Source: Punctularia strigosozonata HHB-11173 SS5 (Eukaryota > Basidiomycota > Agaricomycetes > Corticiales > Punctulariaceae). From it: a DNA stretch of 64,000 nt. Position numbers and translations under genes: made by a program. This document shows, piece by piece, positions 1 to 64,000 of this stretch (its first letter is position 1; every line of letters begins with the position of its first letter). A model generated the notes under the pieces. It was not told where the DNA came from and ran no database searches. It was given only the letters and a program-made list of their open reading frames with translations. The stretch spans positions 1,004,370-1,068,369 of the forward strand of contig NW_006767441.1 in assembly GCF_000264995.1 (NCBI RefSeq), given 5' to 3'.

Positions 1-147
1 ATTTGTGTGGAGCGACTTGGCCCGGAAGAATATACCGCGCTGCTTGAGGTATGTAACTCAGATAATAACCTACGACATAGCATTCGAGCCATCGTGCCAA
101 AGCAGCTTTTTCTACCATACTTAGCGGGAGCATGCGCCGATGCATGA
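1..147 (+). CDS. Possible 3' end of an unknown gene (partial)
   Basis: An open stretch at 1-48 runs into a good donor (GTATGT at 49). After a 54-base candidate intron (49-102, ending in AAAG) the frame continues for 14 codons to TGA at 145-147. Joined, this gives a C-terminal tail of about 30 residues beginning ICVERLGPEEYTALLE. It is too short to identify, and the donor is the main support. It would be convergent with the MED16 gene that ends at 272. It could equally be non-coding. Confidence 0.25.
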   Translation: MCVERLGPEEYTALLEVCNSDNNLRHSIRAIVPKQLFLPYLAGACADA

Positions 148-271
148 AATGTCGTAGTTCTGTAGTGGATCACTGGAATGGGTGGCGAAACCTACTAGAG
201 ACAACCGGAGCGAGGATGGCAACGAAGACGCTGCATACAGTAAGCGTGTCCTAACAACAAGAACAGTATCG

Positions 272-3200
272 CTATACAGAGCTATGTATCCAAGAACCGC
301 CACATATGCATCGCGTAGCCCAGTTCCTTTCCCAGCTCGCCCACTTCCTCGAAATGTGGGGCAGCAAGCCGATTTGTGACCGACCATCGCAGCGCAGGCA
401 CGCGTATGCAAAGTTAGGGCGGACTAGTGGCATCTTCGTCACAATATCCAAGGTCTTCTCCTTCTCCGACGTCCCGCGTACCATGGGGTCAAACGTCGAG
501 AGCTGCGATATACCGTCGAGAAGATCGTTTGGCTTGATGAACAGACGAGGCTTGTCCACGAGCTCAGGGGAGGCAATCTTTTGACTGGCTTGCAGCAAGA
601 AGAGTCCTAATCCCGGGCCCGGGCGACCCATAGCTAGAGCCTTCCGCACAATGGGAGCTACAACGGTCTTAGGCGAAGAGACTAACATGAAATGAGTATA
701 TTCACCTGGGAGTTGGCCCACATCCTTCTCCATGTCATTGAAAGCAGACTTGAATGCGGTCAAGTTCAAGCCAGAGCACTCAATGAGATCAAGCAGGATA
801 TCCTTGGCGATTTGAGCTGTCTCTCCACTGGGACTACACGCCTGGAGATGCTCTCTCAGACCAATAACGTGACCCAGCAGGCCATGAATATGATTTAGTG
901 CGAAGGGGTGTGAGATAAGCAGGAAGATAGCCGAATGACTTGTTTTCGCGGATGCTGCTTTGACTCCAGAAGAAGGGGTGCCTATGGCCTGCTTAGTTGC
1001 ATGAATGTGTAAGATACGAACACCGGTACCTGGCGCAGATCCGAAGAGGTCATCCTCCACGTCGTCTTGCTGTTCATTGTCCTTAGACCCCGACGAGATG
1101 TCATCACTGCCATTAGCTTGAAGAACACATTCTCTGGCGAGCTTTTCGAGTAAGTCCAGAAACCAGGTTGTTACGCCAATCAACTGCCACACAGCATCTG
1201 AACATCGCATTAACCAGGTGATTGGGGTGCTCGTAGCTTCGAGGCACACACCCACGTCATACACATTGCCCTCTTGGCATTGTTCAAAGGCGCTTTGACA
1301 GGCTACCAAGGAACAGATGTTCCGCAGAGTGGAAAAGCGAGCATCTAGATCCCGCCTAATATCCTCTGCTTTAGCGACTTGGGACCTTGCACTGTGAATG
1401 GTCATGCGGGACGTGAGATCGTGAGATATGTATGTACGTATCGACGTGATGGACTGACCCGTAAACTTGACACGCTATGCCGGAAGCATCAGTTATCCAT
1501 TGGTTGAGGTGCCCCAAGTGCCGGTTCTCAAGTATACGCAGGACATCGTCGAAAAAATCTTCAAGAAGTGGCAACGACAGGCTTGGCTGGGCAAGGGCAT
1601 GAACGACATCAGATGCGGTCCGACGCGAGTAGATAGCGGCCAGCAGCTCGATAGTATATCGCTGGCTTTCGCTCGGGCCGCTTTGAAGACGGTAAGATGG
1701 TATAGGATGTATGGCGGTCCGAACGGACGAAGCAGACGCCAATGTTGCTGCACTGAGAAAAACCTTGCCCGGCGACATGACAGCCTGAAAAGGAACTGAA
1801 GGAACCTTGTCAGCAGATAAGAAGCTGAATTAGCGAGCTTTAACTACCGTCTCTGCCGATGTCATCAGCCGAGCATAAGAGGGGAGTCGCATCGCAGTCA
1901 TCCTCAACAAGATCTGGTCTATCGTTCATTATATGTTAGATAGATCAAGTGATCAAACAACTCCGGAAGTACGCACAAGCGAAGTACCGTGATCTTTCCC
2001 ACTTCCATCGTCCGGGCCTCGCCCTTACGACGAGGCGGGGGAGCGGAGGTCATATCTATGTGCGTGTTGACTAGGCCTGCAATAAGGTTTGGCTTCGATA
2101 CTGCTGTAGACGGTAGGTACGGTGCAATGAAGGCGAAAGTCCCTTCATCAAGTATACGATTAAGATGACCGCGCTGGGAAAGAATATGCTGTCTATATTT
2201 CAGCAACACGCAAGCGACCACAATATCTTCGAGTACTAACCCAAGGAGATCGTACATTAGGCAACCTCGCGAAATAGTTTGAAGGGGAGTGCCGCGTTAT
2301 TGACCAGGTCATTAGTTGGGACTTAGGAGTGGATGTATCTGAGAAAGCGGATGCGTGAGGAGTATTCTCAAGCTCTTGAGCATCGAACAAGGTAATACCT
2401 ACAGTCTCCAAGGTTAAGGACATTCGCCACCATAAATAGCCCTGGTGATGTCGTTGGTTCCTCGTTTGTCTTCGCGCCCGGCAGCTTCGGCACAGAAACA
2501 AATTCCAATTGAGCGACGTGACCATTGGCAGAGACGGGTGGGCAAGGAAGCGTTGTCATACCTGGTTCGCGAGGTCAGAGCCAATGTGTCATCGTTCAAA
2601 TGAGACGAACCGTGGACACACTTATAGCATTGCCATCGAACCCGATGCGCACTTCACACATGTCTATCATGTCTCTTTCGCCGTATATCTCCCATTCCGA
2701 GCCGTCTTCGAGGGGACCACTGTGATCGTCGAGTGATATAGTCAAATCTATCGGTAAAGTCTCAGAATCGCCGGTCTGCGGAGGGCAGACCAGAGGCGGC
2801 GGGGGATGCAGGTGCGACCTGAGGGCAACCAAAAGAGAGGAATCTAACCGACACGGCATTATGCTCCGGTTCACACACTGTACGGTATGTAGCTCACCGT
2901 CGTAAGGCATGCCAATTGCAGCAGCAACACAGACATCAGTTCCACCGGAGTCATCAAGGGACAGCTGATCCCTGTGCGAGTTCGGATCCGTTTCTTGTGA
3001 GGTATGCGGCATGGTTAGAGGGCATGCGACATGCTTGAGTACGATCATTGTGGGATCGGCGCGGGTAGGTCCGTGAGTATGGCGGAGAATGCATGCTTCT
3101 ATGTGTTGGTTCTGCGTGACCATCATCAAGATTGGATAGGTTGAAGGGACGAAGGGACCCCGTGGAGGGAGGCGAGTCGGTACGCCCTCTGGAGTCATGC

Positions 3201-3797
3201 ACCACTGCACATGGCCAACCGTTAGTTGAATATGCCGGTCGCCAACGCCCGACACTTGCCTCCCTCGGAGGCGCTAGCCATGTTGCGGTGACAACGCCGC
3301 TCCCTCTCGGTATGTCCCAAGACGGGCCTGGTTCCCACCAATCCGCCGATTGCAATCTCGGTCTTCGGTACCACAAGCAGCCCAGCCCGTCTCCCGAGCG
3401 GCCGGGAAAGTATGCAAAGAGGACGTCAGCCGTAGGCTTGACGACGATGACAGAAGGCGGTTCGTAGGCTGCTGGCGAGGAGAGGATGGGCCCGTGTGAC
3501 GGAAGCAATGGTGATTGTGTCGAGGAGGCGGATGTCGGCGGGAAGAACCGTCGTACGACTGCAGGTTGATGAGGGTGGGCAGCGAATATAGTATCAATGG
3601 ACGACCATGCAAGCGCCCTAGAAGTAGCTCCAACAGTGTCTTGCAACGGTATATAGAACGACAAACCTTTGAGCGCGTTCCGCCAAGGGATGGAGGTCCC
3701 ACCAGCCTATATCGACTGCTTCGTGTTGTCTCTCCTTGCCCTTCCTCGGGGACGACGCATGCATAGGAGGTGGGTCCGCTGGTACATCAGCGAACAT
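272..3797 (-). CDS. MED16: Mediator complex subunit 16 (Med16/Sin4)
   Basis: This is a tail-module subunit of Mediator, which links DNA-bound activators to RNA polymerase II in the nucleus. The chosen start at 3797 gives MFADVPADPPPMHASS and soon GWWDLHPLAERAQ. A 49-base intron then joins to RALAWSSIDTIFAAHP and later VLFAYFPGRSGDGLGCLWYR, the usual N-terminal pattern of fungal Med16 (GWWD, then WS, then LFAYFP with G.G..C.W). The C-terminus at 272-1405 ends with RCICGGSWIHSSV, the conserved terminal RC.CGG.W block of the family. Several short introns interrupt the middle and were not all resolved. The gene is divergent from PAC3, with about 150 bases between start codons. The call rests on motif recognition at both ends; the middle is divergent, as is usual for Med16. 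Confidence 0.8.
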
Positions 3798-3948
3798 ATC
3801 TTCCCAATAGTAGGACTAATGGTGGCTGGATGGTCGAGGTCGTATCTCGTGAAACAGACGCGTTTGCAGAGGTTTGCATGTGGCGCGACGACCATCTTAC
3901 ACTAACCCTCTCTCAGAACAACTACTCGGCGACGGCCAAACATCCATA

Positions 3949-4490
3949 ATGATCACATCGACTTCAAAATCTCGGGAGATCGCTGGTGTACCAACAGATG
4001 TCATCCTGCAACCATTCGCTGATCGCATTCTCGTGCTTATCACGCAATTGGGGAAAGTTGGCAATCTCGTCCGTGCATCGCCTTAGTCTACCGCGTCGCA
4101 GTGAATTCATCATGCGTACAGATACAAGCTACGATACCGGCCACAACCGCACTCCAGCCCGCTCCGTCGTCGGACGATACTCTTTCGGCCAGCGCTGCGT
4201 TACCTCCACCGCCGCCTACCATCCAGCTTACTCCGTTGCTGGGGGCTGCACCGTCGGAACACATCCGCACACTTCACTCTCTGTATGCATCACAAGCTGC
4301 TACGATCATCTGGTTTTCCGAGAATAAAGAAGTGCTCGGCGAAGTGCCTCGGAGGGGCGTGATTGTTGGTGTCGCCCTCAAGAAGCTTGGCGGGGATGAG
4401 ATCTTGGGGACATCCATATCTGATACCGAAAGGGAAACGTTCATGGGTGTAATGACCTTGCTCGGCGAAATGACGCAAGGACGCGAATGA
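3949..4490 (+). CDS. PAC3: Proteasome assembly chaperone 3 (PAC3/PSMG3; yeast Irc25-like)
   Basis: PAC3 pairs with PAC4 and helps assemble the alpha ring of the 20S proteasome in the cytosol and nucleus. Exon 1 (3949-4068) encodes 40 residues including IAGVPTDVILQPFADRILVL and ITQLGKVGNL. This lines up with the human PSMG3 segment CGVPTQVV..F...ILV.VTQFGKMGTL. A 53-base intron (4069-4121, donor GTCCGT) joins in frame to IQATIPATTALQP; a Pro/Ala-rich loop, then LLGAAPSEHI and WFSENKEVLG, follow. The C-terminal part GVIVGVALKK..ERETFMGVM fits the last strand and helix of the family. The protein is about 162 residues, longer than human PSMG3 (about 120), mainly through the Pro-rich loop and the tail. 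Intron removal is needed because a stop lies in the intron. Confidence 0.8.
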
Positions 4491-5576
4491 ATCAAGGACG
4501 CAAGCTTATACCCTCGCATGTGTGGGCCCTTCACGCTGAGTGCTTATACTTTTGATGACTAGCTGCATGCCATCATCCCCGACTCCCAATGCTCTCGACA
4601 GCCTTGCGAAACGCGTGGACTAGGCTGAGTGTATCGTAAATGGGGCCGACAAGCTCGGAGGCTGCGGCCCTATCGCTTGTGGGCCGGAAATACGGATGTT
4701 TTACTGACCCACGCCGAGAGTAGCGATGCTGTTTGAACTCCGGAACTCATATTACTACGGTAGCGCGGTGTATCCGGAATAGTAGTAGGTTCAAAGTAGG
4801 TCAAATCCTTCGATATCAGTTCGATATCTGGATACTATTTGTTGGCCCTGGTAAGACCGCATTAGGGCAGCGACAACCGGGTTTCTGACATGTCAGTCGT
4901 GCCAGCATCATGTCATAGCCGTGAAAGCCGCCGTTTCAGTGTCAGCGTCGGGAGTGGCCATGGCATGAGATCTTGGCGCGCCGGTTCGCGTCGGGGCTCG
5001 GGCGACGCCGAACCGATCAAGTCTCTTCTTCGAATCTGACCAGATCTGACTCGCCGTGCGCCGTTCCACCCGCTTAGGAGACCGCAAGATGCCCACCTCG
5101 TGCTCGTCGCGACTCATTGCTGTTCAGAAGGTCACTCAAGGAATCCGGATGGGCTTCCGCATGGCAAGCTAGAACGTCACCTGCTCGCGCTCATCGTCCA
5201 TGGTCGTTCTGTGTAGACCGGTCCTGCGACGAGAACGCTGGTATACGCGTTGCCCTGACATACACGCCAGCCGTCTCAGATCAGGCTAATCCAGAAAAGG
5301 ACACAAATAATCGCGCGGGTGGCGGGCACGCGGCGTCGGCGCGAACCCGAATATGGCAGTAACCCAATGAAATTCATTCTTCGCGGATCCCGATGTCATG
5401 GGCACGGCGTTTGCTGCCGTCGAGGACGGGCCCCATATATGTAGCTCCTGGAGCGTCGGTGGGGCAACCTCCCTCCCTCCCTTCGTTCCTTCCCCCCTCT
5501 CTTTGGCGTGGAGGCGAGCTCTCCTCGGTCCGGCCGTTCCCTGTCGTTGTCGTCGTGTGCCCTTGTCGCGTCTGGA
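4491..5576. other. Gene-free stretch with short direct repeats and palindromes
   Basis: No convincing coding sequence was seen in this 1.1 kb. It holds a cluster of small repeated words: TCCGGA at about 4739 and 4773, GTAGGTTCAAA followed at once by GTAGGTCAAA (4785-4805), TTCGATATC twice (4809-4817 and 4820-4828), and the perfect palindrome CTGACATGTCAG (4885-4896). Near 5465-5505 there is a strongly pyrimidine-rich tract, with a TATA-like CATATATG just before it. The arrangement resembles a promoter for the small gene at 5577. Confidence 0.4.
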
Positions 5577-6140
5577 ATGTCTGGTGGAGACGATTTGATA
5601 CCTTCCTTCAATATCTCGCTGTCGCAAGCCCGACATCAGCCGCTCCCTCTCTCTTCCGTCCAGAAGTCGACCATCAAAGAACGCAAACAGTTGTATGCAT
5701 ACACAATTTCTCCTTTGGCACTCCATTATACGATATTTGTGAGCCGGATTTTTCCGTAAATTGTTTGCGTAACCGACCAATAATATTTAGGAGGCAGACG
5801 AGCATGAAGCCGAAGACTCTTCCCTGAGATCCATACCGCCCACGCAGGTACGTCCCGCTTGGTGTGCCACTGCCTCGCATACCCACCCCGCCGTCCCGCC
5901 GTAGGAGCGATGTGGCAGCGAAAATACTGCGGAGAGCTCGCCCTCTGAGAATGGAAGTCAGGAAACACCCCGATCCAAGGTTTCCGCTAAAGTCAGTGCA
6001 AGATTCTTGCGATGCTACAAGCCCTGGCTGACGATGTCTTACAGAAAGTCCTCCGTAACATCACGGCTAGATGCCGCAATGGTATCCGCTGGCCCCCGAG
6101 TCGAAGAAACCCAGGTTCCGCTACGCATGCTGCGAATTGA
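5577..6140 (+). CDS. Small unknown protein, four exons (predicted)
   Basis: I do not recognise this gene. Exon 1 (5577-5738) starts MSGGDDLIPSFNISLSQARH and ends in a GTGAGC donor. Exon 2 (5791-5847) is acidic (EADEHEAEDSS). Exon 3 (5905-5979) is Ser/Glu-rich (ENTAESSPSENGSQETP). Exon 4 (6045-6140) is basic. The three introns (52, 57 and 65 bases) all lie in phase 0, with normal GT..AG ends and a CTGAC branch-like site in the last. The result is about 129 residues. Support is the consistent splicing and protein-like composition, not homology. Reading through the last intron gives another tail ending at 6189, so the C-terminus is uncertain. Confidence 0.35.
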
Positions 6141-6396
6141 CTTCAACACTACACTCCCTACAGTAATTAATCCCATTTTTAATATTTGACGCTGCTTTAT
6201 TGTACCACATAAGTATAATACACTTTCCGCAAAATGATGCACAAGCTGGTTGTCGCGTATGTGGCGTGTGTTTGTACATGTGGATGTTTCCCCGCGCGTC
6301 GGCACACAACGCGTCTCGATCGAAAGTCCCCACTGAATCATCCCTCTCCTCTCCTTTCCACGTACTTGTCAGTGTCCCAACCACGGAAAGATCATC

Positions 6397-7567
6397 ATGA
6401 GTCAATGTGAGGTAGTAAGTTCATGATGATTAGTCAATACTAAGGTGCACTAGTCGAAAACCCATACTACGGGAACTCTGGTGGGGGCGGTTACCTCGCC
6501 GGTGGCTCGCCTTTCGGTAGCCAAAACGGCAGCCCGGGCGGCTCAGGCGGAAAGGCGAGCTAACTATCCACTTGTTGGCTGTGTATGAGGCTCTCATCAT
6601 TTGTTTCAGCGAGTAGCTCAGCACACCCTGCGGCCAGTCACCGTCAAGCAGCTCAACGACGCGACGCAGGCACACTCAGATGCAGAGTGGTTCGTGGACA
6701 AAGCCGAGATTGGCCAAGTGAGTCTTGGATGCGACATTCCCGCTGTTTATGGCCTCAGACGGCCGAAAAGATCATGGTCGTTGCGATGGTCGCGTCGATC
6801 AACGCTCAAACGACCAACAACGTTTACTGGCTGGATGACGGGTACGGCCGCATTGAAGCAAGACTTTGGACCGACAACTCGAGCGAGGAAGATGCGGGAA
6901 AGTGGGGAGGGATCGAGTGAGTTCGTTCCCATATGGCCGAAACGTCCACAGGCTGAACGTGGTGACGAATAAGGGACTGGGACTGCGTATGCGTGACCGG
7001 TAGCTTGAAGACGTTCGGGAATCGGAGATACATCAATACGACACACATACGCAAGATCCCCGCCGACGAGGTCTGCGCCCAACTCTGCCATCACTTATAC
7101 CATGTGGCGTATGTGACGCTCTGTATCGAACGTGGTCCTGTGAGTTCGAGCGTATGTTATCCTTCCTTTCGCCTCTAACGCGAGTCAACAACGAAGCCTA
7201 ACGCGAACGGTCAAGCCCAAGCCACTTCCGTGTCAAACGGAGTGGGCGGCTCCTCGGCGTACACCATGCAATCGCACGGCGCGACGGACCAGTTCGGCCA
7301 CTTGCCCCCGCTGCAGCGGCAAATCATCAACTTCATCAGCCGTCAACCACCCAACAACGATGGCATACACGTTGCGGCCATCACGCGGGCTTTGGCCAAC
7401 GAGAGTGGCGTCGACGCTCACAAGATCAGGTGGGAAGCATGTCGCATGTACGTCAAATACGTGTTCTGATGTTCCTGCCTTTGTATAGCGACGCGCTGGA
7501 TTTGCTCATGGACGACGGCTTGGTGTTCACCACCATCGACGAATCGCACTTCAAGATCTCAGAGTAA
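6397..7567 (+). CDS. RPA2: Replication protein A 32 kDa subunit (RPA32)
   Basis: This is the middle subunit of the heterotrimeric single-strand DNA-binding protein RPA, acting in replication, repair and checkpoint signalling in the nucleus. Exon 1 is only 10 bases (6397-6406). After a 47-base intron it gives MSQFENPYYGNSGGGGYL, the Gly/Ser-rich phosphorylatable N-terminus of the family. The next intron (6555-6609) appears to have a GC donor and yields GGKRVAQHTLRPVTVKQL. The OB fold follows (AQTTNNVYWLDDGYGRIEAR, then VTGSLKTFGNRRYINTTHIR). The C-terminal winged helix is DQFGHLPPLQRQIINFI and, after another intron, DALDLLMDDGLVFTTIDESH, ending at TAA 7565-7567. All diagnostic RPA32 segments are present in order. 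A second RPA32-like gene lies about 5 kb downstream. Confidence 0.93.
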
Positions 7568-7815
7568 AATACGAATCAACACGGTATATTAAAGGTCTTG
7601 AGCTCATTTGTCCTGACTTCACGGTACTTCTCCGGTGCATGTAGCCGGGACGTGTAAGCCGTCACAAAACATTTATGCTGCATCCATGGAATCCATCACG
7701 CACGTTGACTTCAATGGGCGCATATAGTGGTGAGTGCGTGGAGTGGTGGTCTCGTCATTAGTAGAACTGCATGCGAATAGTATACATAATGCGAATATAT
7801 GCGTATGTGTCCAGT

Positions 7816-10800
7816 CTATGATGAATGCATGGTAGCAACCTTCTGCGCTCCCTTGGCCACGCCTTCCAGAAGCTTTTTGCGGGAGTCGGTCACCTTCTTC
7901 GCCACCCCCAGGACGAAGTCGTGATCGATCTACGGAGAGGGAGAATGTCAGCGAACGTCTTGTCTACATAGAATGAACTCACGCCAGCATCGATCACTGG
8001 CTTGCAAGCATCGACGAACTTCCTGCGGTCGTCTGATGTACCCTCTACTTCACTCAGCTTCAGCAGACGCGCTGACATGTCCTTGAAAACAGCCAAAAAC
8101 TTAGGTCGGAGGTCCTTGAAGCTGGCAACAAGCTGCAGGAGAAACATAAGCATGCCGAACACCTATGCACTCGTCCGATGTGGACCTACATTTCCGAGTT
8201 TATGCATCCGAACGACTGACGGAGATTTGAAGCGGTTCGTCTCGACGGTGAAGAATATAAGAGCCTAAACAACCAGGGTCAGATCAGCTCCAGTCTGAGG
8301 CTCGATGGAATAGGCATTGACCTCTTGCGTTAGTGTGAAAACATTGAGGATCTCATAAGGCAACGCCTTGCGTTCAACCAACTCGGTAAACTTCTGCTGC
8401 ATATCTAGCAGGCGTTGTCAATTCGGGAACGGTTTCATACGCGGGCTATTGCATACCGTTGAAGTACTTGAGCAAGATTTCCGGGGGTTCTTCAATCGAA
8501 GGGGGCTCATGATCTTTCGAGTGCCCATTGGACGTTCCGTTCTTTGGTACTGGGGGTATCTCGACGCCCTGCAGTGGCTTGCCTGTCCTCGCTTCGGACT
8601 GCTTCGCAGCTTCGGCGAGGACTTGCGCCGGCGGAGGGCGGGTGTGGTCATGCCATGGGCGGAGCCAGTCTCCGAGAGCGTTGCAGTATTGCATAAACGC
8701 AAGTTCATCGGGAGTTAGCTGCAGAATGATTAGATCAGACGCCACACGTCTGGCGAGTAATTCACCTCATCAGTTTCTTCCTGGTTCTTCTTGTGCAGGC
8801 GCTCGGCGAAAGAAAGTTTGCCTTCAGGATGGTTACCCGGCTTCGGCCGGTCACCGACCAGGAGTTTCTCTTCTACTGTCTCGTCCAAGTCGCTCGCATC
8901 CGAAAATGCTGCGACGTAGAGCTTTAGCATGACACGCAACCATCCGGGCTAGAGCGGACAGTCAGCTAGCGGTCCAAGACTGACGGTGCTTGGCACGCTT
9001 ACCCCAGGTCGTCGTCCAAAGAGAATAGTTCGTTCTTCGACAGATTTCCGGCATCTCGGATGATACTCTGGGAAAACGGTGAAGTCACGATTGTCGTGAG
9101 AGAAGGGAGTGGTGAATACTGTAAATGCGCGAGCATGAGCTATGCCACCGCTTTCGTTCGGTGAACTCACGGCGATCGAAATTGAGCTTAAGCTCGATTA
9201 GTTCCATATCAACGAGATCATTGGTAATCGGCTCATGCGTAACGCGCATGCGGACATGCTCGATCTTCATCAAGTCGCGTTGAAGTGAGTTCTCCAGCCT
9301 CTCCTCGAACTCGATGAAGTCCGGGACCTGCACAAAAGCACATCTATGGAGGAACGTCAACCGAAATAGATACCGACTCACCATGCTATACTTCTCCGCT
9401 GTGAATGCCCGCACGATGAACTCGGAAGTCTGACAGGGTCATCATGAGCTTCCCTAATATCCTACAAATAGATGAGCTCTCACCTCCTGCGAATTGCTGA
9501 CATAAATCTGGTTCGCCTCTAGGCACTCGGAGGATAGTGTGAGGTCGCCTATGGAGGTCAACGAGAAGATGGATGCTCGGGTGAGGACAAGATGCGACAG
9601 AGTGTCGTTCTGCATCTGCTTAATGTTGAGAGCACGATAGTGCTCCAGAGCAAGCTGGGGAGCACCTAGCGAGGAGGACGTCAATATAGCGACGAGAGGT
9701 GCCGAGGACCGTAAACTTACCGAGCAAGCGGTAGATCCTAATCAACAATAATCTGATCAGGTACGACTGCTTGCTTTTTGAGGACGCAAACTCCAAGAAC
9801 GAGGCAGCATTCTGCAGGTGAACATCATCCTGAGTGGTCGCCCATAGCCCGATGTATGCATCACCCGCGAGTACTGCAAGATCGTCCGCTGGTTGCAGCT
9901 CGGTATCAGGCAGATCTTTCCCGAGGCGAAGACCAATCGAATAGTATTGAATATATTGCGCTGCACGAGCAATTTCCTGCTCCGTCGACAACTCCGCCTC
10001 CGTCAGGTTGTGCCGTATGAACTTGAAGATGTTGATCGTTCTAACAAGATCTTTGGTCGTCTCCTGTGCTCACAAGTTCAGACCGTGCCGACGGAGAGAG
10101 CAGGGGACTCACGGACGAAAGTTGCTTGGACTGCAGGAAAGACGACCAGCGACTCAGACGATCACCTTCTAGCCCAAGATATGGTCGCAAATCCTCGAAA
10201 CAGCAGGCTTTGTCGCCGTAGACGTCGAAATACTTCTCCATGGCTGCAACGACATCCTCGGGGTCTTGGCAGAAACATTAGAATACGAATAGAGACATTG
10301 CTCGATGGATTCCACAAACCTGTAGACAATCCGTGTGATGAAGTCCTGTTTGCGAGGTCCACAAGGGCAAGACTCGCCGACCGATCCTTAAGCCCATCTT
10401 CTGCAGCGATGTGGGCCAAGAATTCTCGCGTTTCGGCGACGTGTCTTGCACATTTCTCCCTCGCGTCTGCATCTGCGGCGGATCGCAAATACGAAAACGT
10501 CGCATCAAGTATGGACAGGAATTCCAACCAGTTCCTGTCGCTGCACAGCTATGAGCGGTCCGCAATTCAGGATATATGGTTTTGACTGTACTGCTGGTCC
10601 GCTATCCGCTGTTTCGCGAGCTCGCCCTCTTCAATCCACGAGCCACGCTCTTGCGCGATTTCGCGCCGCAATGCATCGCAATGCAAGCTGGTGTTGCAGA
10701 TGTTCTTGCCCAGCTCTGTATCTAACATTGATTGCGCTTCATCCCACGCCTTCAACTCCCGAAGCACTGTCAGATGAAGGTAAAAACGGTCTGCCAGCAA

Positions 10801-11630
10801 ACATGAAAGGGCTGTATTAGGCGCCAGGACGCGACGCGCGAGCTCGTACAGTAGCCCTCGCATAGTCTCCGGCGTCGCGGAATCCTTCGCCTAAACACAT
10901 CTAAGCCTAACTCACTAGAAATCAAGGGGTATGAACGAACCTGCAAGACCGCGCAAATGGCGTTCCAGTATAAATACCGGTCTTCCTGAAAGTTCTTGTG
11001 CATCTTCATGGCGATCTATGATACGCGTATGCGCAGTCGCAGTTAGTGTACTGTATGTATGCTGGACTTTGGCACTCAGTCACCTGCTGGCATGCTTTCC
11101 AATTTCCGGTCCGCGCATTGGCGAAGAACGTCTGGGCAGCTAGTTCTTCGTTCCCGGGCTGAGTTTTGTACGCCTCCTCAAACATCTTGATGGTATCGGA
11201 GTCTAGATGTAAAGATACAACGATTATGGTACATGCATTCGCGCGACGAACAGACATACTTCTTCCCAAACCCTTCAGGACATGGGTCATGGCACTCAAA
11301 GTCCCATCATCCATGGGTTTGGTGGCCAGTACTTCGTCACAGAGGGCCAGAGCTTCCTCTACCTTCTGAGAGCGTACCAACGCTAATGCCTTCAGGGCCT
11401 ACGGGGGAGTTCAATACCGTGCCAAGGTACGGAGTACCGCGAGCACGTACTTTTATCTGCCCGCTCGTCGGGTGCTTCTTGAGAACTTTGTTGCACGCCA
11501 AGATTGCTGTCTTATTGGAGCCGGTGTCCAAAGCATCTACAGCCTGTGTTCATTGCACGCCTCATATGAGATGTAACCCGCGCAGACCGTAGATGGGGCG
11601 CAATTGGCGTTCAAAAGCAGCGGCCGACAT
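7816..11630 (-). CDS. NAA25: NatB N-terminal acetyltransferase auxiliary subunit (Naa25/Mdm20)
   Basis: Naa25 is the ribosome-anchoring TPR subunit of NatB, which acetylates N-termini beginning Met-Asp/Glu/Asn; in yeast its loss affects actin cables and mitochondrial inheritance. The start at 11630 gives MSAAAFERQLRPIY. A first intron then joins to DALDTGSNKTAILACNKVLK and later ALALVRSQKVEEALALCDEV, the N-terminal TPR repeats. The centre has SYLIRLLLIRIYRLLG, then EHYRALNIKQMQNDTLSHLV, TLSSECLEANQIYVSNSQE and DFIEFEERLENSLQRDLMK, the most conserved part of this family. The C-terminus is helical and basic (VLGVAKKVTDSRKKLLEGVA), with the stop at 7816-7818. There are many introns. The gene is convergent with RPA2 (about 250 bases between stops) and divergent from NCE101. 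Confidence 0.88.
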
Positions 11631-11880
11631 TGTGACAGATCCAACCACTCAAGAAAATGATAACCCGAGCAGGAGGCAGGCAGTGACGAACTAACAAGGG
11701 TCGTAGGAGTCAAGTACGCGTGAGCTGTCTTCCGCACACGCCGCGGCCAGAAGTAACTTTTTGACGCCTCACGTGGCCGAACCCGACCTCTACCGACTAC
11801 GGTGACCGCGAGGAGGACCGTCGGACTGCCTCGGTGATTACTCTGGGGCCTTTACGTCGTCTATCCCCCCGCCATCTCAC

Positions 11881-12180
11881 ATGGCACCCGTTCTGCTATC
11901 GCGGTTAGCAAGGCATGAGTTCCTCTCAGTTCATGATTGCTCACGCGTGCGTAGCGGTCTGGATCCTCTCCTGGGGGTCTTCACCGGCGTTCTGGCGTAC
12001 TATCTATACGAGACGAACCCGCGGACTGCGCTCCCTGAAGAACAACGCCTCACGTCCCTGGTGCGATGGAAGTACTCTCAATGGAGATACATGCGTGAAG
12101 CCAAGCTGAAGGAACTGGAAAACAGTCAGGAGGCTGTGGATTGGCGCGTCCTGGTGGCGCACGATGAACGATCCAAATAA
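11881..12180 (+). CDS. NCE101: Non-classical export protein 1 homologue (Nce101)
   Basis: This small single-pass membrane protein is named in yeast for a role in leaderless protein export; its exact function is poorly known. Exon 1 (11881-11903) and exon 2 (11955-12180) join to MAPVLLSRGLDPLLGVFTGV, then LAYYLYETNPRTALPEEQRL and LVRWKY. This matches yeast Nce101 (DPLLA...GCLSYYVYE...HHLHELI). The 51-base intron is a multiple of three and has no in-frame stop, so the unspliced reading is also open. Spliced length is 82 residues against about 53 in yeast; the extra is a charged C-terminal tail that ends in VAHDERSK. One hydrophobic segment of about 16 residues is visible. Confidence 0.82.
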   Translation: MAPVLLSRLARHEFLSVHDCSRVRSGLDPLLGVFTGVLAYYLYETNPRTALPEEQRLTSLVRWKYSQWRYMREAKLKELENSQEAVDWRVLVAHDERSK

Positions 12181-12398
12181 TTCGATAAGCTGCTGGCTTC
12201 ACGCGTCCCGTCCTCCCATTCGCGGAAACTATCCCGTTGTCTTACACATTTCTCCCCCGCACTTCAAAGCTATACTTCGTTCACGGTGCATCACGTGATA
12301 TGAGTTATCCTTGACAGAGACACGCTGATGCGCCCGTATGCCGTTATGGTATTCCAGGGCTGCTATCGCTCCATTCACGATTGTTGCTGCACTGTGTC

Positions 12399-13918
12399 AT
12401 GGCGAATCGGTCCATCGATGACGATGCACTCGATGGAGGCCAAGACGAACGTCGCGGAGCGCTGATGCGTAAACCTGTGTGTGCCTTCGACATCAATGAA
12501 ATATTGAGTTGTCGTTGATCGATCACAGAACTTCAACGAGTGGAGAGGAGTTCGACCTGTGACAATATACCAGCTCAAGCGGGCTGAAAAACGCTCTGAA
12601 GACGCCAAATTCACCATCGAAAACCATGAGATCCATCATGTATGCGTTGTAGCGCACGTGGTGAGCATCGACACCGAAACGGGTGAAAACGTCTACATGC
12701 TTGAAGACGGGACTGGACGAATCAAAGGCCGTCAATATGAAGAAGATATCGAAGGAACAGTCGATGACCCCGATGGCTTGTGCGGCGTAGCGTTGGTTAC
12801 AGCCTTGTATAACCCTGCATCCCTCTGATGTTCTCCCATACCAGGAGAGGAACATTTGCCAGGGTCATAGGCATACTCAAGCTTTGGAAGATTTTCAAGA
12901 CGCTCCAGGTACTCCACGTTCGGCCAGCGTTCCCCGCAGAACTCGAATATCATTGCTTCAATGTCATCGCCTGCACATTGATGCTTGAACGCGGTCTTCC
13001 GGTCAATCCAATGTCACCACAAGCATTAACATGCACTCACGCTTGAAGTATAGCCGGCGGAGCAGCTTCCTCGACAGTATTTCGTCGGTACGGAGTCCTC
13101 AAACACAACGTCATCCACCAACAGAGAGAACTCGTCTTACATAGCCGCGGATTTCGACGATGCTAGCACCGAAGTCGACGCGGAATTGTCTTCCCTTTCC
13201 CTTCAGGATAATCTCCCTGATCCTGGCTCTATATCATGTGTCTTAAACGGCGATCGATTTCGTAGCGAACATCGCCACCCGCAGGACCCTATGCCACTCA
13301 CATCTTCTCTTCGAAATGAGGACACTTGGGCCTCGTTCAGCGCTACCGTACCATCAGGTTCGGTAGTGCTCGACGGCGATCCTTACGGGCGTATGCCGTT
13401 CATATTCCGAAAGGTGTTGTTGGCCATATATGAAGCGGCAGACCCCAGTAGAGAACCGGGTTGGACAGATATTCCTCATGTCGCCCGGCTAGTCAATGTC
13501 ACCTCCAACCCCGGACAACCTGCATGGGAGAATTTTTTGTGCGTTTCCGGTGTTTCGCGTGGTGGCCCATGCTCATTGGCTATCGTAGGGCTTGCCTTCG
13601 CAAGCTCAAGAAGAAACGATTTATCGATATGAAGGATGACATGTCGCAATGCAGGATTCCGCAAAGCATGTATGAAGACCTGCTTCGGGATGAAATGTAA
13701 TAGCGCGCAATGGCGGCGCGCTCCCCGTAACGGTTGGCAGATCCATCGATCCGCACTAAACTCCATTTCACCCTAATCCAACTCTCCCCAGTGTTGATAC
13801 AACCCAGGCTGGCGACGTCGAGGCTGTGTTCGTGGCTAAGGACGGAACCAGTGGTCTCTTTGCTTGGTTGGGGATTCGAGAAGCGATTACGTATTATTGC
13901 TCTGCCAGTGCGATATAA
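12399..13918 (+). CDS. Second, divergent RPA32-like protein
   Basis: This appears to be a paralogue of the RPA32 subunit. The segment at 12523-12830 encodes RPVTIYQLKRAEKRSEDAKF, then a stretch including VYMLEDGTGRIKGRQYEED. These match the RPVT.KQL lead-in and the DDGTG strand of the RPA32 OB fold. Further exons give RVIGILKLWKIF and LQVLHVRPAFPAELEYHCF with TLMLERGLP, corresponding to the RVIG.LK..., HIRP and ILERGPP blocks. A segment at about 13390-13520 (MPFIFRKVLLAIYEAADPSR) looks like the winged helix. The N-terminus is acidic (IDDDALDGGQDERR) and lacks the Gly/Ser-rich start. The start (12399, or a tiny exon at 12300) and the end are uncertain, and several introns were not resolved. 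Stn1 was considered, but the RPVT motif favours RPA32. Confidence 0.68.
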
Positions 13919-14184
13919 GGATCAGCTCTAGATCTGGCACTTCTGTCGTCGGAGTGTCATGTATCAGTATGCTCAAGGCCAGACTCGAGAGCCAACTTAT
14001 CATGCCGGAGGTGATTGAGCAATGAATCTGATTCAGAGCTGCGTGAGACGATGCGCATGTGAGCCGGCAGCACGTGGACTGACGCGCCTGCTTTAGCGAC
14101 TCTCGCCAGTGAGCTCGAGGCCAAGTGCAGCCCGGAGTTGTTCGACGCGCCTTACTTCCATCTCTAACACCTCTGGGGCGTAAC

Positions 14185-17100
14185 ATGTCCTCCTGGTTCA
14201 CGTCATGGATCCCCCAGATGCCATCTATATCTCTGCCTGCCAGCATTCAGTCGCGCTTCGTCTCCTTCGCCCTGAAGCGGACACTGGGACACTTAGTGAA
14301 GCCGGGCCAATTAGATGCGCAGCAGATAGACTCTCAACTCGGTTCGGGCTTCATTCAGATTTCAAACTTGGAACTAGATCATGATGTTTGTGTGCAGTTC
14401 GATACAACGTGGGTTGCCTGGCTGATTGTGCTTAGGCCATAAACTCAATGATCGCCGGTGTACCCCTGCGATTACACGAGGGCTCCATATCATCCATTAC
14501 GGCACGATTATCAACATTGAACCCATTGTCGGCCAATATGCATGCCAGCGTCAAAGCTATCCACCTCACATTCCATCTGCTGCCAACGTCGGCCGGCCCC
14601 TCGAACATGCCTACGAACCTGGCGGACTCCATGACCTCCGTCGCACAAAGCTTCCTTCACGAAGAGTTGACACCTAACGAGGAGGCTACCCTCGCGAGCT
14701 CTATACTTGCCAGCGGTCCGGGCTCTTCACAAAGGCACATTCCCGGTGGCATGGAGCCTCTACCACCTGACGATCAGACCCACGAGGCTTTGGACGCCGA
14801 GAGTGTACCGATGTTATCAAACCTCATCGAATCGTTGCTTTCCCGTTTCCAGTTCGAAGCTGTCGAAACGAAGCTTATTATTGTGCACCCTGAACACGCG
14901 CGATTTGTGATTGACATACCAGACATTCGGTACCATACCGAATTCCGCGATTCATCGTCGTCGGCGGGGAGCGAAGGAGCCACAGGAGATGCTCGGACCA
15001 TCACCGTGACCGGTCTTACCGTCAGGACTCGGTCCCTCCGTCCGTTATCATCACCCGTGGCACCATCCCTTGGCACTCTTTCCCCGGCATCACCTCGATC
15101 TCCGCTCTCGCAACGCTATTCAGAGCCGGTGACGCGCAGCCCGAGCTCCCAATACGCCTCCGATTCTTCGGATATAGATGACGATGCTGCCATGGCAATG
15201 TCACAATCCATTGTCGGGTTACCTCCTCGACCACCTTCCCCTTCAATTTCCGCAAGCAGTATGTATCTGAGCGCTATCGCGGAGTCTGCTACGGAGGAAT
15301 GCCCGGAAGTCTCCAGCCCATCCAGTGACAGCCCTGTGGTTGATCTATCCCTTGAAGACCGCAGAGCGGAAGCCGCCTCGATGAGAGGTTCGGCAGATGA
15401 TCCACAACCTCGGAGCCCAGAGGCTGTGCATGAATCTTCAAACGACGAACCGATCCTCTCGTTTGCCCTGGAACCTATAGTCATGCAACTGACCCGTCTA
15501 TTCGCAATCACCCCCGCTCAACAGACCACTGTGCCACTGAGGGAACACCCATCTCCTGCTAGTATTCGCCCTCTTCGTGGAGTCTCGGAAGGCACTGCAA
15601 ACCCGAGCACGTCGGACCGGTTGTCAGGAGCCAAGCTCCGCTTATCCCTCGGGATGGGGGTCATTACAAGTGCTCTGCGAGCAAGGCATGTAAGTGATAT
15701 CATGAATGCTCTTGAATTGGTCTCGTCGCAAACGAAAGCGACAACTGAGACGGGGGCATCCAATGCTCCTGGAGCATCGACCGTACCAAGTGGATTGGAC
15801 GCATCACTCCGTATTCGTGGCGTCGTTCTACTTTTCTTGCCCCCTCCGCAAGATCCGGGCTCCGAAGACGTCGACAGTATCGAAGGGTTTTTCAGTAAAC
15901 CTCTACTCCCCCCGCGTTGCCGCCAAGGTTACGTGCGCGCGCATGTTGACACTGTCTCAGCTACACTCAGTACCACTACACCCCTACCACGGCGCAAGGG
16001 ATATACGGACAAGCTTGCAGGCGGCTTCAAATCTACGATGACTGTGAAGGATATGTCCGTCTTTGCCTTCTGGAACGAAACGTCTGGTGGCTCAGATGGA
16101 CCATACGCGTCCCCCGTCTTCATCTCTGACCCCCATTTACCTCACCAACTTACATCCGAGCATCAATTTCCTGATCGACCCCAGTATTCTTCCCGTTTCA
16201 CCGATCTACCCTTTGCTAAGCGCCCGTACCCCGTTCATCCCGGGTTACCGTCCTTCGCCATTTCGGACTGGACATCAATGCGTACACGGTCCATCAGGCT
16301 GTCGCAATGGAGAATGAAGCCACCACAACCATCCCAGAAACTCCGGACCGGGATATCAGGGATGGCAAACTCAACCCGAAACATATCTTTGTCGCCCGCG
16401 GACAACATAGGTTCTCCGGATGACTCGAGTGATGTCGATCACCCACCCATTATCACGATGAAAGTGGTTCCAAGTGCACAGGATGAGAACGAACACAGCG
16501 AGATTCGAGCAGACCTCAAATTTGCGTCGGTGCATGCCTTCATTGACATGGATCTCATCCTGGGTTCCAAGAGCGGACTTCTTTCTTTCATAGACGAAAT
16601 CCAGGACGCTCGCGAGATTATAAGTTCTGCGAAATATTCCCGGGACAACATCGACGAGGACAACGAGGGCGATGAGGATATCGAAGCTACAGATATTAAT
16701 CTGATGGAGAACGCCCCCGTGACCCCTAGGCTGCGTCCTGTGGGGATGCCGACTCAGGAATGGGAGAGGCAAGAGGAGCGCAGGAGACTGGAACAACTGG
16801 TCATCGACGATCTCGATCTTGCCTACGATTACAGGCAACCAACGCGGGCGTCAACATCATCTACCCCCCCAGGTGGAGCGAAGGGTCCTCATAACGTGAG
16901 TAATTGACCGGGCATCGATTCGGTCGAATACACCTCACCTCTGGATGAACAGATGAGCAGACCTATCGCAGGCAAGTCCTCGATCTGCGTTTCTCTGTCC
17001 TTGCCGGCTATCCGAGTTGAAACACGATGCCCACCACCTCTCGGACGCCCCTCCCGGTCTGGCGTTCTTTTGCTGGACTTGCAGAACTTGCGAGTCCAAG

Positions 17101-20100
17101 TGGGTGGCTTTCCAGACAATCCACGTCGCCGATCAGTGGCTAGGTTTGCAGAAACATTGGAGAGTGCCGATCGCTCCGCCGCTTTGGAGCAGGATCTCGG
17201 AGAACGACAGGCGACTATTCAGGTGCAACGCGTGGTTATAAGTGCGGGGGGCTGGGGAGAGCGAACGGCGACTTCTGTGTTGTCCGTAGGGTGTCGTCCG
17301 AGTGCTAGCCCTGCGCAAGGAGGAGGGACGCCGACAGCAAAAACTGATGCTCTTGGAGAGTTGGGACACCAGGGGCTTCAGTGTATTATAGGTCAACCTC
17401 GGCCGTCATCATCGAGCCTCGCTGGCCAAGGCGCATATGTGGTTGCCATTGACTTGCCCTCGGCTTATGCATCTCTGGATAAGTGCGCGATAGATGGGCT
17501 GCAAATATGGGCAGATGACTTTGCGCAACTTGTAACTCGCGCATTTGTCCCGCGTGGGGTTTCAGAACCGACCAGGAGTCAGGACACCAGTCTCATAGGC
17601 AGCCGATTCTTTGCGCGGACCAGGAATCAGGGAAGCCGGAGCGCTAGTACAACCACAAGCCTTGACACAGAAGTACCCTCGAAGTCGCGCAATGAGATCA
17701 TCGTGAAAGTGAACCTCACAGAAGGTACAGGTGATTGTTCGTGTTCGACCTATACTTATGCTGATACAATCTATGACAGCCGCTCTTCGCCTCCTTGTTC
17801 ACCGCGACGACCGCCACCTCGATCCTCGACCATTTGATATCTTTGCATGGGATATTGACGCGCTGGTCGAGATCCAGTCTGAGGGTAATGTGAGTTGCAG
17901 GTACGAACACAGACGGCAAGCGAATTGACTAAGTTGCAGGATCGAACAGTCGTGACCGTTGGTGCTGAAGAGATGGGCATCTACGACTGCCCCACCGACA
18001 GTTCGATCGTGAACCTCCTCAGTATCGTGCCTCATGACACATTGGTCAGAATTCCTGCGAATCGATCTGGATCGGAACCTAACGCTTGCCCCAGAGTGGC
18101 ACGACGAAACCTTTCTTGAAGCTTCGATTCTCATCTTTCACGGTCCCAAACACAACTGCCAAGGAATCCACGCTCAAGGTCACATTGTTCGGACCCCTAC
18201 TCAACGTCTTCCCGGATTTCCACTGGGCTGAAGACTTAGGGAAATTCTTCAAAGCACCTCCTGGAGTTAGCAAAACCGTGCTAGCTTGGTTCACTTCGCT
18301 GACAAGCCCCCGTTAGACCTTCGAATCCGTAGTTCCAAGCGAGAAAACAAGGATTTCGGTCAAGACATGCAATACTCACGTTAGAGCTTTCGCGCGTACG
18401 AAACCCAGTTCCATGGTCTTCCATGTCGGCGAAGTGGACCTGCTGACCGACATCATCGGCGACTCACCTGAGACTTCGTTCAAGATCACCCTTCCAAACC
18501 TCACTGTCCTCCTTGTTGACGACCATGACTCCGGTACTGAGACCGCTCAGGCACCCTCCGCCGTGAATGTGGGTCTGGCTGCATGGAAGGTGATGTGGAT
18601 AACAGCAGAATCCAAACCTGGTTGTATTTACCACTGTCATAGGCCATAGGCTACGCCACCCTTGCCGAGCTGAAAGACATTGATTTTCAATTTAGTCAAG
18701 AGAGAAGATCCGCATCTTCTAATATACAGGTACTTCTCCGCTTACCCGGGTTTGCGGGTTTTGACCTCAAGCACGCTGCAGGTTTGGTTGGAGAACATGA
18801 ACCTACGGATGTACCTTTGCGCGGACACCGCTACTGCACTTAGCTCATTCATAGGGGATCTCTCTCCATCTGACGAATTTGCCGAAAAGTGCGATCCTCG
18901 AATCTGTGCTGACGGGCTTCTGACCTTTACTTCCAGATTACCACGCCCCAAAACCAGGGAAGCGCCTGCTATACTTTCCGAGAATGCTCAAGCCAACGCC
19001 AGCTTAATCGGTGGGTCCATTCGGTATCTGCATGGAGCTTGTGAAGTTGATTTGGATGAAACGCAGTTGATTTCGACGAAGATGCGTTCAAGAGACGGGT
19101 CCCGGATGCATGGTCCGCTCCAGATATGATCGAGGACGACCTCCCACGTAACCAAGACTATCTTGATGACTCCTTCAGCGCAACCGCAGGCTTGAAAGAC
19201 TGGAGTGACGATGAACTCGGCGCCTCTGATACCGATCGTTCGACTACTCAACACGGCCTGGTTGCAGATGTTGGTGGCGAAACGATAAGATTAATTGGTG
19301 GGACAGGGATGCACATTATCGAGCACTATTTCGATTGCCTGCCATCGGAATCGGCGCGGGTTGGACCGTGAATACAAATTTCTCCATTATACGATTGCAT
19401 CACTAATATTCTGATCAGGGCTGACGAGACATTGCTGAGAGTGCGAGTTAAAGGCTGCAGCGCTGTTGTTTTCCTTCACGATGGATACGATTGGGCTAGA
19501 ACACGCAAAACAATCGAGGAGGAAATCAAAGCCATGAAACGTAGGCTGGCCAAGATTCGCCAGCTCCTGGCTTCAGGTCAAACATACGACCCTAATATGG
19601 AGGGCGTCAGCACTTTGCTATTCAACTCAGTATATGTTGGCTTGGAGCAGGACGCCGAGGAGTTGGAACCTGGAGCACTCATCGCTGCCATCGACGAGAA
19701 GTTGAACGACGACTTCGATACGGCAAGCCAAGACTCGTGGCAGTCATTGAAGCCGCATATCCCTACGAAGCCCGGGACGTCCGACCTCAAACCTCATTCA
19801 CGAAGGCTTAAACGTTCGAAGGGCCCTAGCATCGAGTTTCGCTTACTTGGCGTCGACGCAGAGTTCGATCGCTACCTACCCGACAGGGAACAGGTTTCTC
19901 GTACCTTGGTCACCATTCGAGACGCGGAAATCTTGGATCATATCAAGTCTTCGACATGGAGGAAGTTCTTGACCGAATTGCATACGGATGCTCGGGGCAA
20001 TGTGCGGGAAACGGGCTCGAACATGGTCCGGGTGGAGCTGCGCACAGTTCATCCCACCAGCGGGCACCATGCACAGGAAGCCAGGTTACGGGTAGGTTTC

Positions 20101-21303
20101 CTTCCTTCAGTATTTTCATTCCCCAAGATTGACATGCGGTATAGGCGAAAGTACTTCCACTTCGACTTCACGTGGACCAAGACGCGCTTGACTTCTTGAA
20201 GACCTTCTTCAGCTTCAAAGATCCATACGCTAGCCCGGGGACCGATGAACCAGGGGAAGAGACATTTTTCCGTTAGTATCCTACATGCTTACATGTGTCG
20301 TTGACTATTCGCCTGACTGATGGCCCAGAACACGTTGAGGTATTTCCGGTGGATATCAAGCTAGATTACAAACCTCGCAGAGTGGACTACAGGGCGCTTC
20401 GAGAGGGGAGGACGATCGAGTTGATGAATTTCTTCCACTTCGACGGTGCGGAGATGACTCTTCGGCACATTACTTTATCGGGAGTAAGTTCGTTACATAT
20501 TGAGTATCCATCAAAGACCTGAACGTTGCACAGGTCAGCGGATGGGCCCGACTGGGCGACTTGTTGAACGATCTCTGGACACCGGATGTCAAGGCCACGC
20601 AACTCGTGGATGTGATCTCCGGCGTCGCGCCCATCCGCTCCGTCGTGAACGTTGGCTCCGGCGTTGCGGACCTCGTTCTTCTGCCTATAGCGCAGTACAG
20701 AAAAGATGGTAGGATTCTTCGAGGCATGCAAAAGGGCACGACTGCGTTCATGAAATCTGCTGGGATGGAGGCTCTCAGGCTTGGTGCGCGACTGGCAACG
20801 GGGACGCAAGTCATCCTTGAACAGGCGGAGACTGTACTTGGAGGAGGCAGTAATACTGTTACTGCCGAGACGTTGCACGTAGCTCCAGTGTCCGGCAACG
20901 ACTTTATGGAGATCGGGCAGGACCCAAGCGTCGATATCGACGAGAGTCAGGAGTTGATCAGTAGATATGCCGAGCAACCTATGGACGTCAAGGAAGGCAT
21001 TCAGTCCGCATACAGGAGCCTGAAGAGAAACGTTAACTCCGCTGCCCAAACCATCCTTGCAGTTCCCATGGAAGTCTACGAACGCTCGGGAAGCGAGGTA
21101 GGTCACCGATGCGTAATCGAGATCTCGATGTTGACGCCTCTTCCTAGGGCCCAGTACGATCCGTGGTTCGTGCGGTGCCTATCGCCGTATTGAAACCTAT
21201 GATTGGGGCGAGCGAAGCTGTCAGCAAGACATTGTTGGGTTTGCACAACACCTTCGACCCTAATGTCAAGCAAGAAAACCAGGCGAAGTACAAACAGCGA
21301 TGA
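14185..21303 (+). CDS. ATG2: Autophagy-related lipid-transfer protein Atg2
   Basis: Atg2 is a rod-shaped bridge that moves phospholipids from the ER to the growing phagophore, with Atg9 and Atg18. The start gives [20 protein letters not shown], then [20 protein letters not shown] and [15 protein letters not shown]. This is the chorein-type N-terminus, where a phase-0 intron joins to [21 protein letters not shown] very long exon (about 14448-16907) carries Ser/Pro-rich disordered loops. Later exons contain [37 protein letters not shown] and [20 protein letters not shown], the conserved C-terminal ATG2_CAD region, then [20 protein letters not shown]. The end is [19 protein letters not shown], with TGA at 21301-21303. 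Span and order fit a protein of about 2,000 residues. Confidence 0.92.
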
Positions 21304-21487
21304 AGACCTTGGTTATGAACCTGTGCGTGACTCGAACACATGCATATGCGGATAATGTAGGGATACACCTCAACACCTGTATTGATAAATAGCTGTACAA
21401 TATTTCGCAGAAATCATATCAGAAGTGGGACTGTAAAAGCAGAAGTGATACACCGGTGGATGGTTCCATAACACAAGCACATGAGAC

Positions 21488-22279
21488 TCAATCCATATCC
21501 ATGCCCATGGATCGTCCATCCCCGGGAACCAACGCAGACCTCGACTTCGTCTGCACCCGAATTTTCTCGACCACCATGCTTGTCTCCTCCGTCTCCATGG
21601 CGGTAGGTTCGAGCAGTGAGACATCCGCTGCACGCTTGTTCGCTGTTTTCCGGCGGTGGGTCTTGAGCTTCTCCCGTGCTGCGGCCATCCTACCACGATC
21701 ACGCCGTCAGCAACAGAATGCATCACTACAGCATACTACGCACCTGTGTTTCCAGAAAGCATGTTCTCTCCTCTGCTTTATTTCCGCCACACGCTTCATC
21801 GCCTTGATGGTGGTCTGCACAAGCTCCCGATCGTAGCGTACCGGGATGTTACGGCGCTTCTCGAATTCAATCGTAGAGTCCTGGGTCAACCGTGATAAGT
21901 AGCTGGATGTATATCTACGATGAAGTAACTCACGATAGTCATCTCCTTGCCAGCTGCCTTCCTGAATGCTTTCGTCCATCGCACTTTGCGAGGGTTGCGC
22001 TTCATTCTGTAACGGAGCTGAGTCATTGCGAAACATAGATCATCGCACGATGCTTACTTGAAGTTCTTGTGGCACCTGTTGTGACTCGTTGGATACTTCT
22101 TCAGAATGTTACAAAAGTTTTGCTTACTTGGATGTGCAGAAACGAAACACTTTCGCATCGTTCCTGACAAATGCACTACCTGTGTCCTATTCAACAGGAT
22201 GCATTGAGCATATCAAAAGCGGCTGACCATGACCAGGATATACGCTCTTGGAGCAGAAGTAGCACTTTTCGATACGCAT
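21488..22279 (-). CDS. RLP24: Ribosome biogenesis protein Rlp24
   Basis: Rlp24 is an eL24-like placeholder on pre-60S particles. It activates the AAA ATPase Drg1 and is exchanged for eL24 in the cytoplasm. The start at 22279 gives [18 protein letters not shown]. Short exons then join to [23 protein letters not shown] and [20 protein letters not shown]. The CxxC...CxxxC zinc site is intact. The next exons give [20 protein letters not shown] and [20 protein letters not shown], the Rlp24-specific continuation. The tail is basic, then acidic, and ends near TGA 21488. The tail separates it from true eL24. It lies only about 130 bases from the divergent deaminase gene and is convergent with ATG2. 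Confidence 0.92.
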
Positions 22280-22408
22280 GGCTTGAAGTGGTTCAGCGAG
22301 GAAAAGTGGAGGGCGTGCGAAACCGTGATCCCCCTTACACAGTCAAGCGAGGCACTGCTCGCTGCGTTCCGCACGACCATAACCCGTACGTCAACTTCAA
22401 AGGACGTT

Positions 22409-22990
22409 ATGAGCGCAGGTCAGTGACTATGTCCAAGGACCACTTGAAATTGGACATCATCATATTTACCGACAGGGGGCGAAGAAGAACGGCTACGCTT
22501 CATTCGTCTCGCCTTGAAAGAAGCCCGGAAATGCACACCGACGAAGACCGCCTTTTGCGTTGGATGCATCATCACAATTCGCTACCCTCCAGAAGCTGAT
22601 GCTTCTACCATACTATCGACGGGCTACTCTAGGGAGCTACCAGGAAATACACACGCTGAGGCGAATGCGTTAGCGAAAGCGCGTGCAATGACGTCCGACG
22701 CAATCCAGTCCTTGTTTCCGACGCATCCGTCCCTAACTGTGGACGAACTTCTGGCCGGCGCTGACGTGTATACCACGCTGGAACCATGCTCTGTCCGGAC
22801 GTCAGGTCTGGCTCCCTGTGCTGACGCTCTTATCGCGGCGAACATTCGACGCTGCATCATTGGGGTTGGCGAGCCAGAGGATTTCGTCGTTTGTGAGGGC
22901 GCGAGGAAGCTCAGAGACGCTGGTATCGAGGTTGTCTGGCTGAAAGGCCTGGAAGAAGAGTGCTTGAAGGAGGCTCGACGAGGACACTGA
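22409..22990 (+). CDS. Zinc-dependent pyrimidine deaminase, RIB2/RibD type
   Basis: This is probably the deaminase that converts 2,5-diamino-6-ribitylamino-4-pyrimidinone 5'-phosphate in riboflavin synthesis. Exon 1 has 10 bases (22409-22418); a 57-base intron joins in frame to give MSAGGEEERLRFIRLALKEA, then RKCTPTKTAFCVGCII. The catalytic HAE is in GNTHAEANALAKARAM, and the zinc cysteines are in LEPCSVRTSGLAPCADAL, the spacing of RibD/CMP-type deaminases. The end is GIEVVWLKGLEEECLKEARR. At 174 residues it is a stand-alone deaminase without the reductase or pseudouridine-synthase modules of other arrangements. Another CMP/dCMP-family activity cannot be excluded. It shares a short promoter with RLP24 and lies 134 bases upstream of SPT6. 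Confidence 0.78.
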
Positions 22991-23123
22991 GGCACTGCCC
23001 CCATGCGCAACATTATTGGCACGTGATCAATTACGTAAATAGGCTGTAACAGAGCTTGGCAATGGAACTGAAGTGGCACTGGCCCGTCGAGAGTCAGTGG
23101 GTGCGACTAGTTCTCCATCCACC

Positions 23124-26100
23124 ATGTCTTCTCCTCCTCATGATCCGGTTCGACTTGACGAAGACGACCCCATGAAGGGCTCCGCCGAAGAAGAGGAAGG
23201 CGAAGGAGACGCGACTATGAACGACGGAGCTGCGATTAGTGACGACAGCTCAGAAGAGCCGGAGGAGGATGAGGAAGAGGAGAAGAAAATCAGAGAGGGC
23301 TTCATTGTAGACGAAGACGAGGAAGAAGACGATGACGATGACGAAGAGGAGCGCCGTAGGAGGAAGAGGCGCAAACGGAAGCATCGGAGGCACAGAGGTT
23401 CGCATTCAATCCGAGCGACTGGTTCTAAGCTAATATCTTGCTTCAGAGGAGGAAGAAGACCTAGATGATGAAGATTTGGAACTGCTAGACGAAAACACTG
23501 GTGGCAATCTCTCAAAAAAGCGCCTCACACGCCTGCGCCGTGGAGGAGACTCCGATTCTTCACCACCCCGCAGGCGGAAACCTCTTGTCGAATCTTCAGA
23601 TGACGATTTAGACAATGATGACCTCGAACTTCCCCAAGTTCAAGACATCCAGAGAATCTGGGATGACGGCGGGGGTCAAGACGACGACGAGGATCTCAAT
23701 GACATGGACGACTTTATCGAGTACGAGGACGAAGAGGGTCAAGGTGCTATGGACGAACGTGAGAGAGAGGCCCTACGCAAGGAACGCCGTCGAGAGCGAC
23801 GCAAGGCAATGCTTGGTTCCAGGGAGCTCGTCGGCATTGACGCGAAGTGAGTAAAGGCGATATCTGTGCAATTTCTTACGCTTACCATCTGTCAGTGCTT
23901 GGGACGAGATTCACGAAGTGTTCGGCGATGGGCATGAATACGACTGGGCATTAGTAGAGGACGAGGAAGTCGAATACGATGCTGAGACCCTGAAACCCGA
24001 TATGAAGTACCAGGACGTGCGTGTATGCATTCGTCCACGGTTACTCCCACTAATATACTTCCCCAGGTTTTTGAGCCCTCCGAAATTCGCGATCGTCTGT
24101 TGACAGAAGACGACGATCTCATTCGAGCGCAAGATATCCCTGAGCGCATGCAACTGGCGTCTTCATCATTATCTCAGTCTTCCACGCTATCCTTGAATAG
24201 AAGATTGCCCGCCAACGACCTCGACGAGGCCGCTGAGTGGGTCGTGAAGCACCTCTCGGCGTTGAAAGAACGCGATTTCTTCCGACCCGACGGACGTCAT
24301 CACCACCTGCTCTCAGACTTGATCCAAGCTGTTACGCAAACTTTGAAGTTCCTCTTCATGGACCTCCACGAGGTACCCTACATCTGGACGCACCGCCGAG
24401 ACTACATCTCCTACTTCAATCCGCGCGATATGAGGACTCGCGTATCCTTGCTATCTCTCGACGAACTCTGGCGCGTGCAAAGCCTTGGCCAGAAATACTG
24501 TTCGTTGCTCGAGCGCCGTGCCGCTATGGAGTCCTTATATCACAGGCTGGAGGCTTCTGATGAATATTTCGAGAAGGAAATCCGACCACGGATCAATAGC
24601 GTGGAAGTTGTAATGGACACGACGGAATGGTTAAGCATGAAGTATAAGGAGAAGAAGAAGGACAACTTTGAGCTCACATTCCATGATGACGACGAGAAAG
24701 CCGATGCCCCGAAACGGAAGCTTCCCAGTCGGCTCTCCAATTACGAGGTTCTTAAGCGAAGCATCGTGTCGAAGCTGGCGGAGGTACGCACATGTTTTCA
24801 GCACAGGCGATGTATTCGTTTACCTGAGGTTCCATAGGGCTTTGGACTGATGCCACATGAGGTTGTCCTGAACTTCTTGAAACCGCACGACCGGCCCCAT
24901 CTCGTTGAGGATCAGGAGCTCAACCCTACCGCCTTCGCCGAGCAATTCGCGGATCCAGACCCCTCGAAGGCTCTTCCCGCTGAGAAATTGCTAGAACGAG
25001 CGCGGATGATCCTTGCTACGGAGCTTGGCAAGGACCCCCTCCTCAGAGAAGAGATCCGCCAAGTCTTCGTGACTTCAGCTCAAATATCCGTCCTGCCTAC
25101 TGAACGGGGTATCAGCAAGATCGATGAACACCATCCTTACTTCGTGCGCTCTGCCATTTGTGCTTTGTTCAAATATATCTGTTAACAACCTGCCGCAGAA
25201 CTTCAAATATCTGTACCAGAAGCCGGTAGGAGATATGTTACAGGATCCTCAGTTCCTGCACATACTCGCTGCTGAAACGGAGCACCTGGTCACGGTGTCG
25301 GTTTCACTGCCTGGCGATGTCAAGGCTGACTTTGAACGGAGGTTGCGTGAGGCCTTCGAGTCCAGCGGATACAGTGATTCTGCGACAGCCTGGAACGCAG
25401 AACGATTCCGGGTCGTACAAGATGTGGTCGACAAGCATCTTGTTCCGGCTGGGGTTAAGCACGTTCGCGAATGGTTGCGAGAGGAAATAGAGGATACCCT
25501 TGCTGCACATTGTGCGGATGTGCTTAGAGACGTAAGCTTTCCCACCGTCCAGCGAACGAGCATTCAAACATCATTGCCAGCGGTTGGACGTCGCGCCATA
25601 CGTAACGCCAACGACGCAACATGACGAAACCCCCTCGGTTCTAGCTATCTCGTGGGGCAAGGGTGTTCCACATCGCGACGACATCACCGCGGTGTTTCTG
25701 GACGAAGCTGGCCGACTTCGTGAACATACGAGATTCGCTTCCTTGGACACGGAGAACCAATCTGAGTTCAAGGACCTGGTTGAACGCAGGAAGCCTGATG
25801 TTATTGTCATCGGCGGTTTCAGCATGGCGACGGCGAGGCTTTCGAAGACCGTCAAGGAGGTCTTGAGGCCAGATCTAGATCCAGATTCAACATGGAGTGC
25901 TCCTGCGGATAGAGGGCCACCCATACCCGTCATCTACGTATTTGACGAAGTCGCTCGCATCTATCAACACAGCAAGCGCGCGGAAGGGGAGTTCGGGTCC
26001 TTATCTTCCATTGCCAAGTACTGTGTGGGTCTCGCGCGTTATACGCAAAGTCCCCTCAACGAGTATGCGGCGTTGGGTCGAGACCTCACGGCGATTTCTC

Positions 26101-28373
26101 TTGACGAACAGATGCAATATCAACATCTGGTAAAAGGCTTGCAGTCTCGCAGATTAACTGCTACTGATTGTTATCTTAGATCCCTAAAGAGAAACTGCTC
26201 ACTGCGCTGGAGCATGCTTTGGTTGATATCGTGAACAAAGTGGGGGTAGACATCAATCGAGCGGTCATCGACTCCTACTATCAACACTTATTGCCGTACG
26301 TCTGTGGTCTTGGACCACGTAAAGCGCAGGTCCTTGTCAAGAAGATTGCTGCTTTGGTAAGGAAGATGCGCGTTGCAGTGGCCGCATCATTGATGTATAT
26401 TCCTAGGGCGGCAATGTTGTCAACCGCGAACAGTTCGTGAAAGCCGGTCTCTTGACAAGGAATGTATTCGTCAATGCTGTTGCCTTCCTTCGTATCACAG
26501 CCGACACGGACTCGAAACCCTCAAAGAACCGCCACAATGAGGACGCTGACGTTGCCGATCCTCTCGACAACACTCGCATCCATCCCGAAGATTATGATCT
26601 CGCTCGGAAGATGGCTATAGATGCTCTCGAGCTTGACGAAGAGGATATCGAGGGTGAACATGCATCTCACACAGTCTCGCTCATTATGCAAGATCCGGAT
26701 AATGTGAGGAAGTTGGATGAGCTCAATCTCGACGACTTCGCCCTCAGCATGTTCGAGAACAACGAGGATCGTAAGCGATACACGCTGGATCTCGTCAAGG
26801 CAGAGTTGGTGAAGCCATTCGGCGAGAAGCGAGGCCCATTCCAGCTTCCAACTGCCTGGGATGTTTTGACTATGCTGAGTGGAGAAACTCGTCGGACCCT
26901 CCATATAGGCTTTATCGTCTCGGTCCTCGTCACCCGTATCAAGCCGACCTTCGTTTCCGTTCGCTTGGACTCCGGTGTCGAGGGCATGATCAACACCAAC
27001 TACCTCGCCGACCAGCCGGGGGTGGTTCCAGACGACGTAGTGAAGAAGGGGCAGACGATCCCGGGTGTCGTCATTGACATCAAAATGGATCTCAACCACG
27101 ACTCGTTCTTTGTCGAACTGTCGTCCCGACCAGCAGACGTTCAAGGTGGCGATAGCCAGTTCCGTCGCGTCAAGCATGACGACTGTTGGAATCACGACCA
27201 ACACGCCCGAGACACCGAGATGCAAGCTCGGAAGAAGAGGGCGGAGATAGGGCGCACTCGCCGTATTATCAAGCATCCGAATTTCCACAACTTCAACGCC
27301 ACTCAAGCGGAACTCCACCTCGAGAACCAACAAAGGGGAGACGTGGTCATTCGTCCTTCGTCAAAGGGTACGGACCACATCGCTGTTACGTGGAAGGTGG
27401 ACGAGCATCTCTTCCAGCACATCGGTACGACCTTTCATACCATGCGCCAATTCCATCTCACATTGCTCTGCAGACGTCGTCGAGTTGAATGCCGAGCAGA
27501 CCGGTGGAGCCGGTAGTCGCTTCGTTATCGAGAATGGCAAATATGAGTTTTCCGACCTTGATGAACTCATCGTGAACCACGTACAAGCTATGGCACGACG
27601 AGTGGAAGAATTGATGGCACACGAGAAGTTCAAGGCTGGGGCGGAGGAAGAACTCCGTTAGTCAACTGATAATTCCGCCAAGATCCCTCGACTGATTCGC
27701 TTCTGAGCAGACCTTTTCCTTCGCAATTTTGTCGCTGCCAATCCTTCCAAGAGTGCTTATGGCTTCACCCTTAACCGCAAGCGACCTGGTCACTTCAACC
27801 TCTGTTTCCTCGCTAACAAGATCTCGTCGGTGCAAACATGGGTGGGTTGAATATCGCCTATTATCGTTTTCAATTGTTCACATATATTCGCAGCCCGTTC
27901 GAGTGGCACCGGAAGCCTACTATCTATACGAGACTGCGGCTCCAGGTGTAGCAGAGTTATGTGATGCCTTCAAAGTCCGACACGCGCATGAGTCCCAAAA
28001 TTTGGGAGGTGCAGGAACTGGAGGGAAAACGCCATATGCAGCGCGTACGCCAGGGCGGGTTCCTGGGCATGCGACGCCGGGGCACCGTTCCACTCGTCAA
28101 GTTGGAAGGACGCCGAATCCGTATTCAGGTGCGACCCCAGCAGCGCCGACCCCAGCATGGGGCACGAGCGCCCCTCCCTCTGCCCCTCCTGCCAATGGCT
28201 GGGGAGCTCCGCCTCCTCAAAGTGCCTTTGGCTACTCGACGCCCTCACATTTCGGTGGTGCTCCTCCTCCACCACCACCATCCACCGTTGGCCCCGCCAT
28301 GAATCCCGAGAGAGCTCGTTTGATTGAGAGCGGTGGTGGTAATGCATGGGCACAGACTCCCTCTCGATGGTAA
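23124..28373 (+). CDS. SPT6: Transcription elongation factor and histone chaperone Spt6
   Basis: Spt6 travels with RNA polymerase II and reassembles nucleosomes. The N-terminus is extremely acidic ([20 protein letters not shown]), with basic patches. Later come [14 protein letters not shown]-like sequence (23464 on), PPLAI-region exons with [20 protein letters not shown], a YqgF-like part ([20 protein letters not shown]), helix-hairpin-helix sequence ([20 protein letters not shown]) and an S1 domain ([20 protein letters not shown]). The tandem SH2 region has SRPADVQ, then [20 protein letters not shown] and [26 protein letters not shown]. The tail is Gly/Pro/Thr-rich and ends WAQTPSRW. Start 23124 is chosen as the in-frame Met that opens the acidic region; an upstream Met at 23073 is possible. 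Confidence 0.93.
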
Positions 28374-28513
28374 CTCGCTAGTATTGTTGTTGATTGTAGC
28401 TCTACTGTACCTGGGTAATTCTAGTTTGCTATTGTTTTCTGTGCAAGCACGCGCGACGACCGTCAAGTGCCGCGTTAAAGATAAGACTCTGGATCTGATT
28501 CCTCATCAACGCG

Positions 28514-29487
28514 ATGACGTCTTCCAGACTCTCAGTAGCAGCCGTCTCCACCTGGCTTGCCTTCGGCTCATCGCTACTTCTAGCGCTGTGGTCCGTTATG
28601 GCCAACGTCAACGAGATTGAGCTCAATGAACTGTCCTCACGTCGAGTTGTTGCTCCTGCATCGGTCACTGTCGAAGACCCGGTTGAGGAACGGGTCATAG
28701 CAGCGAGGGACAGTGCTATATCAGTCTGGGCATTGGCCGGTGCAGTCGCGTACGCGTCCTCTACGCGGTGTGAACTCGATCATGCTCACAAGTCCCTTTA
28801 GGTTCGCCTCAGCGGCCGCGACTCTCATCCTTTTTCCTCGGTTTCTACTGTTCGCTGCGGAAACGTCCGCGGATGTTCGGAATGTCCTTACACCTCTCGA
28901 AGCTTTCCTAGCTTTACACTCGGGGATTTTTCTACTAGCTCTGAGCTTAGCACTGATACTCAACGTATACTCTGCACATGGTCCACCTCCATCAGTTGAC
29001 TGACGCCTTTTAGATCCCGTCTTCGTCACCGATCCTCCCGAGACAAGACCCGACAGAGCCGCAGCACCCTTTGCTTGTCCCCCTGACCGTCGGGTGCGCC
29101 TTGAGCTCATGGTGATTGGACCTCGTGTATTTTACGTGCATCAGCTAACGGTGGCTCAGGGCTTCATACTACGCGAAGGACGTCGGTCCTTTGGCCCTTG
29201 TCGTATGCATTACGACTTCTACATTGTGTCTATGGGGTCTGTGGGTGGTAAGTGCAGTAGCTCTTCTAGTGAATTACTACGATAACGCGTGCTGCTCAGA
29301 TGGCCTTCGCTGGAACGTCGCGCTTCTCTCGCAAAACAGGGGCAGACAAACATACATCGCGTTTCCTCTTTGGCAACAAGGTGCGGACAAGTGATTTAAG
29401 CCGTTCTCCCTCATGCAGACTATTTCTCAGGCAGCTGCATCAACCCAGAAAAAAGAATGGAAGAGAGAACAACGGAAGCTGCACTAG
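28514..29487 (+). CDS. Predicted multi-pass membrane protein of unknown function
   Basis: I do not know a name for this gene. Spliced exons give an N-terminal hydrophobic segment (STWLAFGSSLLLALWSVMAN). Two more hydrophobic segments follow in one exon (28780-29000: AAATLILFPRFLLFAA, then FLALHSGIFLLALSLALILN), separated by the conserved-looking NVLTPLEAF. A fourth is LALVVCITTSTLCLWGLWVV. The C-terminal tail is cytosol-like and basic: SRKTGADKHTSRFLFGNK, then after an intron QKKEWKREQRKLH and TAG at 29485-29487. Four membrane spans are predicted. I have the impression of similar unnamed basidiomycete proteins, but cannot confirm it. Exact exon limits in the first 300 bases are uncertain. Confidence 0.6.
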
Positions 29488-29606
29488 TCCCGGGACGTCC
29501 CTTCCCTGTAAATTAGCATCCAATGTATAGTCCATGTAGTTCGTGTAATGCATATATTACAATGTAGTCATACACGCGATCATATGTGCGCCACATCGAT
29601 ACCATA

Positions 29607-31737
<2,131 letters not shown>

Positions 31738-31828
31738 CGTGGTGCACGGCAGTAAGCAATGCACAGCCACCTTCGGTGAGCGTCTAGTCCTCCGCGTTCA
31801 CGTGAGGCGATCGCCTCTTGCCAGAACC

Positions 31829-34278
31829 ATGTCTCACCGCGACTCGGACGACGAGGGAGATGTCCTAGAAGATGCCGAATACGACGGAAGCGATGACGGA
31901 GACAATATTATAGACGAAGACCTCCTTGATGCCGTGGAAGCTGCGACTTCGCAAGGGGCATCGGATCGCGATGTGTGTGTAGACAGCTAGTTAACCTGGG
32001 ATCTAACTGTGGCTTATGTCTGCGCGCCTCTGCTGCAATTCGGAAAGGAAGACTTTGGAGATGATGATGAGGACGCGTCTGAAGATGAAGACGCTGAGAC
32101 GCCCTCGGTGACAGCTACGGGGGACGAGACACCCGCTGCGACGCCCGCGTCTGAAGCAATGTTCGATACCTCACCTCGGATACCAAGTGAGCTCTCCCGC
32201 AGCGAGCGTCCGGAGAATTACTCAGTATTGGACTGTGTGCAGCAATGCCGGTGCTACCGATCATAAACCGAAAGCGTTCCATGTCACCTGCCGCCATTCG
32301 GAAGCAAAACATACTTAAAGCCGTGCAGCACCCGAGATCCTACACCGTCGAGGCGATCTGCGCTATACCACATCCAGTGCCCACGCATGCACTTGCTTCC
32401 TCCCTATGCATGACCCACCTCCTGACGGGATCGGACGACGGTTATATACGCGACTACGATATCTTCGCCGCGGTCAACGGCAAAAACTTCCTCACGGCTC
32501 AGCAGAGGCACCACTGCGGTGTGATTGAGGGCACTATGAAAGCGGGGCAGCTGCGGTGTTGGTGGGAAAACCCAGCGAAACCGCCCGGCTTCGGGGTGCC
32601 GGGGCAGAGAGAGTCCCATTTGGCGCCGGTATACAGTCTGCTCATGCATTCGGATGCCCTGTGGGCTCTTTCAGGAAGCGATGTGAGTTATTCCTATCCT
32701 CAAGATAGTCTCAAAAAGGACGGCTGACGATGCGCCTAGGAGGGTCATATCAACCTCTTTACGGTGCGACACGACCCAGGCAGGCTGTGTGAGGTCCTTG
32801 GAGGACATCGCGGTCACGTCTCCTCCATGTCTATGCAACATGACGAGAAGGGATTCTTCAGCGCCGGATGGGATGGCCTTGCATTCGTGAGTATCGAAGG
32901 ACATATACGAATCGATGCTCATGGGAACATTCCTTAGCACTGGGATCTCAACACCGGACAAATTGTGCGCAGCTTTACGACCCACGGCTCCCAGCTCGCT
33001 GTGGTCGCGGTGCGACCCGAGTACACGCCCGTTGCTTACATTCCTCCCTCTACCTCTCTCGCTGCATCCAATCAACAATCCGCTGACATCAAACCTAATA
33101 TTAACCAATCATCCAACAACCAAGCTACTAAAAGCAATGACATGCAGACTGGGTCAGATGCCGCATCCGATTACGATCCGCTCTTCGACGAACCGGACGC
33201 GGATGGCGAGATGGATATCGACCAGGCTGCCGGCTCTTTCCCTACACAACAGGCAGATTCTCTTGAGACATCGTTTCCTAGCCAATCCAATCTTGCCATG
33301 CCTAGCGCAGAGCTACCTGCTCCGAACTCGTGGCAGCAAACCACGCCCGCGAATCCTCCTGCGGCGCCGCGCTCGAACCTCCCCACCAAGAACATGCCTG
33401 CGATTTTAGACCCCGACACGTATGCAAGTTACTCTCCCGATCTGCTGATGACGGCAAGCATAGACGGGCAGGTGGTTCTCTGGGACAGGAGAGTGAATAC
33501 CACAGGCCGCGGCGTCGGCCGGCTTTGGCTGAGCGAAAAGACTCCGCCATGGTGCATGTCCGTACGTCTTCCGTAACTCGACTCCCTTCCTCGGCAGATC
33601 TCGCCATGCGCAGATCTATCCTGACGACATGCCACATCCTCGGCGTGCGAGCGTCTTCCGTATGTGAACGCTGACGCAACTTTGGATAGGCATGCTGGTC
33701 CGCGGATGGCTCGCAGATCTACGCGGGACGTAGGAATGGCACCGTGGACGTGTGGGACTTACGGCAACTGGGTGTCTCCGGGCCTGCGGTGACGCCGCGA
33801 CTGCTGAAAGTGCTGCGAAATCCGCTAAGCTCGGGCGTGGTTTCATGCGTGGTGGGATTTCCGGACAGCAAGCACATCGCATGGTGAGATCGCAGCGTAA
33901 TCGCGTGCCCTTGATTATGGACACGGCGCTAACTATCCGTTCCACCGCAGCGCGTCCATGGATAATATCCGGTTGTGGAACGTAGCGGAAGCGAACGAAC
34001 CCGATGCATCTGGCAGGATGCGCAGCGGCGTTCAGTTCAAGATCATCCCTGGACACCACGGCGGTTTCGTGTCCCAAATGCGTAAGTCCCCGAAGTCGCC
34101 ACACCCTTCCCTCGGTTTATTGATCACGTCACGTCGCCGCCCCCCTTCTGACGTTCTCCTGCGCTTCACAGTCGTGGACCCGGCCGCGAGGTTCTTGGTG
34201 AGCGCGAGCAGCAACCGCGGATGGCATGGAGAGTCCAGTCGGACCGTGTTCGTCCACGAGATCAAGCATAACTCATGA
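31829..34278 (+). CDS. SPT8: SAGA complex subunit Spt8 (WD40 protein)
   Basis: Spt8 is the TBP-contacting WD40 subunit of the SAGA coactivator. The N-terminus is acidic (SHRDSDDEGDVLEDAEYDGS, then DFGDDDEDASEDEDAE), as in yeast Spt8. The propeller begins YTVEAICAIPHPVPTHALAS, with LLTGSDDGYIRDYDIFAAVN. Then GVIEGTMKAGQLRCWWENPA and LAPVYSLLMHSDALWALSGS are followed by EGHINLFTVRHDPGR and SSMSMQHDEKGFFSAGWDGL, all typical of Spt8. A low-complexity acidic insertion (about 33060-33300) separates the middle blades. The last blade ends SRTVFVHEIKHNS at TGA 34276-34278. Several short introns are present. Confidence 0.88.
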
Positions 34279-34674
34279 TGGGGTTTCCCAAGAGAGTGAC
34301 GTGATGGGATGTATTCACGGCAGCCATGGTCTCGTACCTGGGAGGTTGGTTGATTCGGAGCTTGCGGATTTTATGTTTTGCCATTTGTAATGATTCCATC
34401 GACTGAGTTGTAAGGTTCGGGTTCCGGTCAGAACATCGAGAACCAGATCTCACAGAGTTGCGCCATCTCCGGAAGCAAAAGGGGAGAACACGCCTTCGCG
34501 TGCGCGCTCAGCTGGCCGTCTTTTTGTCTTGTGTGAACCTTATCCCGTCCAGCCAGCCCGCATCGCTCCGGGGAGTAGGTTATATCAGCTGGCCCACCGG
34601 GCGCGTCCACCGGGGGTTATGCCTTGCCCCGGACTTCCACGGCCGGCACAGCGCTAGCGAGTCTGCTCCCTTAG

Positions 34675-36159
34675 ATGCCCGAGCGGCGTCGCTCAGACTC
34701 GCCGGAATGGACGGACGCGGACGCGTACGTCGGCGACGATGACGACGAGTTCTTCCGCGAGCTCGACGGGCGACGCTTCAACGCGATGGTGCCCCGATAC
34801 CTGCTCCCGGCGGACGAGGACGAGATCCGAGTGAGCTACCACTCTTCGCCGTCCTCCCGGATCCTAGGGTCCATGGGCCGTATGCTTGGCTTCTGTGCTG
34901 ATTGTCTGCCGCCGCCGGCCCATGTTATACATATAGCGTTATGAGCTTTTTCATCGGATGTTCCAATTCGTGGCGGACGCGAACTATGTCGGGCCAGTGA
35001 GGGAGGTGCTTGTCGACTCGACTGCGAGTCGACGCAAGCGCGTGCTGGACGTTGGAACCGGGAGCGGCCAATGGTACGATCTACTGCTGTGATTCTATTA
35101 TGCGGATGGCTCAGGTCATGATAGGGCAATCGAAATGGCGGATGAGTTCCCGAAGGTCGATGTGGTAGGATGCGACTGTGCACCTATCCAGCCAAGGTGA
35201 GGGTTGCACTGATGTCTTCCATCAGATCTTCAGCTCATGTTTCCTTTGCGTAGAGAGGTCCCCCCAAATTGCACGTACGTATCGGGCGCATCGCGCACAT
35301 ATAACCCCGTCCGACTGACCTGCTGCTGCCCCCAGATTCGAGCTCTGCGACGTCTCGGAAGGGCTGCCCTACCCAGATGCGTGCTTCGACCTCGTCCACG
35401 CGCGTTCCATACACATCGGTGTAAGTGCACAACGCCCAATTCGTTACGCTCGCCATCGTCAACGTTCGTCACCCCACCCACCCAGATCTCCGATTACCCC
35501 CGCTTCATCCGCGAAGCAGCGCGCGTCCTCCGCCCGGGCGGCCTGCTCATCCTCATCGAGCCTGACGTGCGGCCCGACACGATCCTCGGCAAACGCCCGC
35601 CGTCCTCGATCGCCTTCCCGACGCCGTCGCACGGCGCGAGCGGCACGCCGGGCTGGACCGCGCTCGTGAACGCGCAACGGCGCGCGCTCGAACGGCTCGG
35701 CGTCGACCCGGACGTGCCGCACAAACTGGGACAGATCGTCGTGCGCACCGGCGCGTTCGACAGGCCGCGCACGATCGCGCTCGAGGCCGACTGTCCCGTC
35801 GGGTTTCACCCCAAAGGTACGTATATATGTCATCGTCTTCCGTCATGTTCTTTGATATAATAGCACGTCGCTCACCCCGGGCCCAGATCCCACGCTGCTG
35901 TCTATAGGCCAGCTGGCGTGGATGAACTACGATCTGCTGCTGCCGGCGCTCAGGACCTACCTCGCTTCGTCCGACCTGCCCGACTGGCAGATTGACGTCC
36001 TCATAGAGGTGAGCGACGCTTCTCGAGCGGCCGGCGTTGACTGTTGCATTAACCAGGCGTTTCTGTTGCCAGGATGCTCAGCGGGATCTGTATTATCCCG
36101 TCGTTCGACTCTCGTGTCGATTACATATCGTACATGCAATAAGATCGGGTCATCCGTAA
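34675..36159 (+). CDS. SAM-dependent class I methyltransferase
   Basis: This is a small-molecule-type methyltransferase of unknown substrate, in the broad TAM/LaeA-like fungal family. The N-terminus is acidic (PERRRSDSPEWTDADAYVGD). Spliced exons give motif I RVLDVGTGSGQWAIEMADEF, then VDVVGCDCAPIQPREVPPNC, an acidic-loop block FELCDVSEGLPYPDACFDLV and the post-motif YPRFIREAARVLRPGGLLIL. The 3' region has HKLGQIVVRTGAF and IGQLAWMNYDLLLPALRTYL. The last exon ends with TAA at 36157-36159. Codon use is very GC-rich in the central exons. No biosynthetic cluster genes flank it, so a secondary-metabolite role is not supported by context. Confidence 0.8.
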
Positions 36160-36710
36160 AAAGATGTGTTTACTCACACAGGGCTGCGTCGCCTTCTCGA
36201 CTTCTGTTACTATACAACTCCCCCCTCATTAGGGGCTAATCCAATTTGCAATCTACACTATCGTTGTCTGATCATGCGGGACGTAGATTTCATTGCACAC
36301 GACCGGGCCCTTAGCTAGCTACAGGGGAAGAGCGCGCGATGGGATGATAGAGGGGGAAAAAACAGGCAACGAGGACAGCAAATAAGTACACATAAAGAGG
36401 AAGATGGTAATTGCGAGAGGAATATGTGCGTTGCGTTACGTGCTATAGGGTTGGGCATGAAAGACGATGGACGGGCCGGGATGGAAGAGGTTGCCTCGTC
36501 GGGCCGCCGGGGATCGTTAAAAAAACAAGCTCGTGATCTTGTGCCGTTCATCGTCAAATATTTCCTGCATGCCGCCCCACGCCAAGAGGTATGTGACTTG
36601 CGGGGCTCGCCCCGATACCCTGAAATCTGTAAAAACCGGAGAGGAAAAAGATGGGAGGAAGGGAGGAATGCCGTTCAAGAAGTGTCATGTACAGTGTTGG
36701 CATGTACAGT
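36160..36710. other. Intergenic stretch between convergent genes
   Basis: No gene is seen in these 550 bases. It is presumably the 3' untranslated regions of the methyltransferase and of the secreted barrel protein. Several open frames exist but they lack protein-like composition. Confidence 0.4.
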
Positions 36711-37729
36711 TTAGACAAACTCCCAGTCGATGGCGACCATGCCCTCGGCCTCGGTGGCGATCTGAGTGAAGGCACCAACGGAGAGGTCGATCGAGTTGCT
36801 GTTCTCGCAGGTCGGGCAAGCGTCAGCAATGGTGACGGTGACCGACTTCTTGTTCTTGGTGTTGGTGATCTTCACCTGCTTGCCGCAGAGGGAGGATGCG
36901 ACGCCGGTGTTGCCGTAGCGGTCGACGTCGATGGCCGCGATCAGATCGCTCTCAGCGTGGACCTTGCCGCAGGCACCAGCAACGCTATGGGAGAAAGGGT
37001 GGTGATTAGAGGGCGAGGCGGTGCGATGAAGATGGGAGCAACATACCCGTTCTGGTAGAAGAACGTGGCGAAGCCGCCGGTCTGAACGGAGCTGGAAGTG
37101 GTGGCGGCAGGGGCAGAAGACGAGTGCTTGGTCGACGTCGCCTTGAAGGTCGTGGTGGGAGCGGCGGTGGTGGTCGGCGCGGGCGTGGAGGACGTCTTGG
37201 GCTTGGCGGAGGACGTCTCAGGCTTGGCCGACGAGGTGGCCGGGGCGGCGACCGAAGTCGAAGCAACTACCGAAGAGCTCGCAACGGTGGTGTGAGCGAC
37301 GGAGGAGGTGGCGACGTGAACGGTGGAGGAAACGGCAGAGCTCGTGTCCTCATCGTCGCAGTCCTCATCGTCATCATCACCGTCATCCTCATCGTCGCAG
37401 TCCTCGTCGTCGTCATCGTTGTCAGAGGGGACGACAGTGGAGGTCGGCTCCGCGGCGCTGGCAGAGGCGGATGCGGATGCCGAGGGAGTGCACTGCGAGG
37501 GGCGCGAGGAAAGGCTCTCGTGTGCCAGGAGCGGGTGGCAGCACTGGTCGAAGAACGTGGTGCTGTGCTTGGTCTGGCACGAGAGGGCGAGGTAGCGAGT
37601 GTGGTAGGTCTGGTACGGCTCGAGGTAGTCGGTCGCCCAGCCGGCGGGGGGCGTCGCGCGGGGCACGACGAGGGCCGATGCCGAGATGGCAAGGGCAGAG
37701 ATGGAGAGGGCAGAGATCTTGGAGAACAT
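36711..37729 (-). CDS. Secreted double-psi beta-barrel (expansin/barwin-like) protein
   Basis: This is a likely cell-wall or extracellular protein. Residues 1-20 form a signal peptide (MFSKISALSISALAISASA), and a dibasic-like PR follows. A Cys-containing segment (LSCQTKHSTTFFDQCCHPLL) comes next. A very acidic tandem block (DDDDEDCDDED twice) follows, then a Ser/Thr/Pro/Ala linker typical of O-mannosylated stalks. The C-terminal domain begins TGGFATFFYQNGVAGACGKV and has SDLIAAIDVDRYGN, SSLCGKQVKI and TVTIADACPTCENSNSIDLS, ending EGMVAIDWEFV. This is the RlpA-like barrel with the Y/F-QNG..GACG start and the conserved D.CP.C. One 62-base intron (36985-37046) lies at the NG-VAG join. Total is 318 residues. 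No catalytic activity can be inferred. Confidence 0.85.
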
Positions 37730-38382
37730 TGTGCTTGGTATGTTGGCTGGTTAAATTCTACTGGTAGAGACTGGGGGTGACTGGAGTCGTGAGTGAGCGG
37801 GTTAAGAAGTGAACGACGGGGCCGGAGCGGCGTGTGTGGAACTGGAGATGGACAAGTGGTTAGCGCCGAACGGGACAAGGCGATGGACGGTTTGACTGAC
37901 CGGAGAAAGGGAGGCGGAGGGAGATGGAAGCCGCGAGGGCAGGGATGAATGAAGGGAATGGGGACAGCAGCGGGCGCGAAGGCCTTGCCCTTATAATAGT
38001 AGCCCGCTCCTCAACTTCCCACGTTTGCAGATTCGCCGGCGGTCTGCGCTCGCCGGGGCAGGCAGGCGCGTTGCTCAGTACGTGTTTTTTCTTCCCTCGA
38101 CATTTTTTGGGGTGGGCGCGTCTGCACCGATCGGTGTGACCAACGACGACCGACGCCCCTTTCTCGTCGCCGAGTCTGACTCTGAGCGAGGTCAATACAA
38201 TAGGCGCCGATGGAGCGCCGAGTTCGCGTAAGGCCGAGACCGAGCGCTCCGCCCCGACAGGGCAGCGCTGCGGCAGGGGCTGTGTCCGTCTCAGGAACGT
38301 GTCGCTTTGACCTCACCAGAACAACCGTGCTGGCACGCAGCACCTCTCCAGATACATACCCCGATACTGTTGACGACCAATC
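37730..38382. promoter_or_regulatory. Shared upstream region of the barrel protein (-) and SCAMP (+)
   Basis: This divergent intergenic region of about 650 bases has a TATA-like TTATAATAG at 37991-37999. On the minus strand it is followed by a pyrimidine-rich tract (about 37900-37975) and then a branch-like CTAAC and CTCCAG acceptor near 37840-37865. That layout suggests a strong promoter and a possible leader intron for the secreted protein. A long minus-strand open frame across 38011-38829 is judged an artefact. Confidence 0.4.
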
Positions 38383-39705
38383 ATGAGTGCGCAACCTACG
38401 CTTCCCCTGTCGTACGAGAGATGAAAGTGAATTGATGTATGAACTGGACCAGGCGAACTCACCCAAAACCCGTTCGCATCCACGCACTCGCTCGACGCCA
38501 ACCCGTTTGAGGACCCGCCGGACGCGCAGTCCGCGCGCGCGGCTGAGCTGGAGCGAAGAGAACGAGAACTTGAACGCAGAGAGCAAGAGCTTACCCAGAA
38601 GGCGGACCACATACGGAGACACGGGAGAAACAACTTTCCGCCTTGTCCGTGCCCAATACGCCATTCTTTTGCGATCGTAGCGCGCTGACTTGAGGAGCGC
38701 AGTCTTTCCGCTGGTATACCACGATATCAACGAAGAGATCCCGGAGGCGTCCAGGCCGCTCATCACCCGGCTCTTCCAGCTATGGCTGGTCCTAGCTGCG
38801 ACCCTTATCATCAACATGGTTGGTCTCAACGCTTTTGACGCAACGCAATCCTCCTGATATATGCGTTCAGATTGCGTGTATATTCGTTCTCGTCGGTGGT
38901 GGCAGCGATGGTGTGCGGGATCTCATCTCTGGAATTATGTACGCCAGCCTTCCTTAGCTGATGATCGAGAGAGCGAAGCTGACGCTACTAATGCAGCTAT
39001 GTTCCTGTCATCGGGCTCCTCTCGTTCCTGTTGTGGTATAGGCCTATCTATAACGGATATATGAAGGTTCGTCGACAGAAGAATAATTGCACCGGTGGAT
39101 GTATGCGCTGACTCACCAGCATAGGAGCAATCGCTCTATTACTGCAAGTCGTTCTCTGGGCTCAACGGTGCTATACTGACGTTTCGGCAGACCTGTATTT
39201 CTTCTTTGGAGGATGGCACCTGCTGTTCTCGCTGTACATGTATGTCATCATCTTCGTTCGTCCAGGAGTGCCGTTCTGAACTGCTCGAAGGGCCATTGGC
39301 ATTCCGAGGTATATATACGCCGCCATGTTGCGAACGATAGTCTCACAGCATAAACGTGCAGCACGGGCTCGGCCGGCCTGATCAACACCATCCAGATGTT
39401 CATCAAGCACTCATGGGTTGCAGCCATCCTAGGTTTAATAGCCTCAATAGGTTGGATTGTGCAAGGATTAGGAAACGCGTTCTATTATCGCCAGGTGCGA
39501 TATCCCCTTCTTGCTCGGTCCCGGCAGCTCACAGCTATCCGATCACTCGATGTAGATTTGGGCACATCACAACGCTGCGGGACATTCCATGGAAAAAGTA
39601 CGTCTGCGTTTTCCCCTTCAGGATGAAACCATGCTCACGACTGTGTTTCAGGCCAAGTCGGAGTTGGCCATGCACGGCGCGAAATCGTACTTTACTCGGG
39701 GTTAG
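38383..39705 (+). CDS. Secretory carrier-associated membrane protein (SCAMP) homologue
   Basis: SCAMPs are four-span membrane proteins of the secretory and endocytic recycling pathway. The inferred first exon is only four bases (ATGA, 38383-38386). Removing a 66-base intron (38387-38452) gives MSELTQNPFASTHSLDANPF, then EDPPDAQSARAAELERRERE. This has the NPF repeats and the heptad coiled coil that open all SCAMPs. The membrane core has YHDINEEIPEASRPLITRLF, LWLVLAATLIINM, SGIMYVPVIGLLSFLLWYRP and IYNGYMKEQS (the E-peptide-like loop). GSAGLINTIQMFIKHSWVAA and GLIASIGWIVQGLGNAFYYR follow. The tail ends LAMHGAKSYFTRG at TAG 39703-39705. The order is complete. Confidence 0.88.
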
Positions 39706-40768
39706 AGCACTGTGGCAGACTGACTGTCATCGGGTTCCACTTCTTGTTAGCGAGGTGCGCCACGTCCTCGTCTTCTCCGGACATACCGTGGTTGACGTTG
39801 GACATCAATCGCAGGCGGTGTAGTGGGCTGTGGTATGCTCAATGATGGTGGTGATGGCGAGAGTTCTTTGCTTGCTGCGAGGACTTTGATTTATCTTATT
39901 CGCCCTGGTCTTGCACTCGTCGTGAACGTGACGTACGATACATGCATGCTTGAATTTCAACTCGCGAGGTGGCCGACTCCTGAGTGTGGGCCAACTCCGC
40001 GGGCCTCAAACCCCAACACCCTTTTTATGGTGAATAGAGATCCGATGGCGACGGTGCTCCGGGCTGTAGCGCTGTACGCGTCCACCGCGTCTCTTTACCG
40101 GGTCTACGTATACAGCATTGCGGCGCAGAGGAGCTTAGAGAAACTCCGCTGTCGTTGACCTTGTTGTTCGATGTGGCCGGCATTGAGACCGCACGCATTG
40201 TGCCATAAGACGTATAGCGCCTTGTGAGACCGCATATTGACGTGTTTTGGCCTGCACGAGCCCTTTGTTCGCAAGCGTTGGCCCCCATCGCATGGTGGCA
40301 GACCATCTGCCGACGGGGCCGGTTGAGTAAGATTCAGAACCACGATGGCCTTGCAACATGTGGCGAAGAAATAGGGTTAGGGCGATTTACCACGCTCAGG
40401 GTTCAAAAGGCGGCGGCTGATTTTCAGCAACTGCCCACCGCCATCACCACCAACAAAAGGTACTATCCCCTCCCCCTCCCCTATGTGCTCGTCCTCATCG
40501 TCGTCCACGTCGTCCGCCGCCGCTAACATCGCGTTCGCAGACAAAAACTTCCCAAAAAACCCATAAAATCCTCTTTACATAGCGGCCTGTCGTCACCTCT
40601 GTGTGAGTCTCGCCCAACCAACGGTTCAACACATCGCTGGCGCACCAACTGACATCCACCCCTCATCCGGATCGATACAGTCTCGAAAAAGTTCATAAAG
40701 CAGTAACGACTACACCACTCTTCAAACACCCAGAAAAACCAACCCGTCTCGACTCAAGCCCAGCAGCC
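39706..40768. promoter_or_regulatory. PAB1 upstream region and probable leader intron
   Basis: No convincing gene is seen in this 1.06 kb. Close to PAB1 there is a CT-rich tract (about 40460-40485). A branch-like CTAAC and a GCAG acceptor (40523-40540) follow, looking like the 3' end of an intron in the 5' untranslated region. Beyond the acceptor lie several short A-runs (40542-40568, and in ACCCAGAAAAACC near 40730), which could be sites for Pab1 binding its own mRNA. Confidence 0.4.
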
Positions 40769-42940
<2,172 letters not shown>

Positions 42941-43351
42941 GTTTCAGCTCGCTTTTGCTCGGTGGTGATGGCGACGTGGGGTGGTGGTGGCGGGGAAGGC
43001 GTAGCTGCGACGATGTTATTTCTCTCTCCGACTCTTTTGTGTGCTGCTGTAGATCATCTTCGTGCTTCCGCCCTTCCCCCCTCGGAGCCTGGGCACTTGC
43101 GTGCGTTTGTGCTCCTCTTGCCCCTCGACTCGGTGGTTGTAGTTTCTTTATGTGTACTTTTGAAGGAACAGAGGTGACGTTGCAGCCGCGTACTTCTCAC
43201 AAACATCTGCGATTCCGTCAGGATTGCGTCTGAACCTCAACGCCGTTCAAGCTTTCGGCTGATCTGAACAGCGACAGACCGGCAAATCGTACCGGCAACA
43301 GATACCTCACACATACCGAAGCACGTACATACAGGAATACATGAGGCCTAA
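42941..43351. other. Intergenic stretch between convergent PAB1 and hydrolase
   Basis: This is the presumed 3' untranslated region of PAB1, with T/G-rich runs after the stop, and that of the hydrolase on the other strand. No gene is seen. Confidence 0.4.
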
Positions 43352-44587
43352 TCACTTGGGCTCGGAGGTCCCGACAAGTGCGTACGCAAGTTCCTCCGCC
43401 CCTGCCAACATCACCGGGATTTCCTTCTCCAACGGCGTGCTCAGCCACTCCTTCTGTACTTTCCTGATATCCGTAAACTGCCAATCGTGCGTCTTGTTCT
43501 CCGCGCAAGAGTACTGCAGGTCTGCACCCGCGTCCCGCATTGCGTGCACCATCTTATCGATGTCGCCAACGAACACCTCTAGGCTACCCGAGCTGACATA
43601 CACCCTCTTCGGGAGTATGTCCGCCCACGTGGGCACCGGATCGACGAACTCGCGATACGGTTTCGCCGCCTCGCTGGCAGCTTCTTTAGACGCGGTCAGC
43701 CATAGCTGCGCGAATCCGTCGATAATGGGCTTGTTGATGATGTCGAGGCCGTCGTTACTCTTGTAGGTCGGACTGGATGAGTTGAAGGAGACCCATGGGC
43801 TTATGAGGAATATGCCTCCACCGGGTCTAGGGAGACCCTCTGATGAGTTGGGCGACAAGAGAGATATCGGCTTGTGCAGGTGCGTAAGGAAGGACAAGAT
43901 GAGATGACCGCCGGCGGAATCGCCCATGAGCGCGACCTTCTGGTAGTCCACCCCCATCTCTTCGCCGAGGTACTTGTACATGCCCGCCATCTGTCCGACT
44001 TGGGTTGGATAACCAGCTTCCGGCGTTAAGGAGTAGTCCAGCGCGAAGAGGCTGATGGTGTATCCGCGCTTGATGACCGCTTCGACGATGGCCATCAGCA
44101 GAGGCATGTACGTTCCTGGTTGCCATACGGCATATCCGCCTCCGTGAACGTAGCAGAGGACGACATCGGACGAGGAGGGCGGCTGAGGCTCGGTGAAGGA
44201 GTGGCGGAAAATCCAGTAGCCCGCGAAGGACGGCTTCTCGACGCGCTGGTAGAGAGTCTTCCTGACGGCAGCATACCGCGGCTGACTCAAGATCTGGTTC
44301 GCGCTGGCATCCCCGGCAAAGGCAACGCGGCACACTGAGCGCGGCAATCGTGTAAAGAGTATCCTACGGTCATGGCCCTCGTTGATGAGAAATGGTTCGC
44401 TCAACCAAGAAGAAAAAACGCACGTCCTGAACTTCGTAAAGAAGAGTTCGTCTTCTAGTGTGAGCTTGCCACGCCCCTTCCTCCGTAGGGTCGTGTGGAG
44501 GGCGGTAAAGGGCCAACTCAGTACGGCTGCATGGGACTTGACTTTATCCGCGAGGCTGACACGGTGGTAATGAGGGTTCGGGTCCAT
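43352..44587 (-). CDS. Alpha/beta hydrolase, hormone-sensitive-lipase type
   Basis: This is a probable carboxylesterase or lipase of the alpha/beta hydrolase-3 (HSL) family; the substrate is unknown. The single exon encodes 411 residues. The oxyanion-hole motif is in CYVHGGGYAVWQPGTYMPLL, the nucleophile elbow is KVALMGDSAGGHLILSFLTH, and the His is probably in CAENKTHDWQFTDI. The acid residue is likely in the segment SGSLEVFVGDIDKMVHAM. An N-terminal block of about 120 residues precedes the core. No clear signal peptide is seen. It is the only intron-free gene of good size in the window. It is divergent from COQ11 across about 500 bases. Confidence 0.87.
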   Translation of the reverse strand: MDPNPHYHRVSLADKVKSHAAVLSWPFTALHTTLRRKGRGKLTLEDELFFTKFRTCVFSSWLSEPFLINEGHDRRILFTRLPRSVCRVAFAGDASANQILSQPRYAAVRKTLYQRVEKPSFAGYWIFRHSFTEPQPPSSSDVVLCYVHGGGYAVWQPGTYMPLLMAIVEAVIKRGYTISLFALDYSLTPEAGYPTQVGQMAGMYKYLGEEMGVDYQKVALMGDSAGGHLILSFLTHLHKPISLLSPNSSEGLPRPGGGIFLISPWVSFNSSSPTYKSNDGLDIINKPIIDGFAQLWLTASKEAASEAAKPYREFVDPVPTWADILPKRVYVSSGSLEVFVGDIDKMVHAMRDAGADLQYSCAENKTHDWQFTDIRKVQKEWLSTPLEKEIPVMLAGAEELAYALVGTSEPK

Positions 44588-45083
44588 CGGAAGTCGAGCA
44601 TCCTAATCGCAAGACACCTACGCTTTATAGGGGACGGACATCGTGGAATAGAACGCAGGACATTCGGTTACACGTCATATAATTGGATGGCTGGGATTGC
44701 TCCTTCAGGCCTGAGAACGAGACGGATCTTCGACGTCGCGGTCTTTCTCGGATCCATAGACAGGATGCGGATAAGCCTGGATAGCCGCGTCTTGAATATA
44801 TTTGAGAACTCCAGAACGCGAATCGCGTGAAGTTCAAGGCCCTGTTCGCCGCAAAGTTGTGTCGCAATCGACGCTAGAACCGGTACTACTGTCAAGTCAC
44901 CTTACGAGCACAAGGATCCTGAACAAGCTTTAGTTCACTGAAGCCATTGCAGTCGAATTCGCTTCCTGTCGTTGTTCAAGCGTGGAAGAGACGAAGCGTT
45001 TCAATGACGTAACCGTCGAAAGTGTATACCGCCACCTCCCACTGTGTCTTCCTCGCCCTTTCAGGATCGCATCGGTTTTCACA
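44588..45083. other. Intergenic stretch between hydrolase (-) and COQ11 (+)
   Basis: These 496 bases lie between divergent start codons and presumably hold both promoters. No coding signal or outstanding motif was seen. Confidence 0.35.
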
Positions 45084-46402
45084 ATGGTACTCGAGGCTGT
45101 CGCACAGAAAGTTCTTGTTGTCGGCGGCAACGGATTTATTGGTATGGCCAGGCCTCGTGGACAACCGCAACTCTGGCTGAACACCCTAGTGCAGGTTCCG
45201 CAGTGTGCAAGGCCGCGCTCGCGCGGGGAATGCAAGTTACTAGCATCAGGCACGTTCATTAGGTTTTGTTGCAGAGCGCATTGGTGCTTATATGAATGGA
45301 CGCGCAGCTCTTCTGGAAAGCCGTATACGACACCAAAGGGACATTCACCCGCATGGACTAGCAAAGTGTGCGACCTATAATAACTCTGTCAACATCTACT
45401 AACTCTCTTTGCAGGTCGATTGGCGACGAGGAGACGCATTAAACCCCGAGTCGTATGCCCATATTCTCCCCGAAGTGACGGGCGTCGTGCACACGCTCGG
45501 AACGCTCCTGGAGGACGCAGAGTACAAAAAGGCCATACGTGAAGGCAACGTGTTTGGGCTCGCGGGAAGCGTGATAGGAGGGCTAACAGGCGCGAGCTTT
45601 GGTGGGGGTAATCCACTCGAGCGCAAAAACGAGGAGCATAGCCGAGGAAGTTACGCCCTGTTGAATCGCGATGCCGGTGAGCGTGTTCTTCCTATCTTGG
45701 TGGTAGAAGATGGAGGCACCACGACTGATGGGTTTTCTTGACTTTCAGCCTTAAGGGTGTGCGAGGCATTCATCAGTTCGAAACCAAACACTCCGCTAAG
45801 CCTTCCGCGATCCTTTGTGTTCATCTCAGCGGAGGACATCTTCCGCCCACTGGTTCCTGCAGGCTACATCGAGACGAAGCGCGAAGCCGAGCGACAAATT
45901 GAAAGCATGATGCTCGGACGGCAAGACTACCGGGGGGTTTTCATTCGACCAAGTACGAGGAGGCTTCGAGCGCGTTCTTTGGTTGTTGACGCTTAACCTT
46001 ATTCCAGGCCTCGTGTACCACGCGCATTACAGGCCGTTAACCTCTCCCGTCGCGGCGCTCCTGGATCTTTCCGCATCTCTGCATTCTCGCGCGCCCGTTC
46101 AAGTACCAACACCTTCCAGCGTACTGCGCACGCTAGCGTCGCTGTCGGGCTCATCGGCCGCGGTGCCCGAAGAACGGCGTTCACCGCTGGAATCTATGGC
46201 CAATGCCCTTATCGTCCCCCCCATACACGTCGATCACGTCGGAGAGGCGTGCAGCATTGCTGTGGATGTATCGCGATTTGATGTCGCTGGTCCGGTCGGT
46301 GTACGGGAGATGAGACATCTCATCGGGTGGGAGCAGAAGGGACAGCCCGCCGCGCCTCCTCATCCTAGTCACACCGCAGTTCCCGGCCGCGAAGCGGTAT
46401 AG
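45084..46402 (+). CDS. COQ11: Atypical SDR protein, Coq11 (YLR290C) family
   Basis: Coq11 is a mitochondrial NAD(P)-binding protein that associates with the coenzyme Q synthesis complex in yeast. Exon 1 gives MVLEAVAQKVLVVGGNGFIG (Rossmann GxxGxxG). A 51-base intron joins to SAVCKAALARGMQVTSIS, and the next exons give SSGKPYTTPKGHSPAWTSKV. Further on are DWRRGDALNPESYAHILPEV, VVHTLGTLLEDAEYK, GGGNPLERKNEEHSRGSYAL, SFVFISAEDIFRPLVPAGYI and ETKREAERQIE (YxxxK). RPSLVYHAHYRPLTSP follows. Each block has a counterpart in yeast Coq11. The C-terminus is Pro/His-rich and ends at TAG 46400-46402. No strong mitochondrial presequence is seen, as in the yeast protein. Confidence 0.85.
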
Positions 46403-46776
46403 TTTGTTAGTTGCAAGATGGTATAGCAATCACGACTCGTGATCGAATCCGTTGTCCATGGACGTGAGCGATTGCAGCCTCGGCTTGTGGGAGCCGAACG
46501 GTCATCACGTGAATCGGGAGTGTGTAATTGGGATAAATCTCGACCCATGATATAGCCCCAAGGAAAGTGTCTCCTCCTCAGCTGCAAGCACTAGCCATCG
46601 TACCCCGTACGACCACGCTCAGGCTCCAGGAGGACAGGCGTTGAAGTTAAGCCAGGATCTGCTCGGGACTCCTATCCTCGTCCCGTCTACGATCCGCGAC
46701 CCCTATATACCGACGGCCGTCCGGAATATTGATTGGCTCATATCCCTTCGCTTTCCGCTCGTGCCGCTTTCGCTTC
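46403..46776. promoter_or_regulatory. Upstream region of the adenylate kinase gene
   Basis: This 374-base interval carries a TATA-like TATATA at 46704-46709, about 70 bases before the adenylate kinase start. It is followed by a pyrimidine-rich stretch reaching to the start codon. Nothing else is supported. Confidence 0.35.
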
Positions 46777-47946
46777 ATGTTTGTTGCGCGCCCTCCCTGT
46801 CTCCGGGCTCAAGCGCAGTCCGCCTTGCGGGGTTCGGCCTCAAGCTGCCGGACGTTCGCGACCACTCCGCCGACCGGGTCTCCCGCGCCTCCGTTCAGCG
46901 TCAAGAGCAAGGATGCCTCCAAGTCGGACGCGAACGCGAAGCCGGACTCTGGGAAAGTGCTTCGGATGGTGATGTTCGGGAAGCCGGGGGCTGGGAAGGG
47001 GACGTTGTCGGCGAGGCTGGTGAAGAAGTATGACATCCTGTCCTTGTCCACGGGGGACATACTTCGGCAGCACATTGCGGAGGGGTATGTCACATATGAA
47101 TTCCGGTTCATACGTTTGTGTTGATTAAGGATCCCAGCACGGAGGTTGGAAAACTGGCGGAAGAAATTGTCGCGCGGGGCGCGTTCCTCCCGGACGAGCT
47201 CATGCTGCAAGTCCTGACCACTAAGCTAGATCTCCTGCATAACAAAGTATGTATTAGATCAATACATCCAGTGATCTTGAATCCAATCCTGTCCAGCACT
47301 GGATCCTTGACGGCTTCCCCCGTACACTGCGCCAAGGCGAATTGCTTGATGCTCACTTACAGTTCGTTATATTGGCTTGGTCTATGGTGATCGGTTGCTC
47401 ATCATCTTGCAGGAACCAAAAGACTCCTCTCAGCCTCGTAGTCAACATCGACGTGCCCGACTCTGTCATCCTGAGTCGTATCTCAGAACGTTGGGTTCAC
47501 TTGCCGTCGGGACGAGTGTACAATATGTCCTATAACCGGCCCAAGGTGGATGGCCATGACGACATCACGGGAGAGCCTTTGACGAAACGGCCAGACGATA
47601 ACCCGGTACGTATGCATGGCGCGCGGCTGAACTCCATTCATTGATGCATATTGATCTTTCTCAGGAGGTCTTTGCCCGCCGACTGGAGACGTTCTATGCC
47701 TCAACGTCGCCTTTGCTACAATACTACGAGATGAATAGCCGGGCAAAGATGGTGACACTGCAGGGGACGACATCGGATGAGATTTGGCCTCAGCTCGAAG
47801 GGGTTGTGCGGTCGTTATTCCCCACTTTGAAGGAGCGCGTGGAGTCCAGGGAGGAGCGGCGGAAGCATAGTCTCAGCGACGCCGTTGCGGGAGAAGAGAG
47901 CAAACGATCGGCGAGTAGTACGAGTAGGAGTACGAACATCGAATAG
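46777..47946 (+). CDS. ADK2: Mitochondrial adenylate kinase (GTP:AMP phosphotransferase, Adk2/AK3 type)
   Basis: This enzyme interconverts (G/A)TP plus AMP with the diphosphates in the mitochondrial matrix. The N-terminus MFVARPPCLRAQAQSALRGS with following Arg/Ser/Thr-rich sequence is a plausible targeting peptide. The P-loop is LRMVMFGKPGAGKGTLSARL. The AMP-binding part is LSTGDILRQHIAEG, and after introns the HWILDGFPRTLRQGELLDAH block follows. The long LID is RWVHLPSGRVYNMSYNRPKV with DDITGEPLTKRPDDN; it lacks zinc cysteines. NPEVFARRLETFYASTSPLL then closes the core. A charged Ser/Arg-rich tail of about 40 residues (EERRKHSLSDAVAGEESK) extends beyond the usual end. AK2-type was considered; the presequence and LID favour the matrix enzyme. 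Confidence 0.88.
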
Positions 47947-48275
47947 ATGAAAACAATCTCACTTTGCTTGATGCTCTGCGGCCCGAATCTGCGAAGGTGT
48001 TGAATCGTCCCGCATGCAATGGCTGTGCACGCAGCACACCCTCACATGCTTGGTTGCTTCATCCGACAGCGTTCGCCAGCCATCTTTGTACTACTTATCG
48101 GTTCCTGCTGCACACATGTCTGATCGTTGAGCAAAGTTTATCTTATCAGGAAGGTCTTCGCGTTGGCGGGGCTCCGCTAGGGCCGCAGAGATGTATACAT
48201 ACCTTGCGACGCTCGCCACGTATACAGTCCCGACCAGGTCTCTCCGGAACACCCGCCGGACTTTCTCGGCGAACT
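47947..48275. other. Intergenic stretch before the iminopeptidase gene
   Basis: No gene is clear here. From 48191 an open frame out of phase with the next gene begins MYTYLATLATYTVPTRSLRN and looks like a short basic leader. It stops after 38 codons and overlaps the chosen start, so it could be an upstream open frame or chance. Confidence 0.3.
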
Positions 48276-50412
48276 ATGACACAGCTCCAGACAGCGATGC
48301 CTGCTGAGCAAGACCTTGAATCATACACTCTCAAGGGTACTGATATGCGCGCGCCCAGTGTCTCGCTGCACATCTTCACTCACACGGCGTACAGGCGGTA
48401 TCAAGATCGTAGAGCGGTTCTTCGATCTGCCATTGGACTATGGCAACCCAAATGGACAAACCATACGCGTGTTTGCGAGGAACTGTATACCGTTAGCAAA
48501 AGCGAAAACACCGGAAGAAGAAGCGAAACTTCCGTACCGTGAATACCGATGCATTCATTCGCCGTGCCGTTCGTGCTAACGAGTCGAACTCAGTGGTATA
48601 TCTTCAGGGTAGGTTTCTGTCAATCCGAGCCTTGCGACCGAAATCTCAATTCGTGTTTACAGGAGGTCCGGGGTTCGAGGTTCCGCTGAACGATGGCTCT
48701 GGCTTTGCTGCTGAGGTGAGTACCTCATAGCGACTGAGCGTGCCCCTTTCGATGCTGACAAGGCAGTAGATTTATGAAAAAGGATACCAGGTACTGACGT
48801 CCTTTTTCGCGCTGGGATTTGGAATGGCTCAGACCCTACGTTAGATCCTCTGGTTGGACCAACGCGGTACAGGACTGAGCACGCCGATCTCACCGGAAAC
48901 ATTGACCTCGTTCGAGACGGACTCGCAAATCGCGAACTACCTCAAGCATTTCCGCGCCGATTCCATTGGTCGGTGTTTCAGATGACGGCATATGCGATTC
49001 CATGGATATTGACGCATCGAAAAAGTAAAGGATTGCGAAGCTATCCGAAATTTTTTGCTAGGAAACAGGGAAGACCCCGAAGATCGCAAATGGACAATCA
49101 TGGGTCAGAGCTTCGGTGGATTCTGTTCCATCACCTATCTCTCATTCCATAGCGAGGGTCTCAAGGAGGTTTTCGTCACTGGTGGTTTGGCGCCTTTGAT
49201 CGAGAATCCCACTCCCAATTATGAAGCAACTGTTAGTGAGTTATGCGTGATAAGTGCGCTTGTCGCGGGAACTGATGCAAATGGTCGGACAAGATCGGGT
49301 GATCCACCGAAACAAGATCTATTACGCGAAATATCCTCGCGATGTCAAAAGAGTAAGCAGCCGTGGAAGCCGGCTTGGCCGTTGATTCATGGGTCACAAT
49401 ACTAGGTTCGAAATATCCTAGATCATTTGTCATCGAATAAGATTACACTACCGAATGGTGGACGGTTAACGCCGAGTCGCTGGCAACAGCTAGGCATCGA
49501 CTTCGGCATGAGCGGTCGGTGTGTTCGCGTTACGGCCGACATTGATGTACTCATAAATTGCAGGTGGTATTGATCGAGTGCACCGTGAGTTGCGTGTTCA
49601 CATTGTACACAGCAAAGCGACCTGACTTGCGTTCAGAGTTGGTCTTCCGCGCGGATAATGACTTATCGATGTTCGGCAAGCTCTCGTACAAGACCCTGCA
49701 ACTTGTGCAAGAGAAGCAGTCATACGACGGTAATCCCATCTACGCTATCTTGCACGAGCCGATCTATTGCCAGGGGTAAGGTGTATTCCGGACTCGCCTG
49801 CTCAGTCACGTTAACTCAGTTTTAAGTCATGCATCCAACTGGGCCGCAGCCAGGGTGATAGCAAAGCACCCCGAATTTTCCTGGGTTCACGTACAACAAC
49901 AAGATGGCACTACGCCAGTCTACTACTTCGGGGAGATGGTATGCGTACCCCCCTCCTGTGGATTCCTCATTTTCTGACACGCGGAATTCAGATCTTCCCC
50001 GACATGTTTGATGATTACGCCAACCTGCGCCCTCTTAAGGCAGCGGCTGAGATCCTAGCCAGAGATACGAGCTGGGGCAGATTGTACGACCTCGACCAGC
50101 TCGGCCGCAATACTGTCAAAGTCAGCGCCGTTACGTGAGTTGGCAGTTGTTTGTTATCTGGTCACTGTAAGTATCGCTCATTGTGAACCAGGTATTACGA
50201 CGATATGTATGGATTAAGTACTTATCATGGTGGTATACTGACATCGCATTCCTTGTAGGTATGTCGACTTCAATCTAGCCCAAGAGACGGCTAGAAAAAT
50301 AAAGAACACGGAACAGTATATCACCAACCAGCTAGTCCATGATGGCATCCGCGCAGATGCTAAGGATGTTATGAAGCGGCTATTCGAACTTTCCAATCGC
50401 GAGTTCAACTGA
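48276..50412 (+). CDS. Proline iminopeptidase-type alpha/beta hydrolase (S33)
   Basis: This family removes N-terminal proline from peptides. Start 48276 gives MTQLQTAMPAEQDLESYTLK; a second Met lies at 48297. An intron joins to GGIKIVERFFDLPLDYGNPN. The oxyanion motif is YLQGGPGFEVPLNDGSGF, then ILWLDQRGTGLSTPIS, and the nucleophile elbow is WTIMGQSFGGFCSITYLSFH. Later blocks are VFVTGGLAPLIENPTPNY, LVFRADNDLSMFGKLSYKTL, ILHEPIYCQG and ASNWAAARVIAKHPEFSW. The probable acid and His regions are VTYYDDMYVDFNLAQETARK and ITNQLVHDGIRADAKDVMKR. The end is LFELSNREFN, TGA 50410-50412. Around ten introns of 45-60 bases are present. The order matches fungal iminopeptidases; substrate specificity is inferred. 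Confidence 0.85.
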
Positions 50413-50817
50413 AGAGGTGACACGTGCGGATCAAGCTGATCAAGCTTGGCGGGAGGTCGGAGGTGTTGATGTGGGGATCGACTATATCTTACCCGCTCGC
50501 AAATACTCTGCCGTATGGAAAGTATATGATCGTAGGTCGTAGGTCGAAGCGTGTAGCTGTAGAGCGGAACGTTCGTGTTTTGCTAAGCAATGAATGCATA
50601 TGTCAGGGTGAGCGCGGTGAGCAAGCAATATGATCTCCGCAGACAAGGAACGAAAACCAGCCGCCCGCGCTTTGCCTCGGCGTCTTCGCGGACTGGTGGA
50701 TCGGAAAAGTGATTCGAACGCGTGACGTCACGCGAGAATGGCTGTCTCAGTGGCCACGCGAGCACAACGCGCTCTAAGCCTCTACCTCGCAAGCTGTAGC
50801 ATAAGTACGCGCCAAAG
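50413..50817. promoter_or_regulatory. CSM3 upstream region with 16-base CRE palindrome
   Basis: These 405 bases lie between tandem genes. The perfect palindrome CGCGTGACGTCACGCG (50719-50734) contains the CREB/ATF site TGACGTCA, and overlaps an MluI box ACGCGT (50718-50723). Its centre is about 90 bases before the CSM3 start. A heptamer CGTAGGT is repeated in tandem at 50531-50544. Confidence 0.5.
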
Positions 50818-52360
50818 ATGTCTCTCGAGGAGATCTTCGATACGCCTGTGGACGAGTCATTTCCAGCAGCTTCCTCTCGTACCAGAAGTGCTTCGACAAA
50901 GGACGACGACGACGAACCGGCTCGACCTTCGAAACGATCACGCCCTTCGCTCTTCTTGGCCGGCTCCGACGACGAAGAGGAGAGCTTTGCTTTGCCAAAC
51001 TCTCGGAGAGATGCTGCCCCTCGGACGCCTGGACGCGATGTACCTGATGTGGATATCGACGAGATGTTCGCGGACCTGGACGAGGCGTCGCTGTCACTCG
51101 CGGCCCCATTGGACATGAATGCCTTGCAGCGGGAGGCGCGTGAACAACGAGAGAGGGAGCTTGCATTGACCCCTCATGCCATTTTGCCGAGCTCATCTCC
51201 TCCGAGAGTTACGGGCGATACTTCCAACAAAGGTCAGATCCCCACCTCTTTGTGCAATGAGCGCGGTGGATCATTACAAGACTAACGGTGGACAATAGAT
51301 AAGGGCAAGGATGCCAACGGAGAGAAGAAGGAGAGGAAGAAGATCGCCAGACTGGATGAAGCGAGGTTACTGGGTTCTGACGGCTTTCCTGCCCTGATTA
51401 GACAAACAAAGCACTGGAAACCGAAGGGGAAAGGGCATGAAGTATGTACCGTCAATATACAACCGTTAGTTGAGAATTTCCGTTGATTCATCTTGTTGCA
51501 GCACTCGGATCTCAACTCCCTTTTACAAATCTATCAATTTTGGGCGCACAAGATGTATCCCAAGACACATTTCCGTGACACGGTCAAGACGGTAGAAAAA
51601 TTATGTCATAGCAAGCGGATGCATGTGGGAGATCAATACTTCTCCGAGCATGCACTCCAAGTCTGACGCTCATTCAACCAACCAGGTCGCGCTATCGGTC
51701 TGGAAAGACGAAGCGAAGGGGCTGGTCAACGGCCAAAAGCCTGAGCAGATAAACCTCGATTCCGATGATGACGAGTCAGGTGGCGATTCTGGCCAGCGCG
51801 TCCTGCCACAGGCTTCGTCTTCCCGGGGCTCATCACCCGGGCAGCCACCGCCTTCCTCGCCTTCCGAAGCGGTCTCTCGTCGGGCTTCGAGCTCAGGTTC
51901 CACCGGGGTATTGGTCGAAGATGACGACTTCGACGTGGACGCAATGATAGCCGAGGAGGAGGCCCGGAGAGCTGACATGGAAAAGGCACCCTTGACGTCT
52001 GCCAAACCTCCAGCAGCAAATATCGCTTCGACGTCGGCCAACACCGAGGATTTCGACGAGGAAATGTGGGATGAGTTGATGAACGACTTCGGTGCCGATG
52101 TACCTGCAAAACCGGCTGCACCCGCAAGTCACACGACGCAACGGCAAGCGGCGACTTCTGTCCCGGATGACGAAGATATGTGGGACATAGTACACGAGAT
52201 TGAAGCGGAGAATGCAGCGAAGAAATCTGCGGAGAACGCTGGCACGACTGCAGGCAATACTCAACATAGCAAAGAAAATGGTACCCAGTACCACAACAAC
52301 TCGACTGGACTCTCCTCGATGTTTGACGATGACGACGACGATCTATATATGGACCCTTAG
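50818..52360 (+). CDS. CSM3: Replication fork protection subunit Csm3/Swi3 (Tipin homologue)
   Basis: With Tof1/Swi1 this protein stabilises stalled replication forks and supports checkpoint signalling and cohesion. The N-terminus is disordered and acidic (MSLEEIFDTPVDESFPAASS, then DVDIDEMFADLDEASLSLAA). The conserved Swi3 domain is spread over three exons: KKIARLDEARLLGSDGFPAL, then IRQTKHWKPKGKGHE, HSDLNSLLQIYQFWAHKMYP and KTHFRDTVKTVEKLCHSKRM. An intron with an out-of-frame Met leads to VALSVWKDEAKGLV. The C-terminal half is Ser/Asp/Glu-rich with repeated DEDMWDIVHEIE- and DEEMWDELMNDF-like acidic motifs, ending DDDDDLYMDP. This layout fits the family well. Confidence 0.9.
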
Positions 52361-52711
52361 CATATCGTCAGATATCTATGGGGTATTGTCGTATGCAGGG
52401 AGTATATATGTTACACGCTGGTTCATCTAAGCCAGCACGAGATACGCCCGAAGAACGGAGTATCCGCGGCCTTGTATCAGTGTATGCAATCGAGTGAAGA
52501 TTCGCGATTCCGGTCAACATGGACGTCGAGAGCACTCGACGACGAGAGTCGACGCGCTTACTTATTAGTCGCGCACGTGCACATGGCCGTTGATAACTTT
52601 CCCTTGACACTGACAGTTTCGCTCGCAGCGGTCTCTGGTGAAAAGTCTGTCAGCGGCGAGTCTACTGGCCTCAAGCCCTGATTCGTGAAGTTGCCGGTAT
52701 CTGGCTTCCCA
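52361..52711. other. Intergenic stretch before NTM1
   Basis: These 351 bases between tandem genes show no coding sequence. No outstanding motif was seen apart from a duplicated CGACGAGAG(T)CGACG-like word near 52527-52555. Confidence 0.3.
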
Positions 52712-53923
52712 ATGGCTGTACCTTCCAGTACACTACCAGACCCTGATGTCAAATCTGGCTTGAATTATTGGGCGAACCAGCCCGCGAACTACGACGGCGT
52801 TCTCGGTTAGCTTCCAACGTGTGCTCGGCCAATTCTGTTGTATCTGAACATGCATTCAAAGGCGGTTTTGGCACTGGTGTACGCCTTCTTGACCATGTCC
52901 CCTGGTGCATACCTGATCATTGACGTACCATTGATACCCCATTACAGTCTCTACCTCGCATCGATGCCCTGACATCAAGACAGTTACTCCTATATCTTTT
53001 CCCAGAGCTCTGCACCGTAGCATCGACTAGCAAGCCCTTGAACAGACCTCAACGTGTTGGTGACGCCGAGCCTCAGCGTCGTCGAACTCGTGCATTGGAC
53101 GTCGGGGCAGGGGTTGGCAGAGTGACAGCTGATGTGCTACTGCACGTCTTCGACGATGTACTCTTGGTAGAACCTGTCGATCAGTTCATCCAAGAGGCAT
53201 ACCGCCGAGGAAATGCCTCGGCGGCGCCCTCCGGAGATCTTGCCGACGCCAATGAAGCGGAAGGATATAGCACGCGATGGAAAGCGATCAAAGAGGAAAC
53301 GAAGAGCGTAACCTTTGTCCGGTCCACACTTCAATCCTTCGAACCTGGTCGTGCGGATGCATCTGCAATCATTGGTCGGGTGGGATACCAACCTGGCCCT
53401 CCCAAATCGGCTGTGGAGGGCGCTTCATACGAAGACATCAACTCCGGTTTCGACGTTATATGGTGCCAATGGTGCCTTGGTCATCTATCCGACCCAGAGT
53501 TGATCCAATTTCTCGGGCGTGCCGTTGGCGCGCTGCGTGACCGCAATCAAGCTGCTGGAGAGAATCCAAGCTGCATCGTTGTGAAAGAGAACCTGTGCAG
53601 GGACTTCGGCGAGGATGGCGTGGAAGCGGAGAGCGGGAAAAGGGGCCCCCGAACGGTGTTCGACGAAGAAGACTCAAGTCTGACAAGGTGAGATCCGCCG
53701 CTCTGAGTGCGCCTCATGTTTTCCTCACGCTCCTCGCTGCAGGTCCGATTTGGCATGGAAAGCTGTATTTTCTGCAGCAGGCCTTACCGTAGTGCGCGAA
53801 CAACTGCAGCTTGGTTTCCCCGAGGGTCTGTATGATGTGAAGATGTGAGTGGCAGGTCGTAGTCTCTAAGACGGCGTATTGATATCCCATGCTTGTAGAT
53901 ACGTACTACGACCGCGAAAGTAG
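52712..53923 (+). CDS. NTM1: Protein alpha-N-terminal methyltransferase (NTM1/Tae1)
   Basis: This enzyme methylates the alpha-amino group of proteins starting X-Pro-Lys, including ribosomal proteins. The start gives MAVPSSTLPDPDVKSGLNYW and ANQPANYDGVLG. Introns join to GGFGTG and SLPRIDALTSRQLLLYLFPE, the N-terminal signature of the family. Motif I is RALDVGAGVGRVTADVLLHV, followed by LLVEPVDQFI. SGFDVIWCQWCLGHLSDPEL and CIVVKENLCRDFG are further family blocks. The last exons give RSDLAWKAVFSAAGLTVVRE, then LQLGFPEGLYDVK and YVLRPRK at TAG 53921-53923. An acidic insertion (EAEGYSTRWKAIKEETK region) lies between motif I and the substrate-site block. Complete and in the right order. Confidence 0.9.
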
Positions 53924-54308
53924 CTACTTCGCAACCAGCTCATACTGTCGGTCTAGACAATCCTTCACACAAACTCAATAATAACGCCTTACTTCAAGGC
54001 GTTCTCAACCAGGAGGCTTCACAGCCCTTGCGAAGTTTGGGTTCTCACCCAGGGAAGTATGCACGCCGGCCTTGGGGTCCAGGCCGCTTCTTCGCCGAGG
54101 GATCTTTCTAGGCTGTCTGCCTCGTGGTATGCAACGAGCGGCGCGCTCAAGATAGAAGTCCCGGCAGATGCTAAACTTAGCTTGGGCCGTGTTTTATAGC
54201 AATGCTATCATGATCAAGATAGCTTTAGGATGCCCTATATACTACTACCAACCCGCTTGCGCGGCATCCCGTGCCCCATCTCCTCAACCGCGACCAGTTC
54301 CTGCCAAC
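53924..54308. other. Intergenic stretch with two small hairpins
   Basis: No gene is seen in these 385 bases. Two perfect short inverted repeats are present: AACGCCTT and AAGGCGTT around a 5-base loop (53983-54003), and TGGGT and ACCCA around TCTC (54038-54051). An open frame upstream of the helicase Met reaches 54168 but its composition does not look like protein. Confidence 0.4.
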
Positions 54309-57300
54309 ATGGACAGTAGCCAAGCCTTACGTCTGGACCGCCTTTCCAAACTATTCGAGAATATTCTTCGCGGTAGAGACAAGGTTGGCAAGCAAAACTA
54401 TACGACCTTTCTCGAAGCCATGTGCACGCAACCGGATCCGCCGACATGCATCAATAAAATTTGCAGCTCCTCCTGTGGCTTATCCAGTCTCCAGAGCGCA
54501 ATGCGCGTCGAGCTTTCGCCCACCTTCTGTAACGGCCGCGGAGCGGAAGTCATCCAGTATTTGACCTGCCAGGAGCTCACCGTCATCGGCGGCGGAGAGC
54601 TCCTGAAGCAGGTCCTGCTGGCCATCGTCGAGCCATCTTTCTTCTGGTCGGCCTATGTTACAGCATTCCGTCAAGGCAAGCTGAGCGAGAATTCCCAGCA
54701 CGCTTTCGCGTGGCTTCTCCTGCAGCTCGTCTCCCTCCCAGATGAACAATCCGTTCCATACCGCGAGCTTGCCGAGGACGGCAGCCTGGTACAGGCATTA
54801 CTAGGTGCCCCCGTGCACGATGTGCGCGTGCTTGGCGAACGTATCAAACACGTCCTAGAGCTCTATGCCTCCGGAACCGTGCTCGATGAGCAAGGCCCTG
54901 GAGGTCGCCACGACAACGATAAGGTGAACTTCCGGGAGATATCTATCCTACCCACTGCAGATGAGATCACCTCGAGAGAGGCCCCTTTCCTTCGCACAAG
55001 CTCTGCCCTGGACCATCCCGACGGCGAGGGCAATCAGGTCGCGGATTACCTCGATAACCAATTTCGATTACTGAGGGAAGATATGTTGTATGAGATGAGG
55101 GAGGAGTTGGACATCGCGATGGGACGCAAGCGCAAGAATCATCGCAACTTTCCCGTAGACGGTCTACGATTGCAGGACGTATTTCATGCTCCTGCCGACC
55201 CTAGCAACATGTCGAAGCGCGACAAATGGTCCATATCCCTTCAGCGGATGTATGGTTTCCCCCAATTCAAGAGCATTGCCGCGGACGGAGTTAAGAAGCG
55301 TATATCATGGTTGAAGGACAACCGCTGGTTTCTCAAGCATGGCTCGATGGTATGCATTCTCATTGATGACGAACTCGTTGGATTTGCGACCCTCCGTCGC
55401 GATGAGGATCTGCTGGCCCAGAAGCTCCCGATCATTGTTCTTCAGCTTGAAGGCCAGGCCACCACGGTCAAGGCGTTGATCAGGCTGAAGTCAGCCAAGA
55501 CGATAAAACTGCTCCAAATCGACACTGCGCTTTTCGCATTTGAACCCATTTTGAAGGCTTTGCAGCACACGACCACCTTCCCCCTCAATCGCCATTTGAT
55601 TTTCTGGGATCAAGGCGAATCATCGCCTCTGCAACCGCAGAGCGGACTGGTCAAATCTATTCTGCGTTCCCCTGGGCAAGATCTCGGACCTCTTCTAGGT
55701 GTTTCCAAACCCATAGTCCTCGACAAGTCGCAGAGTTCAAGCCTGGTTATGGGTCTCACTCATTCCGTGTCTCTTATTCAGGGTCCTCCAGGTATGGTTC
55801 GGCTATATCCGGCTACCAAGGATAGCTAATCATTATACAAGGCACGGGCAAGTCCTTCATAGGAGCCTTACTGGCAAAAGCCCTTCATGATAACTCAGAA
55901 ACCATCCTTGTCGTCTGCTACACGAATCACGCCCTCGATCAGTTTCTGGAGGACCTCTTGGATATTGGCATTCCCGAAGCAAGCTTGGTTAGATTGGGCA
56001 GTAATTCGACGCCAAGGACCGATCCTATCTCGCTGTTCAACCTCACGAAGTCATCTAATTTCAGATTTGGTCGCGGTGATTGGACGACGATCGACAATCA
56101 CAGGAAGCGTCTTGGCACATACGAACAGGCGCTCAAAGGCGCTGCTGATCGATTCCAGCGGACGGCTGTGAGGAACGCGAACATCTTGGAATATCTGGAA
56201 TTCGAGGCGCCTGATTTCTACCGGGCTTTTTTGGTCCCTAAGGCCGCAGATGGCATGCGTCAAGTGACGAGGAAAGGTAAAGAGATCCAAGACGACTTCC
56301 TCTTCTACCAATGGTCAAAAGGATACGATGCTGGTCTCTTCAAGAACCATGATCATGTCAAGGAGGCTACGGATATCTGGCAGATGCCCCTTGAGTCTCG
56401 ACTCGCAAGGATCGCGTCGTGGAAGCATGAGCTGCTCAAGGAGCAGGCCCTCCGTATTCACACACACGCCACAGACTACAACTCTCACGTAGATCGTCTT
56501 GATCACAAGTTTGACCAGAGGAATCGCGAAATCATTGCGTCCAAACGCATCATCGGCTGTACTACTACTGCCGCGGCCAAATATCGAGAAGCAATCAAGG
56601 CAGCCGCCCCGACTGTTCTGCTTGTGGAAGAGGCGGGCGAAATTTTGGAGAGTCATATCATTACCGCACTCGGTTCCAAGACCCAAAAGCTCGTCTTGAT
56701 TGGGGATCATAAGTAGGTTTTCAGACCGCTTCGATGGTGATGGCACTTAGTATAAGTGCTCAGGCAATTGCGTCCGAAGGTCAACAACTATAAGCTCACT
56801 GTAGAAAAGGGCGAAGGTTACGACTTGAACCGCTCCTTGTTTGAACGACTCGTTATCAAAGGCTTACCTCACGAGACGCTCCAGCGACAGCATCGCATGC
56901 GACCCGAGATTTCTGCTTTGGTTCGACATCTAACGTATGCGGACCTTTCTGACGCTCCTTCCACGTTGAAACACCCCGACCTGCTCGGCGTTCAGGATAA
57001 CGTTGTGTTCATACATCACGAGAAACCAGAGGATGACCTCAGAGAGGCATCCGTGCTGGGAGGGGAAGACGAGGTGATGGGTAGCAAGTCGAGCAAGAGG
57101 AACGCTCATGAAGTCTCCATGGTCCTCAAGATCCTTCGTTACCTCGGCCAGCAAGGATACGGAACGGACAAAGTAGTGATACTGACACCATATCTCGGGC
57201 AATTGCGAGCGCTCCAGCAGGCCCTGAAAGAAGACAACGACCCGGTCCTGAATGATCTGGATTCCGCCGATTTGGTCCGCGCGGGGCTCGTGACTGAGGC

Positions 57301-60300
57301 AGCGGCCAAACTCACCAGAAAGCCCATTCGCCTCGCGACTATCGGTGGGTGACATCAATTCAGAGTGATGTAAGATCATTGACATCCTGCCAGATAATTA
57401 CCAGGGAGAAGAAAGTGACATCGTGATCGTTTCGCTCACTAGGAGCAACCCCGAGCATAACATCGGCTTTATGTCGTCGGGGGAGCGCGTCAATGTCATG
57501 CTATCTCGTGCCAGGAATGCTCTCATAGTTATCGGCAACGCGGACACCTTCCAGCACGCTCGGAAGGGTAGTGAAGTCTGGCAGAAGCTGATTCTGAAGC
57601 TTCGAGCCGATGGACACATATACAACGGCCTGCCTGTCAAATGCGAACGTCACCCGACGCGGCGCATCGTTCTTGCCAGCCCGGACGATTTCGATACTCA
57701 CGCTCCTGAGGGCGGCTGTACAAGGCCTTGGTGCGTCCTGGTCATCGCAGGCTATACGCATTACAACCTACTGATGCGATGATTGACAGTGGTGCGAAGC
57801 TACGCTGTGGTCACATTTGTGTCTCCAGATGTCATCAAATATATGATCATTCCAAGATGGCATGCTCGCAGATTCTGTACTCCAAATGCTCGAAGGGGCA
57901 TGACCAACAATGGCAATGTCCGACCGGCACTCCGGACTCTTGCGTCAAATGCGACAAAGACCACAAAGATGCAGAGATTAGGAAGAATGAGGAGTTTGCC
58001 CGCAAGGAGAAGCGAGAGCGGGAGGAACGGGCACACGCTCGCAAGTTGCTTGAATTGGAGAGTCGCATGAAGGAGCAACAGGAAAAGTTGAGAGATGCTC
58101 AACTTGCGCAGGAGCGAAACCACGCGATAGAACGAAAGCGTCGCGATCTAGAGGATATCACCAAACTCGCTCAGCAGAACACTCATGGTCATGGTATCGA
58201 CACGAAACTGTCTGTAGCATCCGAGTCGCCAGTTTGTCCACCACGCATTGATGACCAGTCGACCGCGGCATCTTCATCTCAAACGAGCGTCGTATTGGCT
58301 CCCACTCAACCCTCGACGGCGGTTCAGACTCCCGTATCGAATGCGTCCTCCGGAACAGCGACGGGAAAAAGGACCTCGTCCGCGGAAGAGGAATGGCAGA
58401 GGCAAAAAACAATAGACGGAGAGAGCAACGAAGCCATTGATGCCATCATGGAAATGACCGGCCTGGCAGCGGTGAAGTCGCAGATTCTTAGCATCAAGGC
58501 AAAGGTAGATATCGCTAGACGCCAGGGCGTGCCGCTGAAGGACCGTTGTAACTTCGCTCTAGTCGGTAATCCTGGAACGGGTAAGTTTGATCATACTATG
58601 TGTCCTGCTAGACTTTGATCCGCTTTCTATTCTCTGTAGGCAAGACCACCGTTGCACGCCATTTCGCTCGATTTCTAGCATCTGCTCAAGTAATCACGGG
58701 CAACCAATTCGTCGAAGTAACAGGCTCAGGCCTCGCCAACGAAGGAGTCCCAGGAATAAAGAAGCGCATTGAAGGTATCCTGGAAGCGGGTGGAGGAACT
58801 CTGTTCTGCGACGAAGCGTATCAGTTGACCGCTCGACCGAATGCTGCGGGCTCGCAGGTGATGGATTATCTCCTTGCTGAAATGGAGAATCACCTTGGCA
58901 AGATCTCGTTCATCTTCGCCGGATACAACAAAGAAATGGAAACTTTTTTCGACCATAACCCAGGTCTCACTAGTCGTGTACCTTACAAGCTGCGGTTTGA
59001 GGACTACAGCAACGAGGAGCTCATGGACATGATGGTAAAGAAGATCGACAAGGATTTCTCCGGGCGTATGAAGGTGGAAGGGGACCACGGCATCCGGGGA
59101 CTTTACGGGCGCATTGCAATCCGTCGTTTGGGCAGGGGGAGAGGGCACGATGGCTTCGGTAACGCTCGCGCCCTTGAAAACTTACTCTCAGCGATACGCG
59201 AGCGCCAAGCACGTAGGGTGCAAGAAGGACGTCGCGCTGGACGTCGCGCCGACGATTTACTGCTGGTCAAAGAAGATCTTATAGGACCAGATCCGTCCAC
59301 GGTCATGTCTGAGAGCGCTGAGTTGAAGAAGCTCGACTCCATGATCGGCCTGAGTGCGGTCAAGAAATCGGTGCAGAACCTCTTCAGCATGGTGAAGACG
59401 AATTACGAACGCGAATTGGACGAGAAAGCGCCGATACAACTTAGCCTCAATCGATGTTTCGTAGGCAAGTTTATTCTTTCATAGCGTCGTATATAGCACG
59501 CCACTCATATTCCCTATCCCAGGTCCTCCAGGAACTGGTAAAACGACGGTGAGCAAGTTATATGGCGCTATTCTCGCAAATCTCGGTATGATAAGCAACG
59601 GCGAAGGTTTGCGCCATACATTTGACGGTTGACATCCAGAGATTGATTCATAAATCCCAGTTGTCGTGAAAAATCCCGCGGATTTCATTGGCAGTGCTCT
59701 AGGGCAGTCCGAAAGCCAGACCAAAGCGATTCTTGCAAACACTGTGGGGAAGGTTCTCGTCATCGACGAAGTCAGTACGGCTTAGTTGCTTGTGCTCCAT
59801 GCTGACCGAAAATTTAGGCATATATGCTTTACGGCGGTTCGAACGGGGGTGTCAGCGACCCCTACAAAACAGCTGTTATCGACACCATAGTCGCTGAGGT
59901 ACAAAGTGTCCCCGGGGAAGATCGTTGTGTATTGCTGCTGGTACAGTCCTGTCTCTCTGCTTGTGACCGAGCTTTGATACGTGATGCAACAGGGTTACAA
60001 GGATCAGATGGAGGAGATGTTCCAGGTATGAACAGTAAGTACATGGTGGGAGAGCGGGGGGCTAAACGACTTCTAGAATGTTAATCCAGGCCTGTCAAGA
60101 CGTTTTGCAATCGAAGATGCCTTCGTGTTTGAAGATTATACCGATGCCGAGCTCCGGAAAGCGCTGGTGAGCTGATTTATTTCCTGGTACACTTGTTCTC
60201 ATCGCCGCACTCTACAAGGATTGGAAACTGAAGGATCAAGACCTTCTGGCAACGGACGCTGCAAAGGACGTCGCTACTGACGTCCTAAGTCGCGCTCGTA

Positions 60301-62026
60301 ATCGCCCCAATTTTGGAAACATTGGCGAGGTCGAGAACCTTCTTACGGCTGCTAAAGTTCGTTATCAAGAACGCCAGGCGGCGATGGCTGTCGGACATCG
60401 GCGTGGCATCAACGTTCCCTTAGAGCCCCAGGATTTCGACCCCGATTACCAGCGTGCCGAGCATGCTGCCACACATCTTGCCAAGCTATTTGAAGACGTG
60501 GTGGGCTGCGATGCTATCGTTGCACAGCTCAGCAAATACCAGCAGATTGCTCGGAATGCGAAATCGAGGGGCCGGGAACCACGGGACCTCGTGCCAACGA
60601 ACTTCGTCTTCAAAGGGCCTCCAGGTTTGTTTCTGTGTCCAACGACATGATTACTGTGAACTGACATGCACGTATATAGGTACAGGAAAGACAACAACAG
60701 CGAGAAAGATATCACAAGTCTACTTTGATATGGGGTTTCTATCGTCAACGGAGGTCATCGAATCCTCGGCCAGCGATTTGGTCGGTCAATATGTCGGGCA
60801 GGTATGCGATGGTTCTCGGCGACGGAGAATTCCGCGTACTGACTTTCGTCAAGACAGGCCCAAAGACGAAGAAACTACTCGAGAAGGCGCTGGGTCGCGT
60901 GTTGTTCATCGACGAAGCTTATCGTCTAAGCGAGGGCCATTTCGCCAAGGAGGCCGTGGATGAACTCGTCGGCCTTCTGACGCAGGACGCGTACCGTGGA
61001 AGACTGATCGTTGTGCTGGCGGGTTACGACAACGAGATGAACGAGTTGCTCGCCGTCAATCCCGGCCTCTCAAGTCGCTTCCCGCACGAAATCCAGTTCT
61101 ACAATTTGAACCCTGCTCAATGCCTTGAGATCCTTCGCAAGGAACTGGCAAAAAACCTAATTAGCGTCGATGCTTTGGACGACGTTACTATACCCGAGTA
61201 CGGCACGATGGAGGTCCTCCTAGCGGATTTATCAGCATTGCCGTCTTGGGGCAATGCTCGAGACGTCAAGACGCTGTCGAGAGATCTTGTCGGACTGGCA
61301 TTCGAAACTTGCGAAGATGCCTCTGCGCACGACGGTCGTATCTTGCTATCATCTCTACACGTCATTGACCGCATCAAGGCGATGCTCGATACCCAGCGAA
61401 GGCGGCATATTCCTGCACATTCTGCAAGGACGGACACAGGGTTGCTGGAACAGATTCTGGCGCCAGACCGACCCACCGCTAGGCGAACCTCGACTCGAAC
61501 AGTTCAGTCGACTTGCAATGCTCCCCCGCCACCGTCTCAAGAACTTCAAGGGAAACCCGATGGTCCTCGCGATCCCGGCGTCAGCGATGCGGTCTGGGCG
61601 CAGCTGCAGGCGGACAAAGCAGCGGAGGAGGAGACTCGCGCCCGCGCTCTGAGAGAGTTGGACATGCTGGAACAAGAATGTGAAAGACGTCAACAACGCG
61701 AGGAAGAGTCCAGACGGGAGCTGGAAGAGCTTGAGCAAAGCCCATCTGCAGACGATCTCGAGGATTCTGAGCGGAAACGTCGACATGAAGCAGCCAGACT
61801 TCGAGAGCTCGAAGCGAAGACGGCGCGAGCAAGAATCGCGAAGGAGCTCGAAGAGAAACGGAAAGAAGAAGAGCGCCAACGAAAGGAGGAGGCGAAGGTC
61901 CAGGCGAAGTTGAGAGAAATGGGCGTCTGCGTCGCTGGGTTCCGCTGGATCAAGCAGCAGGCGGGATATAGGTGTGCTGGAGGGGCTCACTTCATCGATA
62001 ACGCATCGTTGGGCCTTTCAGGTTGA
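54309..62026 (+). CDS. ZNFX1-like SF1 helicase fused to three CbbX/SpoVK-type AAA+ domains
   Basis: This giant protein (about 2,340 residues, about 13 introns) joins an NFX1/ZNFX1/Hrr1-like RNA helicase to an AAA+ triplet. Residue positions are approximate. 1-490: helical region beginning MDSSQALRLDRLSKLFENIL. 490-1050: SF1 core with Walker A GPPGTGKS, motif II LLVEEAGEI (VEEA, as in ZNFX1), LVLIGDHKQLRP, DNYQGEESDIVIVSLTRS and VNVMLSRARNALIVIGN; all look intact. 1060-1145: Cys/His cluster (GGCTRPCGAKLRCGHICVSR). 1150-1210: coiled coil. AAA1: GNPGTGKTT (about 1350) and TLFCDEAYQL. AAA2: GPPGTGKTT (about 1630) and VLVIDEAYML. AAA3: GPPGTGKTT (about 1910), VLFIDEAYRL and the arginine-containing NPGLSSRFPHEI. 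2200-2300: charged coiled coil. The end is GVCVAGFRWIKQQAGYRCAG. RNA-related or stress/defence roles are inferred from ZNFX1 relatives only. The intron at 59465-59522 appears to be GC-AG. Confidence 0.9.
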
Positions 62027-62634
62027 TACTGTCGGGTCTATCAGTTGTCTCGTATCATATCGTATCTCTTTGCTGATACATCGTGACATAATATACGCGC
62101 GTGCATCGTTGTAGTGTTCACGGTCATCGTTGTGCCCCGCGGCCGGGTTTCGTCCCTTTGACTGTTGAACAATTTCACTGGCCTGCGAGATGTCCCGAAG
62201 ATATACTTCAACTCTGAAAAAGGTTCGCCCAAGTCTGCACACAAACAACCGCACAAACGCGTAAAAGCGGCTTCTTCCGTTCGGAGTCTCCCGAAGGGTT
62301 CCCCTGCTCAGCGCTCAGGCTCTTTCAGGCTCCGACGGTGACTTCCGGGTGACTACTCCACGCTCAGGCTATACGGGACAACCAGCATTTTCCGTGAATT
62401 GAGTACAATCCCACATCACCACAATCTGTTTCAAGCATGAACCGCTGGCAAACCACTTGGAGCCACCATGTTCATACCTCGGACGTGTGTTTGGCACTAT
62501 GGCACGCGTACGTCCCGCGGCAGGACAGACGTCGAAGTTGAATGTGCAGCAACAAAACCGGTGTCCGCCCGCTGATATATGTCTTCGCGTGCCTTCTCTG
62601 ACCTGACTGGGACCGCGCGCTTTCATCTAAGGCT
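62027..62634. promoter_or_regulatory. Upstream region of nitrate reductase
   Basis: This 608-base interval has no gene. One TGATAG (on the minus strand near 62038-62043) fits the HGATAR consensus of GATA-type nitrogen regulators. A single site is not strong support for regulation. Confidence 0.3.
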
Positions 62635-64000
62635 ATGGCGGACTATAAGACCGTATTTCCAACCGCTGCTTGGTGCAAGCACCATAACGTTCGGCTGGAG
62701 GGACCCGAGGCATATGGATCCTCTAGCAAAGATGAAATTGAGCGAGAACGAACCACGGGTATCCGGCGCCATCAACCGCTCTCCCGATTGTTCAGTGGCG
62801 AGAACCGTGCTGCTGGTACGTACGGTGAGTATGATGCGGCAGCATCCCATACGGACGATCTTCCTGTACCGGATATCGTGAACCTGGAGCATGCCAAGCA
62901 GCAGCATGAAGAATACCAACACACTATAGGTGACCGCGGTGGCATAGACGCGATGTTCCAGGTCTGTGACTTCGCAAATCAATATAATTTCACGATCCAC
63001 CGCCACTCAAATTACACTCTGAAGGATGTAAACACGGTGATCACCATCCGGGATCTAATGTGTTTGCCCGACTTCAAGCGCCTTGATCCCAAGCATCACG
63101 CTTTTGCTCGATTCGGGCTTCCTTTCACAGAAAAACAGATCAAGGAGCAAGAGTGGAGGGGCAAACACGACAAAGAGAAGAAGGGCAAGCACGAGGAAAA
63201 GGTTGAGGAGAAGGGCGAAGAGAAAGACAAGGAGAGGGACGGAAAGGAAGATGGCACCGAGGGAGAGGAACCCCAGAAGGAGCAGGAATCCGAGCCTTCT
63301 CCTAAGGAACGAGCATTCGCCGATGCTCTCATTGCGGAGATTAACACGATATCATCGTTCAAGAACGCGTTGGGGTTACCGGACGGTGATTTGCAGCCCA
63401 TTACTCGCGATTCTTGGCAGCAGCTCGAATCACGGCTTAGCATTGAGGATCAGGTTTGTGCTCTTGTTGCTGCTGCGTCGAGCACGCCCGTAACCCAATC
63501 GCTCATAGAATACCCCGGACAACTGGGTTCCGAGGAGCGAGCGTCTCATGCGATTGACCGGCAAGCATCCGTACGTGGACAAACGATCTTTCATGTAGCG
63601 ACTCTGTTGACCACGGAACGCAGGTTGAATGCTGAAGCCGACCTGAGCGAGCTGTATAATGCAGGCATGATAACTCCAACCAAGTATGTGACTCTCTCTT
63701 CCAAATTGAAATAGGATGTTGATCTCCACCGGCAGACTGCATTACGTTCGCAGTCACGGCCCAGTCCCTATGCTGGATTGGAATACGCACAAGCTGTCCG
63801 TCTCCGCTGAGCCAAAGGATCTTCTCCCCGGAGCGCGTGATTTCTCCATGAAAGAGCTTGCGGAGGACGGTCTCTTCGACGTGATCGAACTACCTGTAAC
63901 CCTCGCTTGTGATGGTAATAGGCGCTCCGAGCTGAACACAATCCGAAAGAGGTAAATAACTCCAGGGGCACTTCGTTTCATGGGCTTATTGCTATTTTCT
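62635..64000 (+). CDS. Nitrate reductase-type molybdenum-cofactor enzyme, 5' part (cut by window end)
   Basis: Nitrate reductase reduces nitrate to nitrite with NAD(P)H. Only the N-terminus and the start of the Moco domain are present. Splicing a 57-base intron (63454-63510) joins SRLSIEDQ to NTPDNWVPRSERLMRLTGKH. Another intron (about 63570-63626) joins to PLNAEADLSELYNAGMITPT, and a third (63685-63736) to KLHYVRSHGPVPMLDWNTHK. The Moco cysteine is in ELPVTLACDGNRRSELNTIR. A donor GTAAAT follows near 63952. These are hallmark nitrate reductase segments (R.MRLTG.HP.N, LHYVR.HG.VP). The first 270 or so residues (MADYKTVFPTAAWCKHHNVR, then a Lys/Glu-rich run) are not part of the usual enzyme; this part may hold unresolved introns or have a later start. 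Sulfite oxidase is the alternative, less likely because of the RLTGKHP block. Confidence 0.8.

What the first reader, a model, noticed from the sequence alone, without database searches (positions are those of the whole stretch)
54309..62026. A ZNFX1-like RNA helicase and three CbbX-type AAA+ motors in one polypeptide
The sequence shows four intact P-loop cores in one spliced frame: an SF1 helicase with the VEEA motif II seen in ZNFX1, then three AAA+ modules with GxPGTGKT and DEAY. Animal ZNFX1 is an antiviral RNA sensor, and the fission yeast relative Hrr1 acts in RNAi. CbbX/SpoVK AAA+ proteins remodel protein complexes and do not belong to the ZNFX1 architecture. The combination suggests an RNA-sensing part coupled to a protein-remodelling motor, perhaps in RNA silencing or genome defence. 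The function is inference; similar fusions may already exist unnamed in fungal databases.
Basis: partly seen in the sequence, partly recalled or inferred. Interest (0 to 1): 0.78.

Follow-up and report, generated by a model that had tools for sequence, protein, structure and literature searches.

The report
Fungal helicase fused to AAA+ chaperone motors
This is a real, very large fungal protein that joins an RNA helicase of the ZNFX1 kind to three protein-remodelling motors; fusions of this kind have already been noted in print, and what they do in the cell is still unknown.

Summary
A 14-exon model over exactly 54309-62026 gives one open frame of 2342 aa: a helical N-terminus, a ZNFX1-like SF1 helicase, one NFX1-type zinc finger, a linker, three SpoVK/CbbX/EccA-clade AAA+ modules, a coiled coil and a short Cys/His-rich tail. 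The joint is firm: single exons carry helicase-to-finger and finger-to-AAA1. Among solved structures ZNFX1 matches the helicase best (4.6e-93, against 2.9e-31 for UPF1), and CbbX or EccA1 match each AAA+ module best. The same genome holds a truncated paralogue with remnants of AAA3 and the tail after a stop codon, which suggests that the fusion predates that duplication. The fusion is not new in kind: Delerue et al. 2023 (PMC10659427; passages read) already place eukaryotic proteins with an SF-1 RNA helicase in this AAA+ clade. Added here: only AAA3 has the CbbX threading tyrosine and AAA2 lacks the sensor-2 arginine, so the modules are probably unequal. Best reading: an RNA-docked, dedicated chaperone for an RNA-protein complex. 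The link to RNA silencing is inference.

The parts
54309..62026 (+). whole gene, 14 exons, 2342 aa
   Evidence: spliced model without internal stop; each of the 13 introns would bring a stop or frameshift if retained
54309..54872 (+). N-terminal helical domain, residues 1-188
   Evidence: AlphaFold2 ten-residue block means 56-88 here, all helical; only weak armadillo-like structural matches, best E 0.023; no Pfam match in residues 1-470
54921..55718 (+). pre-helicase region alignable to ZNFX1, residues 205-470
   Evidence: phmmer alignment to 9q9z begins at residue 205
55719..57551 (+). SF1 helicase core, residues 471-1031
   Evidence: AAA_11 and AAA_12; best solved relative ZNFX1 9q9z
56624..56635 (+). 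helicase motif II VEEA, residues 756-759
   Evidence: aligned with VEEA of ZNFX1 9q9z
57690..57952 (+). one NFX1-type Cys/His-rich finger, residues 1078-1145, split by the intron 57731-57789
   Evidence: aligned with the finger segment after the helicase of ZNFX1 9q9z; no Pfam match on its own
57790..58580 (+). exon 5: bridges zinc finger, linker and start of AAA1
   Evidence: single open exon
57968..58444 (+). charged, probably coiled-coil then disordered linker, residues 1151-1309
   Evidence: sequence composition; no Pfam match over a cut-off
58445..59256 (+). AAA+ module 1, residues 1310-1560
   Evidence: CbbX 3zuh 2.5e-29; pore loop 1 aberrant
59344..60440 (+). AAA+ module 2, residues 1590-1850
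   Evidence: CbbX 3zuh 2.4e-29; no pore tyrosine, sensor-2 arginine replaced by glycine
60492..61327 (+). AAA+ module 3, residues 1868-2110
   Evidence: EccA1 9lur 2.2e-32, CbbX 3zuh 1.1e-28; pore tyrosine kept
61550..61909 (+). C-terminal coiled coil, about residues 2185-2304
   Evidence: sequence composition only
61910..62023 (+). C-terminal Cys/His-rich tail, residues 2305-2342
   Evidence: 68% identical in the contig 25 paralogue; no other match in the genome listed at E<=1; no Pfam match

Best explanation
The gene encodes an RNA-docked protein-remodelling machine. Shown: one open frame carries a ZNFX1-like SF1 RNA helicase with intact ATPase motifs, an NFX1-type finger, and three SpoVK/CbbX/EccA-clade AAA+ modules with intact Walker A, Walker B, sensor-1 GY and the last arginine of NPGLxxR. 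Inferred: the helicase and finger bind or translocate on RNA and bring the AAA+ part to an RNA-protein complex; the three modules form half of a six-module ring with a second chain; module 3, the only one with the CbbX threading tyrosine, pulls on a peptide of a partner, while modules 1 and 2 mainly bind or hydrolyse ATP and hold the ring. The result would be assembly, activation or disassembly of one particular RNA-processing complex, as CbbX does for Rubisco. An RNA silencing or RNA surveillance partner is the likeliest client because of the helicase's kinship, but no client is shown.
For: One spliced frame with bridging exons. Helicase best matches ZNFX1 9q9z, 4.6e-93 against 2.9e-31 for the next, UPF1. 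Modules match CbbX and EccA1 and SpoVK/CbbX/EccA families. Pore loop: module 3 DLVGQYVGQ against CbbX DLVGQYIGH; module 2 DFIGSALGQ; module 1 GLANEGVPG. The CbbX pore-loop-1 tyrosine (Y114) is needed for activase but not ATPase activity (PMC5437159, passages). PMC10659427 says that the characterised members of the clade are chaperones with narrow targets and that eukaryotic members, with an SF-1 RNA helicase domain, are predicted to act in RNA processing (passages). Genome has Piwi and RdRP genes. C. elegans ZNFX-1 and S. pombe Hrr1 work in RdRP-linked silencing (PMC9276528, passages).
Against: No expression, biochemical or genetic data; no client known. A second gene region with ZNFX1-type fingers exists on contig 3, so function cannot simply be carried over from ZNFX1 or Hrr1. 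The contig 25 paralogue keeps a 1167-codon open helicase-finger frame without AAA+ modules, so the helicase part may work alone. The ring model rests on kinship of the modules only; the arginine of NPGFR in CbbX and NEGLR in EccA1 is T or S in 3 of 3 modules, and module 2 lacks the sensor-2 arginine.
Confidence: 0.5

Rival explanations
1. The AAA+ part is mainly a scaffold or oligomerisation platform that clusters helicases on RNA, with little or no threading; the helicase is the working part.
For: Two of three modules lack the threading tyrosine and module 2 lacks the sensor-2 arginine. A paralogue with an open helicase-finger frame lost nearly all of the AAA+ part. C. merolae CmP is a mostly structural red-type activase subunit (PMC5437159, passage).
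Against: Walker A, Walker B and sensor-1 are intact in 3 of 3 modules, and module 3 keeps the full CbbX-like pore loop.
Confidence: 0.25
2. Antiviral or transposon sensor: the helicase-finger part recognises foreign RNA and the AAA+ part acts as a signalling or effector ring.
For: Mammalian ZNFX1 recognises viral RNA and nematode ZNFX-1 acts in silencing (PMC9276528, passages). In prokaryotes, type III-A CoCoNuT defence operons, predicted to target RNA, encode a UPF1-like SF1 helicase and in some cases a SpoVK-family AAA+ ATPase as separate genes (PMC11090510, passages). Neurospora NCU05861 (NF-X1 finger helicase) and NCU09357 (ATPase, helicase) are listed among rapidly evolving sex-associated genes with QDE-2 and an RdRP (PMC3571971, passages); whether those two carry AAA+ modules was not seen.
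Against: No nuclease, TIR or protease domain appears among the Pfam families shown (25 of 52, nearly all P-loop families; none over a cut-off in the stretches scanned apart). No infection data. NCU09357 is also described as a conidiation-specific gene (PMC11708020, passages), which is not a defence role.
Confidence: 0.15
3. Gene-model artefact: two neighbouring genes, helicase and AAA+, joined by mistake.
For: No RNA-seq was available.
Against: Exon 5 runs open from zinc finger to AAA1; the contig 25 paralogue has AAA3 and tail remnants downstream of its helicase in the same order; eukaryotic proteins of this kind are in print.
Confidence: 0.03

Closest known systems
Eukaryotic SF-1 RNA helicase proteins of the SpoVK-CbbX-EccA clade noted by Delerue et al. 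2023 (PMC10659427)
   Same: SF-1 RNA helicase domain N-terminal to AAA+ of this clade; predicted role in RNA processing (passages).
   Different: The figure with architectures and organisms is not held, so number of AAA+ modules, NFX1 finger and C-terminal tail could not be compared.
ZNFX1 / ZNFX-1 / Hrr1 / SAD-3 / RnhA helicases
   Same: Helicase core, motif II VEEA, pre-helicase region and the finger after the helicase align with ZNFX1 9q9z.
   Different: Carries three AAA+ modules and shows no RZ finger in the stretches scanned. Reported lengths of SAD-3, Hrr1 and RnhA are 1160, 999 and 1231 aa (PMC5384783, passages), too short for the AAA+ part.
CbbX (red-type Rubisco activase) and EccA1
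   Same: AAA+ core, DEAY, GY and the last arginine of NPGLxxR; module 3 pore loop.
   Different: Three modules in tandem; modules 1 and 2 have altered pore loops; no Rubisco or secretion context.
Type III-A CoCoNuT operons (PMC11090510)
   Same: A UPF1-like SF1 helicase and, in some operons, a SpoVK-family AAA+ ATPase in one RNA-directed system (passages).
   Different: Prokaryotic, separate proteins, with a McrBC-type GTPase core; no homology test was made here.
Bacterial tandem SpoVK-like proteins with beta-helix N-termini
   Same: Two AAA and two AAA_lid_6 stretches in 3 of the 7 frames scanned with Pfam (L142, L143, L144).
   Different: N-terminus is a right-handed beta-helix in 6 of 7; AAA_11 and AAA_12 are listed in 0 of 7 (weak P-loop cross-hits such as RuvB_N and SLFN-g3_helicase fall on the AAA+ residues).

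Membership tests
SpoVK-CbbX-EccA AAA+ clade (criteria from PMC10659427) | Tyrosine in sensor-1 as a GY signature | tested here: met
   GY in 3 of 3 modules, invariant with CbbX and EccA1
[quoted passage not shown]
   Asn in 3 of 3, but the residue 4 further on is T, S, S instead of the R of CbbX and EccA1; the R 6 further on is invariant in the 5 rows, and bacterial SpoVK-like modules also vary at +4. Which R the authors mean was not settled.
SpoVK-CbbX-EccA AAA+ clade (criteria from PMC10659427) | Second arginine finger (sensor-2) in the lid | tested here: inconclusive
   GNAR in modules 1 and 3, GNIG in module 2: arginine in 2 of 3
SpoVK-CbbX-EccA AAA+ clade | AAA_lid_6 (PF17866) lid | tested here: met
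   2 stretches for 3 modules; the only 2 hits listed in the genome, exon by exon
CbbX proper | NCBIfam equivalog cut-off of TIGR02880 (459.25 bits) | tested here: not met
   117.8-133.1 bits for the three modules
ZNFX1 family (helicase) | SF1 helicase closer to ZNFX1 than to UPF1, SEN1, AQR | tested here: met
   316.2 bits against 111.5 for UPF1 among solved structures; no tree was built
ZNFX1 family (full architecture) | RZ-type finger at the C-terminus | tested here: not met
   no PF20173 match in the C-terminus; a contig 3 piece has one, 28.8 bits against a cut-off of 27
ZNFX1 family (full architecture) | Array of several NFX1-type fingers (recalled, not from a call) | tested here: not met
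   one finger-like segment seen, residues 1078-1145; Pfam calls none there
ZNFX1 family | Role in RNA silencing or RNA sensing | not testable with these tools
   needs genetics

The most novel reading that the evidence does not exclude
A self-contained RNA-triggered remodelling engine: RNA engagement by the ZNFX1-like helicase switches on an asymmetric AAA+ pseudo-hexamer built from two chains, in which only the third module threads substrate, to load or strip protein from silencing complexes (Argonaute or RdRP). None of my 10 paper searches listed a chaperone of this clade acting on an RNA silencing machine.
Probability: 0.15. Interest if true: 0.7.

Novelty: new member of a known kind. Interest (0 to 1): 0.38.

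Why it matters
If the remodelling model is right, a chaperone clade known from Rubisco repair, spore wall synthesis and type VII secretion also works on RNA-protein complexes in eukaryotes, and the covalent link to a ZNFX1-like helicase names the kind of complex to look at. The asymmetry of the three modules and the natural AAA-less paralogue in the same genome give direct handles for a test. As a domain combination it is already in print, which limits the surprise.

Tried and rejected
In 0 of these 80 loci did an AAA+ module, the N-terminal region, the finger or the tail match by tblastn at 1e-3, but flanks are at most 6 kb or end with the contig. I picked 32 of the 80 genomes by hand; AAA_lid_6 was found in 10 of 32, at 19 places. 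Of the 19 loci, with about 1.5 kb flanks, 16 gave a frame with both ATPase motifs and 0 of 16 showed a helicase match, though many frames are cut. Seven whole frames, chosen by me mostly for length, list neither AAA_11 nor AAA_12. So no bacterial fusion was seen, in a small sample.

Viral relatives: the helicase alignment (86 pattern matches) and AAA3 (1 pattern match) gave no confirmed relative in viral contigs. AAA3 matches 11 phage records, all under 60% identity; of the 10 listed, 5 carry an annotation under the match other than 'no annotation', among them 'AAA family ATPase' and 'stage V sporulation protein K'.

Tree of the AAA+ modules (20 rows: 3 window, 15 bacterial, CbbX, EccA1; 3 of 19 loci gave no frame and 3 duplicate frames were skipped): not resolved. 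The three window modules sit on very long branches and no starred group holds them, so neither tandem duplication nor separate origins is shown.

N-terminal structure: mean pLDDT 48.9 with three sequences; only about residues 1-188 are above 50 throughout most of their length; no PDB match at E<=0.001.

C-terminal tail as an RZ finger: rejected, no Pfam match. It is a conserved Cys/His motif of unknown kind.

Contig 3 gene as a full ZNFX1 orthologue: not shown. Four of its 8 pieces have no Pfam match, one helicase exon matches 9q9z at only 22.7 bits, its 571-aa C-terminal piece matches no solved structure, and I built no splice model or tree for it.

Survey of fungal proteomes: not possible; no eukaryotic collection is held.

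Literature: all 10 searches used. From titles and abstract starts, none listed a functional study of a eukaryotic helicase-AAA+ protein of this kind; most subscription papers are missing. Passages in PMC11091397 and PMC6770048 only name ZNFX1-like genes in expression tables, PMC4660213 did not settle the arginine finger.
Full report
Observation. Splicing 14 exons between 54309 and 62026 gives 2342 codons without an internal stop. Each of the 13 introns is short (47-59 nt), 12 are GT-AG and one GC-AG; if left in, 11 would bring an in-frame stop and the other 2 would shift the frame. The important point is the joint: exon 4 holds helicase motifs V/VI and the first half of the zinc finger, exon 5 the second half, the linker and the start of AAA1, so the fusion does not depend on a doubtful splice between two genes.

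What the parts are. Among solved structures the helicase half is far closer to ZNFX1 (9q9z, 316.2 bits, 4.6e-93) than to UPF1 (111.5 bits, 2.9e-31), aquarius, SEN1 or SMUBP-2; the match comes in three stretches, residues 205-567, 668-938 and 972-1145, that is the region before the helicase, the core, and the finger after it. The AAA+ modules match CbbX and EccA1 best: module 1 CbbX 2.5e-29, module 2 CbbX 2.4e-29, module 3 EccA1 2.2e-32. NCBIfam gives SpoVK first for modules 1 and 3 and CbbX first for module 2, all far below the equivalog cut-offs: clade members, not CbbX. About residues 1-188 are predicted as a helical domain with moderate confidence and only weak armadillo-like matches. The linkers have no Pfam match over a cut-off.

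The three modules are not equal. Walker A, DEAY, sensor-1 GY and the last arginine of NPGLxxR are kept in 3 of 3. The pore-loop tyrosine that CbbX needs for remodelling but not for ATPase activity (PMC5437159, passages) is kept only in module 3; module 2 has alanine there and lacks the sensor-2 arginine; module 1 has an aberrant loop. This suggests one threading module and two that bind nucleotide and hold the ring; that is inference.

Relatives in the same genome. A paralogue on contig 25 is 50% identical to residues 3-1151 (590 of 1179 columns, corrected splice) and 58% over 678 columns of helicase and finger. It reads open for 1167 codons to a stop just after the finger. Beyond that stop, in the same order and frame, lie a stretch matching the end of AAA3 (38% over 84 residues) and the C-terminal tail (69% over 35), with a second in-frame stop between them, and with AAA1, AAA2 and most of AAA3 missing. 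The simplest reading is that the fused form is older than this duplication and one copy has shed the motors. No other AAA_lid_6 match was listed in the genome at E 0.1 (2 hits, both in this gene; domains split by introns can be missed). Pieces in a row on contig 3 carry a CCCH finger and an RZ finger over the cut-offs and a sub-threshold ZNFX1-domain match, so a gene there is nearer to ZNFX1 in finger content. Against its being the better ZNFX1: four of its 8 pieces have no Pfam match, one helicase exon matches 9q9z at only 22.7 bits, and the C-terminal piece matches no solved structure. Orthology is not shown either way. The genome has 14 Piwi and 16 RdRP exon-level matches.

Prior knowledge. 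[quoted passage not shown] That is this architecture in kind; the figure is not held, so the details could not be matched. I therefore call it a new member of a known kind. PMC5384783 (passages) reports Neurospora helicases NCU09357 and NCU05861 as more distant from the SAD-3/Hrr1 cluster; PMC3571971 (passages) lists both among rapidly evolving sex-associated genes next to QDE-2 and an RdRP, while PMC11708020 (passages) names NCU09357 as conidiation-specific. Whether either has AAA+ modules was not seen. PMC11090510 (passages) describes prokaryotic type III-A CoCoNuT operons, predicted to target RNA, with a UPF1-like helicase and in some cases a SpoVK-family ATPase as separate proteins, a parallel pairing worth noting.

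Mechanism. I favour an RNA-docked, dedicated chaperone of an RNA-protein complex (0.5), over a scaffold (0.25) or a sensor with a signalling ring (0.15). Shown are the parts, their intact ATPase motifs and their joint; inferred are RNA binding, ring formation, threading and the client.

Limits. No eukaryotic collection, no transcripts and few subscription papers were available. The absence of bacterial fusions rests on 80 loci with limited flanks and 7 whole frames.

Noticed in passing
L025 (G000 contig 25) about 4858-9436, minus strand: Paralogue with an open helicase-finger frame of 1167 codons, a stop after the finger, and remnants of AAA3 and the C-terminal tail beyond it.
   Followed up: partly
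L026 (G000 contig 3) about 215-8661, minus strand: Second ZNFX1-like gene region with CCCH and RZ fingers; the helicase exon tested matches ZNFX1 only weakly.
   Followed up: partly
window 61910-62023: Short Cys/His-rich C-terminal motif conserved between the two paralogues, with no other match listed in the genome and no known Pfam family.
   Followed up: partly
window 59465: GC-AG intron in the first codon of the AAA2 Walker A motif.
   Followed up: no
window 52924-53688: Neighbouring open frame matches the proline di-methyltransferase family PF05891.
   Followed up: no
window 36001-38000: Strong GC skew (+0.248) and short tandem repeats at 37187-37717.
   Followed up: no
L142, L143, L144: Bacterial proteins with a beta-helix followed by two SpoVK-like AAA+ modules in tandem.
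   Followed up: no
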